A model generated the notes under the pieces. The model saw only the letters and a list, made by a program, of their open reading frames with translations, was not told the origin of the DNA and did no database searches. From assembly GCF_036227485.1 (NCBI RefSeq), contig NZ_CP109479.1, positions 4,774,001 to 4,838,000 on the forward strand: 64,000 nucleotides of DNA, given 5' to 3'. Positions 1 to 64,000 of this stretch are shown here, one piece after another (the first letter of the stretch is position 1; the number at the start of each line of letters is the position of its first letter). A program made the position numbers and the translations under genes. The stretch is from Streptomyces sp. NBC_01451. GTDB lineage: Bacteria > Actinomycetota > Actinomycetes > Streptomycetales > Streptomycetaceae.

Positions 1-1
1 T

Positions 2-889
2 CCCAACCGCCCGGTGGAGATCTCCACAGACGGTGTACGGGCGACGGTGGTGTGCGGCTCCTCCCGCTTCACCCTCCACACACTGCCTGTGGAGGAGTAC
101 CCGGCGCTGCCGCAGATGCCGACCGCCACCGGCACGGTGCCCGGTGAGGTCTTCGCCTCCGCCGCCGCCCAGGTGGCCATCGCGGCCGGCCGTGACGACA
201 CGCTGCCCGTCCTCACCGGTGTGCGCATCGAGATCGAGGGCGACAGGGTGACGCTGGCCTCGACCGACCGCTACCGCTTCGCGGTCCGTGAGTTCCTGTG
301 GAAGCCGGAGGACCCGGAGGCGTCGGCGGTGGCCCTGGTGCCCGCCAAGACGCTCCTGGACACCGCCAAGGCGCTCACGAGCGGCGACAGCGTGATCCTG
401 GCGCTGTCCGGCTCGGGCGCGGGCGAGGGCCTCATCGGTTTCGAGGGTGCCGGCCGTCGCACGACGACGCGTCTGCTGGAGGGCGACCTCCCGAAGTACC
501 GCTCGCTGTTCCCGACGGAGTTCAACTCCATCGCCGTGATCGAGACGGCCCCCTTCGTGGAGGCCGTCAAGCGTGTGGCCCTGGTGGCCGAGCGGAACAC
601 CCCGGTGCGGCTGAGCTTCGAGCAGGGTGTGCTCATCCTGGAGGCCGGTTCCAGCGACGACGCACAGGCTGTGGAGAGGGTCGACGCCCAGCTGGAGGGC
701 GACGACGTCTCGATCGCCTTCAACCCGACGTTCCTGCTGGACGGCCTGAGCGCCATCGACTCCCCGGTCGCCCAGCTCTCCTTCACGACGTCCACGAAGC
801 CCGCGCTGCTCAGCGGCAAGCCGGCGGTGGACGCCGAGGCGGACGAGGCGTACAAGTACCTGATCATGCCGGTCCGTCTCAGCGGCTGA
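2..889 (+). CDS. dnaN: DNA polymerase III beta subunit (sliding clamp), 5'-truncated by window edge
   Basis: This is the processivity clamp of the replicative polymerase, a ring that encircles DNA and binds Pol III and other factors. The reading frame is open from base 2 with no start codon, so the N-terminus lies off the window; about 295 residues are present of roughly 375 usual for Streptomyces, so about 80 are missing. The C-terminal third shows the beta-clamp ending YKYLIMPVRL. Its place before gnd and recF is the standard Streptomyces origin order and implies that dnaA and oriC lie just to the left. An in-frame GTG at 14 is an internal valine, not a start. Confidence 0.97.
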   Translation, partial: PNRPVEISTDGVRATVVCGSSRFTLHTLPVEEYPALPQMPTATGTVPGEVFASAAAQVAIAAGRDDTLPVLTGVRIEIEGDRVTLASTDRYRFAVREFLWKPEDPEASAVALVPAKTLLDTAKALTSGDSVILALSGSGAGEGLIGFEGAGRRTTTRLLEGDLPKYRSLFPTEFNSIAVIETAPFVEAVKRVALVAERNTPVRLSFEQGVLILEAGSSDDAQAVERVDAQLEGDDVSIAFNPTFLLDGLSAIDSPVAQLSFTTSTKPALLSGKPAVDAEADEAYKYLIMPVRLSG

Positions 890-1053
890 GTCCTCCGAGC
901 CGCTGATCGCCTCCGACGAGGAACATCGCAGGTGGGGGCATACGTTTGAGCGCGTATGCCCACAGATGTGCGTGGGCGTCCGGGTTTAGGCTCGGACGTG
1001 GGCACGAGCAGCACGAGTGCCCTCATGCCACGTCGCAACCTAAGGAACAACTG

Positions 1054-1929
1054 ATGGAGCTCGGTCTCGTCGGCCTCGGCAAGATGGGCGGCAACATGCG
1101 CGAGCGGATCCGCCGCGCAGGTCTCACCGTCATCGGATACGACCGCAACCCGGACGTCGCCGATGTGCACAGCCTGAAGGAGCTTGTGGACGGGCTCAGC
1201 GCCCCGCGGGTGGTGTGGGTGATGGTCCCGGCAGGCGCCCCGACCCAGTCCACCGTCGACGAGCTCGCCGAGCTCCTGGAGCCCGGCGACGTCGTCGTGG
1301 ACGGCGGCAACTCGCGCTGGACGGACGACGAGAAGCACGCGGAGGAGCTGGCGGCCAAGGGCATCGGCTTCGTCGACTGCGGTGTCTCCGGCGGCGTCTG
1401 GGGCCTGGAGAACGGCTACGCGCTGATGTACGGCGGCGACGCCGAGGACATCGCCAAGGTGCAGCCGGTCTTCGAGGCGCTCAAGCCGAAGGGCGACCTC
1501 GGCGCGGTGCACGCGGGCAGGGTGGGTGCCGGGCACTTCTCGAAGATGGTCCACAACGGCATCGAGTACGCGATGATGCAGGCCTACGCCGAGGGCTGGG
1601 AGCTGCTGGAGAAGGTCGACTCCGTCACGGACGTGCGCGAGGTCTTCCGGTCCTGGCAGGAGGGCACCGTCATCCGTTCCTGGCTCCTCGACCTGGCGGT
1701 CAACGCCCTCGACGAGGACGAGCACCTGGACCGGTTGCGCGGTTTCGCCGCGGACTCCGGGGAGGGCCGCTGGACCGTGGAGGCCGCCATCGACCACGCG
1801 GTTCCGCTGCCCGCGATCACCGCGTCGCTGTTCGCGCGGTTCGCGTCCCGGCAGGACGACTCCCCGCAGATGAAGATGATCGCGGCGCTGCGCAACCAGT
1901 TCGGCGGCCACGCGGTCGAGACGAAGTAA
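1054..1929 (+). CDS. gnd: 6-phosphogluconate dehydrogenase, decarboxylating (short type)
   Basis: Converts 6-phosphogluconate to ribulose 5-phosphate and CO2 in the oxidative pentose phosphate pathway. The N-terminus carries the Rossmann signature GLGKMGGNM, and the catalytic region reads [12 protein letters not shown]. At 291 aa it is the short form of about 300 aa (often NAD-dependent) rather than the 470-aa E. coli type; cofactor preference is inference. The ATG at 1054 was chosen because it begins the Rossmann strand and has an AAGGA ribosome site at 1042-1046; the frame is open upstream to 946 but that part is not conserved-looking. A 6PGDH gene between dnaN and recF is the usual Streptomyces arrangement. 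Confidence 0.93.
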
Positions 1930-1981
1930 TCCACAGGACCGCTCAGCGGTCCACAGATCCGGGGGAGGTCGGCGAACGACC

Positions 1982-3103
1982 ATGCACGTCACGCATCTGT
2001 CGCTGGCCGACTTCCGCTCGTACGCCGAGGTCGATGTCCCGCTCGAACCGGGCGTCACCGCGTTCGTGGGCCCCAACGGGCAGGGCAAGACCAACCTCGT
2101 GGAGGCGGTCGGCTATCTCGCCACGCTGGGCAGCCACCGGGTCTCCTCGGACGCCCCCCTGGTCCGGATGGGCGCCGACCGGGCGATCATCCGGGCGCAG
2201 GTCAAGCAGGGCGAGCGGCAGCAGCTGGTCGAACTGGAGCTGAACCCGGGCCGGGCGAACCGCGCCCGCATCAACAGGTCGTCGCAGGTCAGGCCTCGTG
2301 ACGTACTGGGGATCGTACGGACGGTGCTGTTCGCGCCGGAGGATCTCGCGCTGGTGAAGGGCGACCCGGGTGAGCGGCGGCGGTTCCTCGACGAGCTGAT
2401 CACCCTGCGCTCCCCGCGGATGGCCGGTGTGCGCTCCGACTACGACCGGGTTCTCAAGCAGCGCAACACGCTCCTCAAGTCGGCGGCGCTGGCGCGGCGG
2501 CACGGCGGGCGCACGATGGACCTGTCGACGCTCGACGTGTGGGACCAGCATCTCGCGCGCGTGGGGGCCGAGTTGCTGGCCCAGCGGCTCGACCTGATCG
2601 CCGCGATCCAGCCGCTGGCCGACAAGGCGTACGAGCAGCTGGCGCCCGGCGGCGGTCCGCTCGCCCTGGAGTACAGGCCGTCGGCGCCGGGCGAGGCACA
2701 CGCGCGTGAGGAGCTGTACGAGCAGTTGATGGGGGCCCTGGCCGAGGTCCGCAAGCAGGAGATCGAGCGGGGCGTCACCCTTGTGGGACCGCATCGGGAC
2801 GATCTGCATCTCAAGCTCGGCCAGCTGCCCGCCAAGGGGTACGCGTCCCACGGCGAGTCGTGGTCGTACGCGCTGGCGCTGCGGCTGGCCTCGTACGACC
2901 TGCTGCGGGCCGAGGGGAACGAGCCGGTGCTGGTCCTCGACGACGTGTTCGCCGAGCTGGACACCCGGCGCCGGGAGCGGCTGGCGGAGCTGGTGGCGCC
3001 CGGTGAGCAGGTGCTGGTGACGGCCGCGGTCGACGACGACGTGCCGCACGTGCTGGCGGGGGCGCGGTACTCGGTGTCGGAGGGGGCGGTGGAGCGCGTA
3101 TGA
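1982..3103 (+). CDS. recF: DNA replication and repair protein RecF
   Basis: SMC-like ATPase that helps load RecA at single-strand gaps and stalled forks. The Walker A motif GPNGQGKTN is at residues 30-38 and the Walker B/signature [11 protein letters not shown] near residue 317. Length 373 aa is normal. The stop codon overlaps the ATG of the next gene by four bases (ATGA), so the two are translationally coupled. The start ATG at 1982 is preceded by a GGGGGAGG-type ribosome site. Confidence 0.97.
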
Positions 3104-3687
3104 CTGCCGACCGGTCGGTGTCCGGGCAGAGCCCGGAGGAATCCCCCGCATCCCCCGCAGCCGCTGCGGCCCCCAAGCCGGTTCCCGAGCCCTCGGGGGT
3201 GGATCTCGCGCGGGTGGCGCTCAGGGCGGCGAAAGAGGCGGCACGCGCGCGTGGGGACGCGGCCCAGCAGAAGAAGCAGTCGCGGCGCGGGGGTGGTCTG
3301 CGTTCCGGCTCGGGCCGTGACGGACGTGATCCCATGGCGCTCGGGGCGGCGATCAACCGGCTGGTGACGGAGCGCGGTTGGGAGGCGCCGGCCGCGGTGG
3401 GCGGGGTGATGGGCCGCTGGCCGCAGATCGTCGGTGAGGACCTGGCCAAGCACTGTGAGCCGGAGTCGTACGACGAGGACGAGCGGGTGCTGACCGTGCG
3501 CTGCGACTCGACGGCGTGGGCGACGAACGTACGGCTGCTGGCGCCGCAGCTGGTCGCACGGCTGAACGAGGATCTCGGGCAGGGCAGGGTGCGGCTGATC
3601 AAGGTGCTCGGACCCCATGGTCCGGCCCGGCGTTTCGGCCCGCTGCGGGCGCCCGGGAGCGTCGGCCCCGGTGACACCTACGGGTGA
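3100..3687 (+). CDS. DUF721 family protein (DciA-like)
   Basis: Small protein of 195 aa with an Ala/Pro-rich N-terminal half and a C-terminal DUF721 fold (residues about 85-170), including the family stretch [19 protein letters not shown]721 includes DciA, which helps operate the replicative helicase DnaB in bacteria lacking DnaC/DnaI loaders; a helicase-loading role here is inferred from that family and from the origin-proximal recF/gyrB setting. It starts four bases inside recF (ATGA overlap). A low-complexity basic linker rich in Arg/Lys precedes the domain and may touch DNA. Confidence 0.88.
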
Positions 3688-6158
<2,471 letters not shown>

Positions 6159-6200
6159 GTCGGTCTCAGCTGACCGCATCAGAAAGGATCTTCACCAGCA

Positions 6201-8807
6201 ATGACCGACGAGACACCTCTTTCACCCGCCGGCCCGGGCACGCCCGAAGAGGGCCGGATCACGCTGCGCGTCGAGCCCGTCGGGCTCGAGACCGAGATGC
6301 AGCGCTCGTACCTCGACTACGCGATGTCCGTCATCGTGTCGCGCGCGCTGCCCGACGTACGGGACGGTCTCAAGCCCGTGCACCGCCGCGTCCTGTACGC
6401 CATGTACGACGGCGGCTACCGGCCCGAGAAGGGCTTCTACAAGTGCGCCCGCGTCGTCGGTGACGTCATGGGCACCTACCACCCGCACGGCGACTCCTCG
6501 ATCTACGACGCGCTGGTCCGTCTCGCGCAGCCGTGGTCGATGCGGATGCCGCTGGTGGACTCCAACGGCAACTTCGGTTCCCCGGGCAACGACCCGGCCG
6601 CCGCCATGCGGTACACCGAGTGCAAGCTGAAGCCGCTGTCCATGGAGATGGTCCGTGACATCGACGAGGAGACCGTCGACTTCACGGACAACTACGACGG
6701 CCGCAACCAGGAGCCGACGGTTCTGCCGGCGCGCTTCCCGAACCTGCTGATCAACGGCTCCGCGGGCATCGCGGTCGGTATGGCGACCAACATCCCGCCG
6801 CACAACCTCCGCGAGGTCGCGTCCGGCGCCCAGTGGTACCTGGAGAACCCCGAGGCCTCGCACGAGGAGCTGCTCGACGCGCTGATCGAGCGCATCAAGG
6901 GCCCCGACTTCCCCAGCGGCGCGCTGGTGGTGGGCCGTAAGGGCATCGAGGAGGCGTACCGCACGGGCCGTGGCTCCATCACGATGCGCGCGGTCGTCGA
7001 CGTCGAGGAGATCCAGAACCGCCAGTGCCTGGTGGTCACCGAACTCCCCTACCAGGTCAACCCGGACAACCTTGCGCAGAAGATCGCCGACCTGGTGAAG
7101 GACGGCAAGGTCGGCGGTATCGCGGACGTCCGCGACGAGACGTCGTCCCGTACGGGCCAGCGCCTGGTCATCGTCCTGAAGCGGGACGCGGTCGCCAAGG
7201 TGGTGCTGAACAACCTCTACAAGCACACCGACCTCCAGACGAACTTCGGCGCGAACATGCTGGCGCTGGTGGACGGCGTACCGAGGACCCTGTCCCTGGA
7301 CGCGTTCATCCGGCACTGGGTGACGCACCAGATCGAGGTCATCGTCCGGCGTACGCGCTTCAGGCTGCGCAAGGCCGAGGAGCGCGCGCACATCCTGCGT
7401 GGCCTCCTGAAGGCCCTGGACGCCATCGACGACGTCATCGCGCTGATCCGGCGCAGTGACACCGTCGAGATCGCGCGCGAGGGCCTGATGGGCCTCCTGG
7501 AGATCGACGAGATCCAGGCCAACGCCATCCTGGAGATGCAGCTGCGCCGGCTGGCGGCTCTGGAGCGCCAGAAGATCGTCGCCGAGCACGACGAGCTGCA
7601 GGCGAAGATCCGTGAGTACAACGAGATCCTCGCCTCGCCCGTGCGCCAGCGGGGCATCATCAGCGAGGAACTCGCGGCGATCGTGGAGAAGTTCGGCGAC
7701 GACCGGCGCTCCAAGCTGGTTCCGTTCGACGGTGACATGTCCATCGAGGACCTGATCGCCGAAGAGGACATCGTCGTCACGATCTCGCGCGGTGGCTACG
7801 TCAAGCGCACCAAGACCGAGGACTACCGCTCGCAGAAGCGAGGCGGCAAGGGCGTGCGGGGCACGAAGCTCAAGGAAGACGACATCGTCGACCACTTCTT
7901 CGTGTCGACCACGCACCACTGGCTGCTGTTCTTCACCAACAAGGGCCGTGTCTACCGGGCGAAGGCGTACGAGCTGCCCGACGCCGGACGTGACGCGCGT
8001 GGACAGCACGTCGCCAACCTGCTGGCCTTCCAGCCGGACGAGGCGATCGCGGAGATCCTCGCGATCCGCGACTACGAGGCGGCGCCCTACCTCGTGCTGG
8101 CCACCAAGGGTGGTCTGGTGAAGAAGACGCCTCTGAAGGATTACGATTCCCCGCGTTCGGGCGGTGTCATCGCGATCAACCTCCGTGAGACGGAGGACGG
8201 TTCCGACGACGAACTGATCGGCGCCGAACTCGTATCGGCAGAGGACGATCTGCTGCTGATCAGCAGGAAGGCACAGTCGATCAGGTTCACGGCGACGGAC
8301 GACGCACTGCGTCCGATGGGCCGGGCCACCTCGGGTGTCAAGGGCATGAGCTTCCGTGAGGGAGACCAGCTGCTCTCGATGAATGTTGTTCGACCCGGTA
8401 CGTTCGTGTTCACTGCTACCGACGGCGGGTATGCGAAGCGGACCAATGTCGACGAGTACCGCGTCCAGGGGCGTGGCGGCCTGGGTATCAAGGCTGCCAA
8501 GATCGTCGAGGACCGCGGTTCTCTCGTCGGTGCGCTGGTGGTGGAGGAGACCGACGAGATCCTCGCCATCACGCTCTCCGGCGGTGTGATTCGTACGCGA
8601 GTCAATGAGGTCAGGGAGACGGGCCGTGACACCATGGGCGTCCAACTGATCAACCTGGGCAAGCGCGATGCCGTGGTCGGCATCGCACGAAACGCCGAGG
8701 CGGGAAGCGAGGCCGAGGCGGTCGACGGCGAGGACGCCGTGGACGAGTCGGCCGAGGGTACCGCGACCATCGGCCCGGACGAGGGCGATCAGTCCTCGTC
8801 GGAGTAG
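6201..8807 (+). CDS. gyrA: DNA gyrase subunit A
   Basis: Breaks and rejoins DNA in the gyrase heterotetramer. The catalytic tyrosine lies in AMRYTE (Tyr138). The quinolone-resistance region reads [10 protein letters not shown], keeping the serine and aspartate equivalents of E. coli Ser83 and Asp87, so no classical resistance substitution is seen. The GyrA box QKRGGKG near residue 545 marks the start of the C-terminal DNA-wrapping beta-pinwheel. Length 868 aa with an acidic C-terminal tail is normal. It starts 42 bp after gyrB with an AGAAAGGA ribosome site. Confidence 0.98.
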
Positions 8808-8825
8808 CGCGAGGAGTGAGTCAAC

Positions 8826-9713
8826 GTGAGCGGAGCCACGGGCGCCGGTTCGTCCGGCAGTTCGTCCGGTCCCTCGACCGGTACGGACAAAGACGGCGGC
8901 GGTCGTGGCTCCGCCGCGCGTGCGACCGATGGGCAGCAGGGTGCGAGGGACGCGCACAGTGCGACAGATCCGCACACGACCAACCTGCAGGCCATCAAGC
9001 CGCGCACGAGCGGCAAGCGCTCGCCCGACACACGTGGATCCCAAGGATCCCAGGGGGGAACCGTGACGGACGCCAGAAGTCCGCAGACCCAGCAGTACGG
9101 GGCCGGCGGGGGCCAGGCCGCCCCGGGTGCCATGCCGGTGGTGGAGCCCGCCGCGCCGCCGCAGTCGCCGTTGCCCGGTGAGCGGCAGCCGCAGCAGTCC
9201 GCTGGGCCCTACCACCCGCCGCAGGCCTACCCGTCGGCCGCTGCGGCCGTCCCCGCGGCCCCGGTCCAGGCACCGGCGCAGGTTCAGGCCACTCCTGCGG
9301 GGGCCGTACGGCGCCCGCGTACGGGGGCGAGCACCCTGCCCCGTACGCGCAAGGCGCGGCTGCGCGTGTCCAAGGCCGACCCGTGGTCGGTGATGAAGGT
9401 CAGCTTCCTGCTGTCGATCGCGCTGGGCATCTGCACGATCGTGGCGGCGGTGGTCCTGTGGATGGTCATGGACGCGATGGGCGTCTTCTCGACCGTCGGC
9501 GGCACGATCTCCGAGGCCACGGGTTCCAACGAGTCGAACGGCTTCGACCTCCAGTCGTTCCTTTCGCTCCGGAACGTCGTGCTGTTCACGTCGGTCATCG
9601 CGGTCATCGACGTCGTCCTCGCGACGGCGCTGGCGACGCTCGGCGCGTTCATCTACAACCTCTCCGCGGGCTTCGTCGGCGGCATCGAGCTGACGCTCGC
9701 CGAGGACGAGTGA
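8826..9713 (+). CDS. DUF3566 membrane protein downstream of gyrA
   Basis: 295 aa. The first 180 residues are low-complexity (Gly/Ser, then Pro/Ala/Gln) and predicted cytoplasmic; the C-terminal 115 residues match the DUF3566 layout with two membrane segments (near residues 193-220 and 256-285). DUF3566 proteins are nearly always encoded next to gyrA in actinobacteria, but their role is unknown. The GTG at 8826 lies 18 bp after gyrA with GAGGAG upstream, so co-transcription with gyrA is likely. Confidence 0.85.
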   Translation: MSGATGAGSSGSSSGPSTGTDKDGGGRGSAARATDGQQGARDAHSATDPHTTNLQAIKPRTSGKRSPDTRGSQGSQGGTVTDARSPQTQQYGAGGGQAAPGAMPVVEPAAPPQSPLPGERQPQQSAGPYHPPQAYPSAAAAVPAAPVQAPAQVQATPAGAVRRPRTGASTLPRTRKARLRVSKADPWSVMKVSFLLSIALGICTIVAAVVLWMVMDAMGVFSTVGGTISEATGSNESNGFDLQSFLSLRNVVLFTSVIAVIDVVLATALATLGAFIYNLSAGFVGGIELTLAEDE

Positions 9714-9823
9714 ACTGCGGCGTGAACTGCCGCGTGAACCGGTGAGTCCACCGGTGAAGCGCAGGTGGGGCGCGGGTGAGGGATGTTCTCGAACGTCGCC
9801 CGCCCGTCGCCCGGCTATCGATT

Positions 9824-9852
9824 TTGGGACTGGCCGCGTCGTGCGCTAATCT
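9824..9852 (+). promoter_or_regulatory. candidate promoter of tRNA-Ile
   Basis: TTGGGA at 9824-9829 and TAATCT at 9847-9852 are separated by exactly 17 bp, and the tRNA begins 40 bp downstream. The string GCTAATCTTC around the -10 recurs upstream of tRNA-Leu at 35975-35984. Confidence 0.6.
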
Positions 9853-9892
9853 TCAGAGGTCAGCGCGCGGGACATACACCGCAGAGCGCGGC

Positions 9893-9966
9893 GGGGCTAT
9901 AGCTCAGTTGGTTAGAGCGCATCCCTGATAAGGATGAGGCCACAGGTTCAAATCCTGTTAGCCCCA
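9893..9966 (+). tRNA. tRNA-Ile (GAT)
   Basis: 74-nt cloverleaf: acceptor GGGGCTA pairs with TAGCCCC (9959-9965), anticodon stem CATCC/GGATG, anticodon GAT at 9927-9929, and T-loop GGTTCAAATC. The CCA end is not encoded in full. Confidence 0.97.
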
Positions 9967-9972
9967 CAGCGA

Positions 9973-10006
9973 AAAGACCCCCAGCCAGTGATGGTTGGGG
10001 GTCTTT
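9973..10006 (+). terminator. hairpin terminator after tRNA-Ile
   Basis: A 14-bp stem with one G-T wobble (AAAGACCCCCAGCC with GGTTGGGGGTCTTT) and a 6-base loop; it ends in TTT and starts 7 bp after the tRNA. Confidence 0.85.
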
Positions 10007-10116
10007 CGTCTGTCCTGGTGCTTCTCCGTGTGGCTTTGTACGCAAGTTCGCCGCTACATGGGGAGGGGGATCACACGAGGGTCAGGGTCATGGTGCCTGG
10101 TGCCCCGCGGGCGGGG

Positions 10117-10458
10117 TCAGGACGGCGGCTGTGGGGCCGTCTCGGCGTCCGTGTCGGTCTGCGGGCCGGCTTCCGTCTCGGCGTCCGTGTCCGCGGGTGA
10201 GCGGTGACGGCAACTCGGGGAGGAGCCGTGGGCCTCGGCTCGGATGCGCTGCTTCATCGTGGGGGGCAGGGACCGGGCGTAGGACCAGGCCCCGTCGGCC
10301 GGCGCGGGCAGTGCTGCGGTCGCGGTGCACTTGCGCGTCGGGTGGCTCTCGGCTACCGCCGCGGTGGCGGTCGTCGTGATCAGGCCGAGCGTCGTGCACA
10401 GCGCCAGGAAGGCGGTGACGACGACGGTCCACAGCTTCATGACCTTGTTCTGGGCCAT
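10117..10458 (-). CDS. small secreted or membrane-anchored hypothetical protein
   Basis: 113 aa; function not recognised. The N-terminus MAQNKVMKLWTVVVTAFLAL is a typical signal or anchor sequence (residues about 8-35). The mature part is short, basic in the middle, and ends in an Asp/Thr/Glu/Pro repeat: an 18-bp direct repeat at 10138-10155 and 10174-10191 encodes DTDAET twice with a 36-bp period. The ATG at 10458 has a GAGGGGC ribosome site. It faces tRNA-Ile convergently. A longer overlapping frame (to 10501) lacks a signal sequence and was not chosen. Confidence 0.65.
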   Translation of the reverse strand: MAQNKVMKLWTVVVTAFLALCTTLGLITTTATAAVAESHPTRKCTATAALPAPADGAWSYARSLPPTMKQRIRAEAHGSSPSCRHRSPADTDAETEAGPQTDTDAETAPQPPS

Positions 10459-10807
10459 TGCCCCTCACTTTCAGGTTGGGCGATTTGCGTACTTTCCTCA
10501 TGATGTGTATGGCGACCGCGAAGTGGTGGACCGACGCCCGTGGCGCGTCGATCTTCAGATGAACACCACTCGAATGGTCGCAAAGTGGTTGATAGGCGTG
10601 AAGGCATGGAGGAATTCGGGTGCAACGGGGCGAATAGTCACGGTACGTGGAGATGTGATCACCCTCCGATCGGAGCGGTGTCGTCCGCTTCTACTGCTGT
10701 GCGCCGGGCGGGAGTTGGGGGCCGGAGCAGGTCACCGATCGGTCTCGGTCGGAGGGTATAGTCGGGCGCCAGAGGTCCCCTACGTCAAGGAAAGACGAGG
10801 TCGCACG
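10459..10807. other. intergenic, divergent promoter region
   Basis: 349 bp between the secreted-protein gene and the DLW-39 gene. No coding potential is seen. TATAGT at 10757-10762 could be the -10 of the DLW-39 gene, but no clear -35 is visible. A short palindrome ACCGATCGGT lies at about 10736. Confidence 0.35.
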
Positions 10808-10936
10808 GTGAAGAAGCTTCTCCTGGTCGCACTGGCCGCCATCGGCGGGCTCCTCGTGTACCGCCAGATCCAGGCGGATCGCGCCGAGCAGGATCTGTGG
10901 ACGGAGGCGACCGACTCCGTGCCCACGGGTTCCTGA
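10808..10936 (+). CDS. DLW-39 family protein
   Basis: 42-aa single-pass membrane peptide starting at GTG 10808: MKKLLLVALAAIGGLLVYRQ, then a short polar tail containing the family signature DLW (EQDLWTEATDSV). DLW-39 proteins occur near gyrA across Actinobacteria; their role is unknown. The start was chosen because the family is about 39-42 aa and a GACGAGG ribosome site precedes it; the frame is open upstream but without similarity. A strong terminator follows. Confidence 0.85.
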   Translation: MKKLLLVALAAIGGLLVYRQIQADRAEQDLWTEATDSVPTGS

Positions 10937-10960
10937 GTATCGACATCAGTCTGTGAACAG

Positions 10961-10989
10961 ACCCCGGCCGCCGACGCGGTCGGGGTTTT
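10961..10989 (+). terminator. Rho-independent-like terminator after DLW-39 gene
   Basis: Stem CCCCGGCCGC/GCGGTCGGGG with a 4-base loop, followed by TTTT. Confidence 0.85.
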
Positions 10990-11227
10990 GTGCTGTCGGG
11001 GGACGCGAAGCATGGTTCGCTGTCGTGAACAAAGTGATCGCTTGGGCAAATTGAGTGCCTTGGAGAGGCTTGTTTCGGGCGCTCGTACGAATTGCGGGCG
11101 TGCCGGGACTCCCGGCGGGGCAGGATGGGCGACGGTCCGGGCAGAGACCGTGCCCGGATGTCGCGCGGACGTTGGACGGTTCGGGCACGGCGGGGCATGG
11201 CGAGGCGTTGACGAGGGGTGGCGCGTG

Positions 11228-12589
11228 ATGGGGCGGCGCACGGTACGGGGCGCGGTCGTGGCGGCGGTGCTGTGTGCTGTGGCGGCAATGGGCGCGGGCC
11301 CGGGGGCCGGCTCCGCGGCGGTCGCCGCGCCGGATGCGGACACGTACGCCTTCGCCGAGGGCGCCCAGGCCGTCGAGGGGGCCGCCAGCACCACGGACGC
11401 CGTGCGGCTGGAGCCCGGCGGGACCTACCGGAGCACCCTCCCGGTCAACGGCAGGATCTACTTCCGCCTCGCGCTCGACGCCACGTCGAACGCGTACGTC
11501 TCCGCCACCGCCGTTCCCCGGCAGGGCACGGCGGTCTCCTCCTCCGACGGTGTCAGGGTGGCCGTGCAGGACGCGGACGCCCGTTCCTGCTCCTACGACA
11601 GCACACGCTTCGGGGCCTCCCGCAGCCCGCATCCGGTCGCCGCCTGGGCGTCGCGCGCGACCGACGGCGAGACGACGGCGTGTCAGGAAGCCGGTACGTA
11701 CTACGTGGTCGTGGACCGCATCGACTCGGCGGGCTCGTCGTCGGACGACTGGGACCTGGAGCTGGCCTACGTGTCGGAGCCGGGCCTCGTGAACAAGGTC
11801 GCGACGACCGCGCCCGAGACCCCCGAGTCCTGGAACTCCGCTTCTCCCGACCCGCTCACCGGTGACGCCGTCCACCGCGAGGGCGGCGCTGGCTTCGCCG
11901 CCGCCACCGCGGTGGGGCAGGGTGTCTGGCAGGACGACATCACGCCCGGCCGGACACGGTTCTACCGGGTGCCCGTCGACTGGGGGCAGCAACTCCACGT
12001 GGTTGCCGAACTGGGCAGTTCCAGCGGTGTTTCCAGCGGCGGCGGCCAGAGCGTCAGCAGCGCGCTCGTCATGTCCCTCTACAACCCCGCGCGCGGGTAC
12101 GTCGACGACGAGGGCTTCCTCTACGACGGCCGCCAGATCTCTGTCGCCCTCGATCCGCTGCCACCCGTCGCCTACGCCAACCGCTACGGCGTCGGCGACC
12201 GGACGAGCGGGATGCGGTTCGCCGGCTCGTACTACCTCGTCGTCCATCTCGCAGAGCAGGTGACGGAACGATTCGGCGCGGGGCCGTACGGGCTGACGCT
12301 GCGGGTGCAGGTGAGCGGTACGGCGCAGGACGCACCCGAGTACCTGGGGCAGTCCGTGCCCCGGGACGCGTTCGCGGTCACCGAGCAGGACCGGGAGGTG
12401 GCCGGAGGCTGGACGTCGGGTGTGGTGGCGGGGGGTATGGGGGCCGACGACGGGGCGGACGGGAGCGGCGGGGGCGGTGACGCCGCCATGCAGGTCGTCG
12501 CGGTGAGCGGCATCGGGGCGGGGAGCGTGCTGGTGCTGGTGCTCGCACTGTGGACGCTGGTCGCCCGGCGGCGGGCCGGCCGCACTTAG
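11228..12589 (+). CDS. secreted, C-terminally membrane-anchored hypothetical protein
   Basis: 453 aa; family not recognised. It has a signal peptide (VVAAVLCAVAAMGAGPGAGS, cut likely near residue 35), a long extracellular part with two repeated beta-rich modules (each with a segment like TYRSTLPVNGRIYFRL and TRFYRVPVDWGQQLHVV, with YYLVV/YYVVV strands), a Gly/Asp-rich linker, and one C-terminal membrane helix followed by RRRAGRT. It is therefore a type I surface protein. The start ATG 11228 (or the adjacent GTG 11225) follows GAGGGG. It converges with the kinase gene only 1 bp away (12589 against 12591), so the two share a terminator zone. Confidence 0.7.
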   Translation: MGRRTVRGAVVAAVLCAVAAMGAGPGAGSAAVAAPDADTYAFAEGAQAVEGAASTTDAVRLEPGGTYRSTLPVNGRIYFRLALDATSNAYVSATAVPRQGTAVSSSDGVRVAVQDADARSCSYDSTRFGASRSPHPVAAWASRATDGETTACQEAGTYYVVVDRIDSAGSSSDDWDLELAYVSEPGLVNKVATTAPETPESWNSASPDPLTGDAVHREGGAGFAAATAVGQGVWQDDITPGRTRFYRVPVDWGQQLHVVAELGSSSGVSSGGGQSVSSALVMSLYNPARGYVDDEGFLYDGRQISVALDPLPPVAYANRYGVGDRTSGMRFAGSYYLVVHLAEQVTERFGAGPYGLTLRVQVSGTAQDAPEYLGQSVPRDAFAVTEQDREVAGGWTSGVVAGGMGADDGADGSGGGGDAAMQVVAVSGIGAGSVLVLVLALWTLVARRRAGRT

Positions 12590-12590
12590 C

Positions 12591-14579
12591 TCAGATGCGG
12601 AACAGGGCCCAGAAACCCACGGCGTAGCAGGCCAGGGCGAGGAACAGAACCGGTATCGCCACCTTCGCGGGCGGACCGGGGCGACGCTGACGGCGTCGGC
12701 CGCGGTGCTGCGGAACCGCCTGCGGGGCGAACGTGGCCTGCGGGGACCGGTCGGCGTACGACGAGGACGAGGCGTACGCGTCCTGCCGCAGTGTCGGAGT
12801 GGGAGTCGCGGTCGCGGTCGGGGCCTGCACTGCTGTCCCGGGCGTGGGCTGGTGGGGGGAGGCCGGATGCGCGGGCTCGAAGGGTGCGGCACCGAAGGAC
12901 GGGACCTCGAAGGGCGGGGGCGCGTGGACCGCTCCCGGCGCCGCGAGCGGGACAGCCGTGGGGGGAGTGGAGGGCTGCGCCGGCCGGTGCCGGGAGTGCT
13001 CGTGCAGTGATGTGCCGGAGGCGACGGTGACCTGGGGAGGGGGCAGGTGGAAGCTCCCCGTGTCCGACATGCTGGACGGCTGGGGCGGGACCACCGCCGG
13101 GGGGAGAGGGGGGTGAGACGGGCGTGGAGGCGCGGCGTCCGGCTGGGGCGGGACGCCGTTCCGCTGAGCGAGGTGAGCCGGGTGCGCAGGGTGAGCGGGG
13201 TACGTCGGCGGAGTCGGTGAAGCCTGCGGGCCCTGTTCGGCGGCACCGGCGCTGTCCGGCCGCGGGGGCGGACCCGGTACGGAGCCGGCACCTGGCCAGT
13301 TCGGGGCGGCGCCCGATGACGGCCAGGCCTGCCCGGCTCCGGACCCGGCGCTTGCGGGCGTGGGGTCCTTGACCGGCCTGGCGGGCAGGGCACCCGTGCC
13401 TGGTCCGGAGGGCGGGGGGACGGCTCCCGGTGCCGGCCCGGGATCCGGCGCCTGACCGGGTGTCGGACCCGGCATCGGCTTGTGCCCGGGCCCTGTGTGC
13501 GTGCCGCCGGTCGCCGGGCCGGTGGGCGTGCCGTCCGGGTTGGGTTCGCGGTACGGGTCGTATCGGCGGGCTGCTCCCGGGCCGGTGTCCATGCCGGTGG
13601 GCATGCTGTCCGGCTCGCCGCGTCCGGCGCCGGTGTCGGACCTGCCCGTCGCTGTGCCGGTGCGCGCGCCGCCGTTCGTGGTCACACCGGGGGACGGTTT
13701 GAGGGGGCCGGTCGGGGCGAAGCCCTTGGGGAGCGGGCCGAGTTGGTCGAAGATCTCGATCAGCTCGTCGTCGGGGCCGGGCTCGGGCAGGAGTTCGGCG
13801 GCCTGGGCGAGGGCCTTGCGCGCGCCCGTGGCGGTGCGGAACCGCGCCTGCGGGTCCGGTTGCAGCAGCGTCGCCACGACCTGCCAGAGCGGCTCGGGTA
13901 TGCCCTTGGGGGCGCTGGGCGTGCCGTGCGCCGCGAAGTACTCGATGAGGGCCTTGGAGTCCGGCTTGGCGCCCTCCAGGAGATAGAGCGCGACGAGGCC
14001 CACGGCGAACAGGTCGGAGGGGAAGTCCGGGTCCGCGCCCAGCATTTGCTCGGGGGCGAAGTAGCCGGGCGTGCCCACCACGTAGTCGGTCTCCGTCAGC
14101 CGTGGCTCGCCCAGCCGCATCGCGATGCCGAAGTCGGACAGCCGCAGCCGAGGCCGGCCCGTACCGGTCGCTTCGAGCAGCACGTTGGCGGGCTTGATGT
14201 CGCGGTGCACGACGCCCTCCGCGTGCACGGCGGCGAGGCCGGAGAGGAGCTGGTCGACCAGGGTGCATACGAACGCCGGCGGCAGCGGGCCGTAGTCGGC
14301 GATCAGATGGACGAGCGAGCCTCCGGCGACCAGGTCCATGGTGAACAGGACCTTGTCGTCGTCGGCGGCCCAGCTGGCCGGGGCGAGGACATGCGGGTGG
14401 TCGATCCGCAGGGCCTGTTCGCGGACGAAGCGCAGCAGTGAGTGGGCGTCGCTCTGCTGCAGGACCTTGGCGGCCACATACCGGCGTCGGCGGTGGTCCC
14501 AGGCGCGCCAGACGGCGCCGACTCCCCCACGCCCGATCGGATCGGCCAGTTCGTACCGGCCGGCGAAGACCTCACCCAT
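12591..14579 (-). CDS. Ser/Thr protein kinase, tail-anchored
   Basis: Eukaryotic-type kinase of 662 aa. The kinase domain is at residues 1-270 with Gly loop GRGGVGAVW, catalytic HRDIKPANV, DFG (SDFGIAM) and TPGYFAPEQ; the AAKVL lysine is present. A Pro/Gly/Thr-rich linker of about 350 residues follows, and one membrane helix lies at the extreme C-terminus (VAIPVLFLALACYAVGFWAL), leaving essentially no extracellular sensor. Signals would have to reach it through partners or the linker. ATG at 14579. It is convergent with the secreted protein gene to its left. Confidence 0.93.
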   Translation of the reverse strand: MGEVFAGRYELADPIGRGGVGAVWRAWDHRRRRYVAAKVLQQSDAHSLLRFVREQALRIDHPHVLAPASWAADDDKVLFTMDLVAGGSLVHLIADYGPLPPAFVCTLVDQLLSGLAAVHAEGVVHRDIKPANVLLEATGTGRPRLRLSDFGIAMRLGEPRLTETDYVVGTPGYFAPEQMLGADPDFPSDLFAVGLVALYLLEGAKPDSKALIEYFAAHGTPSAPKGIPEPLWQVVATLLQPDPQARFRTATGARKALAQAAELLPEPGPDDELIEIFDQLGPLPKGFAPTGPLKPSPGVTTNGGARTGTATGRSDTGAGRGEPDSMPTGMDTGPGAARRYDPYREPNPDGTPTGPATGGTHTGPGHKPMPGPTPGQAPDPGPAPGAVPPPSGPGTGALPARPVKDPTPASAGSGAGQAWPSSGAAPNWPGAGSVPGPPPRPDSAGAAEQGPQASPTPPTYPAHPAHPAHLAQRNGVPPQPDAAPPRPSHPPLPPAVVPPQPSSMSDTGSFHLPPPQVTVASGTSLHEHSRHRPAQPSTPPTAVPLAAPGAVHAPPPFEVPSFGAAPFEPAHPASPHQPTPGTAVQAPTATATPTPTLRQDAYASSSSYADRSPQATFAPQAVPQHRGRRRQRRPGPPAKVAIPVLFLALACYAVGFWALFRI

Positions 14580-14820
14580 GGCTCTGCGTCGATCCCCCTT
14601 CGGATCACCGCTCGGTCGGTTCCGGACCGGTGAATGGTACGGCTCCTCCTACCCCACTCCGGAGCCCGCTGTCACCCTGCCCACCCAGAACCTGTCTCCG
14701 TACCTGTTTCCCCAACTGCCCGTCGCCGCTCCCCGGTTCATGTCGTGGGCCCCCGTCCTTTCACCTGTCCCGGCCTGGTCCCGTACGCCCGCCACCCTCC
14801 CCCCTGCCCCCCTGTGCCGT

Positions 14821-14856
14821 GGCCCGGCCGCCGAACCCCCGGTCGGCGGCCGGGCC
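14821..14856 (-). terminator. hairpin terminator of the XRE-type regulator gene
   Basis: A perfect 14-bp stem (GGCCCGGCCGCCGA with its complement) and 8-base loop, located 6 bp beyond the stop codon at 14863. Confidence 0.7.
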
Positions 14857-14862
14857 GACGGC

Positions 14863-15411
14863 TCAGCTCTGGTGGGACTGGTAGTGCGTCACGGCGTCGG
14901 AGGTGCGGCCCGCGCCGTACACCCGGAGGAACTCTGCCAGTTCCGGGTGGGTCGGGGCGAGGGTCTCCGCCGCGTCGATGATGTCGCCGGCCGCGGACAC
15001 CGAGCGCAGCAGCGACTGGATCTCGCGGACCACCCGCTTCACCGTGGGCGCCCCCGAACTCGACGTCGACTGCGTGGTGTTGCTGAGCACCGATCCCCCC
15101 TGGGACTTCTTGATCTCGTCCATCCGCTCGGTCGCCTCGGCCGCGCTGACGCTGCCGTCCGCGACCTGACCGGCCAGATCCTGCAGCAACTGCACGCGCT
15201 GCACCACTGCCGGATTGCCGATCTTGGCCCGCTGGCCGCTCATGAGCTGTGACAGCATCGGCGCGGACAGCCCCAGTACCCCCGCGAGACGAGCCTGGTT
15301 GAGTCCAAGATCGTCGATGAGCTTACGGAAGAGCGCCCCCAGCGGCTCCCCGTACCAGTTCCGCTGAAGCTCCCGCGCTCTTGCGGTGGCTTCCTGCTGT
15401 GCGGCATCCAT
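14863..15411 (-). CDS. XRE-like helix-turn-helix DNA-binding protein
   Basis: 182 aa. A helix-turn-helix lies at residues about 22-60 (GLNQARLAGVLGLSAPMLSQ). The C-terminal half is helical and rich in Ala/Ser, and may mediate dimerisation. The ATG at 15411 (protein starting MDAAQQEATARAREL) was chosen because GGGGAG precedes it at the right distance; the frame is open to 15591 but the extension includes the operator palindrome and is not protein-like. Targets are unknown; the palindrome at 15443-15460 suggests autoregulation. Confidence 0.85.
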   Translation of the reverse strand: MDAAQQEATARARELQRNWYGEPLGALFRKLIDDLGLNQARLAGVLGLSAPMLSQLMSGQRAKIGNPAVVQRVQLLQDLAGQVADGSVSAAEATERMDEIKKSQGGSVLSNTTQSTSSSGAPTVKRVVREIQSLLRSVSAAGDIIDAAETLAPTHPELAEFLRVYGAGRTSDAVTHYQSHQS

Positions 15412-15442
15412 TGCGTCTCCCCATCGCTTCCCCAAATACCGC

Positions 15443-15460
15443 GGTTCGCTGTAGCGAACC
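15443..15460 (-). promoter_or_regulatory. palindromic operator upstream of the XRE-like regulator
   Basis: GGTTCGCT, 2-base spacer, AGCGAACC: perfect 8-bp arms, 32 bp upstream of the regulator start codon. The geometry fits a dimeric HTH protein binding its own promoter; this is inference. Confidence 0.6.
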
Positions 15461-15510
15461 ACGTCGAGCATCTTACGGAGAGTGGTCGTCCACGGGGACC
15501 CCCAATCCTT

Positions 15511-15541
15511 TTGCGAGATACCGGGGGTGACCCGGTACTCT
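15511..15541 (+). promoter_or_regulatory. candidate promoter of tRNA-Ala
   Basis: TTGCGA (15511-15516) and TACTCT (15536-15541), spacing 19 bp, 52 bp before the tRNA. The spacing is long, so confidence is low. Confidence 0.35.
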
Positions 15542-15593
15542 GGTCGTCGGCGCCCACCAGTAGCTGGTTGTTCTGGGCGGACGCCTTCCATTC

Positions 15594-15666
15594 GGGGCCT
15601 TAGCTCAGTTGGTAGAGCGCTGTCTTTGCATGGCAGATGTCAGGGGTTCGACTCCCCTAGGCTCCA
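15594..15666 (+). tRNA. tRNA-Ala (TGC)
   Basis: 73-nt cloverleaf. Acceptor GGGGCCT pairs with AGGCTCC and includes the G3-U70 wobble that is the alanine identity element; anticodon stem CTGTC/GGCAG, anticodon TGC at 15627-15629; T-arm GGGGTTCGACTCCCC. Confidence 0.97.
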
Positions 15667-15672
15667 CACCCG

Positions 15673-15716
15673 AAATGCCCTCTGGACTGCGGAAACGCAG
15701 TCCAGAGGGCATTTTT
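15673..15716 (+). terminator. strong terminator after tRNA-Ala
   Basis: A perfect 19-bp stem closed by a GAAA tetraloop (15692-15695) and followed by a T run. Confidence 0.93.
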
Positions 15717-16017
15717 TCCTGTCCGCGCCCACACGCTGGGCGTGCGAGTCGACGACGTGCCGCGCCGCTGGATCGCGTCGGCCACGCGTTCGTGGAACCG
15801 AGCCGGACCAGTCGATGGCGGCGAGGGGCCGGACCCGCCCGGCTGCCGACGACCGGATCGGCTGGAGGACAGGCGGGGTTGAGCGGCTCAGGAAATGTCC
15901 GAACAGTGCGGGACAGCGCGGGCCGGGTTCTCGGCGGCCCGAGGCCACCCGGGCCGGGCCGATGGCCTGCCCTGCCCGGGTCACCCGGCAAGGCAGGCAG
16001 GGCCGGAACGCCGGGAG
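15717..16017. other. intergenic, no gene recognised
   Basis: About 300 bp between the tRNA-Ala terminator and the end of the LuxR-type gene. Open frames here cross the terminator or antisense regions and have no protein-like content. No clear regulatory element is seen. Confidence 0.4.
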
Positions 16018-17070
16018 TTACAGCCAGCCCGCGCGGGTGGCGAGGACCGCGGTCTCGAATCGGCTGCGCGCCCCCAGCTTGGCGGTGATGCCTGCCATCA
16101 GCCGCCGCGTCGTGCGCAGTGACAGGCCCAGCTTGCGCGAGGCGACGTCGTCCGTCTGCCCCTGGGCGAGCAGCTTCAGCAGGGTGACTTCCTGCGGGGT
16201 GGGGTCCTCCGCCGCGTTCGCCCGCCGCACACCCAGCGGCGACGCGCGGTCCCACACCATGTCGAACAGCGACACCAACGCGCTGAGCACACCCGGCGCG
16301 TGGACGACGACGGCGCCGGCCCTGGTGTCCTCCGGGTCGATGGGCAGCAGCGCGGCCGACCGGTCGGCGATCAGCATGCGAAGAGGCAGTGACGGGGCGG
16401 TCCGGATCTCCCCACCGAGCTCCGAGAGCCGGCGCGCGTACTCCGTCGTCGCCCGGTCGTCGCGCACGCCGTCCAGGTAGACCGTCCGCAGCGTCACACC
16501 CGAGGCCAGGCTCTTCTCGTCGAGCGGACGACTGGCTTCCAGCGCCTCCCGGCCAGGAGATCCGCCCGGCATGAAGGCGAGCAGTTCGGACGTCGCCTGC
16601 CGGGACAGCTCGGACAACCGATTCCGTACGCTGCTGACGCCCTCCAGGCGCTCCAGGCCCGCGTTTTCGTGTCGTGTCCGCTGAGCCGCGAAGACGGCGG
16701 CCAGATCCGAGGTGACGGCACGCATGGATGCCAGTTCCATCTGCTGGGCGCGGATCTCCACTTCCCGCCGGTGGATGTAGGAGGCGAGACCGACCTCGGG
16801 ATGAACCGCAACCACGTCGTCCGTCTCGTCGGCCGGCCCGAGCATCGAGAGATCAGCCAGTTTCCCCAGGGCCGTACGGACCTCGGCCGCTCCGACACCG
16901 AGTTCCTGGGCGATCTCCGCGACACCCCAGTGCGGTCGCATGATCACGAGCCGGTACACCTCGACACAGGTCCTGTCCTGTCCGGTCAGTGCCGCTAATG
17001 AGTTCGTGCCCTCGTCCGCGTGTATGGACCGTGTCCTACCCATCGCCTGTTCATCGGCACAACTGCTCAC
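16018..17070 (-). CDS. LuxR-type transcriptional regulator with TrmB-like N-terminus
   Basis: About 350 aa. The N-terminal 70 residues resemble a winged helix (IAQELGVGAAEVRTALGKL), the middle resembles the sensor part of TrmB/phospholipase-D-like regulators (residues about 130-260), and the last 60 residues are a LuxR/GerE helix-turn-helix (LLAQGQTDDVASRKLGLSLRTT). This layout is common in Streptomyces orphan regulators; ligand and targets are unknown. Start choice: GTG at 17070 has GGGGGAC upstream at 8 bp; a TTG at 17109 and an ATG at 17043 are alternatives. It stands alone. Confidence 0.8.
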   Translation of the reverse strand: MSSCADEQAMGRTRSIHADEGTNSLAALTGQDRTCVEVYRLVIMRPHWGVAEIAQELGVGAAEVRTALGKLADLSMLGPADETDDVVAVHPEVGLASYIHRREVEIRAQQMELASMRAVTSDLAAVFAAQRTRHENAGLERLEGVSSVRNRLSELSRQATSELLAFMPGGSPGREALEASRPLDEKSLASGVTLRTVYLDGVRDDRATTEYARRLSELGGEIRTAPSLPLRMLIADRSAALLPIDPEDTRAGAVVVHAPGVLSALVSLFDMVWDRASPLGVRRANAAEDPTPQEVTLLKLLAQGQTDDVASRKLGLSLRTTRRLMAGITAKLGARSRFETAVLATRAGWL

Positions 17071-17371
17071 GATGCTGTCCCCCGACGTTGTTGAACGGTC
17101 TCGCGACAATAACCCCGCGGACTGTCGGCGGAGTATGCGAAGGGAGCGCGTGAGCTGGGTATTTGCCGTTTCATAACGAAGCGGTGGTCCGGTGCACCGA
17201 GTCCTGGGACGCCCGGAGTAGCGCCACCCGCACCCCGAGGGTGGGGCTGGCTACACCCCCGGTTCGGGAGTACACATCATCGTTTCCACAAGCGCGCGAC
17301 GGCATCGTTGAACCCGGTTGATCCCCGTGATCCACAGAGGTTCACAGCCCGCCGCCCGTAAGGAAACCGCC

Positions 17372-17944
17372 GTGAAGACGCTGCTCCCGCCGAAGCCCGG
17401 GCCGACCGGCGCGACGCTGTGCACGGAAGCGCCCGGGGCCACGAGGACGACCGGCGCCGCCACTCCCGGGCCGCTCGCCTCCTTCGCGCGGTTCGTCCTG
17501 TGCGGCGGTGGCGTCGGACTCCTCTCCAGCGGCGCCGTGGCACTGCTCGCCGCGACGATGCCCTGGACACTGGCGAACGCGCTGATCACGGTCGCCTCGA
17601 CCATCCTGTGCACCGAACTCCACGCCCGCTTCACCTTCGGGGCCGGCCGACGGGCCGGATGGCGCCAGCACTGGCAGTCGGCGGGCTCGGCCACCGCCGC
17701 CTACATCGTCACCTGCGTCGCGATGTTCGCCCTGCACCTGGCCCAGTCCTCGCCGAGCATGCTGACCGAGCAGATCGTCTACCTCGGCGCCTCCGGTATC
17801 GCCGGTACAGGCCGCTTCCTGGTCCTGCGCCTGTTCGTCTTCGCCGCCGGCCGGGACAAGCCCGTCCGCCGCGACCTCCGCCGGGCTCCGGCCCTGAAGG
17901 GCATCGGCGGCCTGAGGACGAACATGCGACTGGCCGTTTCCTGA
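17372..17944 (+). CDS. GtrA-like family membrane protein
   Basis: 190 aa with four predicted membrane helices (about residues 38-60, 64-85, 105-128, 136-158), each Gly/Ala rich, as in GtrA-type proteins that help move lipid-linked sugars across the membrane. Family assignment rests on the helix pattern and the RFVLCGGGVG start plus RFLVLRLFVF end; substrate unknown. The GTG at 17372 has AAGGA at 17360-17364; an upstream ATG at 17318 is possible but lacks a ribosome site. Two parS sites follow its stop. Confidence 0.7.
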   Translation: MKTLLPPKPGPTGATLCTEAPGATRTTGAATPGPLASFARFVLCGGGVGLLSSGAVALLAATMPWTLANALITVASTILCTELHARFTFGAGRRAGWRQHWQSAGSATAAYIVTCVAMFALHLAQSSPSMLTEQIVYLGASGIAGTGRFLVLRLFVFAAGRDKPVRRDLRRAPALKGIGGLRTNMRLAVS

Positions 17945-17990
17945 CGAGGGCACCTCGCGGGTAGATCCCTGCCGACGCCGTTTCGGCCGA

Positions 17991-18012
17991 CGGTGTTTCA
18001 CGTGAAACACCG
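17991..18012. promoter_or_regulatory. parS centromere site
   Basis: The exact ParB-binding core GTTTCACGTGAAAC at 17995-18008 sits within a perfect 22-bp palindrome. ParB nucleates here to build the segregation complex; Streptomyces carries many such sites near oriC. Confidence 0.93.
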
Positions 18013-18021
18013 TCCCGTCAC

Positions 18022-18035
18022 GTTTCACGTGAAAC
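18022..18035. promoter_or_regulatory. parS centromere site
   Basis: Second exact GTTTCACGTGAAAC, 27 bp (start to start) after the first, in the 162-bp gap between two converging genes. Confidence 0.93.
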
Positions 18036-18106
18036 ATCGCCGTGGGCGGGGAGCCTGAAAGCCCCCCGCCCACAGCGACCTCACGAACGACACCACACAG
18101 GAACCG

Positions 18107-18811
18107 TCAGCGGTGGTTCTCGTCGCCCTCCGCCGCCTCCGACTCGGCCTCCTTCGCCTGGACCTCGGGATCCAGGACCGACTGACCGGTGCCGTCCACG
18201 GACGTCAGACGCCCGGTCTCCGGAACCTCGGTCGCGGCGGGCGGCTCGACCAGCCAGTCGGGGTTGGCCTGCTTGTCCCACCACTTCCACGCGGCAAAGG
18301 CACCGCCGGCCAAAATGCCCGCCACGGCCAGCCCCTTGGCGAGCCGACCGGCCCGGGCCCGACGCTGGTGCTTGCGGGCCAGCTTCCTGATCTCCTTCGG
18401 TGTGACCTGACCGCGCAGCGCGGCCAACGCCGCGGCACCGCGCGCTGCGGCCTCATCTCGTACGGGTCCGGCCGCCGCGACCGCGCGCTCCACGCGCGGC
18501 CCGGTGTAGTCGGCGGCCTGGCGGGCGGCCCTGGCGGTACGGACGGCTGCTTCATGGGCGGCATGGTCGACCTTCGGCGGCACATGCGTACGGGCCTGCT
18601 CCAGCCGCGGCGCGAGATGCGCGCCGTACTGGACACGGGCCTGTTCCGCAGCCTGGGACACCTTGGGCGCAAGCCGTACGCGTGCCTCGTGTGCGTACTG
18701 CGTGGCCCTGTCCTTGGCTGTGTCGGCGTAGGGCGCCACCACGTCCGCGGCGTGCAGGACGCTGTCCTTCGCCGAGCTGGTAGCGGCGCGCACGCTGTCA
18801 ATGCGGGTCAC
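18107..18811 (-). CDS. DUF5324 family protein
   Basis: 234 aa. The first 150 residues form a long Ala-rich amphipathic helix region, likely coiled coil, reminiscent of late-embryogenesis/apolipoprotein-like repeats; one membrane segment follows (GLAVAGILAGGAFAAWKWW, about residues 157-176), and then a short acidic tail. It matches the Streptomyces DUF5324 layout; function unknown. The GTG start at 18811 has GAGGAGGAT just upstream. Confidence 0.75.
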   Translation of the reverse strand: MTRIDSVRAATSSAKDSVLHAADVVAPYADTAKDRATQYAHEARVRLAPKVSQAAEQARVQYGAHLAPRLEQARTHVPPKVDHAAHEAAVRTARAARQAADYTGPRVERAVAAAGPVRDEAAARGAAALAALRGQVTPKEIRKLARKHQRRARAGRLAKGLAVAGILAGGAFAAWKWWDKQANPDWLVEPPAATEVPETGRLTSVDGTGQSVLDPEVQAKEAESEAAEGDENHR

Positions 18812-19200
18812 GGGATCCTCCTCGTCGGTGGCGTACGGTTATCGACTCTCCACCCTTTTACGGATCATGCCCGGCAATACGCCGTGAGGCATGTGAGGGC
18901 GGGCATCCGGGTCAGGGACGGCCGATCGCAAGGGACTGCCGGCACCGGACCGATCGCTTGTGACAGCGGATGACGATCACATGCATTAGCGATGAATACA
19001 GGGCATCGGGAGCTTGTCGTCGACAATGCCACGGATCGCAGCGCCGTGCCCCCGTCCCGTGCCTACTCGGCCGGTTTTCTCCGAAGCGGCGGAGCGCAAG
19101 CGGAAATTCTGGACTCTCCCTCGAAGGAGGGCGCCGGGCGACGCGCGGTGTGGACCGTGCGAGGATCTGGGAGTCACAAGCGGACGACGGAAGGCAGATC
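18812..19200. other. intergenic, divergent promoters
   Basis: 389 bp between the DUF5324 gene (minus) and the cyclophilin gene (plus). No gene is recognised. An imperfect dyad TTGTC-GTC-GACAA lies near 19014-19026. Promoter boxes are not clear. Confidence 0.35.
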
Positions 19201-19734
19201 GTGGCTGAGCAGCTTTACGCCACCCTGAAGACCAATCACGGCGACATCGAAGTCCGGCTTCTGCCGAACCACGCGCCCAAAACGGTCCGGAACTTCGTCG
19301 AGCTCGCCACCGGCGAGCGTGAGTGGACCAACCCGACGACGGGTCAGAAGTCCAAGGACAAGCTCTACGACGGCACGGTCTTCCACCGGGTGATCAGCGG
19401 CTTCATGATTCAGGGCGGTGACCCGCTCGGCAACGGCACCGGCGGTCCCGGCTACCAGTTCGAGGACGAGTTCCACCCGGACCTCCGCTTCGACAGGCCG
19501 TACCTGCTCGCCATGGCCAACGCCGGACCGGGCACCAACGGCTCGCAGTTCTTCATCACCGTCTCCCCGACGGACTGGCTGACCCGCAAGCACAGCATCT
19601 TCGGTGAGGTCACCGACGCGGCCAGCCAGAAGATCGTGGACGCCATCGCGACCGCGTCGACCAACCCGCGCACCGACCGCCCGGTCAACGACGTCGTCAT
19701 CGAGTCGGTCGTCGTCGAGACCCGCGAGAGCTGA
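19201..19734 (+). CDS. peptidyl-prolyl cis-trans isomerase, cyclophilin type
   Basis: 177-aa cytoplasmic cyclophilin that speeds proline isomerisation during folding. Family motifs visible: FHRVISGFMIQGGD (catalytic Arg in FHRV), GSQFFIT and LTRKHSIFGEV. The GTG at 19201 was chosen because family similarity starts here (AEQLYATLKTNHGDIEVRL) and GGAAGG precedes it; the frame is open upstream to 18970 without similarity. No signal peptide. Confidence 0.94.
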   Translation: MAEQLYATLKTNHGDIEVRLLPNHAPKTVRNFVELATGEREWTNPTTGQKSKDKLYDGTVFHRVISGFMIQGGDPLGNGTGGPGYQFEDEFHPDLRFDRPYLLAMANAGPGTNGSQFFITVSPTDWLTRKHSIFGEVTDAASQKIVDAIATASTNPRTDRPVNDVVIESVVVETRES

Positions 19735-19764
19735 GCCCCGGGAGCCCTTCCACAGGGAACCAAA

Positions 19765-19796
19765 CGCCCCGCCCATCCGTAAGGATGTGCGGGGCG
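19765..19796 (+). terminator. hairpin after the cyclophilin gene
   Basis: Stem CGCCCCGC/GCGGGGCG extended by ATCC/GGAT around a GTAA loop; no T run follows, so efficiency is uncertain. Confidence 0.55.
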
Positions 19797-19845
19797 GTGC
19801 GTTGCATTGCACACGACGACGGATTTGACGGACTTAGGGGACCCC

Positions 19846-20748
19846 ATGGATCAGGCGCCAGGCAGCCCACAGGGCCCGCAGGACGCCCAGAGTCTGCCCA
19901 CCTGCTACCGCCACCCGGACCGCGACACGGGCATCCGCTGCACCCGCTGCGAACGCCCGATCTGCCCCGAGTGCATGGTCAGCGCCTCCGTCGGCTTCCA
20001 GTGCCCGGAATGTGTGCGCAACGGCTCCGGCACCGGACACGCGGCGAGCGCCTCCACCCCCCGCACCCTCGCAGGCGGCACCGTCACGGCCGACCCCAGG
20101 CTCCTCACCAAGATCCTGATCGGCCTCAACGTCGCCGTCTTCATGCTCCAGCTGTCTATCGGCGACGACTTCACGGCCCGCTTCGAACTCGTCGGCAGCG
20201 CCTACTTCCCGGGCCTCGGCTCGATGGAGGGCGTCGCGGAGGGACAGTGGTACCGGCTCCTGACGTCGATGTTCCTGCACGCCGACGGCAACCCCATGCA
20301 CATCATCTTCAACATGCTCAGCCTGTGGTGGATCGGCGGCCCTCTGGAAGCCGCCCTCGGCCGCGCCCGCTACCTCGCGCTGTATCTGGTCTCAGGCCTC
20401 GCGGGCAGTGCTCTGACATATCTGATCGCCGCCCCGAACCAGCCGTCGCTCGGAGCCTCCGGCGCCATCTTCGGCCTCTTCGGCGCGACCGCCGTCCTGA
20501 TGCGCCGCCTCAACTACGACATGCGGCCGATCCTCGCCCTGCTGGTGATCAACCTCATCTTCACCTTCGGGGCGAGCAACATCGCCTGGCAGGCACACAT
20601 CGGCGGCCTGGTCGCCGGCGTCGTCATCGGCTACGCCATGGTCCACGCCCCGCGTGAGCGCCGGTCCCTGGTCCAGTACGGCGTCTGTGGGGTGGTCCTG
20701 GTCGCGGTGGTCGTCATGACCCTGATCCGCACGGGCCAGCTCATCTAG
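19846..20748 (+). CDS. rhomboid family intramembrane serine protease with N-terminal zinc finger
   Basis: 300 aa. The N-terminus has a B-box/zinc-ribbon-like cysteine cluster (CTRCERPICPEC and CPEC, residues about 28-58). Six or seven membrane helices follow. The catalytic pair is visible as GASGAIFG (Ser) and AHIGG (His), with HIIFN in helix 2. The Zn-finger plus rhomboid layout is common in Actinobacteria; substrates unknown. The ATG at 19846 has GGGG upstream. Its location beside crgA is conserved in Streptomyces. Confidence 0.93.
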   Translation: MDQAPGSPQGPQDAQSLPTCYRHPDRDTGIRCTRCERPICPECMVSASVGFQCPECVRNGSGTGHAASASTPRTLAGGTVTADPRLLTKILIGLNVAVFMLQLSIGDDFTARFELVGSAYFPGLGSMEGVAEGQWYRLLTSMFLHADGNPMHIIFNMLSLWWIGGPLEAALGRARYLALYLVSGLAGSALTYLIAAPNQPSLGASGAIFGLFGATAVLMRRLNYDMRPILALLVINLIFTFGASNIAWQAHIGGLVAGVVIGYAMVHAPRERRSLVQYGVCGVVLVAVVVMTLIRTGQLI

Positions 20749-20839
20749 CAGGCCGTTCCGCCTCGTCCAGCCCGGTTACAGCCCGCTCCGCCCCCCCCGC
20801 GGCCCTCTCCGGCCCATCCCGCCTGTCACTGAGTGCCTG

Positions 20840-21052
20840 TTGTCCACAGTCCGTGGCGCTACCTGTGCACAGTGTGCGGGAACAGCTGTGCCCCCTGTCA
20901 CCGACCGGAGTTTTCCCAGGTCAGACAGGGGGCGAACAAGCTTGCGATTACCGGTGTGGCAGTCGTACCGGCGTCAACACTCGATGAGTTATCCACAGAT
21001 CGTCGTCTTTTCCCCAGGCGGGGTGTGGAAAATCAATCGCAGCTGTGGATAA
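20840..21052. promoter_or_regulatory. DnaA-box cluster
   Basis: Boxes seen: TTGTCCACA 20840-20848 (+), TTATCCACA 20989-20997 (+), TTTTCCACA 21024-21032 (-), TTATCCACA 21044-21052 (-), plus a degenerate copy CTGTGCACA at 20863-20871. The two TTATCCACA boxes form a 13-bp perfect inverted repeat (20986-20998 and 21043-21055). The cluster fills the gap between the converging rhomboid and crgA genes. A datA-like DnaA-titration role is inference; an oriC-proximal DnaA-box cluster that limits replication has been described in Streptomyces. Confidence 0.75.
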
Positions 21053-21087
21053 CTCAGTGGAAAGCCCTGGGCAGAGCCCTGAGAGCC

Positions 21088-21342
21088 CTACTTCCACTGC
21101 GTGGAGACACCGAATCCGGCGGCGATGAAGCCGAAGCCCACCACGATGTTCCAGTTGTCCAGTGAGTCGATCGGCAGCGTGCCGTCGGTCACGTAGAACA
21201 GAACGATCCAGGCCAGGCCGATGAGGAACATGGCCAGCATGACCGGTGCGACCCAGCCGTGGCTGTTCAGTTTGATGGCCGTCGCCTGCTTCGCGGGCGG
21301 CGGCGTGTAGTCGGCCTTCTTGCGGATACGTGACTTCGGCAC
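21088..21342 (-). CDS. crgA: cell division protein CrgA
   Basis: 84-aa inner-membrane protein that restrains FtsZ ring formation and coordinates sporulation septation in Streptomyces. A basic N-terminus ([15 protein letters not shown]) precedes two membrane helices ([20 protein letters not shown] and [18 protein letters not shown]) and the conserved end STQWK. GTG start at 21342 with GGAGAG upstream gives the exact family length; the frame is open to 21420 but without similarity. Confidence 0.96.
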
Positions 21343-21484
21343 GAGGGTCTCTCCTGTCGATGCGCTGCGTGGCCGCGCAGGGAACTGGGTCGGGCTCCGG
21401 GGCAGCGTACAAGGGGACACTTAGTGCTCCCCCGGGCGTCCGTTAGCGTAGTGCTTCCGCGGCGCCGAAGGAGATAAGGGTACG

Positions 21485-22264
21485 TTGAGCAATTCTGCCG
21501 ACTCTCCCGGGACGGAGCCCAGTCCCGCCCGTAACCGCCGATTCCGCCCGGTGCGGGTGCTCACCGTGGGGGTCTTCGCCCTCGCGGGGCTGATTTTCTT
21601 CACGAGCTTCGACACCGCCAAGGGCACGAACATCCGCACGGACGCCTCCCTGCTGAAGCTCTCGGACCTCATCCAGGACCGCAGCCACAAGAACGGCCGG
21701 CTCGACGAATCGCTCGCGGCCCTGCGTGACGACGTCGAGGCGCTCGCCGAGCGAGACGACGGCAGTACCGAGGCGGAGGACGCCAAACTGGCGGCGCTGG
21801 AGAAGGCGGCGGGCACCCAGAAGGTCAAGGGCGAGGCGCTCACCGTCACCCTCAATGACGCTCCGCCGAACGCCACCGCGAAGCTCCCCGGCTATCCCGA
21901 GCCGCAGCCCGACTATCTGGTCATCCACCAGCAGGACCTGCAGGCCGTGGTGAACGCCCTGTGGCAGGGCGGGGCCAAGGGCATCAAGGTCATGGACCAG
22001 CGCCTGATCTCCACCAGCGCGGTCCGCTGCGTGGGCAACACCCTGATCCTCCAGGGGCGCGTCTACTCACCCCCGTACAAGATCACGGCGATCGGTGACC
22101 CGGAGAAGCTGAGGAGCGCGCTCACGGCGTCCAAGGCGATCCAGAACTACATGGTGTACGTCAACGTCTACGGGCTCGGCTGGCAGGTCGACGAGGACGG
22201 GACGGTGACTCTGCCCGGCTACTCGGGCACAGTGGACCTGCACTACGCGAAGCCTGTGGAGTAG
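21485..22264 (+). CDS. DUF881 family protein
   Basis: 259 aa with an N-terminal membrane anchor (residues about 24-42) and an extracytoplasmic DUF881 domain containing a short coiled coil (residues 55-100) and the family signature NALWQGGAKGIKVMDQR. DUF881 proteins lie beside division and sortase genes in Gram-positives; function unknown. TTG start at 21485 with AAGGG just upstream. First gene of a run ending in three sortases. Confidence 0.82.
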   Translation: MSNSADSPGTEPSPARNRRFRPVRVLTVGVFALAGLIFFTSFDTAKGTNIRTDASLLKLSDLIQDRSHKNGRLDESLAALRDDVEALAERDDGSTEAEDAKLAALEKAAGTQKVKGEALTVTLNDAPPNATAKLPGYPEPQPDYLVIHQQDLQAVVNALWQGGAKGIKVMDQRLISTSAVRCVGNTLILQGRVYSPPYKITAIGDPEKLRSALTASKAIQNYMVYVNVYGLGWQVDEDGTVTLPGYSGTVDLHYAKPVE

Positions 22265-22310
22265 CTGGAACAGCAGCTGAAGCAGCCGTTAGCTCACCGC
22301 TGGGGGGCCT

Positions 22311-23030
22311 GTGTCGGGGCGCGTGATCATCAGGACGGTCAGCGAACTGTGCGTCACGGTGGGCACGTTGATCGTGCTCTTCGTCGTGTACGTGCTGTTC
22401 TGGACGGGCGTGAAGGCCGACACCGTCATGGACGACCAGATCCACCAGTTGCAGGAACAGTGGTCGCAGGGCACGGCGCCGCAGGCGTCACCGGCGCCGT
22501 CGGCCACCCCGGCGAGCACCACGGGCCCGACGGCCGGCCCGAAGTCCCCAGTGCCCTACACGCCGGGCAAGCCCTTCGCGATCATGTACATCCCGCGGCT
22601 CGGTTTCACGTGGAACAAGCCCGTGCTCGAGGACACGAGGACGAACACCCTGAAGAAGGGCCTCGGCCACTACGCCACCACCGCGCGGCTCGGCCAGGAG
22701 GGCAACTTCTCGGTCGCCGGTCACCGGCGCACGTACGGCGATCCGTTCAAGGACTTCCCGAGGCTGCGCCGGGGGGACGCGGTGGTGCTGACGGACGGTA
22801 CGACGTGGTTCACGTATCGGATCGACAAAGGCCCCTACAAAACCGTACCCACGGACATTGAGGTGATCGATCCTGTGCCACGTAAGAGCGGGTACACGCG
22901 TTCGGGTCGTTATCTCACGCTGACCACGTGCGATCCGGAGTGGGGACACAGTCATCGGCTGATCGTCTGGGCGCACCTGGATTCCACACAGCCTGTGGAG
23001 GCCGGGAAACCTGCGGCGCTGCGCCGTTAA
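22311..23030 (+). CDS. class E sortase
   Basis: 239-aa membrane-bound transpeptidase; class E enzymes attach LAXTG-type surface proteins such as Streptomyces chaplins to peptidoglycan. N-terminal anchor at residues about 8-32, Pro/Thr-rich linker, then the sortase fold with catalytic His138 (VAGHRR), Cys207 (LTTCDPEW) and Arg216. The GTG at 22311 follows GGGGGG. A stretch differing from parS by one base (GTTTCACGTGGAAC, 22603-22616) lies inside the coding region. Confidence 0.92.
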   Translation: MSGRVIIRTVSELCVTVGTLIVLFVVYVLFWTGVKADTVMDDQIHQLQEQWSQGTAPQASPAPSATPASTTGPTAGPKSPVPYTPGKPFAIMYIPRLGFTWNKPVLEDTRTNTLKKGLGHYATTARLGQEGNFSVAGHRRTYGDPFKDFPRLRRGDAVVLTDGTTWFTYRIDKGPYKTVPTDIEVIDPVPRKSGYTRSGRYLTLTTCDPEWGHSHRLIVWAHLDSTQPVEAGKPAALRR

Positions 23031-23095
23031 TCTGGTGAGGTACGGCGTGAGTCCGGTGCCGCGAGTCGGGTGCCGTGGGCGACGGAAGGGACGGC

Positions 23096-23257
23096 ATGTA
23101 CGGCTGGATCTGGCGGCATCTGCCAGGGAACGCGTGGGTGAAGGCGTTGCTTTCCCTCGTACTGGCGCTGGCGGTTGTCTACGTCCTCTTCCAGTACGTC
23201 TTCCCCTGGGCCGAACCTCTCCTCCCCTTCAACGATGTGACGGTGAACGACCAGTGA
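23096..23257 (+). CDS. small single-pass membrane protein in the sortase locus
   Basis: 53 aa: MYGWIWRHLPGNAWVKALLS, one hydrophobic helix (about residues 14-37), and a short tail PFNDVTVNDQ. GGAAGGG lies 6 bp before the ATG. Its stop overlaps the GTG of the next gene (GTGA), which argues for real translation. Not a recognised family; an accessory membrane role near the sortases is only a guess. Confidence 0.75.
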   Translation: MYGWIWRHLPGNAWVKALLSLVLALAVVYVLFQYVFPWAEPLLPFNDVTVNDQ

Positions 23258-23892
23258 GCGCACGGATTCTCGTCGTCGACAACTACGACAGCTTCGTCTT
23301 CAACCTGGTCCAGTACCTGTACCAGCTGGGCGCCGAGTGCGAGGTGCTGCGCAACGACGAGGTGTCGACGGCGCACGCGCAGGACGGCTTCGACGGTGTG
23401 CTGCTCTCGCCGGGCCCGGGTACGCCCGAGGAGGCCGGCGTCTGCATCGAGATGGTCCGCCACTGCGCGGCCACCGGGGTGCCGGTTTTCGGTGTCTGCC
23501 TGGGCATGCAGTCGATGCAGGTGGCGTACGGCGGTGTGGTGGACCGGGCGCCCGAGCTGCTGCACGGCAAGACGTCCCTCGTGGAACACGAGGGCAGGGG
23601 CGTCTTCGCGGGCCTGCCGAGCCCCTTCACGGCGACCCGCTACCACTCCCTGGCGGCGGAGCCGGACACGGTCCCGGCCGAGCTCGAAGTGACCGCCCGT
23701 ACGCACGACGGCATCGTCATGGGCCTCAGGCACCGCGAGCTCCCGGTCGAGGGGGTGCAGTTCCACCCCGAGTCGGTGCTGACGGAGCACGGTCACCTGA
23801 TGCTGGCGAACTGGTTGACGGAGTGCGGTGACCGGGGCGCTGTGGCGAGGTCTGTGGGGCTCGCCCCGGTGGTGGGCAGGGCCTCGGCGTGA
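23254..23892 (+). CDS. aminodeoxychorismate/anthranilate synthase glutamine amidotransferase subunit
   Basis: 212-aa class I glutamine amidotransferase supplying ammonia for p-aminobenzoate (folate) or anthranilate synthesis. Motifs: DNYDSFVFNLVQYL at the N-terminus, LLSPGPGTP, nucleophile Cys82 in GVCLGMQS, and FHPESVLTEHG with the catalytic His/Glu. The partner synthase component is not in the window, so PabA and TrpG cannot be separated. GTG start overlaps the upstream stop; its own stop overlaps the next GTG (GTGA), so it is embedded in the sortase operon. Confidence 0.9.
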   Translation: MSARILVVDNYDSFVFNLVQYLYQLGAECEVLRNDEVSTAHAQDGFDGVLLSPGPGTPEEAGVCIEMVRHCAATGVPVFGVCLGMQSMQVAYGGVVDRAPELLHGKTSLVEHEGRGVFAGLPSPFTATRYHSLAAEPDTVPAELEVTARTHDGIVMGLRHRELPVEGVQFHPESVLTEHGHLMLANWLTECGDRGAVARSVGLAPVVGRASA

Positions 23893-25331
23893 CCGCCGTG
23901 CGCCCCGAGCGCGAGTCCGGCGCCGCCTTCGGCGGAGAAACCGGCGACCAGGGAACCTCGTACGGGCAGCAGCAGCCGTACGAGGCGCCGGGCGCGTTCG
24001 AGGCGGCGGTGGACGGCTTGGCGGACCCGCTGAGCGACCCGTTGCCGGGCCAGCGGAACGATCCGCCTGCGCCACCGCCCCCCGCGCGGGGTCGGCGGAG
24101 GCGGAGCAGTCATGCGCGGCCCTACGACGCCTCGGCCGAGCGCGGGGCGGCGGAGCACCGGGATCCCGGACCCGAGTCGGGGTACGGGACGCGGGGATAC
24201 GCCCAGGACTGGCAGGTGGGGGTGTACGAGGAGCAGGTGCCGTACGCGCCTCCTCCCGCGGCCTCTCCCGTGCCACCCCCGGCTGCCTCGTCCACGCCCC
24301 CTCCCGCGGCCCCTCGGGTGACGCGTCCAGCGCCCCCGACCGTGGTCCTCCCTCCCATCGACGAGGAGACGGTGGCGCTGCGCCTGGCGGACCTGCCTGC
24401 CGGTCTGCGGGCCGAGGGTCCGCGAATAGGCGACGGCCACGCGTCGACATCCGGGGCTCCGGCCGCCGCAGGGGCCACAGGCGCCTCTGAGGGCCCTTCT
24501 GTGGCCGTTGGGCGCGCAGCGCGCCGGAAGGCCGCCAAGGGCCGCCACGGGCACCCTGGGGGCCCGCAGGCGGCCTCGGAGGCTGTGGCCGCCGAGACGG
24601 CGGCGGACGGAGCGCCCCTCTCCCGGGTCGCGGCACGGCAGGCGGCGCGCGCGCAGAAGCCGGGAATGGCGGTGATGGCGAGCCGGGCGATCGGTGAGGT
24701 GTTCATCACCACCGGCGTACTGATGCTGCTGTTCGTGACCTACCAGCTGTGGTGGACGAACGTACGGGCGCACGCGCAGGCCGGGAGCGAGACGACCAGC
24801 CTCCAGGACGACTGGGCGAGCGGGAAGCGCGCGCCGGGGGTGTTCGAGCCCGGGCAGGGCTTCGCCATCCTGGACATCCCCAAGCTGGACGTGGTGGTGC
24901 CGATCGCGGAGGGCACCAGCAAGAAGAAGGTGCTGGACCGGGGCATGGTCGGCCACTACGCGGAGGGCGGCCTCACCACGGCGATGCCGTCCGCGGCGAC
25001 CGGCAACTTCGGGCTCGCGGGCCACCGCAACACGCACGGCGAGCCGTTCCGGTACATCAACCGGCTGAAGAAGGGCGACGCGATCGTCGTGGAGACGCAG
25101 GACAAGTACTACGTCTACAAGATGGAAGCGATCCTTCCGGTCACGTCGCCGAGCAACACGAGCGTGCTGAACCCGATTCCGAACGGCTCGGGATTCACCA
25201 AGCCGGGCCGCTACATCACGCTCACGACATGCACGCCGGAGTTCACCAGCAAGTACCGGATGATCGTGTGGGGCAAGATGGTCGAGGAACGGCCGCGCAG
25301 CAAGGGCAAGCCGGATGCGTTGCTGCAGTAG
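23889..25331 (+). CDS. class E sortase with long N-terminal cytoplasmic region
   Basis: 480 aa. The first 260 residues are low-complexity (Pro/Ala/Gly with Arg) and predicted cytoplasmic; one membrane helix follows (VFITTGVLMLLFVTYQLWW) and then the sortase domain with catalytic His379 (LAGHRNTHG), Cys448 (LTTCTPEF) and Arg457 (KYRM). Begins in the stop of the amidotransferase gene. A long N-terminus is common in one of the Streptomyces SrtE paralogues; its role is unknown. Confidence 0.9.
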   Translation: MTAVRPERESGAAFGGETGDQGTSYGQQQPYEAPGAFEAAVDGLADPLSDPLPGQRNDPPAPPPPARGRRRRSSHARPYDASAERGAAEHRDPGPESGYGTRGYAQDWQVGVYEEQVPYAPPPAASPVPPPAASSTPPPAAPRVTRPAPPTVVLPPIDEETVALRLADLPAGLRAEGPRIGDGHASTSGAPAAAGATGASEGPSVAVGRAARRKAAKGRHGHPGGPQAASEAVAAETAADGAPLSRVAARQAARAQKPGMAVMASRAIGEVFITTGVLMLLFVTYQLWWTNVRAHAQAGSETTSLQDDWASGKRAPGVFEPGQGFAILDIPKLDVVVPIAEGTSKKKVLDRGMVGHYAEGGLTTAMPSAATGNFGLAGHRNTHGEPFRYINRLKKGDAIVVETQDKYYVYKMEAILPVTSPSNTSVLNPIPNGSGFTKPGRYITLTTCTPEFTSKYRMIVWGKMVEERPRSKGKPDALLQ

Positions 25332-25390
25332 TTGTTGCGGCGGCGGTGACGGCGGCGGGCTCGTGCAGTAGCAGTGAGGGCAGATGAAGA

Positions 25391-26140
25391 GTGGCAGCGA
25401 CGACGGACCACGACGAGCAGACCGCCGACGCCCCGGTTCCCCCGTCGCAGGCCCGCCCCCGGAGGCCGGTCGGCAGACTTGCCACCGCGGTGAGCCTTCT
25501 CGGTGAACTCCTCATCACGGTGGGCCTGGTGCTCGGCCTGTTCGTCGCGTACTCGCTCTGGTGGACGAACGTCGTCGCGGACCGCGAGGCGGACAAGCAG
25601 GGCGACGAGGTACGCGACCACTGGGCGGACGCGAACACGGGGCCCGGCGCGCTGGACACCAAGGACGGCATCGGCTTCCTGCACGTCCCGGCGATGAAGA
25701 ACGGCGAGGTCCTGGTCAAGAAGGGCACGTCGTCGAAGGTCCTCAACGACGGCGTGGCCGGCTACTACGTGGACCCGATCAAGTCGGCGCTCCCGCAGTC
25801 GAAGCAGGGCAACTTCACCCTGGCGGCCCACCGGGACGGCCACGGCGCCAAGTTCCACAACATCGACAAGCTGAAGAAGGGCGACCCGATCGTCTTCGAG
25901 ACGAAGAACGACTGGTACGTCTACAAGGTGTACGACACCCTCCCGGAAACCTCGAAGTACAACGTCCAGGTCCTCTCCGCGATCCCGAAGGAGTCCGGGA
26001 AGCGGAAACCCGGCCGCTACATCACGCTGACGACCTGCACGCCGGTGTTCACGTCGGAGTACCGGTACATCGTGTGGGGGGAACTGGTGCGGGTGGAGAA
26101 GGTGGACTCGAAGCGGACGGTTCCGGAGGAACTGCGTTGA
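25391..26140 (+). CDS. class E sortase
   Basis: 249 aa; third sortase of the locus. Short N-terminus, one membrane helix (residues about 32-56, ending SLWWTNVV), then catalytic His147 (LAAHRDGHG), Cys216 (LTTCTPVF) and Arg225 (EYRY). It is closest to the preceding sortase by eye, sharing the helix-linker sequence WWTNV and the LKKGDPIV/LKKGDAIV strand, so tandem duplication is likely. GTG start with GTGAGGGCAG upstream. Confidence 0.92.
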   Translation: MAATTDHDEQTADAPVPPSQARPRRPVGRLATAVSLLGELLITVGLVLGLFVAYSLWWTNVVADREADKQGDEVRDHWADANTGPGALDTKDGIGFLHVPAMKNGEVLVKKGTSSKVLNDGVAGYYVDPIKSALPQSKQGNFTLAAHRDGHGAKFHNIDKLKKGDPIVFETKNDWYVYKVYDTLPETSKYNVQVLSAIPKESGKRKPGRYITLTTCTPVFTSEYRYIVWGELVRVEKVDSKRTVPEELR

Positions 26141-26179
26141 CAGACTCCCTTGCAGAAGGTCTGTCGTTAGCATGACCGA

Positions 26180-26216
26180 GGCCCGAAGCCGCAACTTGCC
26201 TTTGCGGCTTCGGGCC
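26180..26216. terminator. bidirectional terminator between sortase and Mrr-type gene
   Basis: A 14-bp stem (GCCCGAAGCCGCAA with its complement) around a short loop, between converging genes. Confidence 0.8.
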
Positions 26217-26235
26217 CCTTCGCGTCATGCCGTGG

Positions 26236-27267
26236 CTACTCCAGCACTTTCAGGGGTTCCCCGGCGCCCCACTCCTCCAGTACCCCGCGATGTACGGCGG
26301 TGATCCCGGCCTCGGACGCGATGCTCAGCGCTTCTGGAGTGAAGGGGCACGTTGCCACGTAGAGCGCGACTTCCGCGCTGTACAGCACCTTGGCCGAGCC
26401 GACGAACTTCTGGACGTCGGGGCTGGTGATGCTGAGGTAGGGCGCGAACCTCTTGCACTGGACGACGAGGCGTCGTCCGTCGGCTGTGAGCGCGATGATG
26501 TCGACGCCCCGGTCTCCGTGACCGCTCTGGACGACGACGTTCGTACAGCCGTCGCGGCGCAGCAGCTTGGCGATGTGGTGTTCGAACGTGCGGCCGTTCA
26601 TGGCGTCCATGGCGGCCATGACTCCGGGGCGGGGACGGCCCCCGTACGGGCTTTCGAGCCTCTGTAGCCGTGCGTGGTGCTGCCGGAGCCGCTGTTCGAC
26701 TCGCTGGACTCCGGTCCGCAGGGCGATCAGCTCCTTGCGGTGCTCGCCCGACGTTTCGATCAGGGCGTTGAACATGGGGACGACGGTCTTGCCGAGGATG
26801 TGGGTGATCCGTTGATCGATGTGGTCGTCGAGGGAGGAGGTGTCTGTCCTGACCGGGTTTTCCACAGGCTGCGCGCGTACCAGGTACTCCATGTCGAGCA
26901 GGTACACACGCACCTGACGTGCGACTTCGCTGTCACGGAGCAGCATGGCGACGTTCAGAACCGTTCGGCGGGAGAAGAGGGCGAGGTGGCGTGTGTGGGA
27001 TTTGACCCCACTAAGCTCCTTGAAGGAGCTTAGTTCTGAACCTGCCAAAACTCGGTAGCCGTTGGATTGCGGTTCGGCGCCGTGGTCGACCACCAGGGAG
27101 CGGATGGCCTTGATGCCGACCTGGAAGTACGTCGCCACCATCGCCGTCGTCACATGCGTCCCGTCCGGCAGCAGCGACAGTGCCTTCACCCTGTCGAGCA
27201 CGTCCGTCCGGTCCAGCGCGCTGGCGCGGAGCGCCTTCGACTCCAGCAGTGCCGTTTCGTTGATCAC
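26236..27267 (-). CDS. antirepressor-like/Mrr-type restriction endonuclease fusion
   Basis: About 343 aa. The C-terminal 115 residues are an Mrr_cat-like PD-(D/E)XK nuclease: GRTFEHHIAKLL, GDRGVDIIA (catalytic Asp) and VVQCKR (catalytic Gln/Lys pair), as in type IV enzymes that cut modified DNA. The N-terminal half (residues about 20-130) resembles phage antirepressor/BRO-type regulators, with FSRRTVLNVAMLLRDSEVA followed by RVYLLDMEYL; a helical linker (HRKELIALRTGVQRVEQRL) joins them. GTG at 27267 was chosen because GAGGAG precedes it; the frame is open to 27351 but would overlap the pknB terminator hairpin. It is the most accessory-looking gene in the window. Confidence 0.78.
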   Translation of the reverse strand: MINETALLESKALRASALDRTDVLDRVKALSLLPDGTHVTTAMVATYFQVGIKAIRSLVVDHGAEPQSNGYRVLAGSELSSFKELSGVKSHTRHLALFSRRTVLNVAMLLRDSEVARQVRVYLLDMEYLVRAQPVENPVRTDTSSLDDHIDQRITHILGKTVVPMFNALIETSGEHRKELIALRTGVQRVEQRLRQHHARLQRLESPYGGRPRPGVMAAMDAMNGRTFEHHIAKLLRRDGCTNVVVQSGHGDRGVDIIALTADGRRLVVQCKRFAPYLSITSPDVQKFVGSAKVLYSAEVALYVATCPFTPEALSIASEAGITAVHRGVLEEWGAGEPLKVLE

Positions 27268-27357
27268 GGTCCGTGTCTCCTCAGCTCGTCGGATTTTCCT
27301 CACATGTCCAACGAGTTCGGGCATTCGGAGTTCTGGTCGGATCTCGTACACGGATAT

Positions 27358-27398
27358 GAGTGAGCCCCGGCATCCTTCTCAGATGCCGGGGCTCACTC
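27358..27398. terminator. terminator downstream of pknB
   Basis: A perfect 17-bp stem with a 7-base loop, 15 bp beyond the pknB stop. Confidence 0.85.
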
Positions 27399-27413
27399 AG
27401 GTGACAAGCGGGG

Positions 27414-29408
<1,995 letters not shown>

Positions 29409-29577
29409 GCTTCCTACCAGCCCTCTCCGTCGGTCCCGACCGCACCTGTGTGTGGTCCGGCGGTGTGCCGTCCGGGCCTACGGTACCCGGGTTCATTTGT
29501 GTGACCTGGCCAAGCCCGTCAGCCGATACCGGACCGGTATCGCAACGTGCACCGATGTGAAGGGGACGTGACGGGGC

Positions 29578-31050
29578 TCACTGCTTGCTGTTGATGACCG
29601 CCTCCATCACGCTCTTGGCGATGGGCGCGGCCAGACCGCCGCCCGAGATGTTGTCGCGGATGGCGTCCTCGTCCTGGACCACGACTGCCACGGCGACCGG
29701 TGAGCTGCCGTCGGCGAGCTTGGCGTAGGAGATGAACCAGGCGTACGGCTTCTCGCTGTTGTCGACGCCGTGCTGGGCGGTGCCGGTCTTGCCGCCGACG
29801 GTCACGCCGCTGATCTGCGCGTTCTTGCCGGTGCCGTCCTTGACGACCGTCTCCATCATCGACTGGAGGATCTGGGCGTTCTTGGAGTTCAGCGGCTGGC
29901 TCATCTCCTCGGGCTCGGTCTGTTCGAGCACGTCGAGGTTGGGGGCCTGGAGCTTGTCGACCATGTACGGCTTCATCAGCTTGCCGTCGTTGGCGATCGC
30001 GGAGGCGACCATGGCCATCTGGAGCGGAGTCGTCGCGGTCTCGAACTGGCCGATGGAGCTGAGCGCGGTCTGCGGCTGGTCCATCTTCTCGGGGAAGTTG
30101 GAGGCGGCGGCGCGGACGGGGATGAACTGCTCGGAGTTGAAGCCGAACTTCTTGGCTTCGTCGAGCATCTTGTCCTTGCCGAGGTCGGCGCCGATCTTGC
30201 CGAAGACGGTGTTGCAGGACCACTGGAGGGCGACGCGCATGGTCGCGTTCTTGCAGGGGATGGTCCCCTCGTTCTTCAGCGGGGTCGTGGTGGTCGGCAG
30301 GTTGTAGGGGAGCGGCGAGTCCGTCTTCTCGTCGGCGTCCGTGTAGAGGCCGTTCTCGAGGGCCGCCGCCGCCGTCACGACCTTGAAGGTGGAGCCGGGC
30401 GGATAGATGTCGCGCAGGGCCCGGTTGAGCATGGGCTCGTCGGGGTCCTGGGCCTTCTGGAGCTTGGTCCAGGCCTCCGAGTCCTTGTTCGAGTTCCCGG
30501 CGAACACCGAGGGGTCGTACGAGGGGAAGGAGGCCAGGGCCAGGATCGCGCCGGTGGACGGGTCGATCGCGGCCACCGCGCCCTTGCCGCGGCCCTTGAG
30601 GCCGTCGTACGCGGCCTTCTGGGCGGCGGCGTTGAGGGTGGTGACGACGTTGCCGCCCTGCTTCTTCTTGCCCGTGATCATGTCGAGGGTGTTGCGGAAG
30701 AAGAGCCGGTCGTCGTTGCCGGTGAGGATGCCGTCGTCGATGGATTCGAGCTGCGTCGCGCCGAACGCCTGGGAGGCGTAGCCCGTGACGGGGGCCCACA
30801 TGGGGCCGTCCTTGTAGGAGCGCTTGTACTCGAAGTCGCTGCTGTCGGACGTGGTGGAGCCGGTGATCGACTCGCCGTCGACGATGATGTTGCCGCGGGG
30901 TGTGGCGTAGCGCTCGATGGCGACGCGGCGGTTGTACTTGTCGTCCTTGAGCTCGTCCGCCCGGACGTACTGGATCCAGTTGTCGCGGATGAGCAGGGCG
31001 AGCACGAGCAGCCCGCAGAAGAGAGCGATCCGGCGCAGGGGCTTGTTCAC
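29578..31050 (-). CDS. pbpA: penicillin-binding protein 2-type transpeptidase
   Basis: 490 aa, D,D-transpeptidase cross-linking peptidoglycan. N-terminal membrane anchor (IALFCGLLVLALLI), dimerisation region, then the transpeptidase motifs: STFK with nucleophile Ser220, SCN (WSCNTVF) and KTG near residue 421 (KTGTAQ). GTG at 31050 overlaps the rodA stop by 4 bp, so the polymerase and transpeptidase are co-translated, matching their function as a SEDS/PBP pair. Confidence 0.95.
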   Translation of the reverse strand: MNKPLRRIALFCGLLVLALLIRDNWIQYVRADELKDDKYNRRVAIERYATPRGNIIVDGESITGSTTSDSSDFEYKRSYKDGPMWAPVTGYASQAFGATQLESIDDGILTGNDDRLFFRNTLDMITGKKKQGGNVVTTLNAAAQKAAYDGLKGRGKGAVAAIDPSTGAILALASFPSYDPSVFAGNSNKDSEAWTKLQKAQDPDEPMLNRALRDIYPPGSTFKVVTAAAALENGLYTDADEKTDSPLPYNLPTTTTPLKNEGTIPCKNATMRVALQWSCNTVFGKIGADLGKDKMLDEAKKFGFNSEQFIPVRAAASNFPEKMDQPQTALSSIGQFETATTPLQMAMVASAIANDGKLMKPYMVDKLQAPNLDVLEQTEPEEMSQPLNSKNAQILQSMMETVVKDGTGKNAQISGVTVGGKTGTAQHGVDNSEKPYAWFISYAKLADGSSPVAVAVVVQDEDAIRDNISGGGLAAPIAKSVMEAVINSKQ

Positions 31051-32486
31051 GGTCGGACCACCTGGGTCATCTCGGCGTCGGGGTTGGGGGCCGGGGCGGG
31101 CGCCGGACGGCGCGCGGTGTCGCTGATTCTCAGCAGGATGCCGATGAGAGCCCAGTTGGCGATGACGGACGAACCGCCGTACGCGAGGAAGGGCATCGTC
31201 ATACCGGTCAGCGGGATCAGGCCCATGACGCCGCCGGCGACGACGAAGACCTGGAGGGCGAAGGCGCCGGAGAGGCCGATGGCGAGGAGCTTGCCGAAGG
31301 GGTCGCGGGCGGCGAGGGCGGTGCGGACGCCGCGTTCCACGATCAGGCCGTAGATGAGCAGGATCGCCATGATGCCGGCCAGGCCGAGTTCCTCGCCGAA
31401 GGTGGCGAGGATGAAGTCGGAGTTGGCGGCGAAGCCGATGAGGTCGGAGTTGCCCTGGCCGAGGCCGGTGCCGAGGGTGCCGCCGGAGCCGAAGGCCCAC
31501 AGGGCCTGCATGGACTGCTCGGTGTGGCCCCCGACGCCCTTCTGGCTGAGGAGGTATTCGTTGAGCGGGTCGAGCCAGGCTTCGACGCGCTGCTGGACGT
31601 GCGACTCGAAGCTGGCGACGCCGACCGCGCCCGCCGCCGACATCAGCAGACCGAAGACGATCCAGCTGGTCCGCTCGGTGGCGACGTACAGCATGATGAT
31701 GAACATTCCGAAGAACAGCAGCGACGTACCGAGGTCGGTCTCGAAGACCAGGATCAGGATCGAGATGATCCAGACCACGATGATCGGTCCGAGGTCGCGG
31801 CCGCGGGGCAGGTACAGGCCCAGGAAGCGGCGGCTGGCGAGGGCGAGCGCGTCGCGCTTCACCATCAGGTAGCCGGCGAAGAAGATCGCGAGGGCGATCT
31901 TCGCGAACTCGCCGGGCTGGACGCTGCCTAGGCCGGGGATCTTGATCCAGATCTTGGCGCCGAAGTTGTCGAAGCCGAGGCCCGGGACGAGCGGCAGGAC
32001 CAGCAGGACGAGCGCGCCGGCCATGGAGATGTAGGTGTAGCGCTGCAGGATGCGGTGGTCCTTGAGGAACACCAGTACGGCGACGAACAGGGCCACGCCC
32101 AGTGCGGAGTACAGCAGTTGGCGGGGGGCCGCCTCGACGTAGACGCTGAGCCGCTGCAGCCGCTTGGACTGGTCCAGCCGCCAGATGACGACCAGGCCGA
32201 CGCCGTTGAGCAGCGTGGCCAGGGGCAGCAGCAGTGGGTCGGCGTACGGGGCGAACTTGCGTACGACGAGGTGGCCGACGCCGGCGATCAGGCCGAGGCC
32301 GAGGCCGTAGCTGAGCAGGCCCGAGGGGATCTTGTCGTCGATGGCCAGGCCCACGTTGACGTAGGCGAAGACCGGGATGACGACGGCGAACACCAGGAGT
32401 GCCAGTTCGGTGTTGCGCCGGCTCGGGGTGCCGATCGCGCCGATCGTGGACGTGTGGTGCTGCGAGGTGTTGGTTGTACTGCTCAT
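31047..32486 (-). CDS. rodA: FtsW/RodA/SpoVE (SEDS) peptidoglycan polymerase
   Basis: 479-aa integral membrane glycosyltransferase that polymerises lipid II with its partner PBP. About ten or more membrane helices; SEDS signatures visible: FIFAGYL-type segments, DLGTSLLFFGMF with the conserved Asp, AALRDPFG-like loop (LAARDPFGKLLAIG) and TGMTMPFLAYGGSS. ATG at 32486 with GAGGGGCC upstream. Within the kinase cluster it is more likely the RodA-type or sporulation SEDS than the dcw FtsW. Confidence 0.94.
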   Translation of the reverse strand: MSSTTNTSQHHTSTIGAIGTPSRRNTELALLVFAVVIPVFAYVNVGLAIDDKIPSGLLSYGLGLGLIAGVGHLVVRKFAPYADPLLLPLATLLNGVGLVVIWRLDQSKRLQRLSVYVEAAPRQLLYSALGVALFVAVLVFLKDHRILQRYTYISMAGALVLLVLPLVPGLGFDNFGAKIWIKIPGLGSVQPGEFAKIALAIFFAGYLMVKRDALALASRRFLGLYLPRGRDLGPIIVVWIISILILVFETDLGTSLLFFGMFIIMLYVATERTSWIVFGLLMSAAGAVGVASFESHVQQRVEAWLDPLNEYLLSQKGVGGHTEQSMQALWAFGSGGTLGTGLGQGNSDLIGFAANSDFILATFGEELGLAGIMAILLIYGLIVERGVRTALAARDPFGKLLAIGLSGAFALQVFVVAGGVMGLIPLTGMTMPFLAYGGSSVIANWALIGILLRISDTARRPAPAPAPNPDAEMTQVVRP

Positions 32487-32513
32487 TGTATGAAGTGGCC
32501 CCTCACGGCTTGC

Positions 32514-34052
32514 CTACTGCTTACCGCACAGCGAGACCAGCTTCTGCTCATCCTCGGAGAGGCTGGGGCCGGGTGTGGGAGTGGGTGCGGTTGTGGACGG
32601 GGACGCCGATCCGGACGGCGTCGGGCTCGGCGTTGCCTTGGACGCGGCGGCGGTACGGGTGGTTCCCGTGGTGCCTCCGGCCTCGCCTTCGCCGGTCTTG
32701 GCGTTGTTCGCGTTGTCGGCCGCGCGCCGTGCTTCCTGCTTCTTGCACGCGGAGGCCTGGGTGGCCAGCTCGGAGATCTTCGACTGGGCGTCCTTGAGGC
32801 CGCCCTCCGTGATGGTGGCCTTGACCTGCTTCTGCTGGTAGGCGGGCAGGTACTTGAGTTCGATCTCGGGGTGGTCCTTCTCGACCTTCGAGAGCGACAC
32901 CCAGGCGAGGTCCTGGTTGATGCCCCGGTACAGCGCGACGTGCTCGTCGCTGGCGCCGACGTAGTACTGGGTCTGTGTCCAGCGGTAGCCGCCGTACAGG
33001 CCGCCTCCGATGACGGCGAGGGCGAGTGTGATGTAGAGGGTTCTCTTGAACCACTTGCGGCCGGCGCTGGGTTTGACGAAGTCCTCGTCGGTGTAGCCGC
33101 CGAAGCCGCCGGTCTGGATGTAGCCGGTGGTGTCGCCAGAGCCGGGCGGGCCGAACTCGCCGCCCCCGCCGCCGTGCGCGGGCCGCTGCCGGCCGAGCCC
33201 GGAGGCGCGTCCGGCGGGCGTCTGCATGGCGCCGCCGTCGTGCAGGTGGTGCTGGTTGTGCTGGTTCTCGGCGACCGCGCCGACGACGACGGGTACGTCG
33301 GACAGCTGCCCGGCGAGGGTGTCCCCGGTGTCGAGGTCCAGGACGTCGGCGATGATCACGGTGATGTTGTCGGGGCCGCCGCCGCGCAGTGCCAGCTCGA
33401 TGAGCTGCTGCACGGTCTCCTGGGGGCCCTGGTAGCTGGCGAGGGTGTCCTCCATGGTCTGGTGGGACACGACGCCGCTGAGTCCGTCGGAGCAGATCAG
33501 GTACCGGTCGCCGGCCCTGACCTCACGGATGGAGAGGTCGGGCTCGACGTGGTCGCCGCTGCCCAGCGCGCGCATGAGGAGCGAGCGCTGCGGGTGGGTG
33601 GTGGCCTCTTCCTCGGTGATGCGTCCCTCGTCGACGAGGCGCTGCACCCAGGTGTGGTCCTGCGTGATCTGGGTGAGGACGCCGTCCCGGAGGAGGTACG
33701 CACGGGAGTCGCCCACGTGTACGAGGCCGAGGCGCTGGCCTGTCCACAGGAGGGCGGTGAGCGTGGTGCCCATGCCCTCCAGCTGGGGGTCCTCCTCGAC
33801 CATCATGCGGAGCTGGTCGTTGGCCCGCTGCACGGCGGTGCCGAGCGAGGTGAGGATGTCGGAGCCGGGGACGTCGTCGTCGAGGGCGACGATGGTGGAG
33901 ATCACCTCGGAGGAGGCGACCTCACCGGCGGCCTGGCCGCCCATGCCGTCGGCGATCGCGAGGAGACGGGGACCGGCGTAGCCGGAGTCCTCGTTGCCCT
34001 CGCGGATCATGCCTTTGTGCGATCCGGCGGCGAAGCGCAGTGACAGACTCAT
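32514..34052 (-). CDS. PP2C family Ser/Thr phosphatase (PstP/PppA-type)
   Basis: 512 aa. The N-terminal PP2C domain (residues 1-240) has RFAAGSHKGMIREGNEDSGY, ADGMGGQ, VGDSRAY, CSDGLS and GGPDNITVI, with metal-binding Asp residues intact. A membrane helix lies near residue 340 (LYITLALAVIGGGLYGGY), followed by an extracellular tail ending in a Thr/Pro/Ser-rich stretch. It is the cognate phosphatase reversing PknB-type phosphorylation. ATG at 34052 chosen with GCGAGG upstream; frame open to 34097 without similarity. Confidence 0.94.
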   Translation of the reverse strand: MSLSLRFAAGSHKGMIREGNEDSGYAGPRLLAIADGMGGQAAGEVASSEVISTIVALDDDVPGSDILTSLGTAVQRANDQLRMMVEEDPQLEGMGTTLTALLWTGQRLGLVHVGDSRAYLLRDGVLTQITQDHTWVQRLVDEGRITEEEATTHPQRSLLMRALGSGDHVEPDLSIREVRAGDRYLICSDGLSGVVSHQTMEDTLASYQGPQETVQQLIELALRGGGPDNITVIIADVLDLDTGDTLAGQLSDVPVVVGAVAENQHNQHHLHDGGAMQTPAGRASGLGRQRPAHGGGGGEFGPPGSGDTTGYIQTGGFGGYTDEDFVKPSAGRKWFKRTLYITLALAVIGGGLYGGYRWTQTQYYVGASDEHVALYRGINQDLAWVSLSKVEKDHPEIELKYLPAYQQKQVKATITEGGLKDAQSKISELATQASACKKQEARRAADNANNAKTGEGEAGGTTGTTRTAAASKATPSPTPSGSASPSTTAPTPTPGPSLSEDEQKLVSLCGKQ

Positions 34053-34180
34053 GCGCACCTCGCCCGTCGGCTCCGGGTACATCCGCACGGTGCCCACCCT
34101 CCGGTCGGGAGCGCGCCGGTGGCCTTCACATGGACCGCCGCTGCGTGCTCGCTCCGCTCGCGCCTATTCATGATGTAGCA

Positions 34181-34705
34181 CTACTTCCGCAGCTCGATGA
34201 CGGTCTTGCCGATGCGGATCGGCGCGCCCAGCGGAATCGGTGTGGGAGTAGTCAGCCGGGTCCGGTCGAGATAGGTGCCGTTGGTGGACCCGAGGTCCTC
34301 GACGATCCACTGGCCGTCGCGGTCCGGGTAGATCCTGGCATGCCTGCTGGAGGCGTAGTCGTCGTCCAGCACGATGGTCGAGTCGTGGGCCCGGCCGAGC
34401 GTGACCGTCTGCCCCTGGAGGGCGACGGTGGTGCCCGTCAGGGTGCCCTCGGAGACGACGAGTTTGCTGGGGGCGCCCCGGCGCTGCCTGCCGCCGCCGG
34501 AAGGCTGCTGCTGGCGTTGCTGTGGAGGCGCGGCGGCCTGTCGGGCGGCCGCCTGCTGCTGGCGGCCGCTGTCACGCCTCGACCCGCGCTGGGTGACACG
34601 CGTACCGAACAGGTCGCTGCGGATGACCTGCACGGCCACGATCACGAACAGCCACAGTACGGCCAGAAAACCCAGCCGCATGACCGTGAGGGTCAGCTCT
34701 GACAT
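34181..34705 (-). CDS. fhaB: FHA-domain protein FhaB
   Basis: 174 aa. N-terminal membrane helix (VMRLGFLAVLWLFVIVAVQV), Gln/Arg-rich linker, and C-terminal FHA domain that binds phosphothreonine: VTLGRAHDSTIVLDD, SSRHARIY and DLGSTNGTYLD. FhaB (FipA) links PknA/PknB signalling to the divisome in Actinobacteria. ATG at 34705 lies 10 bp after fhaA; GGGGG upstream. Confidence 0.93.
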   Translation of the reverse strand: MSELTLTVMRLGFLAVLWLFVIVAVQVIRSDLFGTRVTQRGSRRDSGRQQQAAARQAAAPPQQRQQQPSGGGRQRRGAPSKLVVSEGTLTGTTVALQGQTVTLGRAHDSTIVLDDDYASSRHARIYPDRDGQWIVEDLGSTNGTYLDRTRLTTPTPIPLGAPIRIGKTVIELRK

Positions 34706-34715
34706 TGCCCCCGCT

Positions 34716-35570
34716 TCACCCTTCGGCTTGCCGGTAAATGATGGTGGTGCTGCCCACGACGATTCGCGAGCCGTCGCGGAGCGTAGCGCGGGTGGTGTGC
34801 GTCCCGTCCACCACGATGCCGTTGGTGGACCCGAGATCCTGGATCGTCGGGGGCGTTCCTGGCCGGATCTCACAGTGCCGGCGCGAGACGCCGGGGTCGT
34901 CGATCCGCACGTCGGCCTCGGTGCTGCGGCCCAGCACGAGGGTCGGGCCGGTGATCTGGTGGCGGGCGCCGTTGATCTCGACCCAGCACCGCATCCGGCC
35001 CGCGATCGGCCGCTGTCCCATGGGCGGGCCCGCGGGGGCTGCGCCGAGGCGTCCGCCGGGCGGCGGTGCGGCCGGCATCGGGGGAGCGGAGGCGGCGGGC
35101 GGATAGCCGTAGCCGCCCGCGCCGGGCCGGCCCATCGGCGGAGCCGCGGGTGCGGCGGCGCCGGGACCCGGCCCGCCGGGGGCCTGCTGGTTGGTGGAGG
35201 AGGCGAGCGTACGGCTGCGGACCCGGTACAGACCGGTGTCCAGGTCGTCGGCCTTCTCCAGATGCACCTTGACGTTGCCCATGAAGGTGTATCGCTGCTG
35301 CTTGGCGTAGTCCCGGACCATTCCGGCGAGCTCGTCGCCGAGCTGTCCGGAGTAGGGGCTGAGGCGGTCGAAGTCCGGTGCGCTCAGCTCGACGATGAAG
35401 TCGTTGGGTACGACGGTCCGGTCGCGGTTCCAGATGGTCGCGTTGTTGTCGCACTCGCGCTGCAGCGCACCCGCGATCTCCACGGGCTGGACCTCGGACT
35501 TGAACACTTTGGCGAAGGTGCCGTTGACCAGACCTTCGAGACGCTGCTCGAACTTCTTCAGGACTCCCAT
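34716..35570 (-). CDS. fhaA: FHA-domain protein FhaA (DUF3662 plus FHA)
   Basis: 284 aa. N-terminal DUF3662 domain (residues 1-125: MGVLKKFEQRLEGLVNGTFA, then a segment with YAKQQRYTF), a Pro/Gly-rich linker, and a C-terminal FHA domain (LVLGRSTEADVRIDD, SRRHCEI, DLGSTNGIVVDG). FhaA binds phosphorylated MviN/MurJ-type partners and regulates lipid II flipping in mycobacteria; that role here is by family. ATG at 35570 has a very strong AAGGAGGAGGT site. First gene of the cluster. Confidence 0.94.
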   Translation of the reverse strand: MGVLKKFEQRLEGLVNGTFAKVFKSEVQPVEIAGALQRECDNNATIWNRDRTVVPNDFIVELSAPDFDRLSPYSGQLGDELAGMVRDYAKQQRYTFMGNVKVHLEKADDLDTGLYRVRSRTLASSTNQQAPGGPGPGAAAPAAPPMGRPGAGGYGYPPAASAPPMPAAPPPGGRLGAAPAGPPMGQRPIAGRMRCWVEINGARHQITGPTLVLGRSTEADVRIDDPGVSRRHCEIRPGTPPTIQDLGSTNGIVVDGTHTTRATLRDGSRIVVGSTTIIYRQAEG

Positions 35571-36039
35571 GGGGCACCTCCTCCTTGTTGCTGCTCTGTC
35601 CAAAGCCATGCGCGCCATGCGTGCGGTGCATGCCGTGCCTGGTACTGCTTACTGATCGTATCCACGCGCCGGGAAATCGGCTGGTTCCCCCTGTCAGGCA
35701 GGTCGACGGGTGTCGACGCCTGACGAAGTTCCCTGTGAAGCTCCCTTTCGAACTCCCCGAGCCGTACCCAGATCGTAGAGGCGGCGCCAAACCAGTGTCC
35801 CGCACCTGACTGTGCACCTTGCCCGCCTCCTTGGGAGATGGGCTGGACCGGTACGAGGTTGATACGTGAACCGGCACGTGTTGATACGAAGTCGCGGCCG
35901 GTCCGGCTCGGTCGGGGCCGGTCGGGCGGGCCGGGGGCGGAGGGAAAGGGATGTGAACCCACCACCTCCAGCGTGCTAATCTTCTCGATGTCGGAAGGCC
36001 CCAGCCCCGCTGGGAACAGGGCCCGAGGACACAGCGAAT
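35571..36039. other. intergenic: fhaA operon promoter region and tRNA-Leu promoter
   Basis: 469 bp with no convincing gene. The left part must hold the promoter of the fhaA-to-pknB set on the minus strand, but no clear consensus was found. Near the right end TAATCT at 35977-35982 is a good -10 for tRNA-Leu, in the same GCTAATCTTC string seen before tRNA-Ile. Confidence 0.5.
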
Positions 36040-36122
36040 GCGCGAGTGGCGGAATGGCAGACGCGCTGGATTCAGGTTCCAGTGCCCGCAAGGGCGTGGG
36101 GGTTCAACTCCCCCCTCGCGCA
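36040..36122 (+). tRNA. tRNA-Leu (CAG)
   Basis: 83-nt type II tRNA with long variable arm. Acceptor GCGCGAG/CTCGCGC, anticodon stem CTGGA/TCCAG, anticodon CAG at 36073-36075, T-arm GGGGGTTCAACTCCCCC. Confidence 0.96.
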
Positions 36123-36128
36123 CAGGTG

Positions 36129-36162
36129 AACGGCCCTCATCGGGATCTCGATGAGGGCCGTT
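36129..36162 (+). terminator. terminator after tRNA-Leu
   Basis: A 14-bp stem AACGGCCCTCATCG with its complement, 6-base loop, ending in TTT. Confidence 0.88.
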
Positions 36163-36249
36163 TCGCGTTGTCCCCGTGTGGTGTGTGCTCGTGAGGCGTG
36201 CGGATGTGAGGTCTCTCTCATATGAAGTGCGTCCCACGGGTTGCCCGAC

Positions 36250-36258
36250 TTGTCCACA
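36250..36258 (+). promoter_or_regulatory. isolated DnaA box TTGTCCACA
   Basis: Exact Streptomyces-type DnaA box in the gap before the DUF2252 gene. It is one of five intergenic copies of CTGTGGACAA (here on the minus strand). Confidence 0.55.
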
Positions 36259-36343
36259 GGGTCTGACCTGATGCGGTGTGCGGCTGTACGGTCTTCGCCA
36301 GTTGATGTTGGCGGCGGTGGGCGGAGTGGGGGAGGCGGTCGCG

Positions 36344-37795
36344 ATGACCGAGGTCGGTACGGAGTCGGCGGGGGCCGCGGTGACGCGGAGCCGGGCGCGC
36401 AAGCTTCCCGAGGTGGGCGGGTTCGCCCGGTGGCAGGCGGAGGGTTCTCCCAAGGAGGAGGGAAAGGCGTTGCGGCGGCAGGTTCCGCGCGGCGCGCACG
36501 CCTCCTTCGGCACCGGAGCGGACGGCTCCCGTCCGGACGCGGAGACGGCGGTCAGGGAGTCCAACCGTGGGCGTATCCCGGAGCTGACGCCGATAAGGGT
36601 GGGCAGGATGGCGGCCACCCCGTTCGCCTTCCTGCGCGGTTCGGCGGGCCTGATGGCGTACGACCTCGCGCGTACCCCGATGACCCGGATCCGCGCTCAG
36701 ATCTGCGGGGACGCCCACGCGGGCAACTTCGGTCTGTACGGTGACGCGCGCGGCGGCCTGGTGATGGATCTGAACGACTTCGACGAGACGGTCCAGGGCC
36801 CCTGGGAGTGGGACCTCAAGCGGCTCGCCGCCTCGCTGGTCCTCGCCGGGCGGGAGGTGGGCGGGGACGAGGACATCTGCCGCAAGGCGGCGCACGGCGC
36901 GGTCGGCGCGTACCGCCGTACGATGCGGCTGCTCTCGAAGCTCTCGGTGCTGGACGCGTGGAACGCCATCGCGGACGAGGAGCTCGTCTCCCACACGGAC
37001 GCCCATGACCTGGCCGGCACGCTGGAGCGGGTCTCGCAGAAGGCGAGGGGCAACACCAGCGGGCGTTTCGCGGCCAGGTCGACGGAGGCCACCGAGGACG
37101 GCGGGCGGCGTTTCGTGGATGCCCCGCCGGTGCTGTGGGGGGTGCCGGACGAGGAGGCCGTGGTGGTGGCGGCGTCCCTGGAGGAGTACGTGGGCACACT
37201 CCCGGAGGACCGCCTTCCGCTGCTGGCCCGCCACTCGGTGCACGACGTGGCGTTCCGCATCGTCGGCACGGGGAGCGTGGGCGCGCGGTCGTACGTCGTC
37301 CTGCTTCTCGACCACAAGGGCGAGTCCCTGGTCCTGCAGGTGAAGGAGGCCCGTCCCTCGGCGCTGGTCCCGCATCTGGCCACCGCGGGTTTCGACCCGG
37401 TGGAGGCGGCGGGCCCGGTGCACGAGGGGCGCCGGGTGGTGCTCGGGCAGAAGCGTATGCAGGTCGTCAGCGACAGTCTCCTGGGCTGGACCACGGTCGA
37501 CGGACTGCCTTTCCAGGTACGGCAGTTCCGCAACCGCAAGGGCAGCGTGGACCCGGCCGCCCTGTCCGCCGACCAGATCGACGACTACGGCCGGATGACG
37601 GGCGCCCTCCTGGCCCGCGCGCACGCGCACAGTGCCGACCCCCGGCTGATCGCCGCCTACTGCGGCAAGAGCGACGAGCTGGACGAGGCGGTGGCGAGGT
37701 TCGCCATGGCCTACGCCGACCGTACGGAGGCGGACCACGCGGATCTGGTGGCGGCGGTGCGGGCGGGGCGGATCGACGCGGAGATGGGCGTGTGA
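36344..37795 (+). CDS. DUF2252 family protein
   Basis: 483 aa. DUF2252 proteins have a kinase-like (APH/HipA-like) fold by family knowledge; visible features are ICGDAHAGNFG (the HxxN-type catalytic loop equivalent) and VMDLNDFDET (metal-binding Asp), which resemble the active site of aminoglycoside phosphotransferases. Substrate unknown. ATG at 36344 with GGAGG 9 bp upstream; a longer frame to 36278 lacks a ribosome site. It stands alone after tRNA-Leu. Confidence 0.85.
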   Translation: MTEVGTESAGAAVTRSRARKLPEVGGFARWQAEGSPKEEGKALRRQVPRGAHASFGTGADGSRPDAETAVRESNRGRIPELTPIRVGRMAATPFAFLRGSAGLMAYDLARTPMTRIRAQICGDAHAGNFGLYGDARGGLVMDLNDFDETVQGPWEWDLKRLAASLVLAGREVGGDEDICRKAAHGAVGAYRRTMRLLSKLSVLDAWNAIADEELVSHTDAHDLAGTLERVSQKARGNTSGRFAARSTEATEDGGRRFVDAPPVLWGVPDEEAVVVAASLEEYVGTLPEDRLPLLARHSVHDVAFRIVGTGSVGARSYVVLLLDHKGESLVLQVKEARPSALVPHLATAGFDPVEAAGPVHEGRRVVLGQKRMQVVSDSLLGWTTVDGLPFQVRQFRNRKGSVDPAALSADQIDDYGRMTGALLARAHAHSADPRLIAAYCGKSDELDEAVARFAMAYADRTEADHADLVAAVRAGRIDAEMGV

Positions 37796-37874
37796 CGGTG
37801 ACGGCTGTGGGGTCACTTCGGGGGCTCTCCGGTGACCCTCGGTGGGCGCGTGGGCCGTGGCCTACGCTGGGCGG

Positions 37875-38771
37875 GTGACGACCCCGGAAGCTGAGCAGTC
37901 CTCGTCCGTGCCCGAAGCCGAAGGGCCGCGGGAGCGCTCCGACGCGCAGCCGCCGTCCGGCGCGGCCGATCAGGCCGAGGGCGCGGCGGAGGGGCCTCGG
38001 CCCGAGGAGCGGTTGGAGCGGGCCGTGCGGGTCGCCGAGCAGGCGCTCATCGAGTACGAGATCGCCGTCGAGACCTTCCGTATCGAGGTCGAGAACTTCT
38101 CCCGCCTGCACCACCAGAAGCTCGGGCCGATGTACGCCCGCCTCGACGAGCTGGACGCGGAGATCGCCGAGGCGAAGGCCGCGCGCACCGGCGACCCCGA
38201 GGATCTGCGCGCGGCGCGGGAGGCCCGGGCGCAGGTCATGCCGATGCCCGGTGTCGAGGAGCTGTTCCACGGCTGGATGGACTCGGAGGGACTGTTCCCG
38301 GAGGCGGCGGCGATGCTCACCGAGCAGCCGGTGCGGCCTCCGCAGCGGGTCCGCCCGAGCGACGAGGCCCGCAAGCTCTACCGCGAGCTGGTCCGCAAGG
38401 CCCACCCGGACCTCGCGCAGGACGAGGCGGAGCGGGCGCGGCGCGACGAGTTCATCTCCCGGGTCAACAGTGCCTACGGGCGGGGTGACGAGCCGCTGCT
38501 GCGGGAGCTGGCCGAGGAGTGGGCGGCCGGTCCGGTGCCCGCCGAGTGGAAGCCGAGCCACAGCGAGGAGCTCTACGCCCGCCTCGAATGGCTCTCCCAG
38601 CGCAAGGAACTGCTCACGCTGGTCGCCAGTGAGCTGGAGGAGGGCGCGATCGGGGCGATGCTGAAGCTCGCTCCGGACGATCCCGACCGTCTCCTCGAGG
38701 AGATCGCCGAACAGCTTCTGGCCCAGGTCGCGCAGCGCGAGGAGGAGCTCGCGGCACTGCTCGGGGGCTGA
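37875..38771 (+). CDS. J-domain-containing protein
   Basis: 298 aa. Acidic Pro-rich N-terminus, a helical coiled-coil region (residues about 55-115), and a J-domain-like segment around residue 165-215 with the key HPD tripeptide (VRKAHPDLAQDEAE), followed by a second helical region. The HPD loop is what stimulates Hsp70 ATPase in DnaJ; no Gly/Phe or zinc-finger region is present, so it would be a specialised co-chaperone. GTG at 37875 is the likely start; upstream residues look non-coding. Confidence 0.8.
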   Translation: MTTPEAEQSSSVPEAEGPRERSDAQPPSGAADQAEGAAEGPRPEERLERAVRVAEQALIEYEIAVETFRIEVENFSRLHHQKLGPMYARLDELDAEIAEAKAARTGDPEDLRAAREARAQVMPMPGVEELFHGWMDSEGLFPEAAAMLTEQPVRPPQRVRPSDEARKLYRELVRKAHPDLAQDEAERARRDEFISRVNSAYGRGDEPLLRELAEEWAAGPVPAEWKPSHSEELYARLEWLSQRKELLTLVASELEEGAIGAMLKLAPDDPDRLLEEIAEQLLAQVAQREEELAALLGG

Positions 38772-38789
38772 CCTGGGTATCGTCGGGGC

Positions 38790-39137
38790 ATGAGTTTCGG
38801 ATCTGGTGTGCCCACGGTCGAGGTCGCGGACCTCAAGGACGGCGACTTCCTGCTGGACGTCCGTGAGGACGACGAGTGGCAGGCGGGCCACGCCGAGGGT
38901 GCGTTGCACATACCCATGAGTGAATTCGTCGCCCGCTACGGCGAGTTGACCGGGGCGGCGCCGCAGGACGGCCGGGTCAACGTGATCTGCCGCTCCGGTG
39001 GCCGGTCGGCCCAGGTGACGAACTACCTGGTCCAGCAGGGCATCGACGCGGCGAACGTGGGCGGCGGCATGCAGGTGTGGGAGGCGGCGGGCCGCCCGGT
39101 CGTCACCGACGAGGGTGCGCCGGGCTTCGTCGCCTGA
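38790..39137 (+). CDS. rhodanese-like domain protein
   Basis: 115-aa single rhodanese domain. Active-site loop CRSGGRS with Cys67, preceded by LLDVREDDEW (the conserved Asp-Val-Arg) and followed by GGMQVWEAAG. Likely a cytoplasmic sulfurtransferase or persulfide carrier. It begins 18 bp after the J-domain gene, so the two are probably co-transcribed. Confidence 0.93.
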   Translation: MSFGSGVPTVEVADLKDGDFLLDVREDDEWQAGHAEGALHIPMSEFVARYGELTGAAPQDGRVNVICRSGGRSAQVTNYLVQQGIDAANVGGGMQVWEAAGRPVVTDEGAPGFVA

Positions 39138-39143
39138 ACACCG

Positions 39144-39196
39144 GACACCGGACAGCAGGTGCGCCGGTGGCCGCCGGCGGTCAGCTGTCCGGTGTC
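39144..39196. terminator. bidirectional hairpin between rhodanese and acyl-CoA dehydrogenase genes
   Basis: 13-bp perfect arms (39144-39156 and 39184-39196) enclosing a GC-rich inner dyad; the right arm overlaps the stop codon of the minus-strand gene. Confidence 0.75.
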
Positions 39197-40343
39197 AGCC
39201 CAGCTGGTGTGCCGCGAGCAGGTCGCCCAGTGCATCCTCGTGGGCCGCCGCCGGGCCGAGCGACAGTTCCAGGTACTTGGCCCAGGCGTGGTAGCGGTGC
39301 AGCGGGTAGTCGGTGTCGGCGCCGAAACCGCCGTGCAGGTGCTGCGCGGTCTGCACGACCCTGCGTACCCCCTCCGAGGCCCAGATCTTGGCGACGGCCA
39401 CGTCCCCGGAGACGGGCAGCGCCCCGGCGGCCCTCGTGCTTGTCCGCCATGCCGCCTGCCACAGCGTGACCTCCATCGCGCGCAGGTCGATGTACCGGTC
39501 GGCGGCCTGCACGGCGACGGCCTGGAAGGTGGCCAGCGGATACCCGAACTGCTCCCGCTTGCCGGTGTAGTCGCTGGTCATGCCGAGCACCGCCGTGCCC
39601 AGTCCGAGCGCCAGCGCGCAGGTCCCGACGGTCAGCAGATCGCGCAGCCACGGCCAGGCGGCGTCGGCGTCGAGGACGTACCGGTCGGGCAACCGCACGG
39701 ACTCCAGGCGCAGTTCGCCGAGCCGTTCACCGGAGGTGGATATCTGCTCGGCGAGGGTGACGCCGGCGAGCGGGGCGCCCTCGTGGACGCGGGGGACGAG
39801 GGCGAGGACGGTCCGGTCGGCGTTCGTGCGGGCGGGTACGAGGACGAAGTCGGCGTTGTGCGCCCAGGGGACCGCGGTCTGGACTCCGTCGAGGACCCAG
39901 AGGTCGCCGTCCCGGCCCGCGGTCACGGCGAGTTCGGCGGGGTCGTGGCCGGTGCGGCCGTGTGCGGCGACGGTGAGGACGAGGTCGCCGGTTCCGGCCC
40001 GGCGCAGCACCTCGTCCTTCAACTCGCCCTTCCCGTAGGCCTGTACGGTCGCCGCCGCGGCGCAGCTCTCCAGCAGGGGCACTCTGGCCAGCACCTTCGC
40101 GGACTCGCGCAGGACGAGGCACAGGGCGATGGTGTCGAGGCCGGCTCCGCCGAACTCCTCGTCGAGCAGCAGGCTCAGCAGATCCGCACCGGCGAGCCTC
40201 TCCCACAGGACCCGGTCGAAGTCGTCGGCCACGGCACCCGCGACGAGCGACGGACTGGGCACCCCGTCCGGAGCGACCCCGCCGAACACCGCCCGGGCCG
40301 CCTCGACCGCCGCCTGCTGCTCCTCACTGAACCTGAAGTCCAT
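39195..40343 (-). CDS. acyl-CoA dehydrogenase family protein
   Basis: 382 aa flavoprotein that should desaturate an acyl-CoA. Helical N-domain, beta domain around residues 120-220, and C-terminal helices with QHLHGGFGADTDYPLHRY. At the position of the usual catalytic Glu (TEYP in medium-chain enzymes) the sequence reads TDYP. This pattern is seen in subunits of the alpha2beta2 steroid side-chain enzymes; no partner subunit lies nearby. ATG at 40343. Its upstream region holds a KstR-type palindrome and a PaaR-type palindrome. Confidence 0.88.
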   Translation of the reverse strand: MDFRFSEEQQAAVEAARAVFGGVAPDGVPSPSLVAGAVADDFDRVLWERLAGADLLSLLLDEEFGGAGLDTIALCLVLRESAKVLARVPLLESCAAAATVQAYGKGELKDEVLRRAGTGDLVLTVAAHGRTGHDPAELAVTAGRDGDLWVLDGVQTAVPWAHNADFVLVPARTNADRTVLALVPRVHEGAPLAGVTLAEQISTSGERLGELRLESVRLPDRYVLDADAAWPWLRDLLTVGTCALALGLGTAVLGMTSDYTGKREQFGYPLATFQAVAVQAADRYIDLRAMEVTLWQAAWRTSTRAAGALPVSGDVAVAKIWASEGVRRVVQTAQHLHGGFGADTDYPLHRYHAWAKYLELSLGPAAAHEDALGDLLAAHQLG

Positions 40344-40376
40344 GGTGCTGTCCTCTCGGCCCGGGGGCGGGTGACC

Positions 40377-40389
40377 TGACGGGGCGTCA
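40377..40389 (-). promoter_or_regulatory. inverted repeat TGACGGGGCGTCA
   Basis: TGACG-GGG-CGTCA dyad, 34 bp before the acyl-CoA dehydrogenase start; possible TetR-type operator or leader element. Confidence 0.4.
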
Positions 40390-40392
40390 AGA

Positions 40393-40406
40393 TAGAACAG
40401 GTTCTA
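40393..40406 (-). promoter_or_regulatory. KstR-type operator upstream of acyl-CoA dehydrogenase
   Basis: TAGAACAGGTTCTA fits the KstR consensus TNNAACNNGTTNNA at every fixed position and is a perfect palindrome around a 2-base centre. On the minus strand it abuts a TATCTT -10-like box, so binding should repress transcription. Confidence 0.65.
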
Positions 40407-40446
40407 GAAGAAGGGAACGGACGGGACCGGCGGGTGCGTGACGACG

Positions 40447-40460
40447 ACCGATCGTTCGGT
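40447..40460. promoter_or_regulatory. PaaR-type palindrome (copy 1)
   Basis: Reverse complement reads ACCGAACGATCGGT, identical to the copy between paaN and paaH. Lies in the divergent gap acd/DUF5819. Confidence 0.65.
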
Positions 40461-40506
40461 CCGTCCGAGTCGATGGTCCGGCGGCGGGCCGTAGGGTGTC
40501 AACGGC

Positions 40507-40515
40507 TGTGGACAA
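40507..40515 (-). promoter_or_regulatory. DnaA box TTGTCCACA in acd/DUF5819 gap
   Basis: Exact box on the minus strand, 47 bp from PaaR-type copy 1. The 312-bp gap 40344-40655 otherwise shows no gene. Confidence 0.5.
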
Positions 40516-40655
40516 CTCCCGGATCCGACCTCCCGGGCGCTGTTCATCGGCCGTGCAGGTGTGCGAAGAGGGCTGCGCCGGGCGGGTGGCTCTGAGTACC
40601 GTGCCGGTGCGCACGCCACGGGTGCGGTGGGACCGGTATCGGGAGACGGGGCGGA

Positions 40656-41435
40656 ATGGACGCGTACGAGGCAGGCCCGGACGCCGGGCACGGGCGCGAC
40701 GAGCCGGGCGGACCAGGCGAGCCCGAGGGCTCCCCCGGTCCCGCAGAGGCGCCCCGCCCGGCACTGGCCGCCCTCTCCCTCCCGTACCAGATCGGCGCCG
40801 CCCTGGCCGTCGCGGTCGTCGCCGTCGCCGCGTGTGTCCACCTCGGCATGGTCTTCCTGCACGTCGCGCCCTCGAACACGGTCACCAAGGAGCACACCCG
40901 GACGATCGACGACTGGATCTACCCGGAGTTCGAGCAGAACTGGAAGCTCTTCGCCCCCAACCCGCTGCAGCAGAACGTCGCCGTCGAGGTCCGCGCCGAT
41001 GTCCGTAGCGCGGCCGGCGACGCCCGGACGACCGGCTGGTACGACCTCTCCGCGCTGGACGGCAGAGCCATCGACGGCAATCCGCTGCCGAGCCACACCC
41101 AGCAGAACGAACTGCGCCGGGCCTGGGACTTCTTCCTCGCCTCGCACGACGCCCAGAACCGTCCCTCGGGCCTGCGCGGCGCCCTCGCCGAGCAGTACCT
41201 GCGCCGCATCGTCGTCCTGCGTCTCGGCCACGAGGACGCGGCCGGCCCCGGCGGCACGATCGACCGCGTCCAGGTCCGCTCCCGCAGTACGAACGTCCGA
41301 CCACCCGAGTGGAGCCAGGAGCAGGTGCCCGAGACGCCCACGTACCGCGTACTGTCCTGGTGGCCCGTCCCCGACGGCGAGAAGGCCGCCGAGGCGGCGG
41401 GCACGGCCGGCGCGACGACGGGGGACGGCTCATGA
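40656..41435 (+). CDS. DUF5819 family membrane protein
   Basis: 259 aa. Disordered Pro/Gly N-terminus, one membrane helix (AALAVAVVAVAACVHLGMVF), then an extracytoplasmic domain containing FEQNWKLFAPNPLQQN, the DUF5819 hallmark also seen near HTTM proteins. Stop overlaps the next ATG (ATGA). The pairing with an HTTM (vitamin K-carboxylase-like) gene is recurrent in Streptomyces and suggests a membrane complex of unknown chemistry. Confidence 0.83.
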   Translation: MDAYEAGPDAGHGRDEPGGPGEPEGSPGPAEAPRPALAALSLPYQIGAALAVAVVAVAACVHLGMVFLHVAPSNTVTKEHTRTIDDWIYPEFEQNWKLFAPNPLQQNVAVEVRADVRSAAGDARTTGWYDLSALDGRAIDGNPLPSHTQQNELRRAWDFFLASHDAQNRPSGLRGALAEQYLRRIVVLRLGHEDAAGPGGTIDRVQVRSRSTNVRPPEWSQEQVPETPTYRVLSWWPVPDGEKAAEAAGTAGATTGDGS

Positions 41436-42733
41436 CCCGCCTCGTCCCCGTGGCCGCCCGTTCGCTCGCCCGGTCGGTCTCCCGTGGCATCGGCCGCGTC
41501 AGCGAGACCGCCCTGGGCCCCCACCAGACCGCCGTCGTGCGGATCGGTTTCTCCGCGACCTGGCTGCTGTTCCTGCTGCGCGAGTTCCCGCACCGGCAGG
41601 AGCTGTACGGCCCCGACGGCCCCTGGAGCTGGGATCTCGCCCAGCAGCTCATCGCGGACAACGGCGCCTTCACGGTCCTGATGTGGTCCAGCAGCCAGTT
41701 CTGGTTCGAGCTGGTCTACGTCCTCGCGGTCCTCGCCAGTCTCCTTCTCCTGCTCGGCTGGCGGACCCGCACCATGTCCGTGCTCTTCATGGTCGGTGTG
41801 CTCTCGCTCCAGAACCGCAGCATCTTCATGGGCGACGGCGGAGACAACGTCCTGCACCTGATGTCCCTCTACCTGGTGTTCACGCGCTGCGGCCAGGTGT
41901 GGTCCCTGGACGCCCGGCGCGCCCGAAAGGCACGCGCACGCGTGGCCCTCGGCGACGACCCCGCCCCCGACCGCGTGGGACCCGTGCTCTGGTGCGTCCT
42001 CGGGGTGTTCCTCCTGGGCGGTATCGCGGCCGGCGAGTTCGGCGGCGACCCGCTGGCCCCCCGAATCCTCTGGGGCATGTGGCTGGCACAGGGGGTGTGG
42101 TGGGTCGTGGCCCGCCGCGGGCAGGGCGGCGAGGGGCGGATGTTCCTCGACATCGTCGGCAACCTCGTGCACAACGCGGCCCTCTTCGTGATCATGGCCG
42201 AGGCCTGTCTGATCTACGCGACGGCCGGCTGGTACAAGATCCAGGGCTCGCGCTGGCAGGACGGCACCGCCGTCTACTACCCGCTCCACCTCGACTACTT
42301 CTCCCCGTGGCCCGCGCTCTCCGACCTGATGTCGTCGAGCGGGACGATGGTGATGCTGGTGACGTACGGGACGGTGGCCGTGCAGGTCGCCTTCCCCTTC
42401 ACGCTCTTCAACCGGCGGGTCAAGAACGTCCTGCTGGCCGTGATGATGACCGAGCACGCCGTGATCGCCGTCGTCCTCGGACTGCCCTTCTTCTCCCTCG
42501 CGATGATCGCCGCGGACGCCGTGTTCCTGCCGACGTCCTTCCTGCGCCGCCTCGGCGACGGGGCCACACGCGCGCGGGTGCGCCTTCTCGACCGTCTGCC
42601 GGGCAACGCGCGTGCCGTGCCGGACCGGAGGGCCTCTGACACGGCCGAAGTGAGTACGGCCGACGAGAGGGCGGTGGAGGAGACGGCGGCGGACGAGACG
42701 GCCGAGCCTCCGCACGTAGGCTTCAACGCATGA
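41432..42733 (+). CDS. HTTM domain (vitamin K-dependent gamma-carboxylase-like) membrane protein
   Basis: 433 aa with several membrane helices and the HTTM layout: VVRIGFSATWLLFLL, WSWDLAQQ, and ATAGWYKIQGSRWQDGTAVY, which resembles the conserved HTTM loop. HTTM proteins include gamma-glutamyl carboxylase relatives, but bacterial members mostly have unknown substrates. Begins in the stop of the DUF5819 gene; its own stop overlaps the TrmH-family start (ATGA). Ala/Glu/Thr-rich cytoplasmic tail. Confidence 0.85.
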   Translation: MTRLVPVAARSLARSVSRGIGRVSETALGPHQTAVVRIGFSATWLLFLLREFPHRQELYGPDGPWSWDLAQQLIADNGAFTVLMWSSSQFWFELVYVLAVLASLLLLLGWRTRTMSVLFMVGVLSLQNRSIFMGDGGDNVLHLMSLYLVFTRCGQVWSLDARRARKARARVALGDDPAPDRVGPVLWCVLGVFLLGGIAAGEFGGDPLAPRILWGMWLAQGVWWVVARRGQGGEGRMFLDIVGNLVHNAALFVIMAEACLIYATAGWYKIQGSRWQDGTAVYYPLHLDYFSPWPALSDLMSSSGTMVMLVTYGTVAVQVAFPFTLFNRRVKNVLLAVMMTEHAVIAVVLGLPFFSLAMIAADAVFLPTSFLRRLGDGATRARVRLLDRLPGNARAVPDRRASDTAEVSTADERAVEETAADETAEPPHVGFNA

Positions 42734-43521
42734 CGGACGCAGCGGACGCAGCGACGGGGACGGCGATCGACGTGGCGGTAGCCGACTGGCAGCGGCTCGC
42801 AGGCGCTTCCGTCCTGCTCGACGGCTTCCACGCCCTCAAGCACGCCGTCCGTTTCGGCGCGCGGATCCCGGTCGCCGTGACGACAGACCGGCGGGCGACC
42901 CTGGATCTCGCCGACGAGCTGGCTCCGGACGTACGGGACACCCTGGACGCCCTCCTGACCGAGGTGCCGGAGACGGCGTACACGTCCCTCGTGCCGCGCC
43001 CGCACCCCACCGCGGTGGCCGCCCTGGCCGTACGGCCCTCCCGCGCGGCCAACCTGGAGGCGCTCGCGCGCACACCCCGGACCGCGCCCGTCGTCGTCCT
43101 CGACAACCCGCGCAACCTCGGCAACGCCGGGGCGGTGATCCGGCTCGCCGCAGGTTTCGGGGCCACCGGGGTCGTCATGACCGGGACCCTCGACCCCTGG
43201 CACCCCACCGTCGTACGCGGTGGGGCCGGGCTGCATTTCGCGACCGCCGTCGAGCGACTCACGGTGGCCGAGCTGCCGTCCGGGCCGGTGTTCGCGTTCG
43301 ACGCGGAGGGCGACGACATCCGGGGGCTGAAGCTCCCGGACGACGCCGTACTCGCCTTCGGCTCCGAGCGCAGCGGGCTGTCGCCCGAACTACGCGCGCG
43401 TGCCGACCACCTGGTGTCCCTCCCGATGCGCCCCCAGGTCTCCAGCTACAACCTGGCGACCAGCGTGGCCATGACGCTGTACCACTGGAGCGCCACCGGG
43501 GGACGGGCCTTCGAGGCCTGA
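42730..43521 (+). CDS. TrmH/SpoU-family RNA methyltransferase
   Basis: 263 aa, predicted to add a methyl group to ribose 2'-OH in rRNA or tRNA. SPOUT knot motifs: NPRNLGNAGAVIRLA (motif 1), LAFGSERSGLS (motif 2) and LPMRPQVSSYNLATSVAMTL (motif 3). The N-terminal substrate-binding part is divergent. ATG overlaps the HTTM stop, so the three genes form one transcript. Confidence 0.92.
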   Translation: MTDAADAATGTAIDVAVADWQRLAGASVLLDGFHALKHAVRFGARIPVAVTTDRRATLDLADELAPDVRDTLDALLTEVPETAYTSLVPRPHPTAVAALAVRPSRAANLEALARTPRTAPVVVLDNPRNLGNAGAVIRLAAGFGATGVVMTGTLDPWHPTVVRGGAGLHFATAVERLTVAELPSGPVFAFDAEGDDIRGLKLPDDAVLAFGSERSGLSPELRARADHLVSLPMRPQVSSYNLATSVAMTLYHWSATGGRAFEA

Positions 43522-43530
43522 TCGGGTCTC

Positions 43531-45237
43531 CTAGGCCTGGCGGCGCACCTCCACCACCCGGAACCTGTTCGCCACGAACGCGCCGTCGCACAGGGCCGCG
43601 TTCGCCGCCGGGTTGCCGCCCGAGCCGTGGAAGTCGGAGAAGGCGGCCGTCTGGTTGACGTACACCCCACCGGTCAGGTTCAGCGACAGCTGGGCGCACT
43701 CCTCCAGGCAGGCCTCCTGGACGGTCTGTTCGAACTCCGGGTCGGTCGTGTACGCGCCGACCGTCATCGCGCCCTTGTCCCGGACGGTCCGCCGCAGCAG
43801 TTCCACCGCGTCCTCTGGCGAGTCGACCGCGACGGCGAAGGAGACCGGGCCGAAGGACTCGCTCATGTACGCGGCCTCGGAGTCCGCCCCGTCCCAGTAC
43901 TTCCGCGTGCCGTCGAGTTTCACGACGACCGGCGTACGGACCACCGCTTCGGGGAAGTCGGGGTTCACGATCTCCCGTGAGGCCAGGGCGACCTCGCCGA
44001 GCCCGGCCGCCGCCTCCAGCCGTGCCTTCACGTCGGGGTTGACGATCGCGCCCAGCAGCCCGTTCGCGCGCGCGTCGTCGCCCAGCAGGCCCCCGACAGC
44101 CGCGGCGAGGCCGGAGACCACCTCGTCGTACGACTTGTGGCCCTCCTCCGTACGGATGCCGTCGCGGGGGATGAGGAGGTTCTGCGGGGTGGTGCACATC
44201 TGGCCGCTGTACAGGGAGAGGGCGAAGGCGAGGTTCGACAGCATGCCCTGGTAGTTGTCGGTCGACTCCACGATCACCGTGTTGACGCCGGCCTTCTCCG
44301 TGTAGACCTGCGCCTGGCGGGCGTTGGCCTCCAGCCAGTCGCCGAACGCCGTCGAGCCGGTGTAGTCGATGATCCGGATCTCCGGGCGGGTCGCCAGGGT
44401 CTTCGCGATGCCCTCGCCGGGGCGCTCGGCCGCCAGTGCCACCAGGTTCGGGTCGAAGCCGGCCTCCGCCAGGACCTCGCGCGCGATGCCGACCGTCAGT
44501 GCGAGCGGCAGTACCGCGCGCGGGTGGGGCTTCACGAGGACCGCGTTGCCCGTGGCCAGGGACGCGAACAGGCCCGGATAGCCGTTCCACGTGGGGAACG
44601 TGTTGCAGCCGATGACGAGGGCGATGCCGCGCGGGACCGGCGTGAACTCCTTCGTGAGGGCCAGCGGGTCGCGCTTGCCCTGGGGCTTGCTCCACTCTGC
44701 GGTGCCGGGGGTGCGGACCTGCTCCGCGTACGCGTAAGCCACCGCCTCCAGGCCGCGGTCCTGGGCGTGCGGGCCGCCCGCCTGGAACGCCATCATGAAG
44801 GCCTGGCCGCTGGTGTGCATGACCGCGTGCGCGAACTCGTGCGTCCGGCCGCTGATCCGCTTGAGGATCTCCAGGCAGACCATCGCGCGCACCTCCGCGC
44901 CCGCGTCCCGCCAGGCGCGCTGGCCGGCCTTCATGGCGGGCAGCAGCACGTCGACGTCGGCGTGCGGGTAGGTGACACCCAGCTCGATGCCGTACGGGGA
45001 CACCTCGCCGCCCACCCAGTCGTCCGTGCCGGGCTGGCCGAGGTCGAGGCGGGTGTTCAGGACGGCGTCGAAGGCGGCCCTGCCCGCGGCCAGGTCCAGA
45101 CTGCCGTCCTCCCCGTACGCCTTGGGGTGTTCGGGGTGCGGGGACCAGTACGCGCGTGTGCGGATCGCTTCCAGCGCCTGGTCGAGGGTGGACCGGTGCT
45201 GGGCGATCAGCTGGTGCGCGGTGAGTTCGGCGGCCAT
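43531..45237 (-). CDS. paaN: phenylacetic acid degradation protein PaaN
   Basis: 568-aa aldehyde-dehydrogenase-superfamily protein. Motifs: GCNTFPTWNGYPGLFASLATGNAVLVKPHP (shown in part: LFASLATGNAVLVKPHP), DYTGSTAFGDWLE, and nucleophile Cys in YSGQMCTTPQNL. PaaN acts in oxidative ring-cleavage steps of phenylacetate catabolism or related aldehydes. ATG at 45237. Divergent from paaH across a gap with a PaaR-type operator; the paaABCDE oxygenase is not in the window. Confidence 0.9.
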   Translation of the reverse strand: MAAELTAHQLIAQHRSTLDQALEAIRTRAYWSPHPEHPKAYGEDGSLDLAAGRAAFDAVLNTRLDLGQPGTDDWVGGEVSPYGIELGVTYPHADVDVLLPAMKAGQRAWRDAGAEVRAMVCLEILKRISGRTHEFAHAVMHTSGQAFMMAFQAGGPHAQDRGLEAVAYAYAEQVRTPGTAEWSKPQGKRDPLALTKEFTPVPRGIALVIGCNTFPTWNGYPGLFASLATGNAVLVKPHPRAVLPLALTVGIAREVLAEAGFDPNLVALAAERPGEGIAKTLATRPEIRIIDYTGSTAFGDWLEANARQAQVYTEKAGVNTVIVESTDNYQGMLSNLAFALSLYSGQMCTTPQNLLIPRDGIRTEEGHKSYDEVVSGLAAAVGGLLGDDARANGLLGAIVNPDVKARLEAAAGLGEVALASREIVNPDFPEAVVRTPVVVKLDGTRKYWDGADSEAAYMSESFGPVSFAVAVDSPEDAVELLRRTVRDKGAMTVGAYTTDPEFEQTVQEACLEECAQLSLNLTGGVYVNQTAAFSDFHGSGGNPAANAALCDGAFVANRFRVVEVRRQA

Positions 45238-45350
45238 CAGGGACCAACTCCTCGTCTCAAGAGCACTTCGTTGAGCTCATGACCCGGGGCATGACTGGGA
45301 CATGAACAAGGGCATGACCTGGGCAGAAAAGGCACGACAGAGTTAGAGTA

Positions 45351-45364
45351 ACCGAACGATCGGT
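45351..45364. promoter_or_regulatory. PaaR-type palindrome (copy 2)
   Basis: ACCGAACGATCGGT, matching the corynebacterial PaaR core ACCGNNCGNNCGGT. A TAGAGT -10-like box (45344-45349) for paaH immediately precedes it, so binding should block transcription start. Confidence 0.72.
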
Positions 45365-45388
45365 CGGGACAAGGGGGTCCGCCGCATC

Positions 45389-45397
45389 TGTGGACAA
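45389..45397 (-). promoter_or_regulatory. DnaA box TTGTCCACA upstream of paaH
   Basis: Exact box on the minus strand, 25 bp from PaaR-type copy 2 and 24 bp before the paaH start codon. Confidence 0.5.
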
Positions 45398-45420
45398 CGC
45401 CGTGCGGGAGGATCACGCAC

Positions 45421-46935
45421 ATGACAGCACTCGACCTCAGCAGCCCCGTGGCCGTCGTCGGCACCGGCACCATGGGCCAGGGCATCGCCCAGGTCGCGCT
45501 GGTCGCCGGTCACGACGTACGGCTGTTCGATGCCGCGCCAGGGCGGGCCCGGGACGCCGCCGACGCGATCGTCGAGCGCCTCGACCGGCTTGTCGAGAAG
45601 GACCGGCTGACGGCGGCCGACCGGGACGCCGCACGGGGCCGGCTGCACGCCGCCGGGAGCCTTTCCGAACTCGCCGACTGCTCCCTCGTCGTCGAGGCCG
45701 TCCTCGAACGGCTCGACGTGAAGCAGAAGCTCCTGCGCGACCTGGAGGACGTGGTCGACGACGACTGTCTGCTGGCCACCAACACCTCCTCGCTGTCCGT
45801 CACCGCCATCGGGGGCGTCCTGCGCAACCCCGGGCGGTTCGTGGGGCTGCACTTCTTCAACCCGGCGCCGCTGCTGCCCCTCGTGGAGGTCGTCTCCGGG
45901 TTCGCCACCGACGTCACCTCGGCCACGCGCGCGTACGAGATGGCCCGCGCCTGGGGCAAGACCCCGGTCGCCTGCGCCGACACCCCCGGCTTCATCGTCA
46001 ACCGGCTCGCCCGGCCCTTCTACGCGGAGGCCTTCGCGGCGTACGAGGCACAGTCCGCCGACCCCGCCACCATCGACGCGGTGCTGCGCGAGTGCGGCGG
46101 GTTCAGGATGGGCGCCTTCGAACTGACCGACCTGATCGGGCAGGACGTCAACGAGGCCGTCACCCACTCCGTGTGGCAGGCCTTCTTCCAGGACGTGCGG
46201 TTCACGCCCTCGCTCGCCCAGCGGCGGCTCGTCGAGTCGGGCCGCCTCGGCCGCAAGACCGGGCAGGGCTGGTACGAGTACGGGGACGACGCCGAGCGCG
46301 CCGAACCGCACACCGCGGAGCAGGCCCAGGCGCCCGCGTACGTCGTCGCCGAGGGCGACCTGGGCCCCGCGTCCGACCTCCTCGCGCTGATCCGCGAGGC
46401 GGGCGTTCCCGTCCGTGAGGACGAGGAGGACCACGGGACCCGGCTGGTACTGCCCGGCGGCGGCCAGCTGGTCCTCGCCGACGGGCAGACCAGCGTCGAG
46501 TTCCGTGACGTCGTCTACTTCGACCTCGCCCTCGACTACCGGCGCGCCACCCGCATCGCCCTGTCCGCCTCCCAGGACACCCAGCCGCAGACCCTCTCCG
46601 AGGCCATCGGCCTGTTCCAGGCGCTCGGCAAGGACGTCAGCGTCCTCGGCGACACCCCCGGCATGATCGTCGCCCGTACGGTGGCCAGGATCGTCGACCT
46701 CGCGCACGACGCCGTCGCCAAGGGCGTCGCCACCGAGGAGGACGTCGACACGGCGATGCGTCTGGGCGTCAACTACCCGCTCGGGCCCTTCGAATGGAGC
46801 CGCAGGCTCGGCCGGAGCTGGGCCCACGAGATCCTCGACGAACTGCACCAGCGCGACCCGAGCGGACGGTACGCGCCGTCCCTCGCGCTCTACCGCCACG
46901 CGTACGCCACCGACAAGCGGGAGGGCACCCCATGA
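45421..46935 (+). CDS. paaH: 3-hydroxyacyl-CoA dehydrogenase
   Basis: 504 aa. NAD-binding N-domain with GTGTMGQGIAQVAL, NTSSLSVTAIG, and GLHFFNPAPLLPLVEVV; two C-terminal 3HCDH helical domains (near residues 190-285 and 410-500) in tandem, as in PaaH/3-hydroxyadipyl-CoA dehydrogenases. Oxidises 3-hydroxyacyl-CoA in phenylacetate or beta-oxidation. ATG at 45421 with GGGAGG upstream. Stop overlaps the TetR start. Confidence 0.92.
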   Translation: MTALDLSSPVAVVGTGTMGQGIAQVALVAGHDVRLFDAAPGRARDAADAIVERLDRLVEKDRLTAADRDAARGRLHAAGSLSELADCSLVVEAVLERLDVKQKLLRDLEDVVDDDCLLATNTSSLSVTAIGGVLRNPGRFVGLHFFNPAPLLPLVEVVSGFATDVTSATRAYEMARAWGKTPVACADTPGFIVNRLARPFYAEAFAAYEAQSADPATIDAVLRECGGFRMGAFELTDLIGQDVNEAVTHSVWQAFFQDVRFTPSLAQRRLVESGRLGRKTGQGWYEYGDDAERAEPHTAEQAQAPAYVVAEGDLGPASDLLALIREAGVPVREDEEDHGTRLVLPGGGQLVLADGQTSVEFRDVVYFDLALDYRRATRIALSASQDTQPQTLSEAIGLFQALGKDVSVLGDTPGMIVARTVARIVDLAHDAVAKGVATEEDVDTAMRLGVNYPLGPFEWSRRLGRSWAHEILDELHQRDPSGRYAPSLALYRHAYATDKREGTP

Positions 46936-47522
46936 CCACCGCCAAGCGCGACACGTACACCCCGACGACGCTGCTCCAGGTCGCCGTCCAGGTGTTCAAC
47001 GAGCGCGGTTACGACGGCACCTCCATGGAGCACCTCTCCAGGGCCGCGGGCATCTCCAAGTCGTCGATCTACCACCACGTCACCGGCAAGGAGGAGCTGC
47101 TGCGCCTGGCCGTCAGCCGGGCGCTGGACGGCCTCTTCGGGATCCTCGACGAGGAGCACGCGCGCGTGGGGACCGCCGCCGGGCGCCTGGAGTACGTCGT
47201 ACGGCGCATGGTCGAGGTGCTCATCGCCGAACTGCCGTACGTGACGCTGCTGCTGCGGATGCGCGGCAACACCGACACCGAGCGCAGGGCGCTGGAGCGG
47301 CGCCGGGACTTCGACCACCGGGTCGCCGACCTGCTCAAGGCCGCCGCCGCCGAGGGGGACATCCGCGGTGACGTGGAGGTGCGGCTCGCGACGCGGCTCG
47401 TCTTCGGGATGATCAACTCGGTCGTGGAGTGGTACCGGCCCGACGGACGCGGGATGGGCGAGCGCGAGGTCTCCGACGCGGTGGTGCGGCTGGTCTTCGG
47501 GGGGCTGCGCAACCCGGAGTGA
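46932..47522 (+). CDS. TetR/AcrR family regulator, PaaR-like
   Basis: 196 aa. N-terminal helix-turn-helix (VAVQVFNERGYDGTSMEHLS, then AAGISKSSIYHHVTGKEEL), and C-terminal ligand/dimer domain with YVTLLLRMRGNTDTE. ATG at 46932 lies inside the paaH stop (ATGA), so it is coupled to paaH and probably autoregulated through the palindrome at 45351. Likely ligand an aryl- or acyl-CoA, by analogy with PaaR; this is inference. Confidence 0.88.
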   Translation: MTTAKRDTYTPTTLLQVAVQVFNERGYDGTSMEHLSRAAGISKSSIYHHVTGKEELLRLAVSRALDGLFGILDEEHARVGTAAGRLEYVVRRMVEVLIAELPYVTLLLRMRGNTDTERRALERRRDFDHRVADLLKAAAAEGDIRGDVEVRLATRLVFGMINSVVEWYRPDGRGMGEREVSDAVVRLVFGGLRNPE

Positions 47523-47541
47523 GCCGCCCGGCGGCGGTGCC

Positions 47542-48042
47542 TCAGGCCTCCGGTCCCAGGTCCTCCTCCTCGAACACCAGCAGTGTGCGGGTGCTGAGCA
47601 CCTCCGGGATCGCCTGGAGGCGCATCAGGACCAGCTCGCGCAGTGCCTTGTTGTCGGGGGTGTGGACCAGCAGGAGCACGTCGAAGTCGCCGCCCACCAG
47701 GGCGATGTGGTCGGCGCCGGGGAGCTGTCGCAGCTGCTCGCGGACCGTCCGCCAGGAGTTCTGGACGATCTTCAGGGTGATGTACGCCGACGTGCCCTGT
47801 CCGGCGCGTTCGTGGTCCACGCGGGCACCGAAGCCGCGGATCACGCCGTCCTCGATGAGGCGGTTGATGCGCGCGTAGGCGTTGGCCCGCGAAACGTGCA
47901 CGCTTTCGGCCACGGAACGGATCGAGGCGCGGCCGTCCGCCTGGAGCATCTGCAGGATGGCCTGATCAATGGCGTCCAGCGGACGGGGCGGCGGCGGGGT
48001 GCCGCCGCCTTCCGCGCGTTCGGCCATTTGTTCAGGTGCCAT
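47542..48042 (-). CDS. Lrp/AsnC family regulator (BkdR-like)
   Basis: 166 aa. Pro/Gly-rich N-tail, helix-turn-helix at residues about 30-70 (ILQMLQADGRASIRSVAESV, HVSRANAYARINRL), and an RAM ligand domain (HIALVGGDFDVLLLVHT). In Streptomyces avermitilis an AsnC/Lrp regulator BkdR is divergently encoded from the branched-chain dehydrogenase genes, exactly as here. ATG at 48042 with GGAGG/GGGGGG upstream. Confidence 0.88.
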   Translation of the reverse strand: MAPEQMAERAEGGGTPPPPRPLDAIDQAILQMLQADGRASIRSVAESVHVSRANAYARINRLIEDGVIRGFGARVDHERAGQGTSAYITLKIVQNSWRTVREQLRQLPGADHIALVGGDFDVLLLVHTPDNKALRELVLMRLQAIPEVLSTRTLLVFEEEDLGPEA

Positions 48043-48082
48043 GTCCCCCCGCCTCCCTGTCATGGACGTACTGCGTCCATCT

Positions 48083-48114
48083 CAGGCTGTGGAGAACCGT
48101 TTGTCCACAGCCTG
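48083..48114. promoter_or_regulatory. inverted repeat with DnaA box between Lrp regulator and E1alpha gene
   Basis: CAGGCTGTGGA and its exact complement TCCACAGCCTG, 10-bp spacing. The right arm includes TTGTCCACA (48101-48109). Candidate Lrp-type operator or DnaA site. Confidence 0.5.
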
Positions 48115-48143
48115 AAGGTGCCTGTAGCCAAAATGTGCCGACG

Positions 48144-48157
48144 ACCGAACAATCGGT
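48144..48157 (+). promoter_or_regulatory. PaaR-type palindrome (copy 3)
   Basis: ACCGAACAATCGGT, one base from copies 1 and 2, 60 bp before the E1alpha start codon. Confidence 0.6.
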
Positions 48158-48217
48158 AGGTGAGGCGAGTCACATCCGTGGCGCGCCCTGAGCCGTCTCC
48201 CATGAGGAGGTGCCGTC

Positions 48218-49351
48218 ATGACGGTCATGGAGCAGCGGGGCGCATACCGGCCCACGCCGCCGCCCGCCTGGCAGCCCCGTACCGACCCCGCGCCGCTGCT
48301 GCCCGACGCGGCTCCGTACCGCGTCCTCGGCACCGAGGCGGCGGCGCAGGCGGATCCCGGGCTGCTGCGGCGGCTGTACGCGCAGTTGGTGCGCGGGCGC
48401 CGGTACAACGTGCAGGCCACCGCCCTCACCAAGCAGGGCCGGCTCGCCGTGTACCCCTCCAGCGTCGGCCAGGAGGCCTGCGAGGTGGCCGCCGCGCTCG
48501 TCCTGGAGGACCGCGACTGGCTCTTCCCCAGCTACCGGGACACGCTCGCCGTGGTCGCCCGGGGCGTGGACCCCGTACAGGCGCTGACGCTGCTGCGCGG
48601 CGACTGGCACACCGGGTACAACCCGCGCGAGCACCGGGTGGCGCCCCTGTGCACCCCCCTCGCGACTCAGCTGCCGCACGCCGTGGGGCTCGCGCACGCC
48701 GCCCGGCTCAAGGGCGACGACGTGGTCGCGCTGGCCATGGTCGGCGACGGCGGCACCAGCGAGGGCGACTTCCACGAGGCGCTGAACTTCGCCGCCGTGT
48801 GGCAGGCGCCGGTCGTCTTCCTGGTCCAGAACAACGGCTTCGCGATCTCCGTGCCGCTCGCCAAGCAGACCGCCGCCCCGTCGCTGGCCCACAAGGCCGT
48901 CGGCTACGGGATGCCGGGCCGCCTGGTCGACGGCAACGACGCGGTCGCCATGTACGACGTGCTGAGCGACGCCGTACGCCACGCGCGCGCGGGTGGTGGT
49001 CCCACGCTCGTCGAGGCGGTGACCTACCGCGTGGAGGCGCACACCAACGCCGACGACGACAAGCGCTACCGGGCCGACTCCGAGGTCACCGCCTGGCGCG
49101 AGCACGACCCGATCGACCTCCTGGAACAGGAGCTCACCGCGCGCGGACTGCTCGACGAGGACGGCATCAGGGCCGCGCGCGAGGACGCCGAGACGCTCGC
49201 CGCCGACCTGCGCGCCCGGATGAACCAGGACCCGGCGCTCGACCCCATGGACCTGTTCGCCCAGGTGTACGCCGAACCCACCCCCCAACTGCGCGAGCAG
49301 CGGGCCCAGTTGCGGGCCGAGCTCGCGGCCGAGGCGGAGGGGACGCACTGA
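48218..49351 (+). CDS. 2-oxoacid dehydrogenase E1 alpha subunit (branched-chain type)
   Basis: 377 aa. Thiamine-diphosphate subunit that decarboxylates a 2-oxoacid. TPP motif GDGGTSEGDFHEALNFAA, then VQNNGFAIS; phosphorylation-loop equivalent YRVEAHT. The sequence pattern SSVGQEA and the E1beta/E2 neighbours fit branched-chain (Bkd) complexes feeding fatty-acid starter units in Streptomyces, but substrate cannot be proven here. ATG at 48218 with GAGGAGG upstream. Confidence 0.9.
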   Translation: MTVMEQRGAYRPTPPPAWQPRTDPAPLLPDAAPYRVLGTEAAAQADPGLLRRLYAQLVRGRRYNVQATALTKQGRLAVYPSSVGQEACEVAAALVLEDRDWLFPSYRDTLAVVARGVDPVQALTLLRGDWHTGYNPREHRVAPLCTPLATQLPHAVGLAHAARLKGDDVVALAMVGDGGTSEGDFHEALNFAAVWQAPVVFLVQNNGFAISVPLAKQTAAPSLAHKAVGYGMPGRLVDGNDAVAMYDVLSDAVRHARAGGGPTLVEAVTYRVEAHTNADDDKRYRADSEVTAWREHDPIDLLEQELTARGLLDEDGIRAAREDAETLAADLRARMNQDPALDPMDLFAQVYAEPTPQLREQRAQLRAELAAEAEGTH

Positions 49352-50355
49352 TGACCACCGTCGCCCTCAAGCCCGCCACCATGGCGCAGGCCCTCACGCG
49401 CGCGATGCGCGACGCCATGGCCACCGACCCCGCCGTGCACGTCATGGGTGAGGACGTCGGCACCCTCGGCGGAGTCTTCCGGGTCACCGACGGGCTCGCC
49501 AAGGAGTTCGGCGAGGACCGCTGCACGGACACCCCGCTCGCCGAGGCGGGCATCCTCGGGGCGGCCGTCGGCATGGCCATGTACGGTCTGCGGCCGGTCG
49601 TGGAGATGCAGTTCGACGCGTTCGCCTACCCCGCGTTCGAGCAGCTGATCTCGCACGTCTCCCGGATGCGCAACCGCACGCGCGGGGCCATGCCCCTGCC
49701 GATCACCGTCCGCGTGCCCTACGGCGGCGGCATCGGCGGCGTCGAACACCACAGCGACTCCTCCGAGGCGTACTACATGGCGACCCCGGGACTCCACGTC
49801 GTCACACCCGCCACGGTCGCCGACGCGTACGGCCTGCTGCGGGCCGCCATCGCCTCCGACGACCCGGTGGTCTTCCTGGAACCCAAGCGCCTGTACTGGT
49901 CGAAGGACTCCTGGAACCCCGACGAGCCGCCGGCCGTTGAACCGATCGGACGCGCGGTGGTGCGGCGCCCGGGCCGCAGCGCCACGCTCATCACGTACGG
50001 GCCGTCCCTGCCCGTCTGCCTGGAGGCGGCGCGGGCGGCGGAATCGGAGGGCTGGGACCTGGAGGTCGTCGACCTGCGTTCCCTGGTCCCGTTCGACGAC
50101 GAGACGGTGTGCGCCTCGGTACGGCGGACCGGGCGGGCCCTCGTCGTGCACGAGTCGGGCGGCTACGGCGGCCCGGGCGGGGAGATCGCGGCCCGCGTCA
50201 CGGAGCGCTGCTTCCACCACCTGGAGGCGCCGGTCCTGCGCGTCGCCGGGTTCGACATCCCGTACCCGCCGCCGATGCTGGAACGGCACCACCTGCCCGG
50301 TGTCGACCGTGTGCTGGACGCCGTGGGACGGCTGCAGTGGGAGGCGGAACGCTGA
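49351..50355 (+). CDS. 2-oxoacid dehydrogenase E1 beta subunit (branched-chain type)
   Basis: 334 aa. Transketolase pyrimidine and C-terminal domains: MGEDVGTLGGVFRVT, TPLAEAGILGAAVGMA, MQFDAFAYPAFEQL, GGIGGVEHHSDS and VVDLRSLVPFD. ATG overlaps the E1alpha stop (TGATG). Pairs with E1alpha as a heterotetramer. Confidence 0.92.
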   Translation: MTTVALKPATMAQALTRAMRDAMATDPAVHVMGEDVGTLGGVFRVTDGLAKEFGEDRCTDTPLAEAGILGAAVGMAMYGLRPVVEMQFDAFAYPAFEQLISHVSRMRNRTRGAMPLPITVRVPYGGGIGGVEHHSDSSEAYYMATPGLHVVTPATVADAYGLLRAAIASDDPVVFLEPKRLYWSKDSWNPDEPPAVEPIGRAVVRRPGRSATLITYGPSLPVCLEAARAAESEGWDLEVVDLRSLVPFDDETVCASVRRTGRALVVHESGGYGGPGGEIAARVTERCFHHLEAPVLRVAGFDIPYPPPMLERHHLPGVDRVLDAVGRLQWEAER

Positions 50356-51710
50356 TGGCACAGGTACTGGAGTTCAGGCTCCCCGACCTCGGCGAGGGAC
50401 TCACCGAGGCGCTGATCGTGCGCTGGCTGGTCGAGGTCGGCGAGGTCGTCGCCGTCGACCAGCCGGTCGTCGAGGTCGAGACGGCCAAGGCGATGGTCGA
50501 CGTGCCGTGTCCCTACGGGGGTGTCGTCACCGCCCGCTTCGGCGAGGAGGGCACCGAACTCCCCGTCGGGTCACCCCTGGTGACGGTGGCCGTCGGGACA
50601 CCGGCCCACCCCGACCCCGCCGACGACCCCGCCGAGGGCTCCGGGAACGTGCTCGTGGGATACGGCACCTCCGAGGCACCCGCCCGGCGACGGAGGGTAC
50701 GGCGGGAACAGGCGGCGCCCGCCGCTCCGGTGCCGCTCAAGGACACGGCAGCACAGGACACGGCAGTACAGGCCCCCGCCCCGGCCCGGGTCGACGGCCC
50801 CGTTGCGGTCATCTCGCCGCTCGTGCGCAGGCTCGCCCGCGAGAACGGCCTGGATCTGCGCGAGTTGGCCGGTTCCGGGCCCGACGGACTGATCCTGCGC
50901 GCCGACGTGGAGCGTGCCCTGCTCGCCGGTGCCGCGCGAACCGAGTCCCCGGCCCCGCCCGCGACCCCGGTGCCGGCCGCGAGCCCGGTGCCTGTCGCAC
51001 ACCCCGCCGCCGCCTCCGCCGAAGGTACGCGCGTCCCCCTCAAGGGCATCCGCGGCGCCGTCGCCGACAAGCTCTCCCGCAGCCGGCGCGAGATCCCGGA
51101 CGCGACCTGCTGGGTGGACGCCGACGCGACGGAACTGATGCGCACGCGCGTGTGGATGAACGCGGGCGGCGGCCCGAAGATCTCCCTTCTCGCCCTGCTC
51201 GCCCGTATCTGCACCACCGCCCTGGCCCGGTACCCCGAGCTGAACTCCACGGTCGACCTGGAGGCCAGGGAGATCGTCCGGCTCGACCGCGTCCACCTCG
51301 GCTTCGCCGCCCAGACCGAACGCGGGCTCGTCGTCCCCGTCGTACGGGACGCCCACACCAGGAACGCCGAATCGCTCAGCGCGGAGATCGCGCGCCTGAC
51401 CGAGGCGGCCCGGACCGGCACCCTCACCCCCGCCGAACTCACCGGCGGGACCTTCACGCTGAACAACTACGGCGTGTTCGGCGTCGACGGCTCCACGCCG
51501 ATCCTCAACCACCCCGAGGCGGCCATGCTCGGCGTCGGCCGGATCGTCCCCAAGCCGTGGGTGCACGAGGGCGAACTGGCGGTGCGCCAAGTCGTCCAGC
51601 TGTCGTTCACCTTCGACCACCGGGTGTGCGACGGCGGTACGGCGGGCGGTTTCCTGCGCTATGTGGCGGACTGTGTCGAACAGCCGGCGGTGCTGCTGCG
51701 CACACTGTGA
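50355..51710 (+). CDS. 2-oxoacid dehydrogenase E2 (dihydrolipoamide acyltransferase)
   Basis: 451 aa. One lipoyl domain (residues 4-80) with lipoylation Lys45 in ETAKAMVDVP; Ala/Pro linker; E3/E1-binding domain (ISPLVRRLARENGLDLREL); catalytic domain with HRVCDGGTAGGF (catalytic His and Asp). Its ATG overlaps the E1beta stop (TGATG). No E3 gene is in the window. Confidence 0.92.
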   Translation: MAQVLEFRLPDLGEGLTEALIVRWLVEVGEVVAVDQPVVEVETAKAMVDVPCPYGGVVTARFGEEGTELPVGSPLVTVAVGTPAHPDPADDPAEGSGNVLVGYGTSEAPARRRRVRREQAAPAAPVPLKDTAAQDTAVQAPAPARVDGPVAVISPLVRRLARENGLDLRELAGSGPDGLILRADVERALLAGAARTESPAPPATPVPAASPVPVAHPAAASAEGTRVPLKGIRGAVADKLSRSRREIPDATCWVDADATELMRTRVWMNAGGGPKISLLALLARICTTALARYPELNSTVDLEAREIVRLDRVHLGFAAQTERGLVVPVVRDAHTRNAESLSAEIARLTEAARTGTLTPAELTGGTFTLNNYGVFGVDGSTPILNHPEAAMLGVGRIVPKPWVHEGELAVRQVVQLSFTFDHRVCDGGTAGGFLRYVADCVEQPAVLLRTL

Positions 51711-51765
51711 TCAGGGTGTCGCGCGCCCGTTCCCTGTGATCAGCGCGCGACCGCATACTCGGAGG

Positions 51766-52692
51766 GTGACCGCCCACGAGCCCCAGCCCCCAGGGACCCC
51801 CGGCGCCGACGGCTACGACGCCGTCGTGCTCGCGGGCGGGGCGGCCCGGCGGCTCGGCGGCGCCGACAAGCCCCGCGTGCGGGTGGGCGGGCGCGCGCTG
51901 CTCGACCGGGTGCTCGCCGCCTGCGCCGACGCCGTCACCACCGTGGTCGTGGCAGGCCCCCGGCCCACCGCACGGCCCGTCACCTGGGCCCACGAGGACC
52001 CGCCGGGCGGCGGACCCGTCGCCGCCCTCGACGCGGGCCTGCGGCACACCGGCGCCGAGCACGTCGTCGTACTCTCCGCCGACCTTCCGTTCCTCGGAGC
52101 GGCGACGGTACGGCGGCTCCTCGACATCCTGCGGACGAGCGGCGCCGAGGGCGCGCTGCTCACCGACCCCGGCGGGCGGGACCAGCCCCTCGTGGCCGCG
52201 TACCGGGTGTCCGCGCTGCGCCGGGAACTGGACACGCTCGCCCTCGAGAACGGTGGCCTCACCGGCCTGCCGCTGCGCCGGCTGACCGCCGCGCTGGAAC
52301 TCACCCGAGTGTCCGATCCCGTCGCGTCCTTCGACTGCGACACCTGGGACGACATCGCCGCCGCCAGAGCACGCATCAGGGAGCATGGGCACGTGTTGGA
52401 CGAATGGATTTCCGCAGCCAAGGACGAACTGGGCATCGACCTGGACGTCGACACCGACCTCCTCCTGGACCTCGCCCGAGACGCCGCGCACGGAGTGGCC
52501 AGGCCGGCCGCCCCCCTGACGACGTTCCTCGTCGGGTACGCGGCGGGCCGGGCCGGGGGAGGCCCGGAGGCGGTCGCCGAGGCCACCCGCAAGGCCGTGG
52601 CCCTGGCGCTGCGCTGGGCCGAGGAGGCATCGGCCGCCGACGCCGGGCCCGGCACGGGCAAGGTCTCCGACAGCCGCCCGGACGCCGGATGA
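51766..52692 (+). CDS. MobA-like nucleotidyltransferase fused to DUF6457
   Basis: 308 aa. Residues 15-195 are a GT-A-fold NTP transferase of the MobA type (VVLAGGAARRLGGADKPRV; DLPFLGAATV), which would attach GMP to molybdopterin; residues 200-290 form a DUF6457 domain (VLDEWISAAKDELGIDLDVD). Adjacent moeA supports molybdenum cofactor work. The GTG at 51766 has GGAG only 1 bp upstream, so the start could lie elsewhere. Stop overlaps the moeA ATG. Confidence 0.8.
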   Translation: MTAHEPQPPGTPGADGYDAVVLAGGAARRLGGADKPRVRVGGRALLDRVLAACADAVTTVVVAGPRPTARPVTWAHEDPPGGGPVAALDAGLRHTGAEHVVVLSADLPFLGAATVRRLLDILRTSGAEGALLTDPGGRDQPLVAAYRVSALRRELDTLALENGGLTGLPLRRLTAALELTRVSDPVASFDCDTWDDIAAARARIREHGHVLDEWISAAKDELGIDLDVDTDLLLDLARDAAHGVARPAAPLTTFLVGYAAGRAGGGPEAVAEATRKAVALALRWAEEASAADAGPGTGKVSDSRPDAG

Positions 52693-54137
52693 CCGCCCGC
52701 AGCGACCTGGACGACCTCGGCGCCGAGGAGGCGCTCGCCCTCGTGAACGAAGGCAACGGCAGCGGCAGGCGGGGCGACGGGCCGGCTCCCGCGGGCTCCG
52801 CGGTACCGGCCCCCTCCGGAGAGGGCGTCTACGACGTGGACGCCGACACCGGTTCCGGCACCGATGCCGATCCTGGCAGGACCGGTACCGACCCGGCCGG
52901 CAGCTCCACCCCCGCCCCCGAGCGACCCCGGGCCACCCCGTGGCCCCGGGCCCGCGCCATCGCCGAGCGCGCCGCCCGCCAGGTCCCCCGTAACGCCTCG
53001 GCTCCCGTCTCCGTGCCCCTCGACGCCGCTCTCGGCCTGGTCCTCGCCGCTCCCCTCGCGGCCCTCACCGACCTCCCCTCCTTCGACACGTCCGCGATGG
53101 ACGGCTGGGCGGTGGCCGGCCCCGGACCCTGGGCCGTGCGCGAGGCAGGTGTCCTCGCCGGGCACGCGCAGCCCGAGCCGCTCACCGACGGCACCGCGGT
53201 ACGGATCGCGACGGGCGCCCGTATCCCGCACGACACGACCGCCGTCCTGCGCAGCGAGCACGGCCGCACCGACGACAAGGGCCGGCTGCACGCCACCCGG
53301 GACATGAGCCACGGCCAGGACATCCGTCCGCGCGGCCAGGAGTGCCGCTCCGGCGACCAGCTGCTGCCGAGCGGCACCTTCGTGACCCCGGCCGTACTCG
53401 GACTCGCGGCAGCCGCCGGGTACGACACCCTCGCCGCGATCCCCCGGCCCCGGGCCGAAGTCCTCGTCCTGGGCGACGAGTTGCTCACCGAGGGACTGCC
53501 GCGTGACGGCCTCATCCGGGACGCGCTCGGCCCGATGCTGCCGCCCTGGCTGCGCTCGCTCGGCGCCGACGTCATCGCCGTACGCAGGCTCGGGGACGAC
53601 GCCGAGGCGCTCTACGCGGCACTGAGGAACTCCCCCGCCGAGATCGTCGTCACGACCGGGGGCACCGCCGCCGGACCCGTCGACCACGTCCACCCCACCC
53701 TCCGCCGCCTCGGCGCCGAACTGCTGGTGAACGGCGTCCAGGTGCGGCCCGGCCACCCCATGCTGCTGGCCCGGCTGAAGGGGAACCAGCACCTGGTCGG
53801 GCTGCCCGGCAACCCGCTGGCCGCCGTCTCCGGGCTGCTCACCCTCGCCGAGCCGCTGCTGCGGACCCTCGCGGGACGGGCGGCGCCCGATCCGTACACG
53901 CTGCCCCTCAAGGACGAGGTGCACGGGCACCCGCACGACACCCGACTCGTCCCCGTCGTCCTGCGCGGCGACCGGGCCGTGCCGCTGCACTACAACGGGC
54001 CGGCCATGCTGCGCGGTATCGCGGCGGCCGAGGCCCTCGCTGTCGTACCGCCGGGCGGCGCACGGGCCGGGCAGGAACTGGAACTGCTCGATCTGCCCTG
54101 GGCTGCGGCCACGGAAGCCGGGGAGTGTTTCACGTGA
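52689..54137 (+). CDS. moeA: molybdopterin molybdenumtransferase MoeA
   Basis: 482 aa. Inserts molybdate into adenylated molybdopterin. Low-complexity N-terminus of about 95 residues, then MoeA motifs SFDTSAMDGWAV, ATGARIPHDT, VVTTGGTAAG and GLPGNPLAAVSG. ATG overlaps the upstream stop (ATGA). Its last codons (TGT TTC ACG TGA) lie inside a parS site, so the protein ends Cys-Phe-Thr. Confidence 0.92.
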   Translation: MTARSDLDDLGAEEALALVNEGNGSGRRGDGPAPAGSAVPAPSGEGVYDVDADTGSGTDADPGRTGTDPAGSSTPAPERPRATPWPRARAIAERAARQVPRNASAPVSVPLDAALGLVLAAPLAALTDLPSFDTSAMDGWAVAGPGPWAVREAGVLAGHAQPEPLTDGTAVRIATGARIPHDTTAVLRSEHGRTDDKGRLHATRDMSHGQDIRPRGQECRSGDQLLPSGTFVTPAVLGLAAAAGYDTLAAIPRPRAEVLVLGDELLTEGLPRDGLIRDALGPMLPPWLRSLGADVIAVRRLGDDAEALYAALRNSPAEIVVTTGGTAAGPVDHVHPTLRRLGAELLVNGVQVRPGHPMLLARLKGNQHLVGLPGNPLAAVSGLLTLAEPLLRTLAGRAAPDPYTLPLKDEVHGHPHDTRLVPVVLRGDRAVPLHYNGPAMLRGIAAAEALAVVPPGGARAGQELELLDLPWAAATEAGECFT

Positions 54138-54140
54138 AAC
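54127..54140. promoter_or_regulatory. parS centromere site overlapping moeA stop
   Basis: Exact GTTTCACGTGAAAC; the moeA stop TGA is at 54135-54137. Confidence 0.92.
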
Positions 54141-54182
54141 ATTCGGAGCTGCACGGCACCCGACTCAGCGTCGATGGAGGAT

Positions 54183-54196
54183 GTTTCACGTGAAAC
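54183..54196. promoter_or_regulatory. parS centromere site between ribosome site and start codon of the channel gene
   Basis: Exact GTTTCACGTGAAAC, 56 bp after the previous one. GGAGG ends at 54180 and the preferred GTG start is 54190, inside the site. Confidence 0.92.
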
Positions 54197-55287
54197 TGCC
54201 GGGTCATGACGCCATCGCCCGCCAGGCGGACGAGCATCTGGCGACCTATCGGGTGAAACTTCCCCGGACCGTGGTGGAGCGGCCGATCCGGCAGGTCGGC
54301 AAACGCGTCGCCATGGCTCTGCTGGTGCTGGTCGGTACCGCACTCATCGTCTACGTCGACCACGACGGCTACAGCGACAACGCCGACGGTTCCGTCGGCC
54401 TGCTCGACGCCTTCTACTACGCCACCGTCACCCTCTCCACCACCGGATACGGCGACATCGCGCCCGTCAGCGACGCCGCCCGGTACACCAACATCTTCGT
54501 CATCACCCCGCTGCGCGTGCTCTTCCTGATCATCCTGGTCGGCACGACTCTCGAAGTCCTCACGGAACGCACACGTGAGGAGTGGCGGCAGAACCGCTGG
54601 AGGGCGGCCTTGCGGGAGCACACCGTTGTCATCGGGTTCGGGACCAAGGGGCGGTCGGCCGTGCAGACCGTCTGTGTCACCGGGCTGAAGAAGGAACAGG
54701 TCGTCGTCGTCGACCCCAGTTCCAAGGCCGTGGACGCGGCCACCGCCGAGGGGTACGCCGGAGTGGTCGGCGACGCCACCCGCAGCGACGTACTGCTGCG
54801 GGCCGAGGTGCAGAAGGCGCGGCAGATCATCATCGCCACCCAGCGAGACGACACGGCGGTGCTCGTCACCCTCACGGCCCGGCAGCTCAACCGCACGGCG
54901 AAGATCGTGGTCGCCGTGCGCGAGGAGGAGAACGCGCCGCTGCTCAAGCAGTCCGGCGCCGACGCCGTCATCACGAGCGCGAGCGCGGCCGGTCGCCTGC
55001 TCGGGCTGTCGGTGCTCAGCCCCGCCGCCGGCATGGTCATGGAGGACCTCATTCAGCAGGGCAGCGGCCTCGACATCGTCGAGCGGCCGGTCATAAAGGC
55101 CGAGGTGGGCAAGGGGCCGCGCGAGACGGACGACCTGGTCGTGAGCGTCGTACGCGGGCATCGCGTACTGGGCTACGACGACCCGTCGATCGGGCAGCTC
55201 CAGGTGGCCGACCGGCTCATCACCATCGTGCGGGCGACGCCGGGCGCGCATGTGGCGCCCGACGCCCGTCCGATCCGCGACCACTGA
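54190..55287 (+). CDS. two-TM potassium channel with RCK domain
   Basis: 365 aa if started at GTG 54190; ATG 54181 would add MFH encoded by parS. Two membrane helices around a pore with selectivity filter TTGYGD, then a cytoplasmic RCK domain (VVIGFGTKGRSA; VVVDPSSKAV) that senses ligand. GGAGG at 54176-54180 sits 9 bp before the GTG but abuts the ATG, so the GTG is preferred. Likely a K+ uptake or leak channel; ligand unknown. Confidence 0.88.
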   Translation: MKLPGHDAIARQADEHLATYRVKLPRTVVERPIRQVGKRVAMALLVLVGTALIVYVDHDGYSDNADGSVGLLDAFYYATVTLSTTGYGDIAPVSDAARYTNIFVITPLRVLFLIILVGTTLEVLTERTREEWRQNRWRAALREHTVVIGFGTKGRSAVQTVCVTGLKKEQVVVVDPSSKAVDAATAEGYAGVVGDATRSDVLLRAEVQKARQIIIATQRDDTAVLVTLTARQLNRTAKIVVAVREEENAPLLKQSGADAVITSASAAGRLLGLSVLSPAAGMVMEDLIQQGSGLDIVERPVIKAEVGKGPRETDDLVVSVVRGHRVLGYDDPSIGQLQVADRLITIVRATPGAHVAPDARPIRDH

Positions 55288-55324
55288 ACCCGTCGAACCC
55301 GGCGAGCCCGTATCGCCTCGCTGA

Positions 55325-56173
55325 CTACTTGCGGTTGTAGAGCCGCATCGTCACGGGCCCGAAGACCAGCACCAGCAGGCCCGCCCACCCCAGCGACCAG
55401 GCGATCTCTGCGGTCGGCCACTCGCCGGCCATCAGCTCCCGTACCGCCGACGACACATGGGTGATCGGGCTGTTGTTGACGAAGGCCTGGAGCCAGCCGG
55501 GCATGGTGCGCGGGTCGACGAAGACGTTCGACAGGAAGGTCAGCGGGAAGATCACCATCATGCTGACGCCCATCACCGACTTCTCCGTGCGCAGCAGCAG
55601 CCCGAACATCGTCCAGATCCACGAGAAGGCGAAGGAGAAGACCAGAAGGAGGGCGATACCGGCGGCCACGCCCACCACTCCGCCGTCCGGGCGGTAGCCC
55701 AGGATGACGCCGACCGTCAGCATCACCACGGACGCCATGGTGTAGCGCAGGGCATCGCCGAGGAGATAGCCGACCATCACCGCCGGCCGCCAGATCGGCA
55801 GCGTCCGGAAGCGGTCGAAGACGCCCTTCTCGATGTCCGTGTTGACCGAGACGCCCGTGTACATCGTGATCATCACGACCGACATCACCAGGATGCCCGG
55901 CAGCAGGAACTGGATGTACTCGCGCGGGGAGCCCGCCAGCGCGCCCCCGAACAGGTACGTGTACATCAGCACCATCATGATCGGGAACGCGGTGACGTCG
56001 AAGAGCTGCTCCGGGACGTGCTTGATCTTGAGGATCGCGCGCCAGCCGAAGGTGAGGGACGCCGAGAGCGCGCTGGGGCGCGGTGGCCGGTCCCTGGTGA
56101 TGAGCAGCGCGGCGAGCGACTCGGCGCTGACGGGGGCGAGTTCCTTCTCGGTGGTGGTGGTCGCGGTGCTCAT
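55325..56173 (-). CDS. ABC transporter permease (DrrB-type)
   Basis: 282 aa with about six membrane helices and the ABC-2 motif: [40 protein letters not shown], and an [14 protein letters not shown] segment. Such exporters move drugs or lipids out. ATG at 56173 overlaps the ATPase stop by 4 bp. Substrate unknown. Confidence 0.9.
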
Positions 56174-57222
56174 GCCGCAGCCTCGCCTTCGGTGGAGCCG
56201 GCCGGGGCGTCGGCTCGGGTGTCGGCCTGGGTGTCGTGTCCGGTCAGGGCGAGGAACACCTCGTCCAGGCTGGGCTGTCCCAGGGAGAAGTTGTCGACGG
56301 TGATGCCACGGCGGGCCAGTTCGGCGAGCGCGCGGGCCGCCTGCTCGGCCGCGTTGTCACCGGTCGACGACCCGACGCGGGCCGTGAGCGCCACCGGGTC
56401 GGGCTCGCGTTGCACGGTCGCGTCGAGGGCGAGCCGCAGCACCCCCTCCGCCTCGGGCCGCTGGGCGGGATCGCGCAGCCGTAGATGGACGGACCCGGCG
56501 CCGACGGACGCCTTCAGCTCGCCCTTCGTGCCCTCCGCGATCACCCTGCCCTTGTCGATGACGGCGATCCGGGACGCCAGCTGGTCGGCCTCGTCCAGGT
56601 ACTGCGTGGTCAGCAGCACGGTCGTGCCCTGGGCGACCACCGCGCGCACGATGTCCCACACCTGGTTGCGGCTGCGCGGGTCGAGGCCGGTCGTCGGCTC
56701 GTCGAGGAACAGCAGGTCGGGGGTGTTGAGGATGGAAGCGGCGATGTCGATACGCCGCCGCATGCCGCCCGAGTAGTGCTTGACCTGCTTCGCCGCCGCC
56801 TCCGTCAGCCCGAAGGCCTCCAGGAGCTGGGCGGCACGCTCGCGGGCGGTCCGCTTGTGGTGGCCGAGGAGCCGGCCGAGCAGCACCAGGTTCTCGGTGC
56901 CGGTGAGGTCCTCGTCCACGGACGCGTACTGGCCGGTGAGGCTCACCCTGCCGCGTACCGTGTCGGCCTCGCGCACCACGTCGTGGCCGAAGACGTGGGC
57001 CTCGCCGCCGTCCGGCCTGAGCAGGGTGGCGAGCATCTTGACGGTGGTCGTCTTCCCGGCGCCGTTCGGCCCGAGGACCCCGTAGACCGTGCCGGTGGGC
57101 ACGGCGAGGTCGACGCCGTCGACGGCCCGGGTCTCGCCGAACGTCTTCACCAGCCCCGCGGTCTCGATGGCGAGGTCGGGCGCCTCGGCCGCCCGGCCCG
57201 CCCTGGCTGCCTGTGGGCTCAT
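56170..57222 (-). CDS. ABC transporter ATP-binding protein (DrrA-type)
   Basis: 350 aa. Walker [11 protein letters not shown], signature [10 protein letters not shown], Walker [13 protein letters not shown], and H-loop region [11 protein letters not shown], followed by a DrrA-type C-terminal domain with [14 protein letters not shown] at 57222 has GGAAGGA upstream; the frame is open to 57516 but crosses into the divergent promoter gap. Confidence 0.93.
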
Positions 57223-57385
57223 GATTCGGGTCCTTCCGGAGTCCTTGTGCGTACGGGGTGACGCAGAGGGAGACCGCCGGCCGGCCGGAAACTCATCGCT
57301 CGCGCGACCGCACGTCTGTCCACGGTCTCTCCCCCGGACCCGGACCGCACCTCGTTTTCGCCGGAACGAGGGGTAGCGTCCCCTC

Positions 57386-58366
57386 ATGCATGCGATCACG
57401 ATTCCCGAACCCGGAGGGCCCGAGGCGCTGGTGTGGGCCGAGGTCCCCGATCCCGTGCCCGGTGAGGGCGAGGTGCTGGTCGAGGTGGTGGCCGGCGCCG
57501 TAAACCGTGCCGACATCCTGCAACGCCAGGGCTTCTACAACCCACCGCCCGGCGCCTCCCCGTACCCCGGTCTGGAGTGCTCCGGCCGGATCGCCGAGCT
57601 CGGGCCGGGAGTCTCCGGCTGGTCCGTCGGCGACGAGGTGTGCGCACTGCTCGCGGGCGGCGGCTACGCGACGAAGGTCGCCGTCCCGGCCGGGCAACTG
57701 CTGCCCGTGCCCGAGGGCATCGACCTGAAGCGGGCGGCGGCGCTGCCCGAGGTGGCCTGCACCGTCTGGTCGAACGTCTTCATGGTCTCCCACCTCCGCC
57801 CCGGTGAGACCTTCCTCGTGCACGGCGGCTCCAGCGGCATCGGCACCATGGCCATCCAGCTCGCCAAGGCGGTCGGCGCCAGGGTCGCCGTGACGGCCGG
57901 GACGAAGGAGAAGCTCGACCAGTGCGCCGAGCTGGGCGCCGACATCCTCGTCAACTACCGGGAGCAGGACTTCGTCGAGGAGCTCAAGCAGGCCACCGAC
58001 GGTGCCGGCGCCGACGTCATCCTCGACAACATGGGCGCCAAGTACCTGGACCGCAACGTCCGCGCCCTCGCCGTCAACGGACGGCTCGCGATCATCGGCA
58101 TGCAGGGCGGAGTCAAGGCCGAGCTGAACATCGGCGCGCTCCTCACCAAGCGGGCCGCGATCAGCGCGACCTCGCTGCGTGCCCGCCCGCTCGCCGAGAA
58201 GACGGCGATCGTGGCCGCCGTGCGCGAGCACGTCTGGCCGCTGCTCGCCGCCGGTCAGGTCCGGCCGGTCGTCGACCGCGAGTTCCCGATGAGCGACGCG
58301 GCGGCGGCCCACCGGCTCGTGGAGGAGAGCGCGCACGTCGGGAAGGTGCTGCTGGTCGTCCCGTAG
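57386..58366 (+). CDS. NAD(P)H quinone oxidoreductase (MDR superfamily)
   Basis: 326 aa, zinc-free medium-chain reductase. GroES-like N-domain with [20 protein letters not shown] (QOR motif), then Rossmann [20 protein letters not shown]. Likely reduces quinones or enones with NADPH. ATG at 57386; divergent from the ABC ATPase gene. Confidence 0.92.
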
Positions 58367-58396
58367 CGGGATGTCCTCGCCGGTCACGCCCGCCGG

Positions 58397-58801
58397 TCAC
58401 GTCCGCCGTACGCGCAGCCGCAGCGTCAGGAGGGCGAGGCCCAGGCCGGAGCCGATCAGGACCAGCCCGCCGCCGAGCGGCAGTATCCGCAGCACCGGGC
58501 CGGAGACCGTGCCGGGCAGGGCGTCGGCGTCCCGCGGCCCGTCCGGGACCGAGGCGGGCACGGGGGCGAGCACGGCCTCCTCGTACGTCGTCTCGTCGGG
58601 CGGCGCGGACTCCCGCCGCCCGGGACGCTCCCGCCCCTCACCCGCCGGGCTCCCGGCCCGGGAGGCGTCGGGGGCGGGCCGGGCGACGTACGGGACGCGG
58701 TCGTACGGCGGTGCCGTGCCGTACGGGGAAGCGGCGAGCGTGGGGGCCGCCAGGGCGAGCAGGATGCCGCAGGTACGCAGGGTGCGGAGCCGTGGAGTCA
58801 T
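58397..58801 (-). CDS. small surface-anchored hypothetical protein
   Basis: 134 aa. Signal peptide (TCGILLALAAPTLAASP), Pro/Arg/Glu-rich disordered mature region, one C-terminal membrane helix and basic tail RLRVRRT. An LPGTV stretch before the helix looks sortase-like but lacks the Gly. No family recognised. ATG at 58801 with GGGAGGAGG. Confidence 0.65.
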   Translation of the reverse strand: MTPRLRTLRTCGILLALAAPTLAASPYGTAPPYDRVPYVARPAPDASRAGSPAGEGRERPGRRESAPPDETTYEEAVLAPVPASVPDGPRDADALPGTVSGPVLRILPLGGGLVLIGSGLGLALLTLRLRVRRT

Positions 58802-58964
58802 GTTGCTGGCCTCCTCCCGCTGCGGAGTCGCCGGTCGGCCTCGCCCGTCACCGGGGTTCGACGGGACCAGCGTCACACGCGCCCGTCCGTCCGGCATCCC
58901 GGACGCGGAGAGCGGGGCCGGACCCACCGGCCGCAGCCGCCACCTGGTGCGAGACAATGACGGA

Positions 58965-59507
58965 ATGGAGATGCCGAGGAACGAAAGGTCGCCGGAGAAC
59001 CCCCAGATCCTGGTCGTTGGCCAGGACGGGATGGCTCTCGGCGGCGGCGGTGACGACGACTCCCGAGAGATCCCGGTGACGGACATGGTGGAGCAGCCCG
59101 CCAAGGTCATGAGGATCGGCAGCATGATCAAGCAGCTGCTGGAGGAGGTGCGCGCGGCTCCTCTCGACGAGGCGAGCCGGGTCCGGCTCAAGAGGATCCA
59201 CGCCAGCTCGGTGAAGGAGCTGGAGGACGGTCTCGCGCCCGAGCTGGTCGACGAACTGGAGCGCCTGTCGCTGCCGTTCACGGACGAGGCGATCCCCAGC
59301 GACGCCGAACTGCGGATCGCGCAGGCCCAGTTGGTGGGCTGGCTGGAGGGCCTCTTCCACGGGATCCAGACCGCCCTGTTCGCCCAGCAGATGGCCGCGC
59401 GGGCCCAGCTGGAGCAGATGCGCCGCGCGCTGCCGCCGGGGGTGGGTGGCCACGAGGGCGATGACGACCCGCGTACCGGCGGACGTACGGGCGGGCCGTA
59501 CCTCTAG
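58965..59507 (+). CDS. bpa: bacterial proteasome activator Bpa
   Basis: 180 aa. ATP-independent ring activator that opens the 20S proteasome gate for unfolded proteins. Core motifs KVMRIGSMIKQLLEEVRAAP, LDEASRVRLKRIHASSVKEL, and QAQLVGWLEGLFHGIQTALF, then AQQMAARAQLEQM; the C-terminus GGPYL fits the HbYX-like docking tail of Bpa. ATG at 58965 chosen for length and similarity. Located beside kinase genes rather than in the proteasome locus, as in related genomes. Confidence 0.94.
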   Translation: MEMPRNERSPENPQILVVGQDGMALGGGGDDDSREIPVTDMVEQPAKVMRIGSMIKQLLEEVRAAPLDEASRVRLKRIHASSVKELEDGLAPELVDELERLSLPFTDEAIPSDAELRIAQAQLVGWLEGLFHGIQTALFAQQMAARAQLEQMRRALPPGVGGHEGDDDPRTGGRTGGPYL

Positions 59508-59534
59508 TCTCCTGCGTCAGTCCGGCCCAGATCT

Positions 59535-59586
59535 CATGGAGCGGGGCCCGGTGGCCGACCGACCGGCTGCCGGGCCCCGCTCCATG
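59535..59586. terminator. bidirectional terminator between bpa and kinase gene
   Basis: Perfect 17-bp arms (59535-59551 and 59570-59586) with an 18-base loop, between converging genes. Confidence 0.9.
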
Positions 59587-59599
59587 AACGACCGCCCGG

Positions 59600-61303
59600 T
59601 CAGGACGGGTAGCCCGTCGATACGCTCAGTTCGATCACCGGCATGTTCTCCGGGTCGGCGTCCGCGCCCGCGGAGGGGAACTGGTCCGTGACCTGGTCCT
59701 TGCCGAACGTGTTCTCGTTGATCCGCGTGACCTTCATCCGCCAGCCGGCCGCCTGGAAACAGAGCTTGACCGAGGTCAGGTCCTTGTAGCGGAAGTCGGG
59801 CAGCCGGATCTTGTCCGGGTCGGTGTACGACTCCGGCGCTTCCGCGCACTCGTCCGCGTCGATCTTCTTGCTCAGGTCCGGCCCCTTGTAGCCCGATCCC
59901 GATCCTGTCCCCGTCCCCGTCGTCTGCGACGCCGAGGCGCTCGGGGTGCTGCCGGTGCCGGTCCCGCCGCCGTTGTCGCTGTCGTCCCCGCCCAGCTTCA
60001 GGGCCAGGAGCAGCCCGCCGACGGCGACGAGGGACACGACGATCGAGCCCACGATCACCGGGGTGTTGCTCTTCCGTCCGCCTCCGGAGGAGGAGAAGGA
60101 CGTTGCCGCGGGCGCGGGCGAGTAGGCGGCCGGGGGAGTGTGCTGCGGCACGTACGCGCCGGGCGTCTGGTACGCGGCCTGCTGCGGATAGCCGTACGCC
60201 GGAGCCGGTGTCTGCGGGGGCGTGTGCGGAGGTGCGTACGCCGGGGGCGGAGTGGTGGTGCCGTACGGGTTCGCGTGCTGCGGGTGCGGGGTCGGCTGGT
60301 ACGGGGTCCGTACGGAGCCGGGCGGGGCCGGGGTCGCCTGGTCTACCGGCGGGAACACGGCGGAGGCGACGCCCGTGCCGCTCTGCGCCGGGGTGCCCGG
60401 GACGATGTTCGGGGCGGCCGGGTGGAGGGACGCGGCCACACGCAGGCACTCGTCGCGCATGGCGACGGCGCTCGGGAAACGCTCGTTCGGGTTCTTCTTC
60501 AACGCGCGGGCGACGAGCGCGTCCACCGCCGGGGGCAGCGCGCTGTTGACCGACGAGGGGGCGACCGGCTCCTCCTGGACGTGCGCGTACGCGATCGCAA
60601 GCGGTGAGTCGGCGTTGAACGGCAGCCGTCCGGTGACCAGCTGGAACAGCATGATGCCGACCGAGTAGAGGTCGGAGCGGGCGTCCACGGCCCGGCCCAG
60701 CGCCTGCTCGGGCGAGAGGTACTGGGGGGTGCCGACGACCATGCCGGTCTGTGTCATCGACGTGACGCCCGACTGCATGGCGCGGGCGATGCCGAAGTCC
60801 ATGACCTTGACGACTCCGCGCTTGGTCGTCATCACGTTGCCCGGCTTGATGTCCCGGTGGACCAGGCCCATCTCGTGGCTGATCTCCAGGGCCGCCAGCA
60901 CGTCCGCGGTGATCTTCAGCGCCTTGTCGGCGGGCATCGCCCCGAACTGCCGTACGTCCGCGTCGAGAACGGAGCCGAGCGGCTGCCCCTCGACGTACTC
61001 CATGACGATGTAAGGGGTCGTCGTTCCCGCCACGTCGTCCTCGCCGGTGTCGAAGACCGAGACGATGTTCGTGTGCGTGAGCTTGGCCACGGCCTGGGCC
61101 TCGCGGCGGAACCGCTCGCGGAAGGCCTGCTCACGGCCCAGTTCGGTGTGCAGTGTCTTGATCGCGACCTGCCGGTCCAGGACCGAGTCGTACGCGAGGT
61201 GCACCGAGGCCATGCCGCCCTCGCCGAGCAGATCGCGCAGCTGGTAGCGGCCGCCGGCGAGCGCCTGCCCCGCGTACCGGCCGTGTGCGCCGTCCTGGCT
61301 CAT
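59600..61303 (-). CDS. transmembrane Ser/Thr protein kinase with PASTA-like ectodomain
   Basis: 567 aa. Kinase domain residues 19-285 with GEGGMASVH, VAIKTL, HRDIKPGNVM, DFGIARAM and TPQYLSPEQ. A Pro/Ala/Tyr-rich juxtamembrane stretch is followed by a membrane helix near residues 413-435, then a short ectodomain with a single PASTA-like module (YKDLTSVKLCFQAAGWRMKV) carrying two Cys. ATG at 61303 with GGAGAC upstream. Converges with bpa and diverges from a second kinase. Confidence 0.93.
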   Translation of the reverse strand: MSQDGAHGRYAGQALAGGRYQLRDLLGEGGMASVHLAYDSVLDRQVAIKTLHTELGREQAFRERFRREAQAVAKLTHTNIVSVFDTGEDDVAGTTTPYIVMEYVEGQPLGSVLDADVRQFGAMPADKALKITADVLAALEISHEMGLVHRDIKPGNVMTTKRGVVKVMDFGIARAMQSGVTSMTQTGMVVGTPQYLSPEQALGRAVDARSDLYSVGIMLFQLVTGRLPFNADSPLAIAYAHVQEEPVAPSSVNSALPPAVDALVARALKKNPNERFPSAVAMRDECLRVAASLHPAAPNIVPGTPAQSGTGVASAVFPPVDQATPAPPGSVRTPYQPTPHPQHANPYGTTTPPPAYAPPHTPPQTPAPAYGYPQQAAYQTPGAYVPQHTPPAAYSPAPAATSFSSSGGGRKSNTPVIVGSIVVSLVAVGGLLLALKLGGDDSDNGGGTGTGSTPSASASQTTGTGTGSGSGYKGPDLSKKIDADECAEAPESYTDPDKIRLPDFRYKDLTSVKLCFQAAGWRMKVTRINENTFGKDQVTDQFPSAGADADPENMPVIELSVSTGYPS

Positions 61304-61653
61304 GTCTCCGCGTCCCCCGAACTTCTCCACAGCCACACGTGATCGACCGGCTGATTCCGGGCCAAGTCTGCCGGAGGGCACTGACACGTCAAGCGCGGTG
61401 CCCGTTCCGTGACCGTACGGGAGGGAAGCGTCGCGGAAGCGTTACAGGGGCTGTACGGACGCGCAGGGGATTTGCACGCCGATACCCGCAACGGGTTTGA
61501 TAACCGGTCCGCCCGGGACTCGTACCCGGGTTCCTCCCGGAGCTCTTCCGGGATCGCCTCCCGGCTCGGAGGCTTGCGTGGAGGCTGTAGCGTGGCCGAC
61601 GGAGACCGTAACAACACCGCGCGCACCGCGGGCAGAAACGACGGCGAGGACTG
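61304..61653. other. intergenic, divergent kinase promoters
   Basis: 350 bp. An 81-aa frame (61409-61654, plus) ends in a TGATG overlap with the next start but looks like non-coding codons. A short dyad around CCCGGG-ACTCGTA-CCCGGG lies near 61513. No promoter box is certain. Confidence 0.35.
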
Positions 61654-63222
61654 ATGGCACAGCAGCGCGCTCAGGGCCCGTCCGACCCCGAGGCGGCTGG
61701 CGGCGGTATGTCAGACGCGCCTGAGCTGTGGGGCAACGGCGGACTGGTAGGGGACGGCCGGTACCGGCTCACCCACAGACTCGGCCGGGGCGGCATGGCC
61801 GAGGTGTTCGCCGCCGAGGACGTACGCCTGGGGCGGACCGTCGCGGTCAAGCTTCTCCGCGCCGACCTCGCCGAGGACCCGATCTCCAAGGCCCGCTTCA
61901 CGCGCGAGGCCCAGTCGGTGGCAGGGCTCAACCACCACTCGATCGTCGCCGTGTACGACTCCGGCGAGGACACCGTGGGCGGTCAGTCCGTCCCGTACAT
62001 CGTGATGGAGATCGTCGAGGGGCGCACCATCCGCGACCTCCTCATCAACGCCGAGGCGCCGGGGCCCGAGCAGGCGCTGATCATCGTCTCCGGTGTGCTG
62101 GAAGCGCTTGCCTATTCGCATCAGCACGGCATCGTGCACCGCGACATCAAGCCCGCCAACGTGATCATCACGCACGGTGGCGCCGTGAAGGTCATGGACT
62201 TCGGCATCGCCCGCGCGCTGCACGGGGCGTCCACGACGATGACGCAGACCGGCATGGTCATGGGCACGCCCCAGTACCTCTCCCCGGAGCAGGCCCTCGG
62301 CAAGGCCGTCGACCACCGCTCCGACCTGTACGCCACCGGCTGCCTGCTGTACGAACTCCTCGCGCTGCGGCCCCCGTTCACCGGTGAGACCCCGCTGGCC
62401 GTGGTCTACCAGCACGTACAGGACATTCCGGTGCCCCCCTCCCAGGTCTCGGAGGCGGCGCCGCCGGAACTCGACGGGCTCGTCATGCGTTCCCTCGCCA
62501 AGGAACCGGACGACCGCTTCCAGACCGCAGAGGAGATGCGCGGTCTCATCCAGTACGGCCTGCAGATGCTGTACGACCAGGGCAGTCACACCGGCACCTG
62601 GAACACCGGGCCCGTGGACATGCACGACGGCCGGCACACCCCCTCGGGGGGCTTCGCCGGCACCGCGGTGATGAACCACCCGGGCGAGCAGGCCGGTACC
62701 ACCCAGATCCCCCAGCAGATCCTGCCCGCCGGGTACGGCGGCGGGGACGACGGCGGCTTCGAGGGGCACGGCAACCGGGGCGGCGGCCGGGGCAAGCTGT
62801 GGATACTGGCGTTCTTCGCCGTGATCGCCATCGCGGCGGGCGTCGCCCTCGCCCTGCAGAACGGCGGCGGCACGGACGGCGACACCGGCACCACGGAGTC
62901 GCCGGCCACCTCGCAGTCCGCGACGACCGACGACACCACGGCGAGCCCGAGCGACGAGGTCTCCGAAGAGCCGTCGAACACCGCCACGGACGACGGCAGC
63001 GGCTCGGACGGAGGGTCCCAGTGGACACCGTCGGCCACGCCGTCGTACACACCGTCCGCGACCCCCTCCACCGAGCCGTCACCCACTCCGTCGGACGTGG
63101 AGACGAGCGTGGAGCCGTCGGTCACCGAGTCGCAGCCGTCGGACGAGGCGAGTCCGTCGTCCGAGACGTCGGGCGACCCCGGAACGGACGTCGGCGGTGC
63201 TGACGGGGGCACCACCCCCTGA
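61654..63222 (+). CDS. transmembrane Ser/Thr protein kinase with Ser/Thr/Pro-rich ectodomain
   Basis: 522 aa. Kinase domain residues 36-300 with GRGGMAEVF, VAVKLL, HRDIKPANVI, DFGIARAL and TPQYLSPEQ; membrane helix at about residues 382-401; then about 120 residues of Ser/Thr/Pro/Glu repeats with no folded sensor, perhaps a wall-spanning stalk. ATG at 61654 with GAGGA upstream. Divergent from the PASTA-like kinase, to which its kinase domain is clearly related. Confidence 0.93.
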   Translation: MAQQRAQGPSDPEAAGGGMSDAPELWGNGGLVGDGRYRLTHRLGRGGMAEVFAAEDVRLGRTVAVKLLRADLAEDPISKARFTREAQSVAGLNHHSIVAVYDSGEDTVGGQSVPYIVMEIVEGRTIRDLLINAEAPGPEQALIIVSGVLEALAYSHQHGIVHRDIKPANVIITHGGAVKVMDFGIARALHGASTTMTQTGMVMGTPQYLSPEQALGKAVDHRSDLYATGCLLYELLALRPPFTGETPLAVVYQHVQDIPVPPSQVSEAAPPELDGLVMRSLAKEPDDRFQTAEEMRGLIQYGLQMLYDQGSHTGTWNTGPVDMHDGRHTPSGGFAGTAVMNHPGEQAGTTQIPQQILPAGYGGGDDGGFEGHGNRGGGRGKLWILAFFAVIAIAAGVALALQNGGGTDGDTGTTESPATSQSATTDDTTASPSDEVSEEPSNTATDDGSGSDGGSQWTPSATPSYTPSATPSTEPSPTPSDVETSVEPSVTESQPSDEASPSSETSGDPGTDVGGADGGTTP

Positions 63223-63237
63223 CCTGCCGACCGCCCC

Positions 63238-63359
63238 GGGGAGCGAACCGGCGGCCGGTTGACGGAAAGCGTCCTCCACGCGCGCGTGCGGCCCGAAGCG
63301 GGCTTCACGCGCGCGTGCCGTTCACCGGGGACCGGTGGCCGGTGGCAGGTTCGCTCCCC
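63238..63359. repeat. nested inverted repeat between converging genes
   Basis: Outer 12-bp arms GGGGAGCGAACC (63238-63249) and GGTTCGCTCCCC (63348-63359) enclose two copies of the self-complementary 12-mer CACGCGCGCGTG (63277-63288, 63306-63317) around a GCCCG/CGGGC hairpin. Probably a bidirectional terminator; cruciform or Z-DNA potential. Confidence 0.75.
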
Positions 63360-63368
63360 CGGCGGATG

Positions 63369-64000
63369 TCAGTCCACGAACGCCTCGCACACCGCGTCGT
63401 ACTCGCGCGTCCACCACACGGCGAGCGCCGAGGCGGCCGGGAACTGGGAGTCGGCGCGGGTGTCCCCCCGCTCGTAGTGCCAGCGCAGCATCCAGAAGTC
63501 GTTGAGGCGCTCCCACCACACCCGGTGCACCGCGGCGCCCAGTTCGGAGGGCGTGGCCCCCGCCGTACGCCGGTACGCGCACGCGTACGCGCGCACCTTG
63601 GGCAGGTCGAGCGTGCCGGCGGGCCGTACGAAGAAGATCGCGGCGGCGCGTACGGCCTCCTCCGCGCGGGGCTGCACACCGAGCCGGTCCCAGTCGACGA
63701 TCGCGGCCGGTGAGTCCCCCTTGTAGAGCAGGTTGAACGGGTGGAAGTCCCCGTGCACCCAGCCCACCGAGCCGCCCGGCGGAGGCCGCCGGTCCGCGTG
63801 CTGCTCCAGCAGTGCCCGCCGTTCCAGAAGCCGGTGGCGGGCCAGTTCGTCGAAGGCGTCGGTGGGGCGGTGGCGGCGTACGTGGGCCAGGAGGTCGTCG
63901 ATGAGCGCGAAGGTGTCGGCGGGGTCGGCCGAGGGGGTGTGCGGGGGATCGGCGAGGCCGTTGGAACCGGTCGGCCGCGATTGCGGCTGCCCGGCGGGGG
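63369..64000 (-). CDS. phosphotransferase (APH/choline kinase-like), 5'-truncated by window edge
   Basis: The frame is open from 64000 to the stop at 63369, giving about 210 C-terminal residues; the start lies beyond the window. APH motifs: VHGDFHPFNLLY (catalytic Asp/Asn) and AIVDWDRL (metal-binding Asp). Aminoglycoside phosphotransferase-fold proteins phosphorylate antibiotics, choline, homoserine or sugars; the substrate cannot be told. A GTG within the frame at 63767 is internal. Confidence 0.88.
   Translation of the reverse strand, partial: PAGQPQSRPTGSNGLADPPHTPSADPADTFALIDDLLAHVRRHRPTDAFDELARHRLLERRALLEQHADRRPPPGGSVGWVHGDFHPFNLLYKGDSPAAIVDWDRLGVQPRAEEAVRAAAIFFVRPAGTLDLPKVRAYACAYRRTAGATPSELGAAVHRVWWERLNDFWMLRWHYERGDTRADSQFPAASALAVWWTREYDAVCEAFVD

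Follow-up and report, generated by a model that had tools for sequence, protein, structure and literature searches.

The window, a stretch of 64,000 nucleotides from the genome of Streptomyces sp. NBC_01451, carries three copies of a PaaR-type 14-mer, each located in a gap between genes. Site 1 (40447..40460, reverse strand) is a PaaR-type operator sequence next to acd (39195..40343, reverse strand), which encodes an acyl-CoA dehydrogenase (PF00441, PF02771), and the far side of the same gap is bounded by a gene for a DUF5819 protein (40656..41435, forward strand; PF19136). Site 2 (45351..45364, forward strand), a predicted PaaR operator, is located between the divergent genes paaN (43531..45237, reverse strand), encoding an aldehyde dehydrogenase of the phenylacetate pathway (TIGR02288 PaaN_2, 977 bits, cut-off 579), and paaH (45421..46935, forward strand), encoding a PaaH-type 3-hydroxyacyl-CoA dehydrogenase that scores above the cut-off of NF006124 and obtains 571 bits with TIGR02279 PaaH, below the cut-off of 669. 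The paaH stop is overlapped by 4 nt by the start of paaR (46932..47522, forward strand), the product of which is a TetR-family regulator comprising a TetR-type helix-turn-helix and a ligand domain (PF00440 and PF17932; Pfam TetR_N and TetR_C_24). Site 3 (48144..48157, forward strand), a predicted variant of the operator with an AACAAT centre, is located between bkdR and bkdA. The former (47542..48063, reverse strand) encodes an Lrp/AsnC-type regulator of the S. coelicolor SCO3832 type (Pfam AsnC_trans_reg) and adjoins bkdA as in SCO3831/SCO3832; on the other side stand the side-by-side E1 alpha, E1 beta, and E2 genes that mark a bkd locus, i.e., bkdA2 (48218..49351, forward strand; 2-oxoacid dehydrogenase E1 alpha, PF00676), bkdB2 (49351..50355, forward strand; E1 beta, PF02779/PF02780), and bkdC2 (50355..51710, forward strand; E2 acyltransferase with PF00198, lipoyl, and E3-binding domains; scanned as 50352-51710, the start being read from the sequence). 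The positions and strands of the 14-mers, the gaps that they occupy, and the coupling of the TetR gene to paaH had been described in an earlier note on this DNA and were all confirmed, whereas its term palindrome needs qualification: dyads are present but imperfect, with 6/7 base pairs matching in sites 1 and 2 and 5/7 in site 3.

The operator sites and the TetR-family regulator

ACCGAACNATCGGT has exactly three exact matches in the whole 10.27-Mb genome, namely sites 1, 2, and 3, all within 8 kb, compared with about 0.15 expected from base composition and none for the reversed-pattern control; the genome-wide motif search that the earlier note had proposed returned no other exact match. ACCGANCGNTCGGT is found exactly at just two places genome-wide, sites 1 and 2. 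Across 199 Streptomyces genomes, 195 contain at least one exact ACCGAACNATCGGT and three contain matches to the reversed-pattern control, and among the matches listed mostly two or three are close together. A chance origin of the three sites is ruled out by their number against the expected count and by these 199-genome counts. A single mismatch separates six other positions in the genome from the motif; each of them coincides with one or more reading frames of 100 codons or longer, not necessarily genes, and they were set aside as further targets. The core ACCGNNCGNNCGGT is reportedly the motif of Corynebacterium glutamicum PaaR, described by Chen and colleagues in 2012 with phenylacetyl-CoA as the effector; the match to this corynebacterial core put forward earlier is exact for sites 1 and 2, whereas site 3, which reads ACCGAACAATCGGT, is one base off. 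The C. glutamicum protein is not known to have a bkd target.

The TetR protein encoded at 46932-47522 is very probably PaaR, as indicated by synteny and operator. Its best PDB match is 2iai ‘SCO3833’ (E 2.5e-100), of which it is the ortholog, and its own genome yields one match at E≤1e-30. Among relatives in other genera, paaA or paaN is nearby in 16/20 loci, and the operator type occurs within 2 mismatches in 21 of the 37 start regions, a number reached by none of 300 scrambled controls (mean 0.19, maximum 15); the tested start regions of five of the 20 loci contained no operator within 2 mismatches. All 194 Streptomyces genomes with a match to the TetR protein have a site, and the four genomes without any site (G001, G037, G120, and G155) are all without such a match (Fisher 8e-8, relatedness not corrected). 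One genome, G197, has three exact sites yet no TetR match; its assembly is 81% complete, in 790 contigs. Related palindromes are recognised by many TetR proteins, and a different member of the family could bind the motif with the linked TetR as a bystander, but this is very improbable given that site loss accompanies loss of the linked TetR across Streptomyces genomes and that the motif type adjoins relatives of the linked TetR in other genera too.

PaaR has been characterised in several bacteria. The S. pristinaespiralis PaaR (SSDG_03033), which we infer to be the ortholog of the present protein, is a TetR-type repressor of paa genes (Zhao et al., 2015, via PMC10933834 and PMC7089894). The Thermus thermophilus PaaR (TTHA0973) is likewise of TetR type and is released by phenylacetyl-CoA (PMC9493321), and its 14-bp site, AACnAACGTTnGTT, differs from those in Streptomyces in the outer letters of the half-site (PMC6651687). 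The Burkholderia cenocepacia PaaR (BCAL0210) has the operator ACCGACCGGTCGGT between a predicted -35 and -10, and resembles the system predicted here in operator type and in the control of several distinct paa promoters by a single repressor, although the operators reported in the passages cited are in paa gene clusters and the predicted Streptomyces set adds bkdR/bkdABC2 (PMC2770484). Furthermore, a survey of actinomycetes, Streptomyces included, reports that among local regulators of their phenylacetate gene clusters PaaR predominates; the portion of the survey cited gives neither operator sites nor a bkd target (PMC13186573).

Conservation was assessed in named Streptomyces loci, the 80 among 567 with the most similar TetR proteins (83-97% identity, gene order kept). 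Sites 2 and 3 are each exact in 80/80 of these loci, an agreement that is less independent than it looks because the loci were chosen by TetR similarity and their gene order is kept. In the flank alignment, the conservation of 1.00 at the sites arises by construction, the rows having been found by exact match, and the flank values alone are informative; by these values, sites 2 and 3 each have a single flank that is likewise well conserved (mean 0.93). In all 80 loci, site 2 is enclosed on the paaN strand by TTGNNC and TACNCT hexamers 16 nt apart, corresponding to the predicted -35 (TTGTCC, 45367..45372, reverse strand; this exact form in 63 loci) and the predicted -10 of paaN (TACTCT, 45345..45350, reverse strand; 77/80, with TACCCT in 3/80). 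A sigma-70 consensus scan around site 2 reported no promoter and neither of these hexamers. At site 2, PaaR would bind ACCGAACGATCGGT. This position falls within the predicted paaN promoter and also precedes paaH-paaR, so that the protein would control its own gene together with some of the phenylacetate pathway; paaN/paaH-paaR is a probable target. By analogy with the characterised PaaRs, the protein would act as a repressor released on binding phenylacetyl-CoA.

Site 1, acd, and the paa operon

In the same best 80 of 567 loci, site 1 is exact in 35/35 loci with paaA adjacent, as against 7/20 where acd is at most 1.5 kb away, 0/4 where acd is further off (all four with one mismatch), and 0/7 with neither gene; it tracks paaA, not acd (Fisher 4e-12), and acd as a conserved PaaR target is ruled out by the first two of these counts. 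Absence of the sites from relatives that keep the genes, which the earlier note had named as evidence against its reading, is thus not seen for sites 2 and 3 but is seen for site 1: 13 of the 20 acd-adjacent loci lack the exact site, and 10 have nothing within 2 mismatches. By contrast, the palindrome TAGAACAGGTTCTA (40393..40406) is found in all 20 loci where acd is no more than 1.5 kb away and in 0/35 with paaA, and its position is the only exact match in the genome to TAGAACNNGTTCTA. It resembles the KstR motif, and a TNNAACNNGTTNNA-type operator is what KstR-type control of acd would call for; TAGAACAGGTTCTA is of this type and is a probable operator of acd's own.

The paa operon of this genome is located at 9.09 Mb, at a distance of 4.27 Mb, and a variant operator, ACCGAACGAATGGTCGGT, is found upstream of its paaA. 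The putative PaaR site of S. pristinaespiralis, AACGA-N4-TCGGT, fits AACGAATGGTCGGT before this paaA (PMC10933834, PMC7089894). Of 17 paaA regions of the remote type, 14 contain ACCGAACGAATGGT, two another PaaR-like site, and one none; remote and local paaA form separate lineages in the tree. None of ten scanned reading frames of the 20-kb region around the remote paaA encodes a second TetR.

The claim of the earlier note that all three sites are active operators, with acd a true member of the regulon, draws on the exact site 1 in this genome and in the seven acd loci, but is improbable: most acd-adjacent loci have lost the exact site while keeping TAGAACAGGTTCTA, every locus with adjacent paaA has it, and the PaaR-less genome G001 (79% complete; locus L085) keeps acd, DUF5819, and HTTM yet has no site within 2 mismatches. 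Probably, site 1 is what remains of the operator that served a former paa operon. This operon would have been lost from site 1 in the present lineage and replaced by the related operon at 9.09 Mb with its own variant operator, and acd, mainly under another regulator, would have come to adjoin the leftover site. Read in this manner, site 1 would illustrate clearly how an operator can outlast an operon whose replacement is located at another place on the chromosome, and would caution against taking every perfect motif between promoters for a live target. The exact site 1 of this genome and of the seven acd loci is left without explanation by the relic reading.

The bkdR/bkdABC2 promoter region and the substrate of bkd2

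PaaR would bind the variant at site 3 as well, which would bring the promoter region of bkdR/bkdABC2, and with it a 2-oxoacid dehydrogenase complex, under the same regulator; the conserved site 3 argues that this is probably a PaaR target. Taken as a whole, we consider it fairly likely that the TetR protein represents PaaR in Streptomyces, that it controls paaN/paaH-paaR and bkdR/bkdABC2, that site 1 is a leftover operator, and that acd is mainly under another regulator. The earlier proposal of one regulator linking both pathways accordingly survives for these two promoter regions and fails for acd/DUF5819. If bkdR/bkd2 is under PaaR, aromatic and 2-oxoacid breakdown would be joined in one switch in much of the genus.

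No bkd genes were found in the 20 PaaR loci of other genera, and the bkd link is therefore drawn from Streptomyces. The S. coelicolor genes bkdR/bkdA2B2C2 (SCO3832-SCO3829) are identical in kind and order to those of the present locus, but the passages cited give predicted MtrA sites and do not mention PaaR (PMC12323332). Those cited for S. pristinaespiralis name paa genes alone and mention neither a bkd promoter nor ACCGAACNATCGGT sites (PMC10933834, PMC7089894). The earlier note had considered the regulon undescribed; PaaR control of Streptomyces paa genes has already been reported (PMC10933834), whereas no PaaR-bkd2 link was found in the literature searched, which excluded Chen 2012, Zhao 2015, the 2005 bkdR paper, and RegPrecise, where it is possibly listed.

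The distance from site 3 is 80 bases to the start of bkdR and 60 bases to that of bkdA, and the site may therefore serve either promoter. PaaR might act on the paa genes and, via site 3, on divergent bkdR, with an indirect effect on bkdABC2 through BkdR, and a conserved inverted pair, CTGTGGAGAAC/TTGTCCACAG, beside bkdR is consistent with this. We regard this as somewhat unlikely: site 3 faces bkdA, in the same way as site 2 faces paaH and site 1 faces acd/paaA, although orientation is weak evidence, and the E1 alpha relatives found within a paa cluster point to the bkd2 enzyme itself as the meaningful target. In the tree, bkdA2 is joined, at a support of 0.986, to an E1 alpha encoded in a paa cluster. 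Of the E1-alpha relatives of bkd2 that were examined, the nearest directly precede paa genes, in two genomes that lack PaaR, and bkd2 may accordingly make phenylacetyl-CoA, the expected inducer of PaaR.

The same relatives speak against bkd2 being an ordinary branched-chain 2-oxoacid dehydrogenase, through which PaaR would tune general acyl-CoA supply and not phenylalanine breakdown. This nevertheless stands only slightly short of an even chance, as the S. coelicolor genes are annotated as the branched-chain enzymes bkdA2/B2/C2 (PMC12323332) and ‘BCDH II’ is the major complex on valine in S. albus, the genes behind this label not being identified in the text cited (PMC8176718). More tentatively, and unlikely as a whole, bkdABC2 would in truth, or also, be a phenylpyruvate dehydrogenase making phenylacetyl-CoA; PaaR, sensing the product, would hold source and sink under one switch, and phenylalanine breakdown and phenylacetyl-CoA supply for antibiotics (e.g., those with phenylglycine) would form a self-amplifying circuit with BkdR layered on top. 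PaaR control of bkd2, if true, would give bkd2 a testable substrate. Deletion of bkdR in S. albus raised and shifted polyketide production (PMC8176718), and the bkdR/bkd2 promoter is thus a lever of practical interest.

A conserved TGTGGANAA element present in all three gaps was considered as a BkdR site but may more simply represent DnaA boxes near oriC. dnaA is located 1.2 kb ahead of the window, and across the stretches that were examined, boxes of the TGTGGANAA type were found only between a point about 40 kb ahead of the window and the window's end.

A probable PaaR and its predicted operators

Three copies of a PaaR-type palindrome had been proposed in promoter gaps of acyl-CoA genes, at 40447-40460 on the reverse strand (site 1, acd/DUF5819), 45351-45364 (site 2, paaN/paaH-paaR) and 48144-48157 (site 3, bkdR/bkdA), and these positions are borne out. 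Sites 1 and 2 are identical in sequence, and site 3 carries A instead of G at position 8. A motif search of the whole 10.27-Mb chromosome of Streptomyces sp. NBC_01451 located exact ACCGAACNATCGGT at these three sites only, against approximately 0.15 occurrences per genome expected by chance from base composition. The last 4 nt of the paaH-type gene are shared with the start of the TetR gene (paaR, 46932-47522). Among proteins of known structure, the TetR product best matches 2IAI, the SCO3833 entry, and the surrounding genes match the S. coelicolor bkd2 locus, in which bkdA2 is given as SCO3831 and bkdR as SCO3832 (PMC12323332).

The TetR protein is matched at E ≤ 1e-30 in 194 of 199 Streptomyces genomes, mostly by a single copy and by two copies in eight. 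At class level, 75 of 246 genomes, covering 28 of 103 genera, have a match at E ≤ 1e-25. Among 20 loci with surroundings, sampled from 53 matches in other genera, paaA or paaN is located near the TetR gene in 16, and 21 of 37 start regions (paaA, paaN or the TetR gene), distributed over 15 loci, contain ACCGAACGATCGGT with at most two mismatches; the same scan with 300 scrambled dyads yielded a mean of 0.19 and a maximum of 15, none reaching 21. Because of this linkage and the ACCGAACGATCGGT-type sites in other genera, the TetR gene is identified as PaaR both by place and by operator. The operator type agrees with those of PaaR in B. cenocepacia (ACCGACCGGTCGGT; PMC2770484) and T. thermophilus (AACnAACGTTnGTT; PMC6651687), and in a survey of Actinomycetes PaaR is described as the dominant regulator of phenylacetate clusters (PMC13186573). 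The evidence supports the PaaR reading of the gene and sites well; binding, effector and repression are predicted.

Sites 2 and 3 are both exact in all 80 named Streptomyces loci (the best 80 of 567 by TetR similarity); the proposed regulon could have failed on relatives that keep the genes and lack the sites, and none is seen for these two. The conservation of 1.00 of the sites themselves arises by construction, and only the values of the flanks over 60 bases are informative (site 2, 0.70 and 0.93; site 3, 0.93 and 0.71). Site 2 sits between TTGNNC and TACNCT, spaced by 16 nt on the paaN strand, in 80/80 loci, which is the layout described for the B. cenocepacia PaaR operator (PMC2770484); a consensus promoter scan around site 2 called no promoter.

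Furthermore, at least one exact site is present in 195 of the 199 Streptomyces genomes, and the four without any (G001, G037, G120, G155) all lack a TetR match as well. The only other genome lacking a TetR match, G197, has three sites and is 81% complete. The association of TetR gene and site is significant when relatedness is ignored (Fisher 8e-8, 199 genomes). E1 alpha of the bkd2-locus type was not found in these four genomes: G120 and G001 hold matches of only 35-39% identity, and G037 and G155 hold one paa-cluster-type E1 alpha plus one match of 41%. Therefore, whole loci were lost in these cases, not single sites.

Site 1 and the remote paa operon

The region of site 1 is assessable in 66 of the 80 loci. 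Where paaA adjoins, site 1 is exact in 35/35 loci, as compared with 7 of the remaining 31 (Fisher 4e-12). With acd within 1.5 kb, it is exact in 7/20, has one mismatch in two and two mismatches in one, and nothing that close occurs in ten; with acd beyond 1.5 kb, one mismatch is found in 4/4, and with neither gene the exact site occurs in 0/7. By contrast, the palindrome TAGAACAGGTTCTA is present in 20/20 acd-adjacent loci, 0/35 with paaA and 0/11 others, and its copy at acd is the sole exact TAGAACNNGTTCTA in the NBC_01451 genome. Since site 1 tracks paaA and TAGAACAGGTTCTA tracks acd, site 1 is attributed to the paaA operon, and acd is predicted to have a separate operator of its own. These counts go against the inclusion of acd in the regulon by the earlier note, and acd is an unlikely PaaR target.

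The paaA gene of NBC_01451 itself is located at 9.09 Mb, with ACCGAACGAATGGTCGGT approximately 120 bp upstream of the paaA domain match; AACGAATGGTCGGT, inside ACCGAACGAATGGTCGGT, fits AACGA-N4-TCGGT, the putative PaaR site of S. pristinaespiralis (PMC10933834). Twenty further paaA regions, chosen as distant from the TetR gene, comprise 17 of this remote type (89-93% identical to the NBC_01451 paaA) and three of the local type, as found beside site 1 (77-78%). Upstream of the 17, ACCGAACGAATGGT is present in 14, another PaaR-like site in two and none in one. In a paaA tree rooted on an arbitrary outside tip, with some low inner supports, the NBC_01451 paaA, the 17 remote ones and two from bkd-paa clusters form one lineage (support 0.979), and the 35 local-type sequences stand apart with other genera in between. 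Most simply, a related paa operon would have arrived or pre-existed elsewhere; the local operon would have been lost, and its operator, site 1, would have remained. A second PaaR-like sequence, ACCGAATGGTCGGT, precedes the first by approximately 100-130 bp before remote-type paaA in loci L252, L256, L257, L259, L260, L263 and L265. At L088, a group II intron-type reverse transcriptase/maturase gene (14068-15849) lies a few kb from remote paa genes.

The bkd promoter

The bkd promoter at site 3 is a probable PaaR target, with binding predicted from the sequence. The complex encoded there is annotated as branched-chain, following the S. coelicolor genes (PMC12323332). In G155 and G037, which have neither a PaaR match nor an exact site, E1 alpha, E1 beta and E2 are followed codirectionally by paaA, paaC and paaE; in these two Streptomyces genomes the bkdA-bkdB-bkdC-paaA-paaC-paaE run spans 7059-15140 at L277 and 5323-13359 at L278. 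An enoyl-CoA hydratase domain is located between E2 and paaA in G155, where paaA is named an epoxidase subunit. At L277, an enoyl-CoA hydratase gene lies between bkdC and paaA, and a MerR-type gene follows the paa genes. The G155 and G037 E1 alpha proteins are 59-64% identical to the site 3 protein of NBC_01451; among five matches to this type in that genome, the site 3 protein ranks first (next, 45%). In a tree rooted on a distant paralog, the G155 and G037 proteins group with the 81 from site 3 (support 0.986) and are separate from the remaining types examined. The two genomes count as one case because they are close relatives (94% identity in E1 alpha). For S. pristinaespiralis, a pyruvate-dehydrogenase-like complex has been suggested to convert phenylpyruvate to phenylacetyl-CoA (PMC7089894).

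Other observations speak against a phenylacetate link of bkd2: bkd genes occur in 0/20 other-genus PaaR loci, and BCDH II of S. albus, which may equal the bkd2 complex, is reported as the major complex on valine (PMC8176718). Deletion of bkdR in S. albus left valine-degradation genes largely unchanged according to the same source, a result uninformative on PaaR. No report of a link between PaaR and bkd was found in the literature searched, key regulon papers being outside its reach.

DnaA-box-like elements

The DnaA-box-like TTNTCCACA occurs in all three PaaR-site gaps (40507-40515, 45389-45397, 48088-48096 and 48101-48109). The spacing of CTGTGGANAAC is nearly fixed, at +37 from site 2 in 69/72 matches and -57 from site 3 in 48/48, and in 1.5 Mb of sequence from the 80 related loci 194 copies lie at these gaps and two elsewhere. 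The dnaA gene is located at 4770877-4772835 of the chromosome (L304), just upstream of the window start; the window contains 11 copies of TTNTCCACA, against 0.37 expected, the preceding 40 kb seven and the following 120 kb none. Four DnaA-box-like sequences within approximately 210 bp at 20840-21052, some 21 kb into the window, possibly constitute a DnaA-box cluster outside oriC. Finally, the conserved inverted repeat CTGTGGAGAACCGTTTGTCCACAG at 48087-48110, adjoining the bkdR start, may be either a DnaA-box pair or a BkdR operator.
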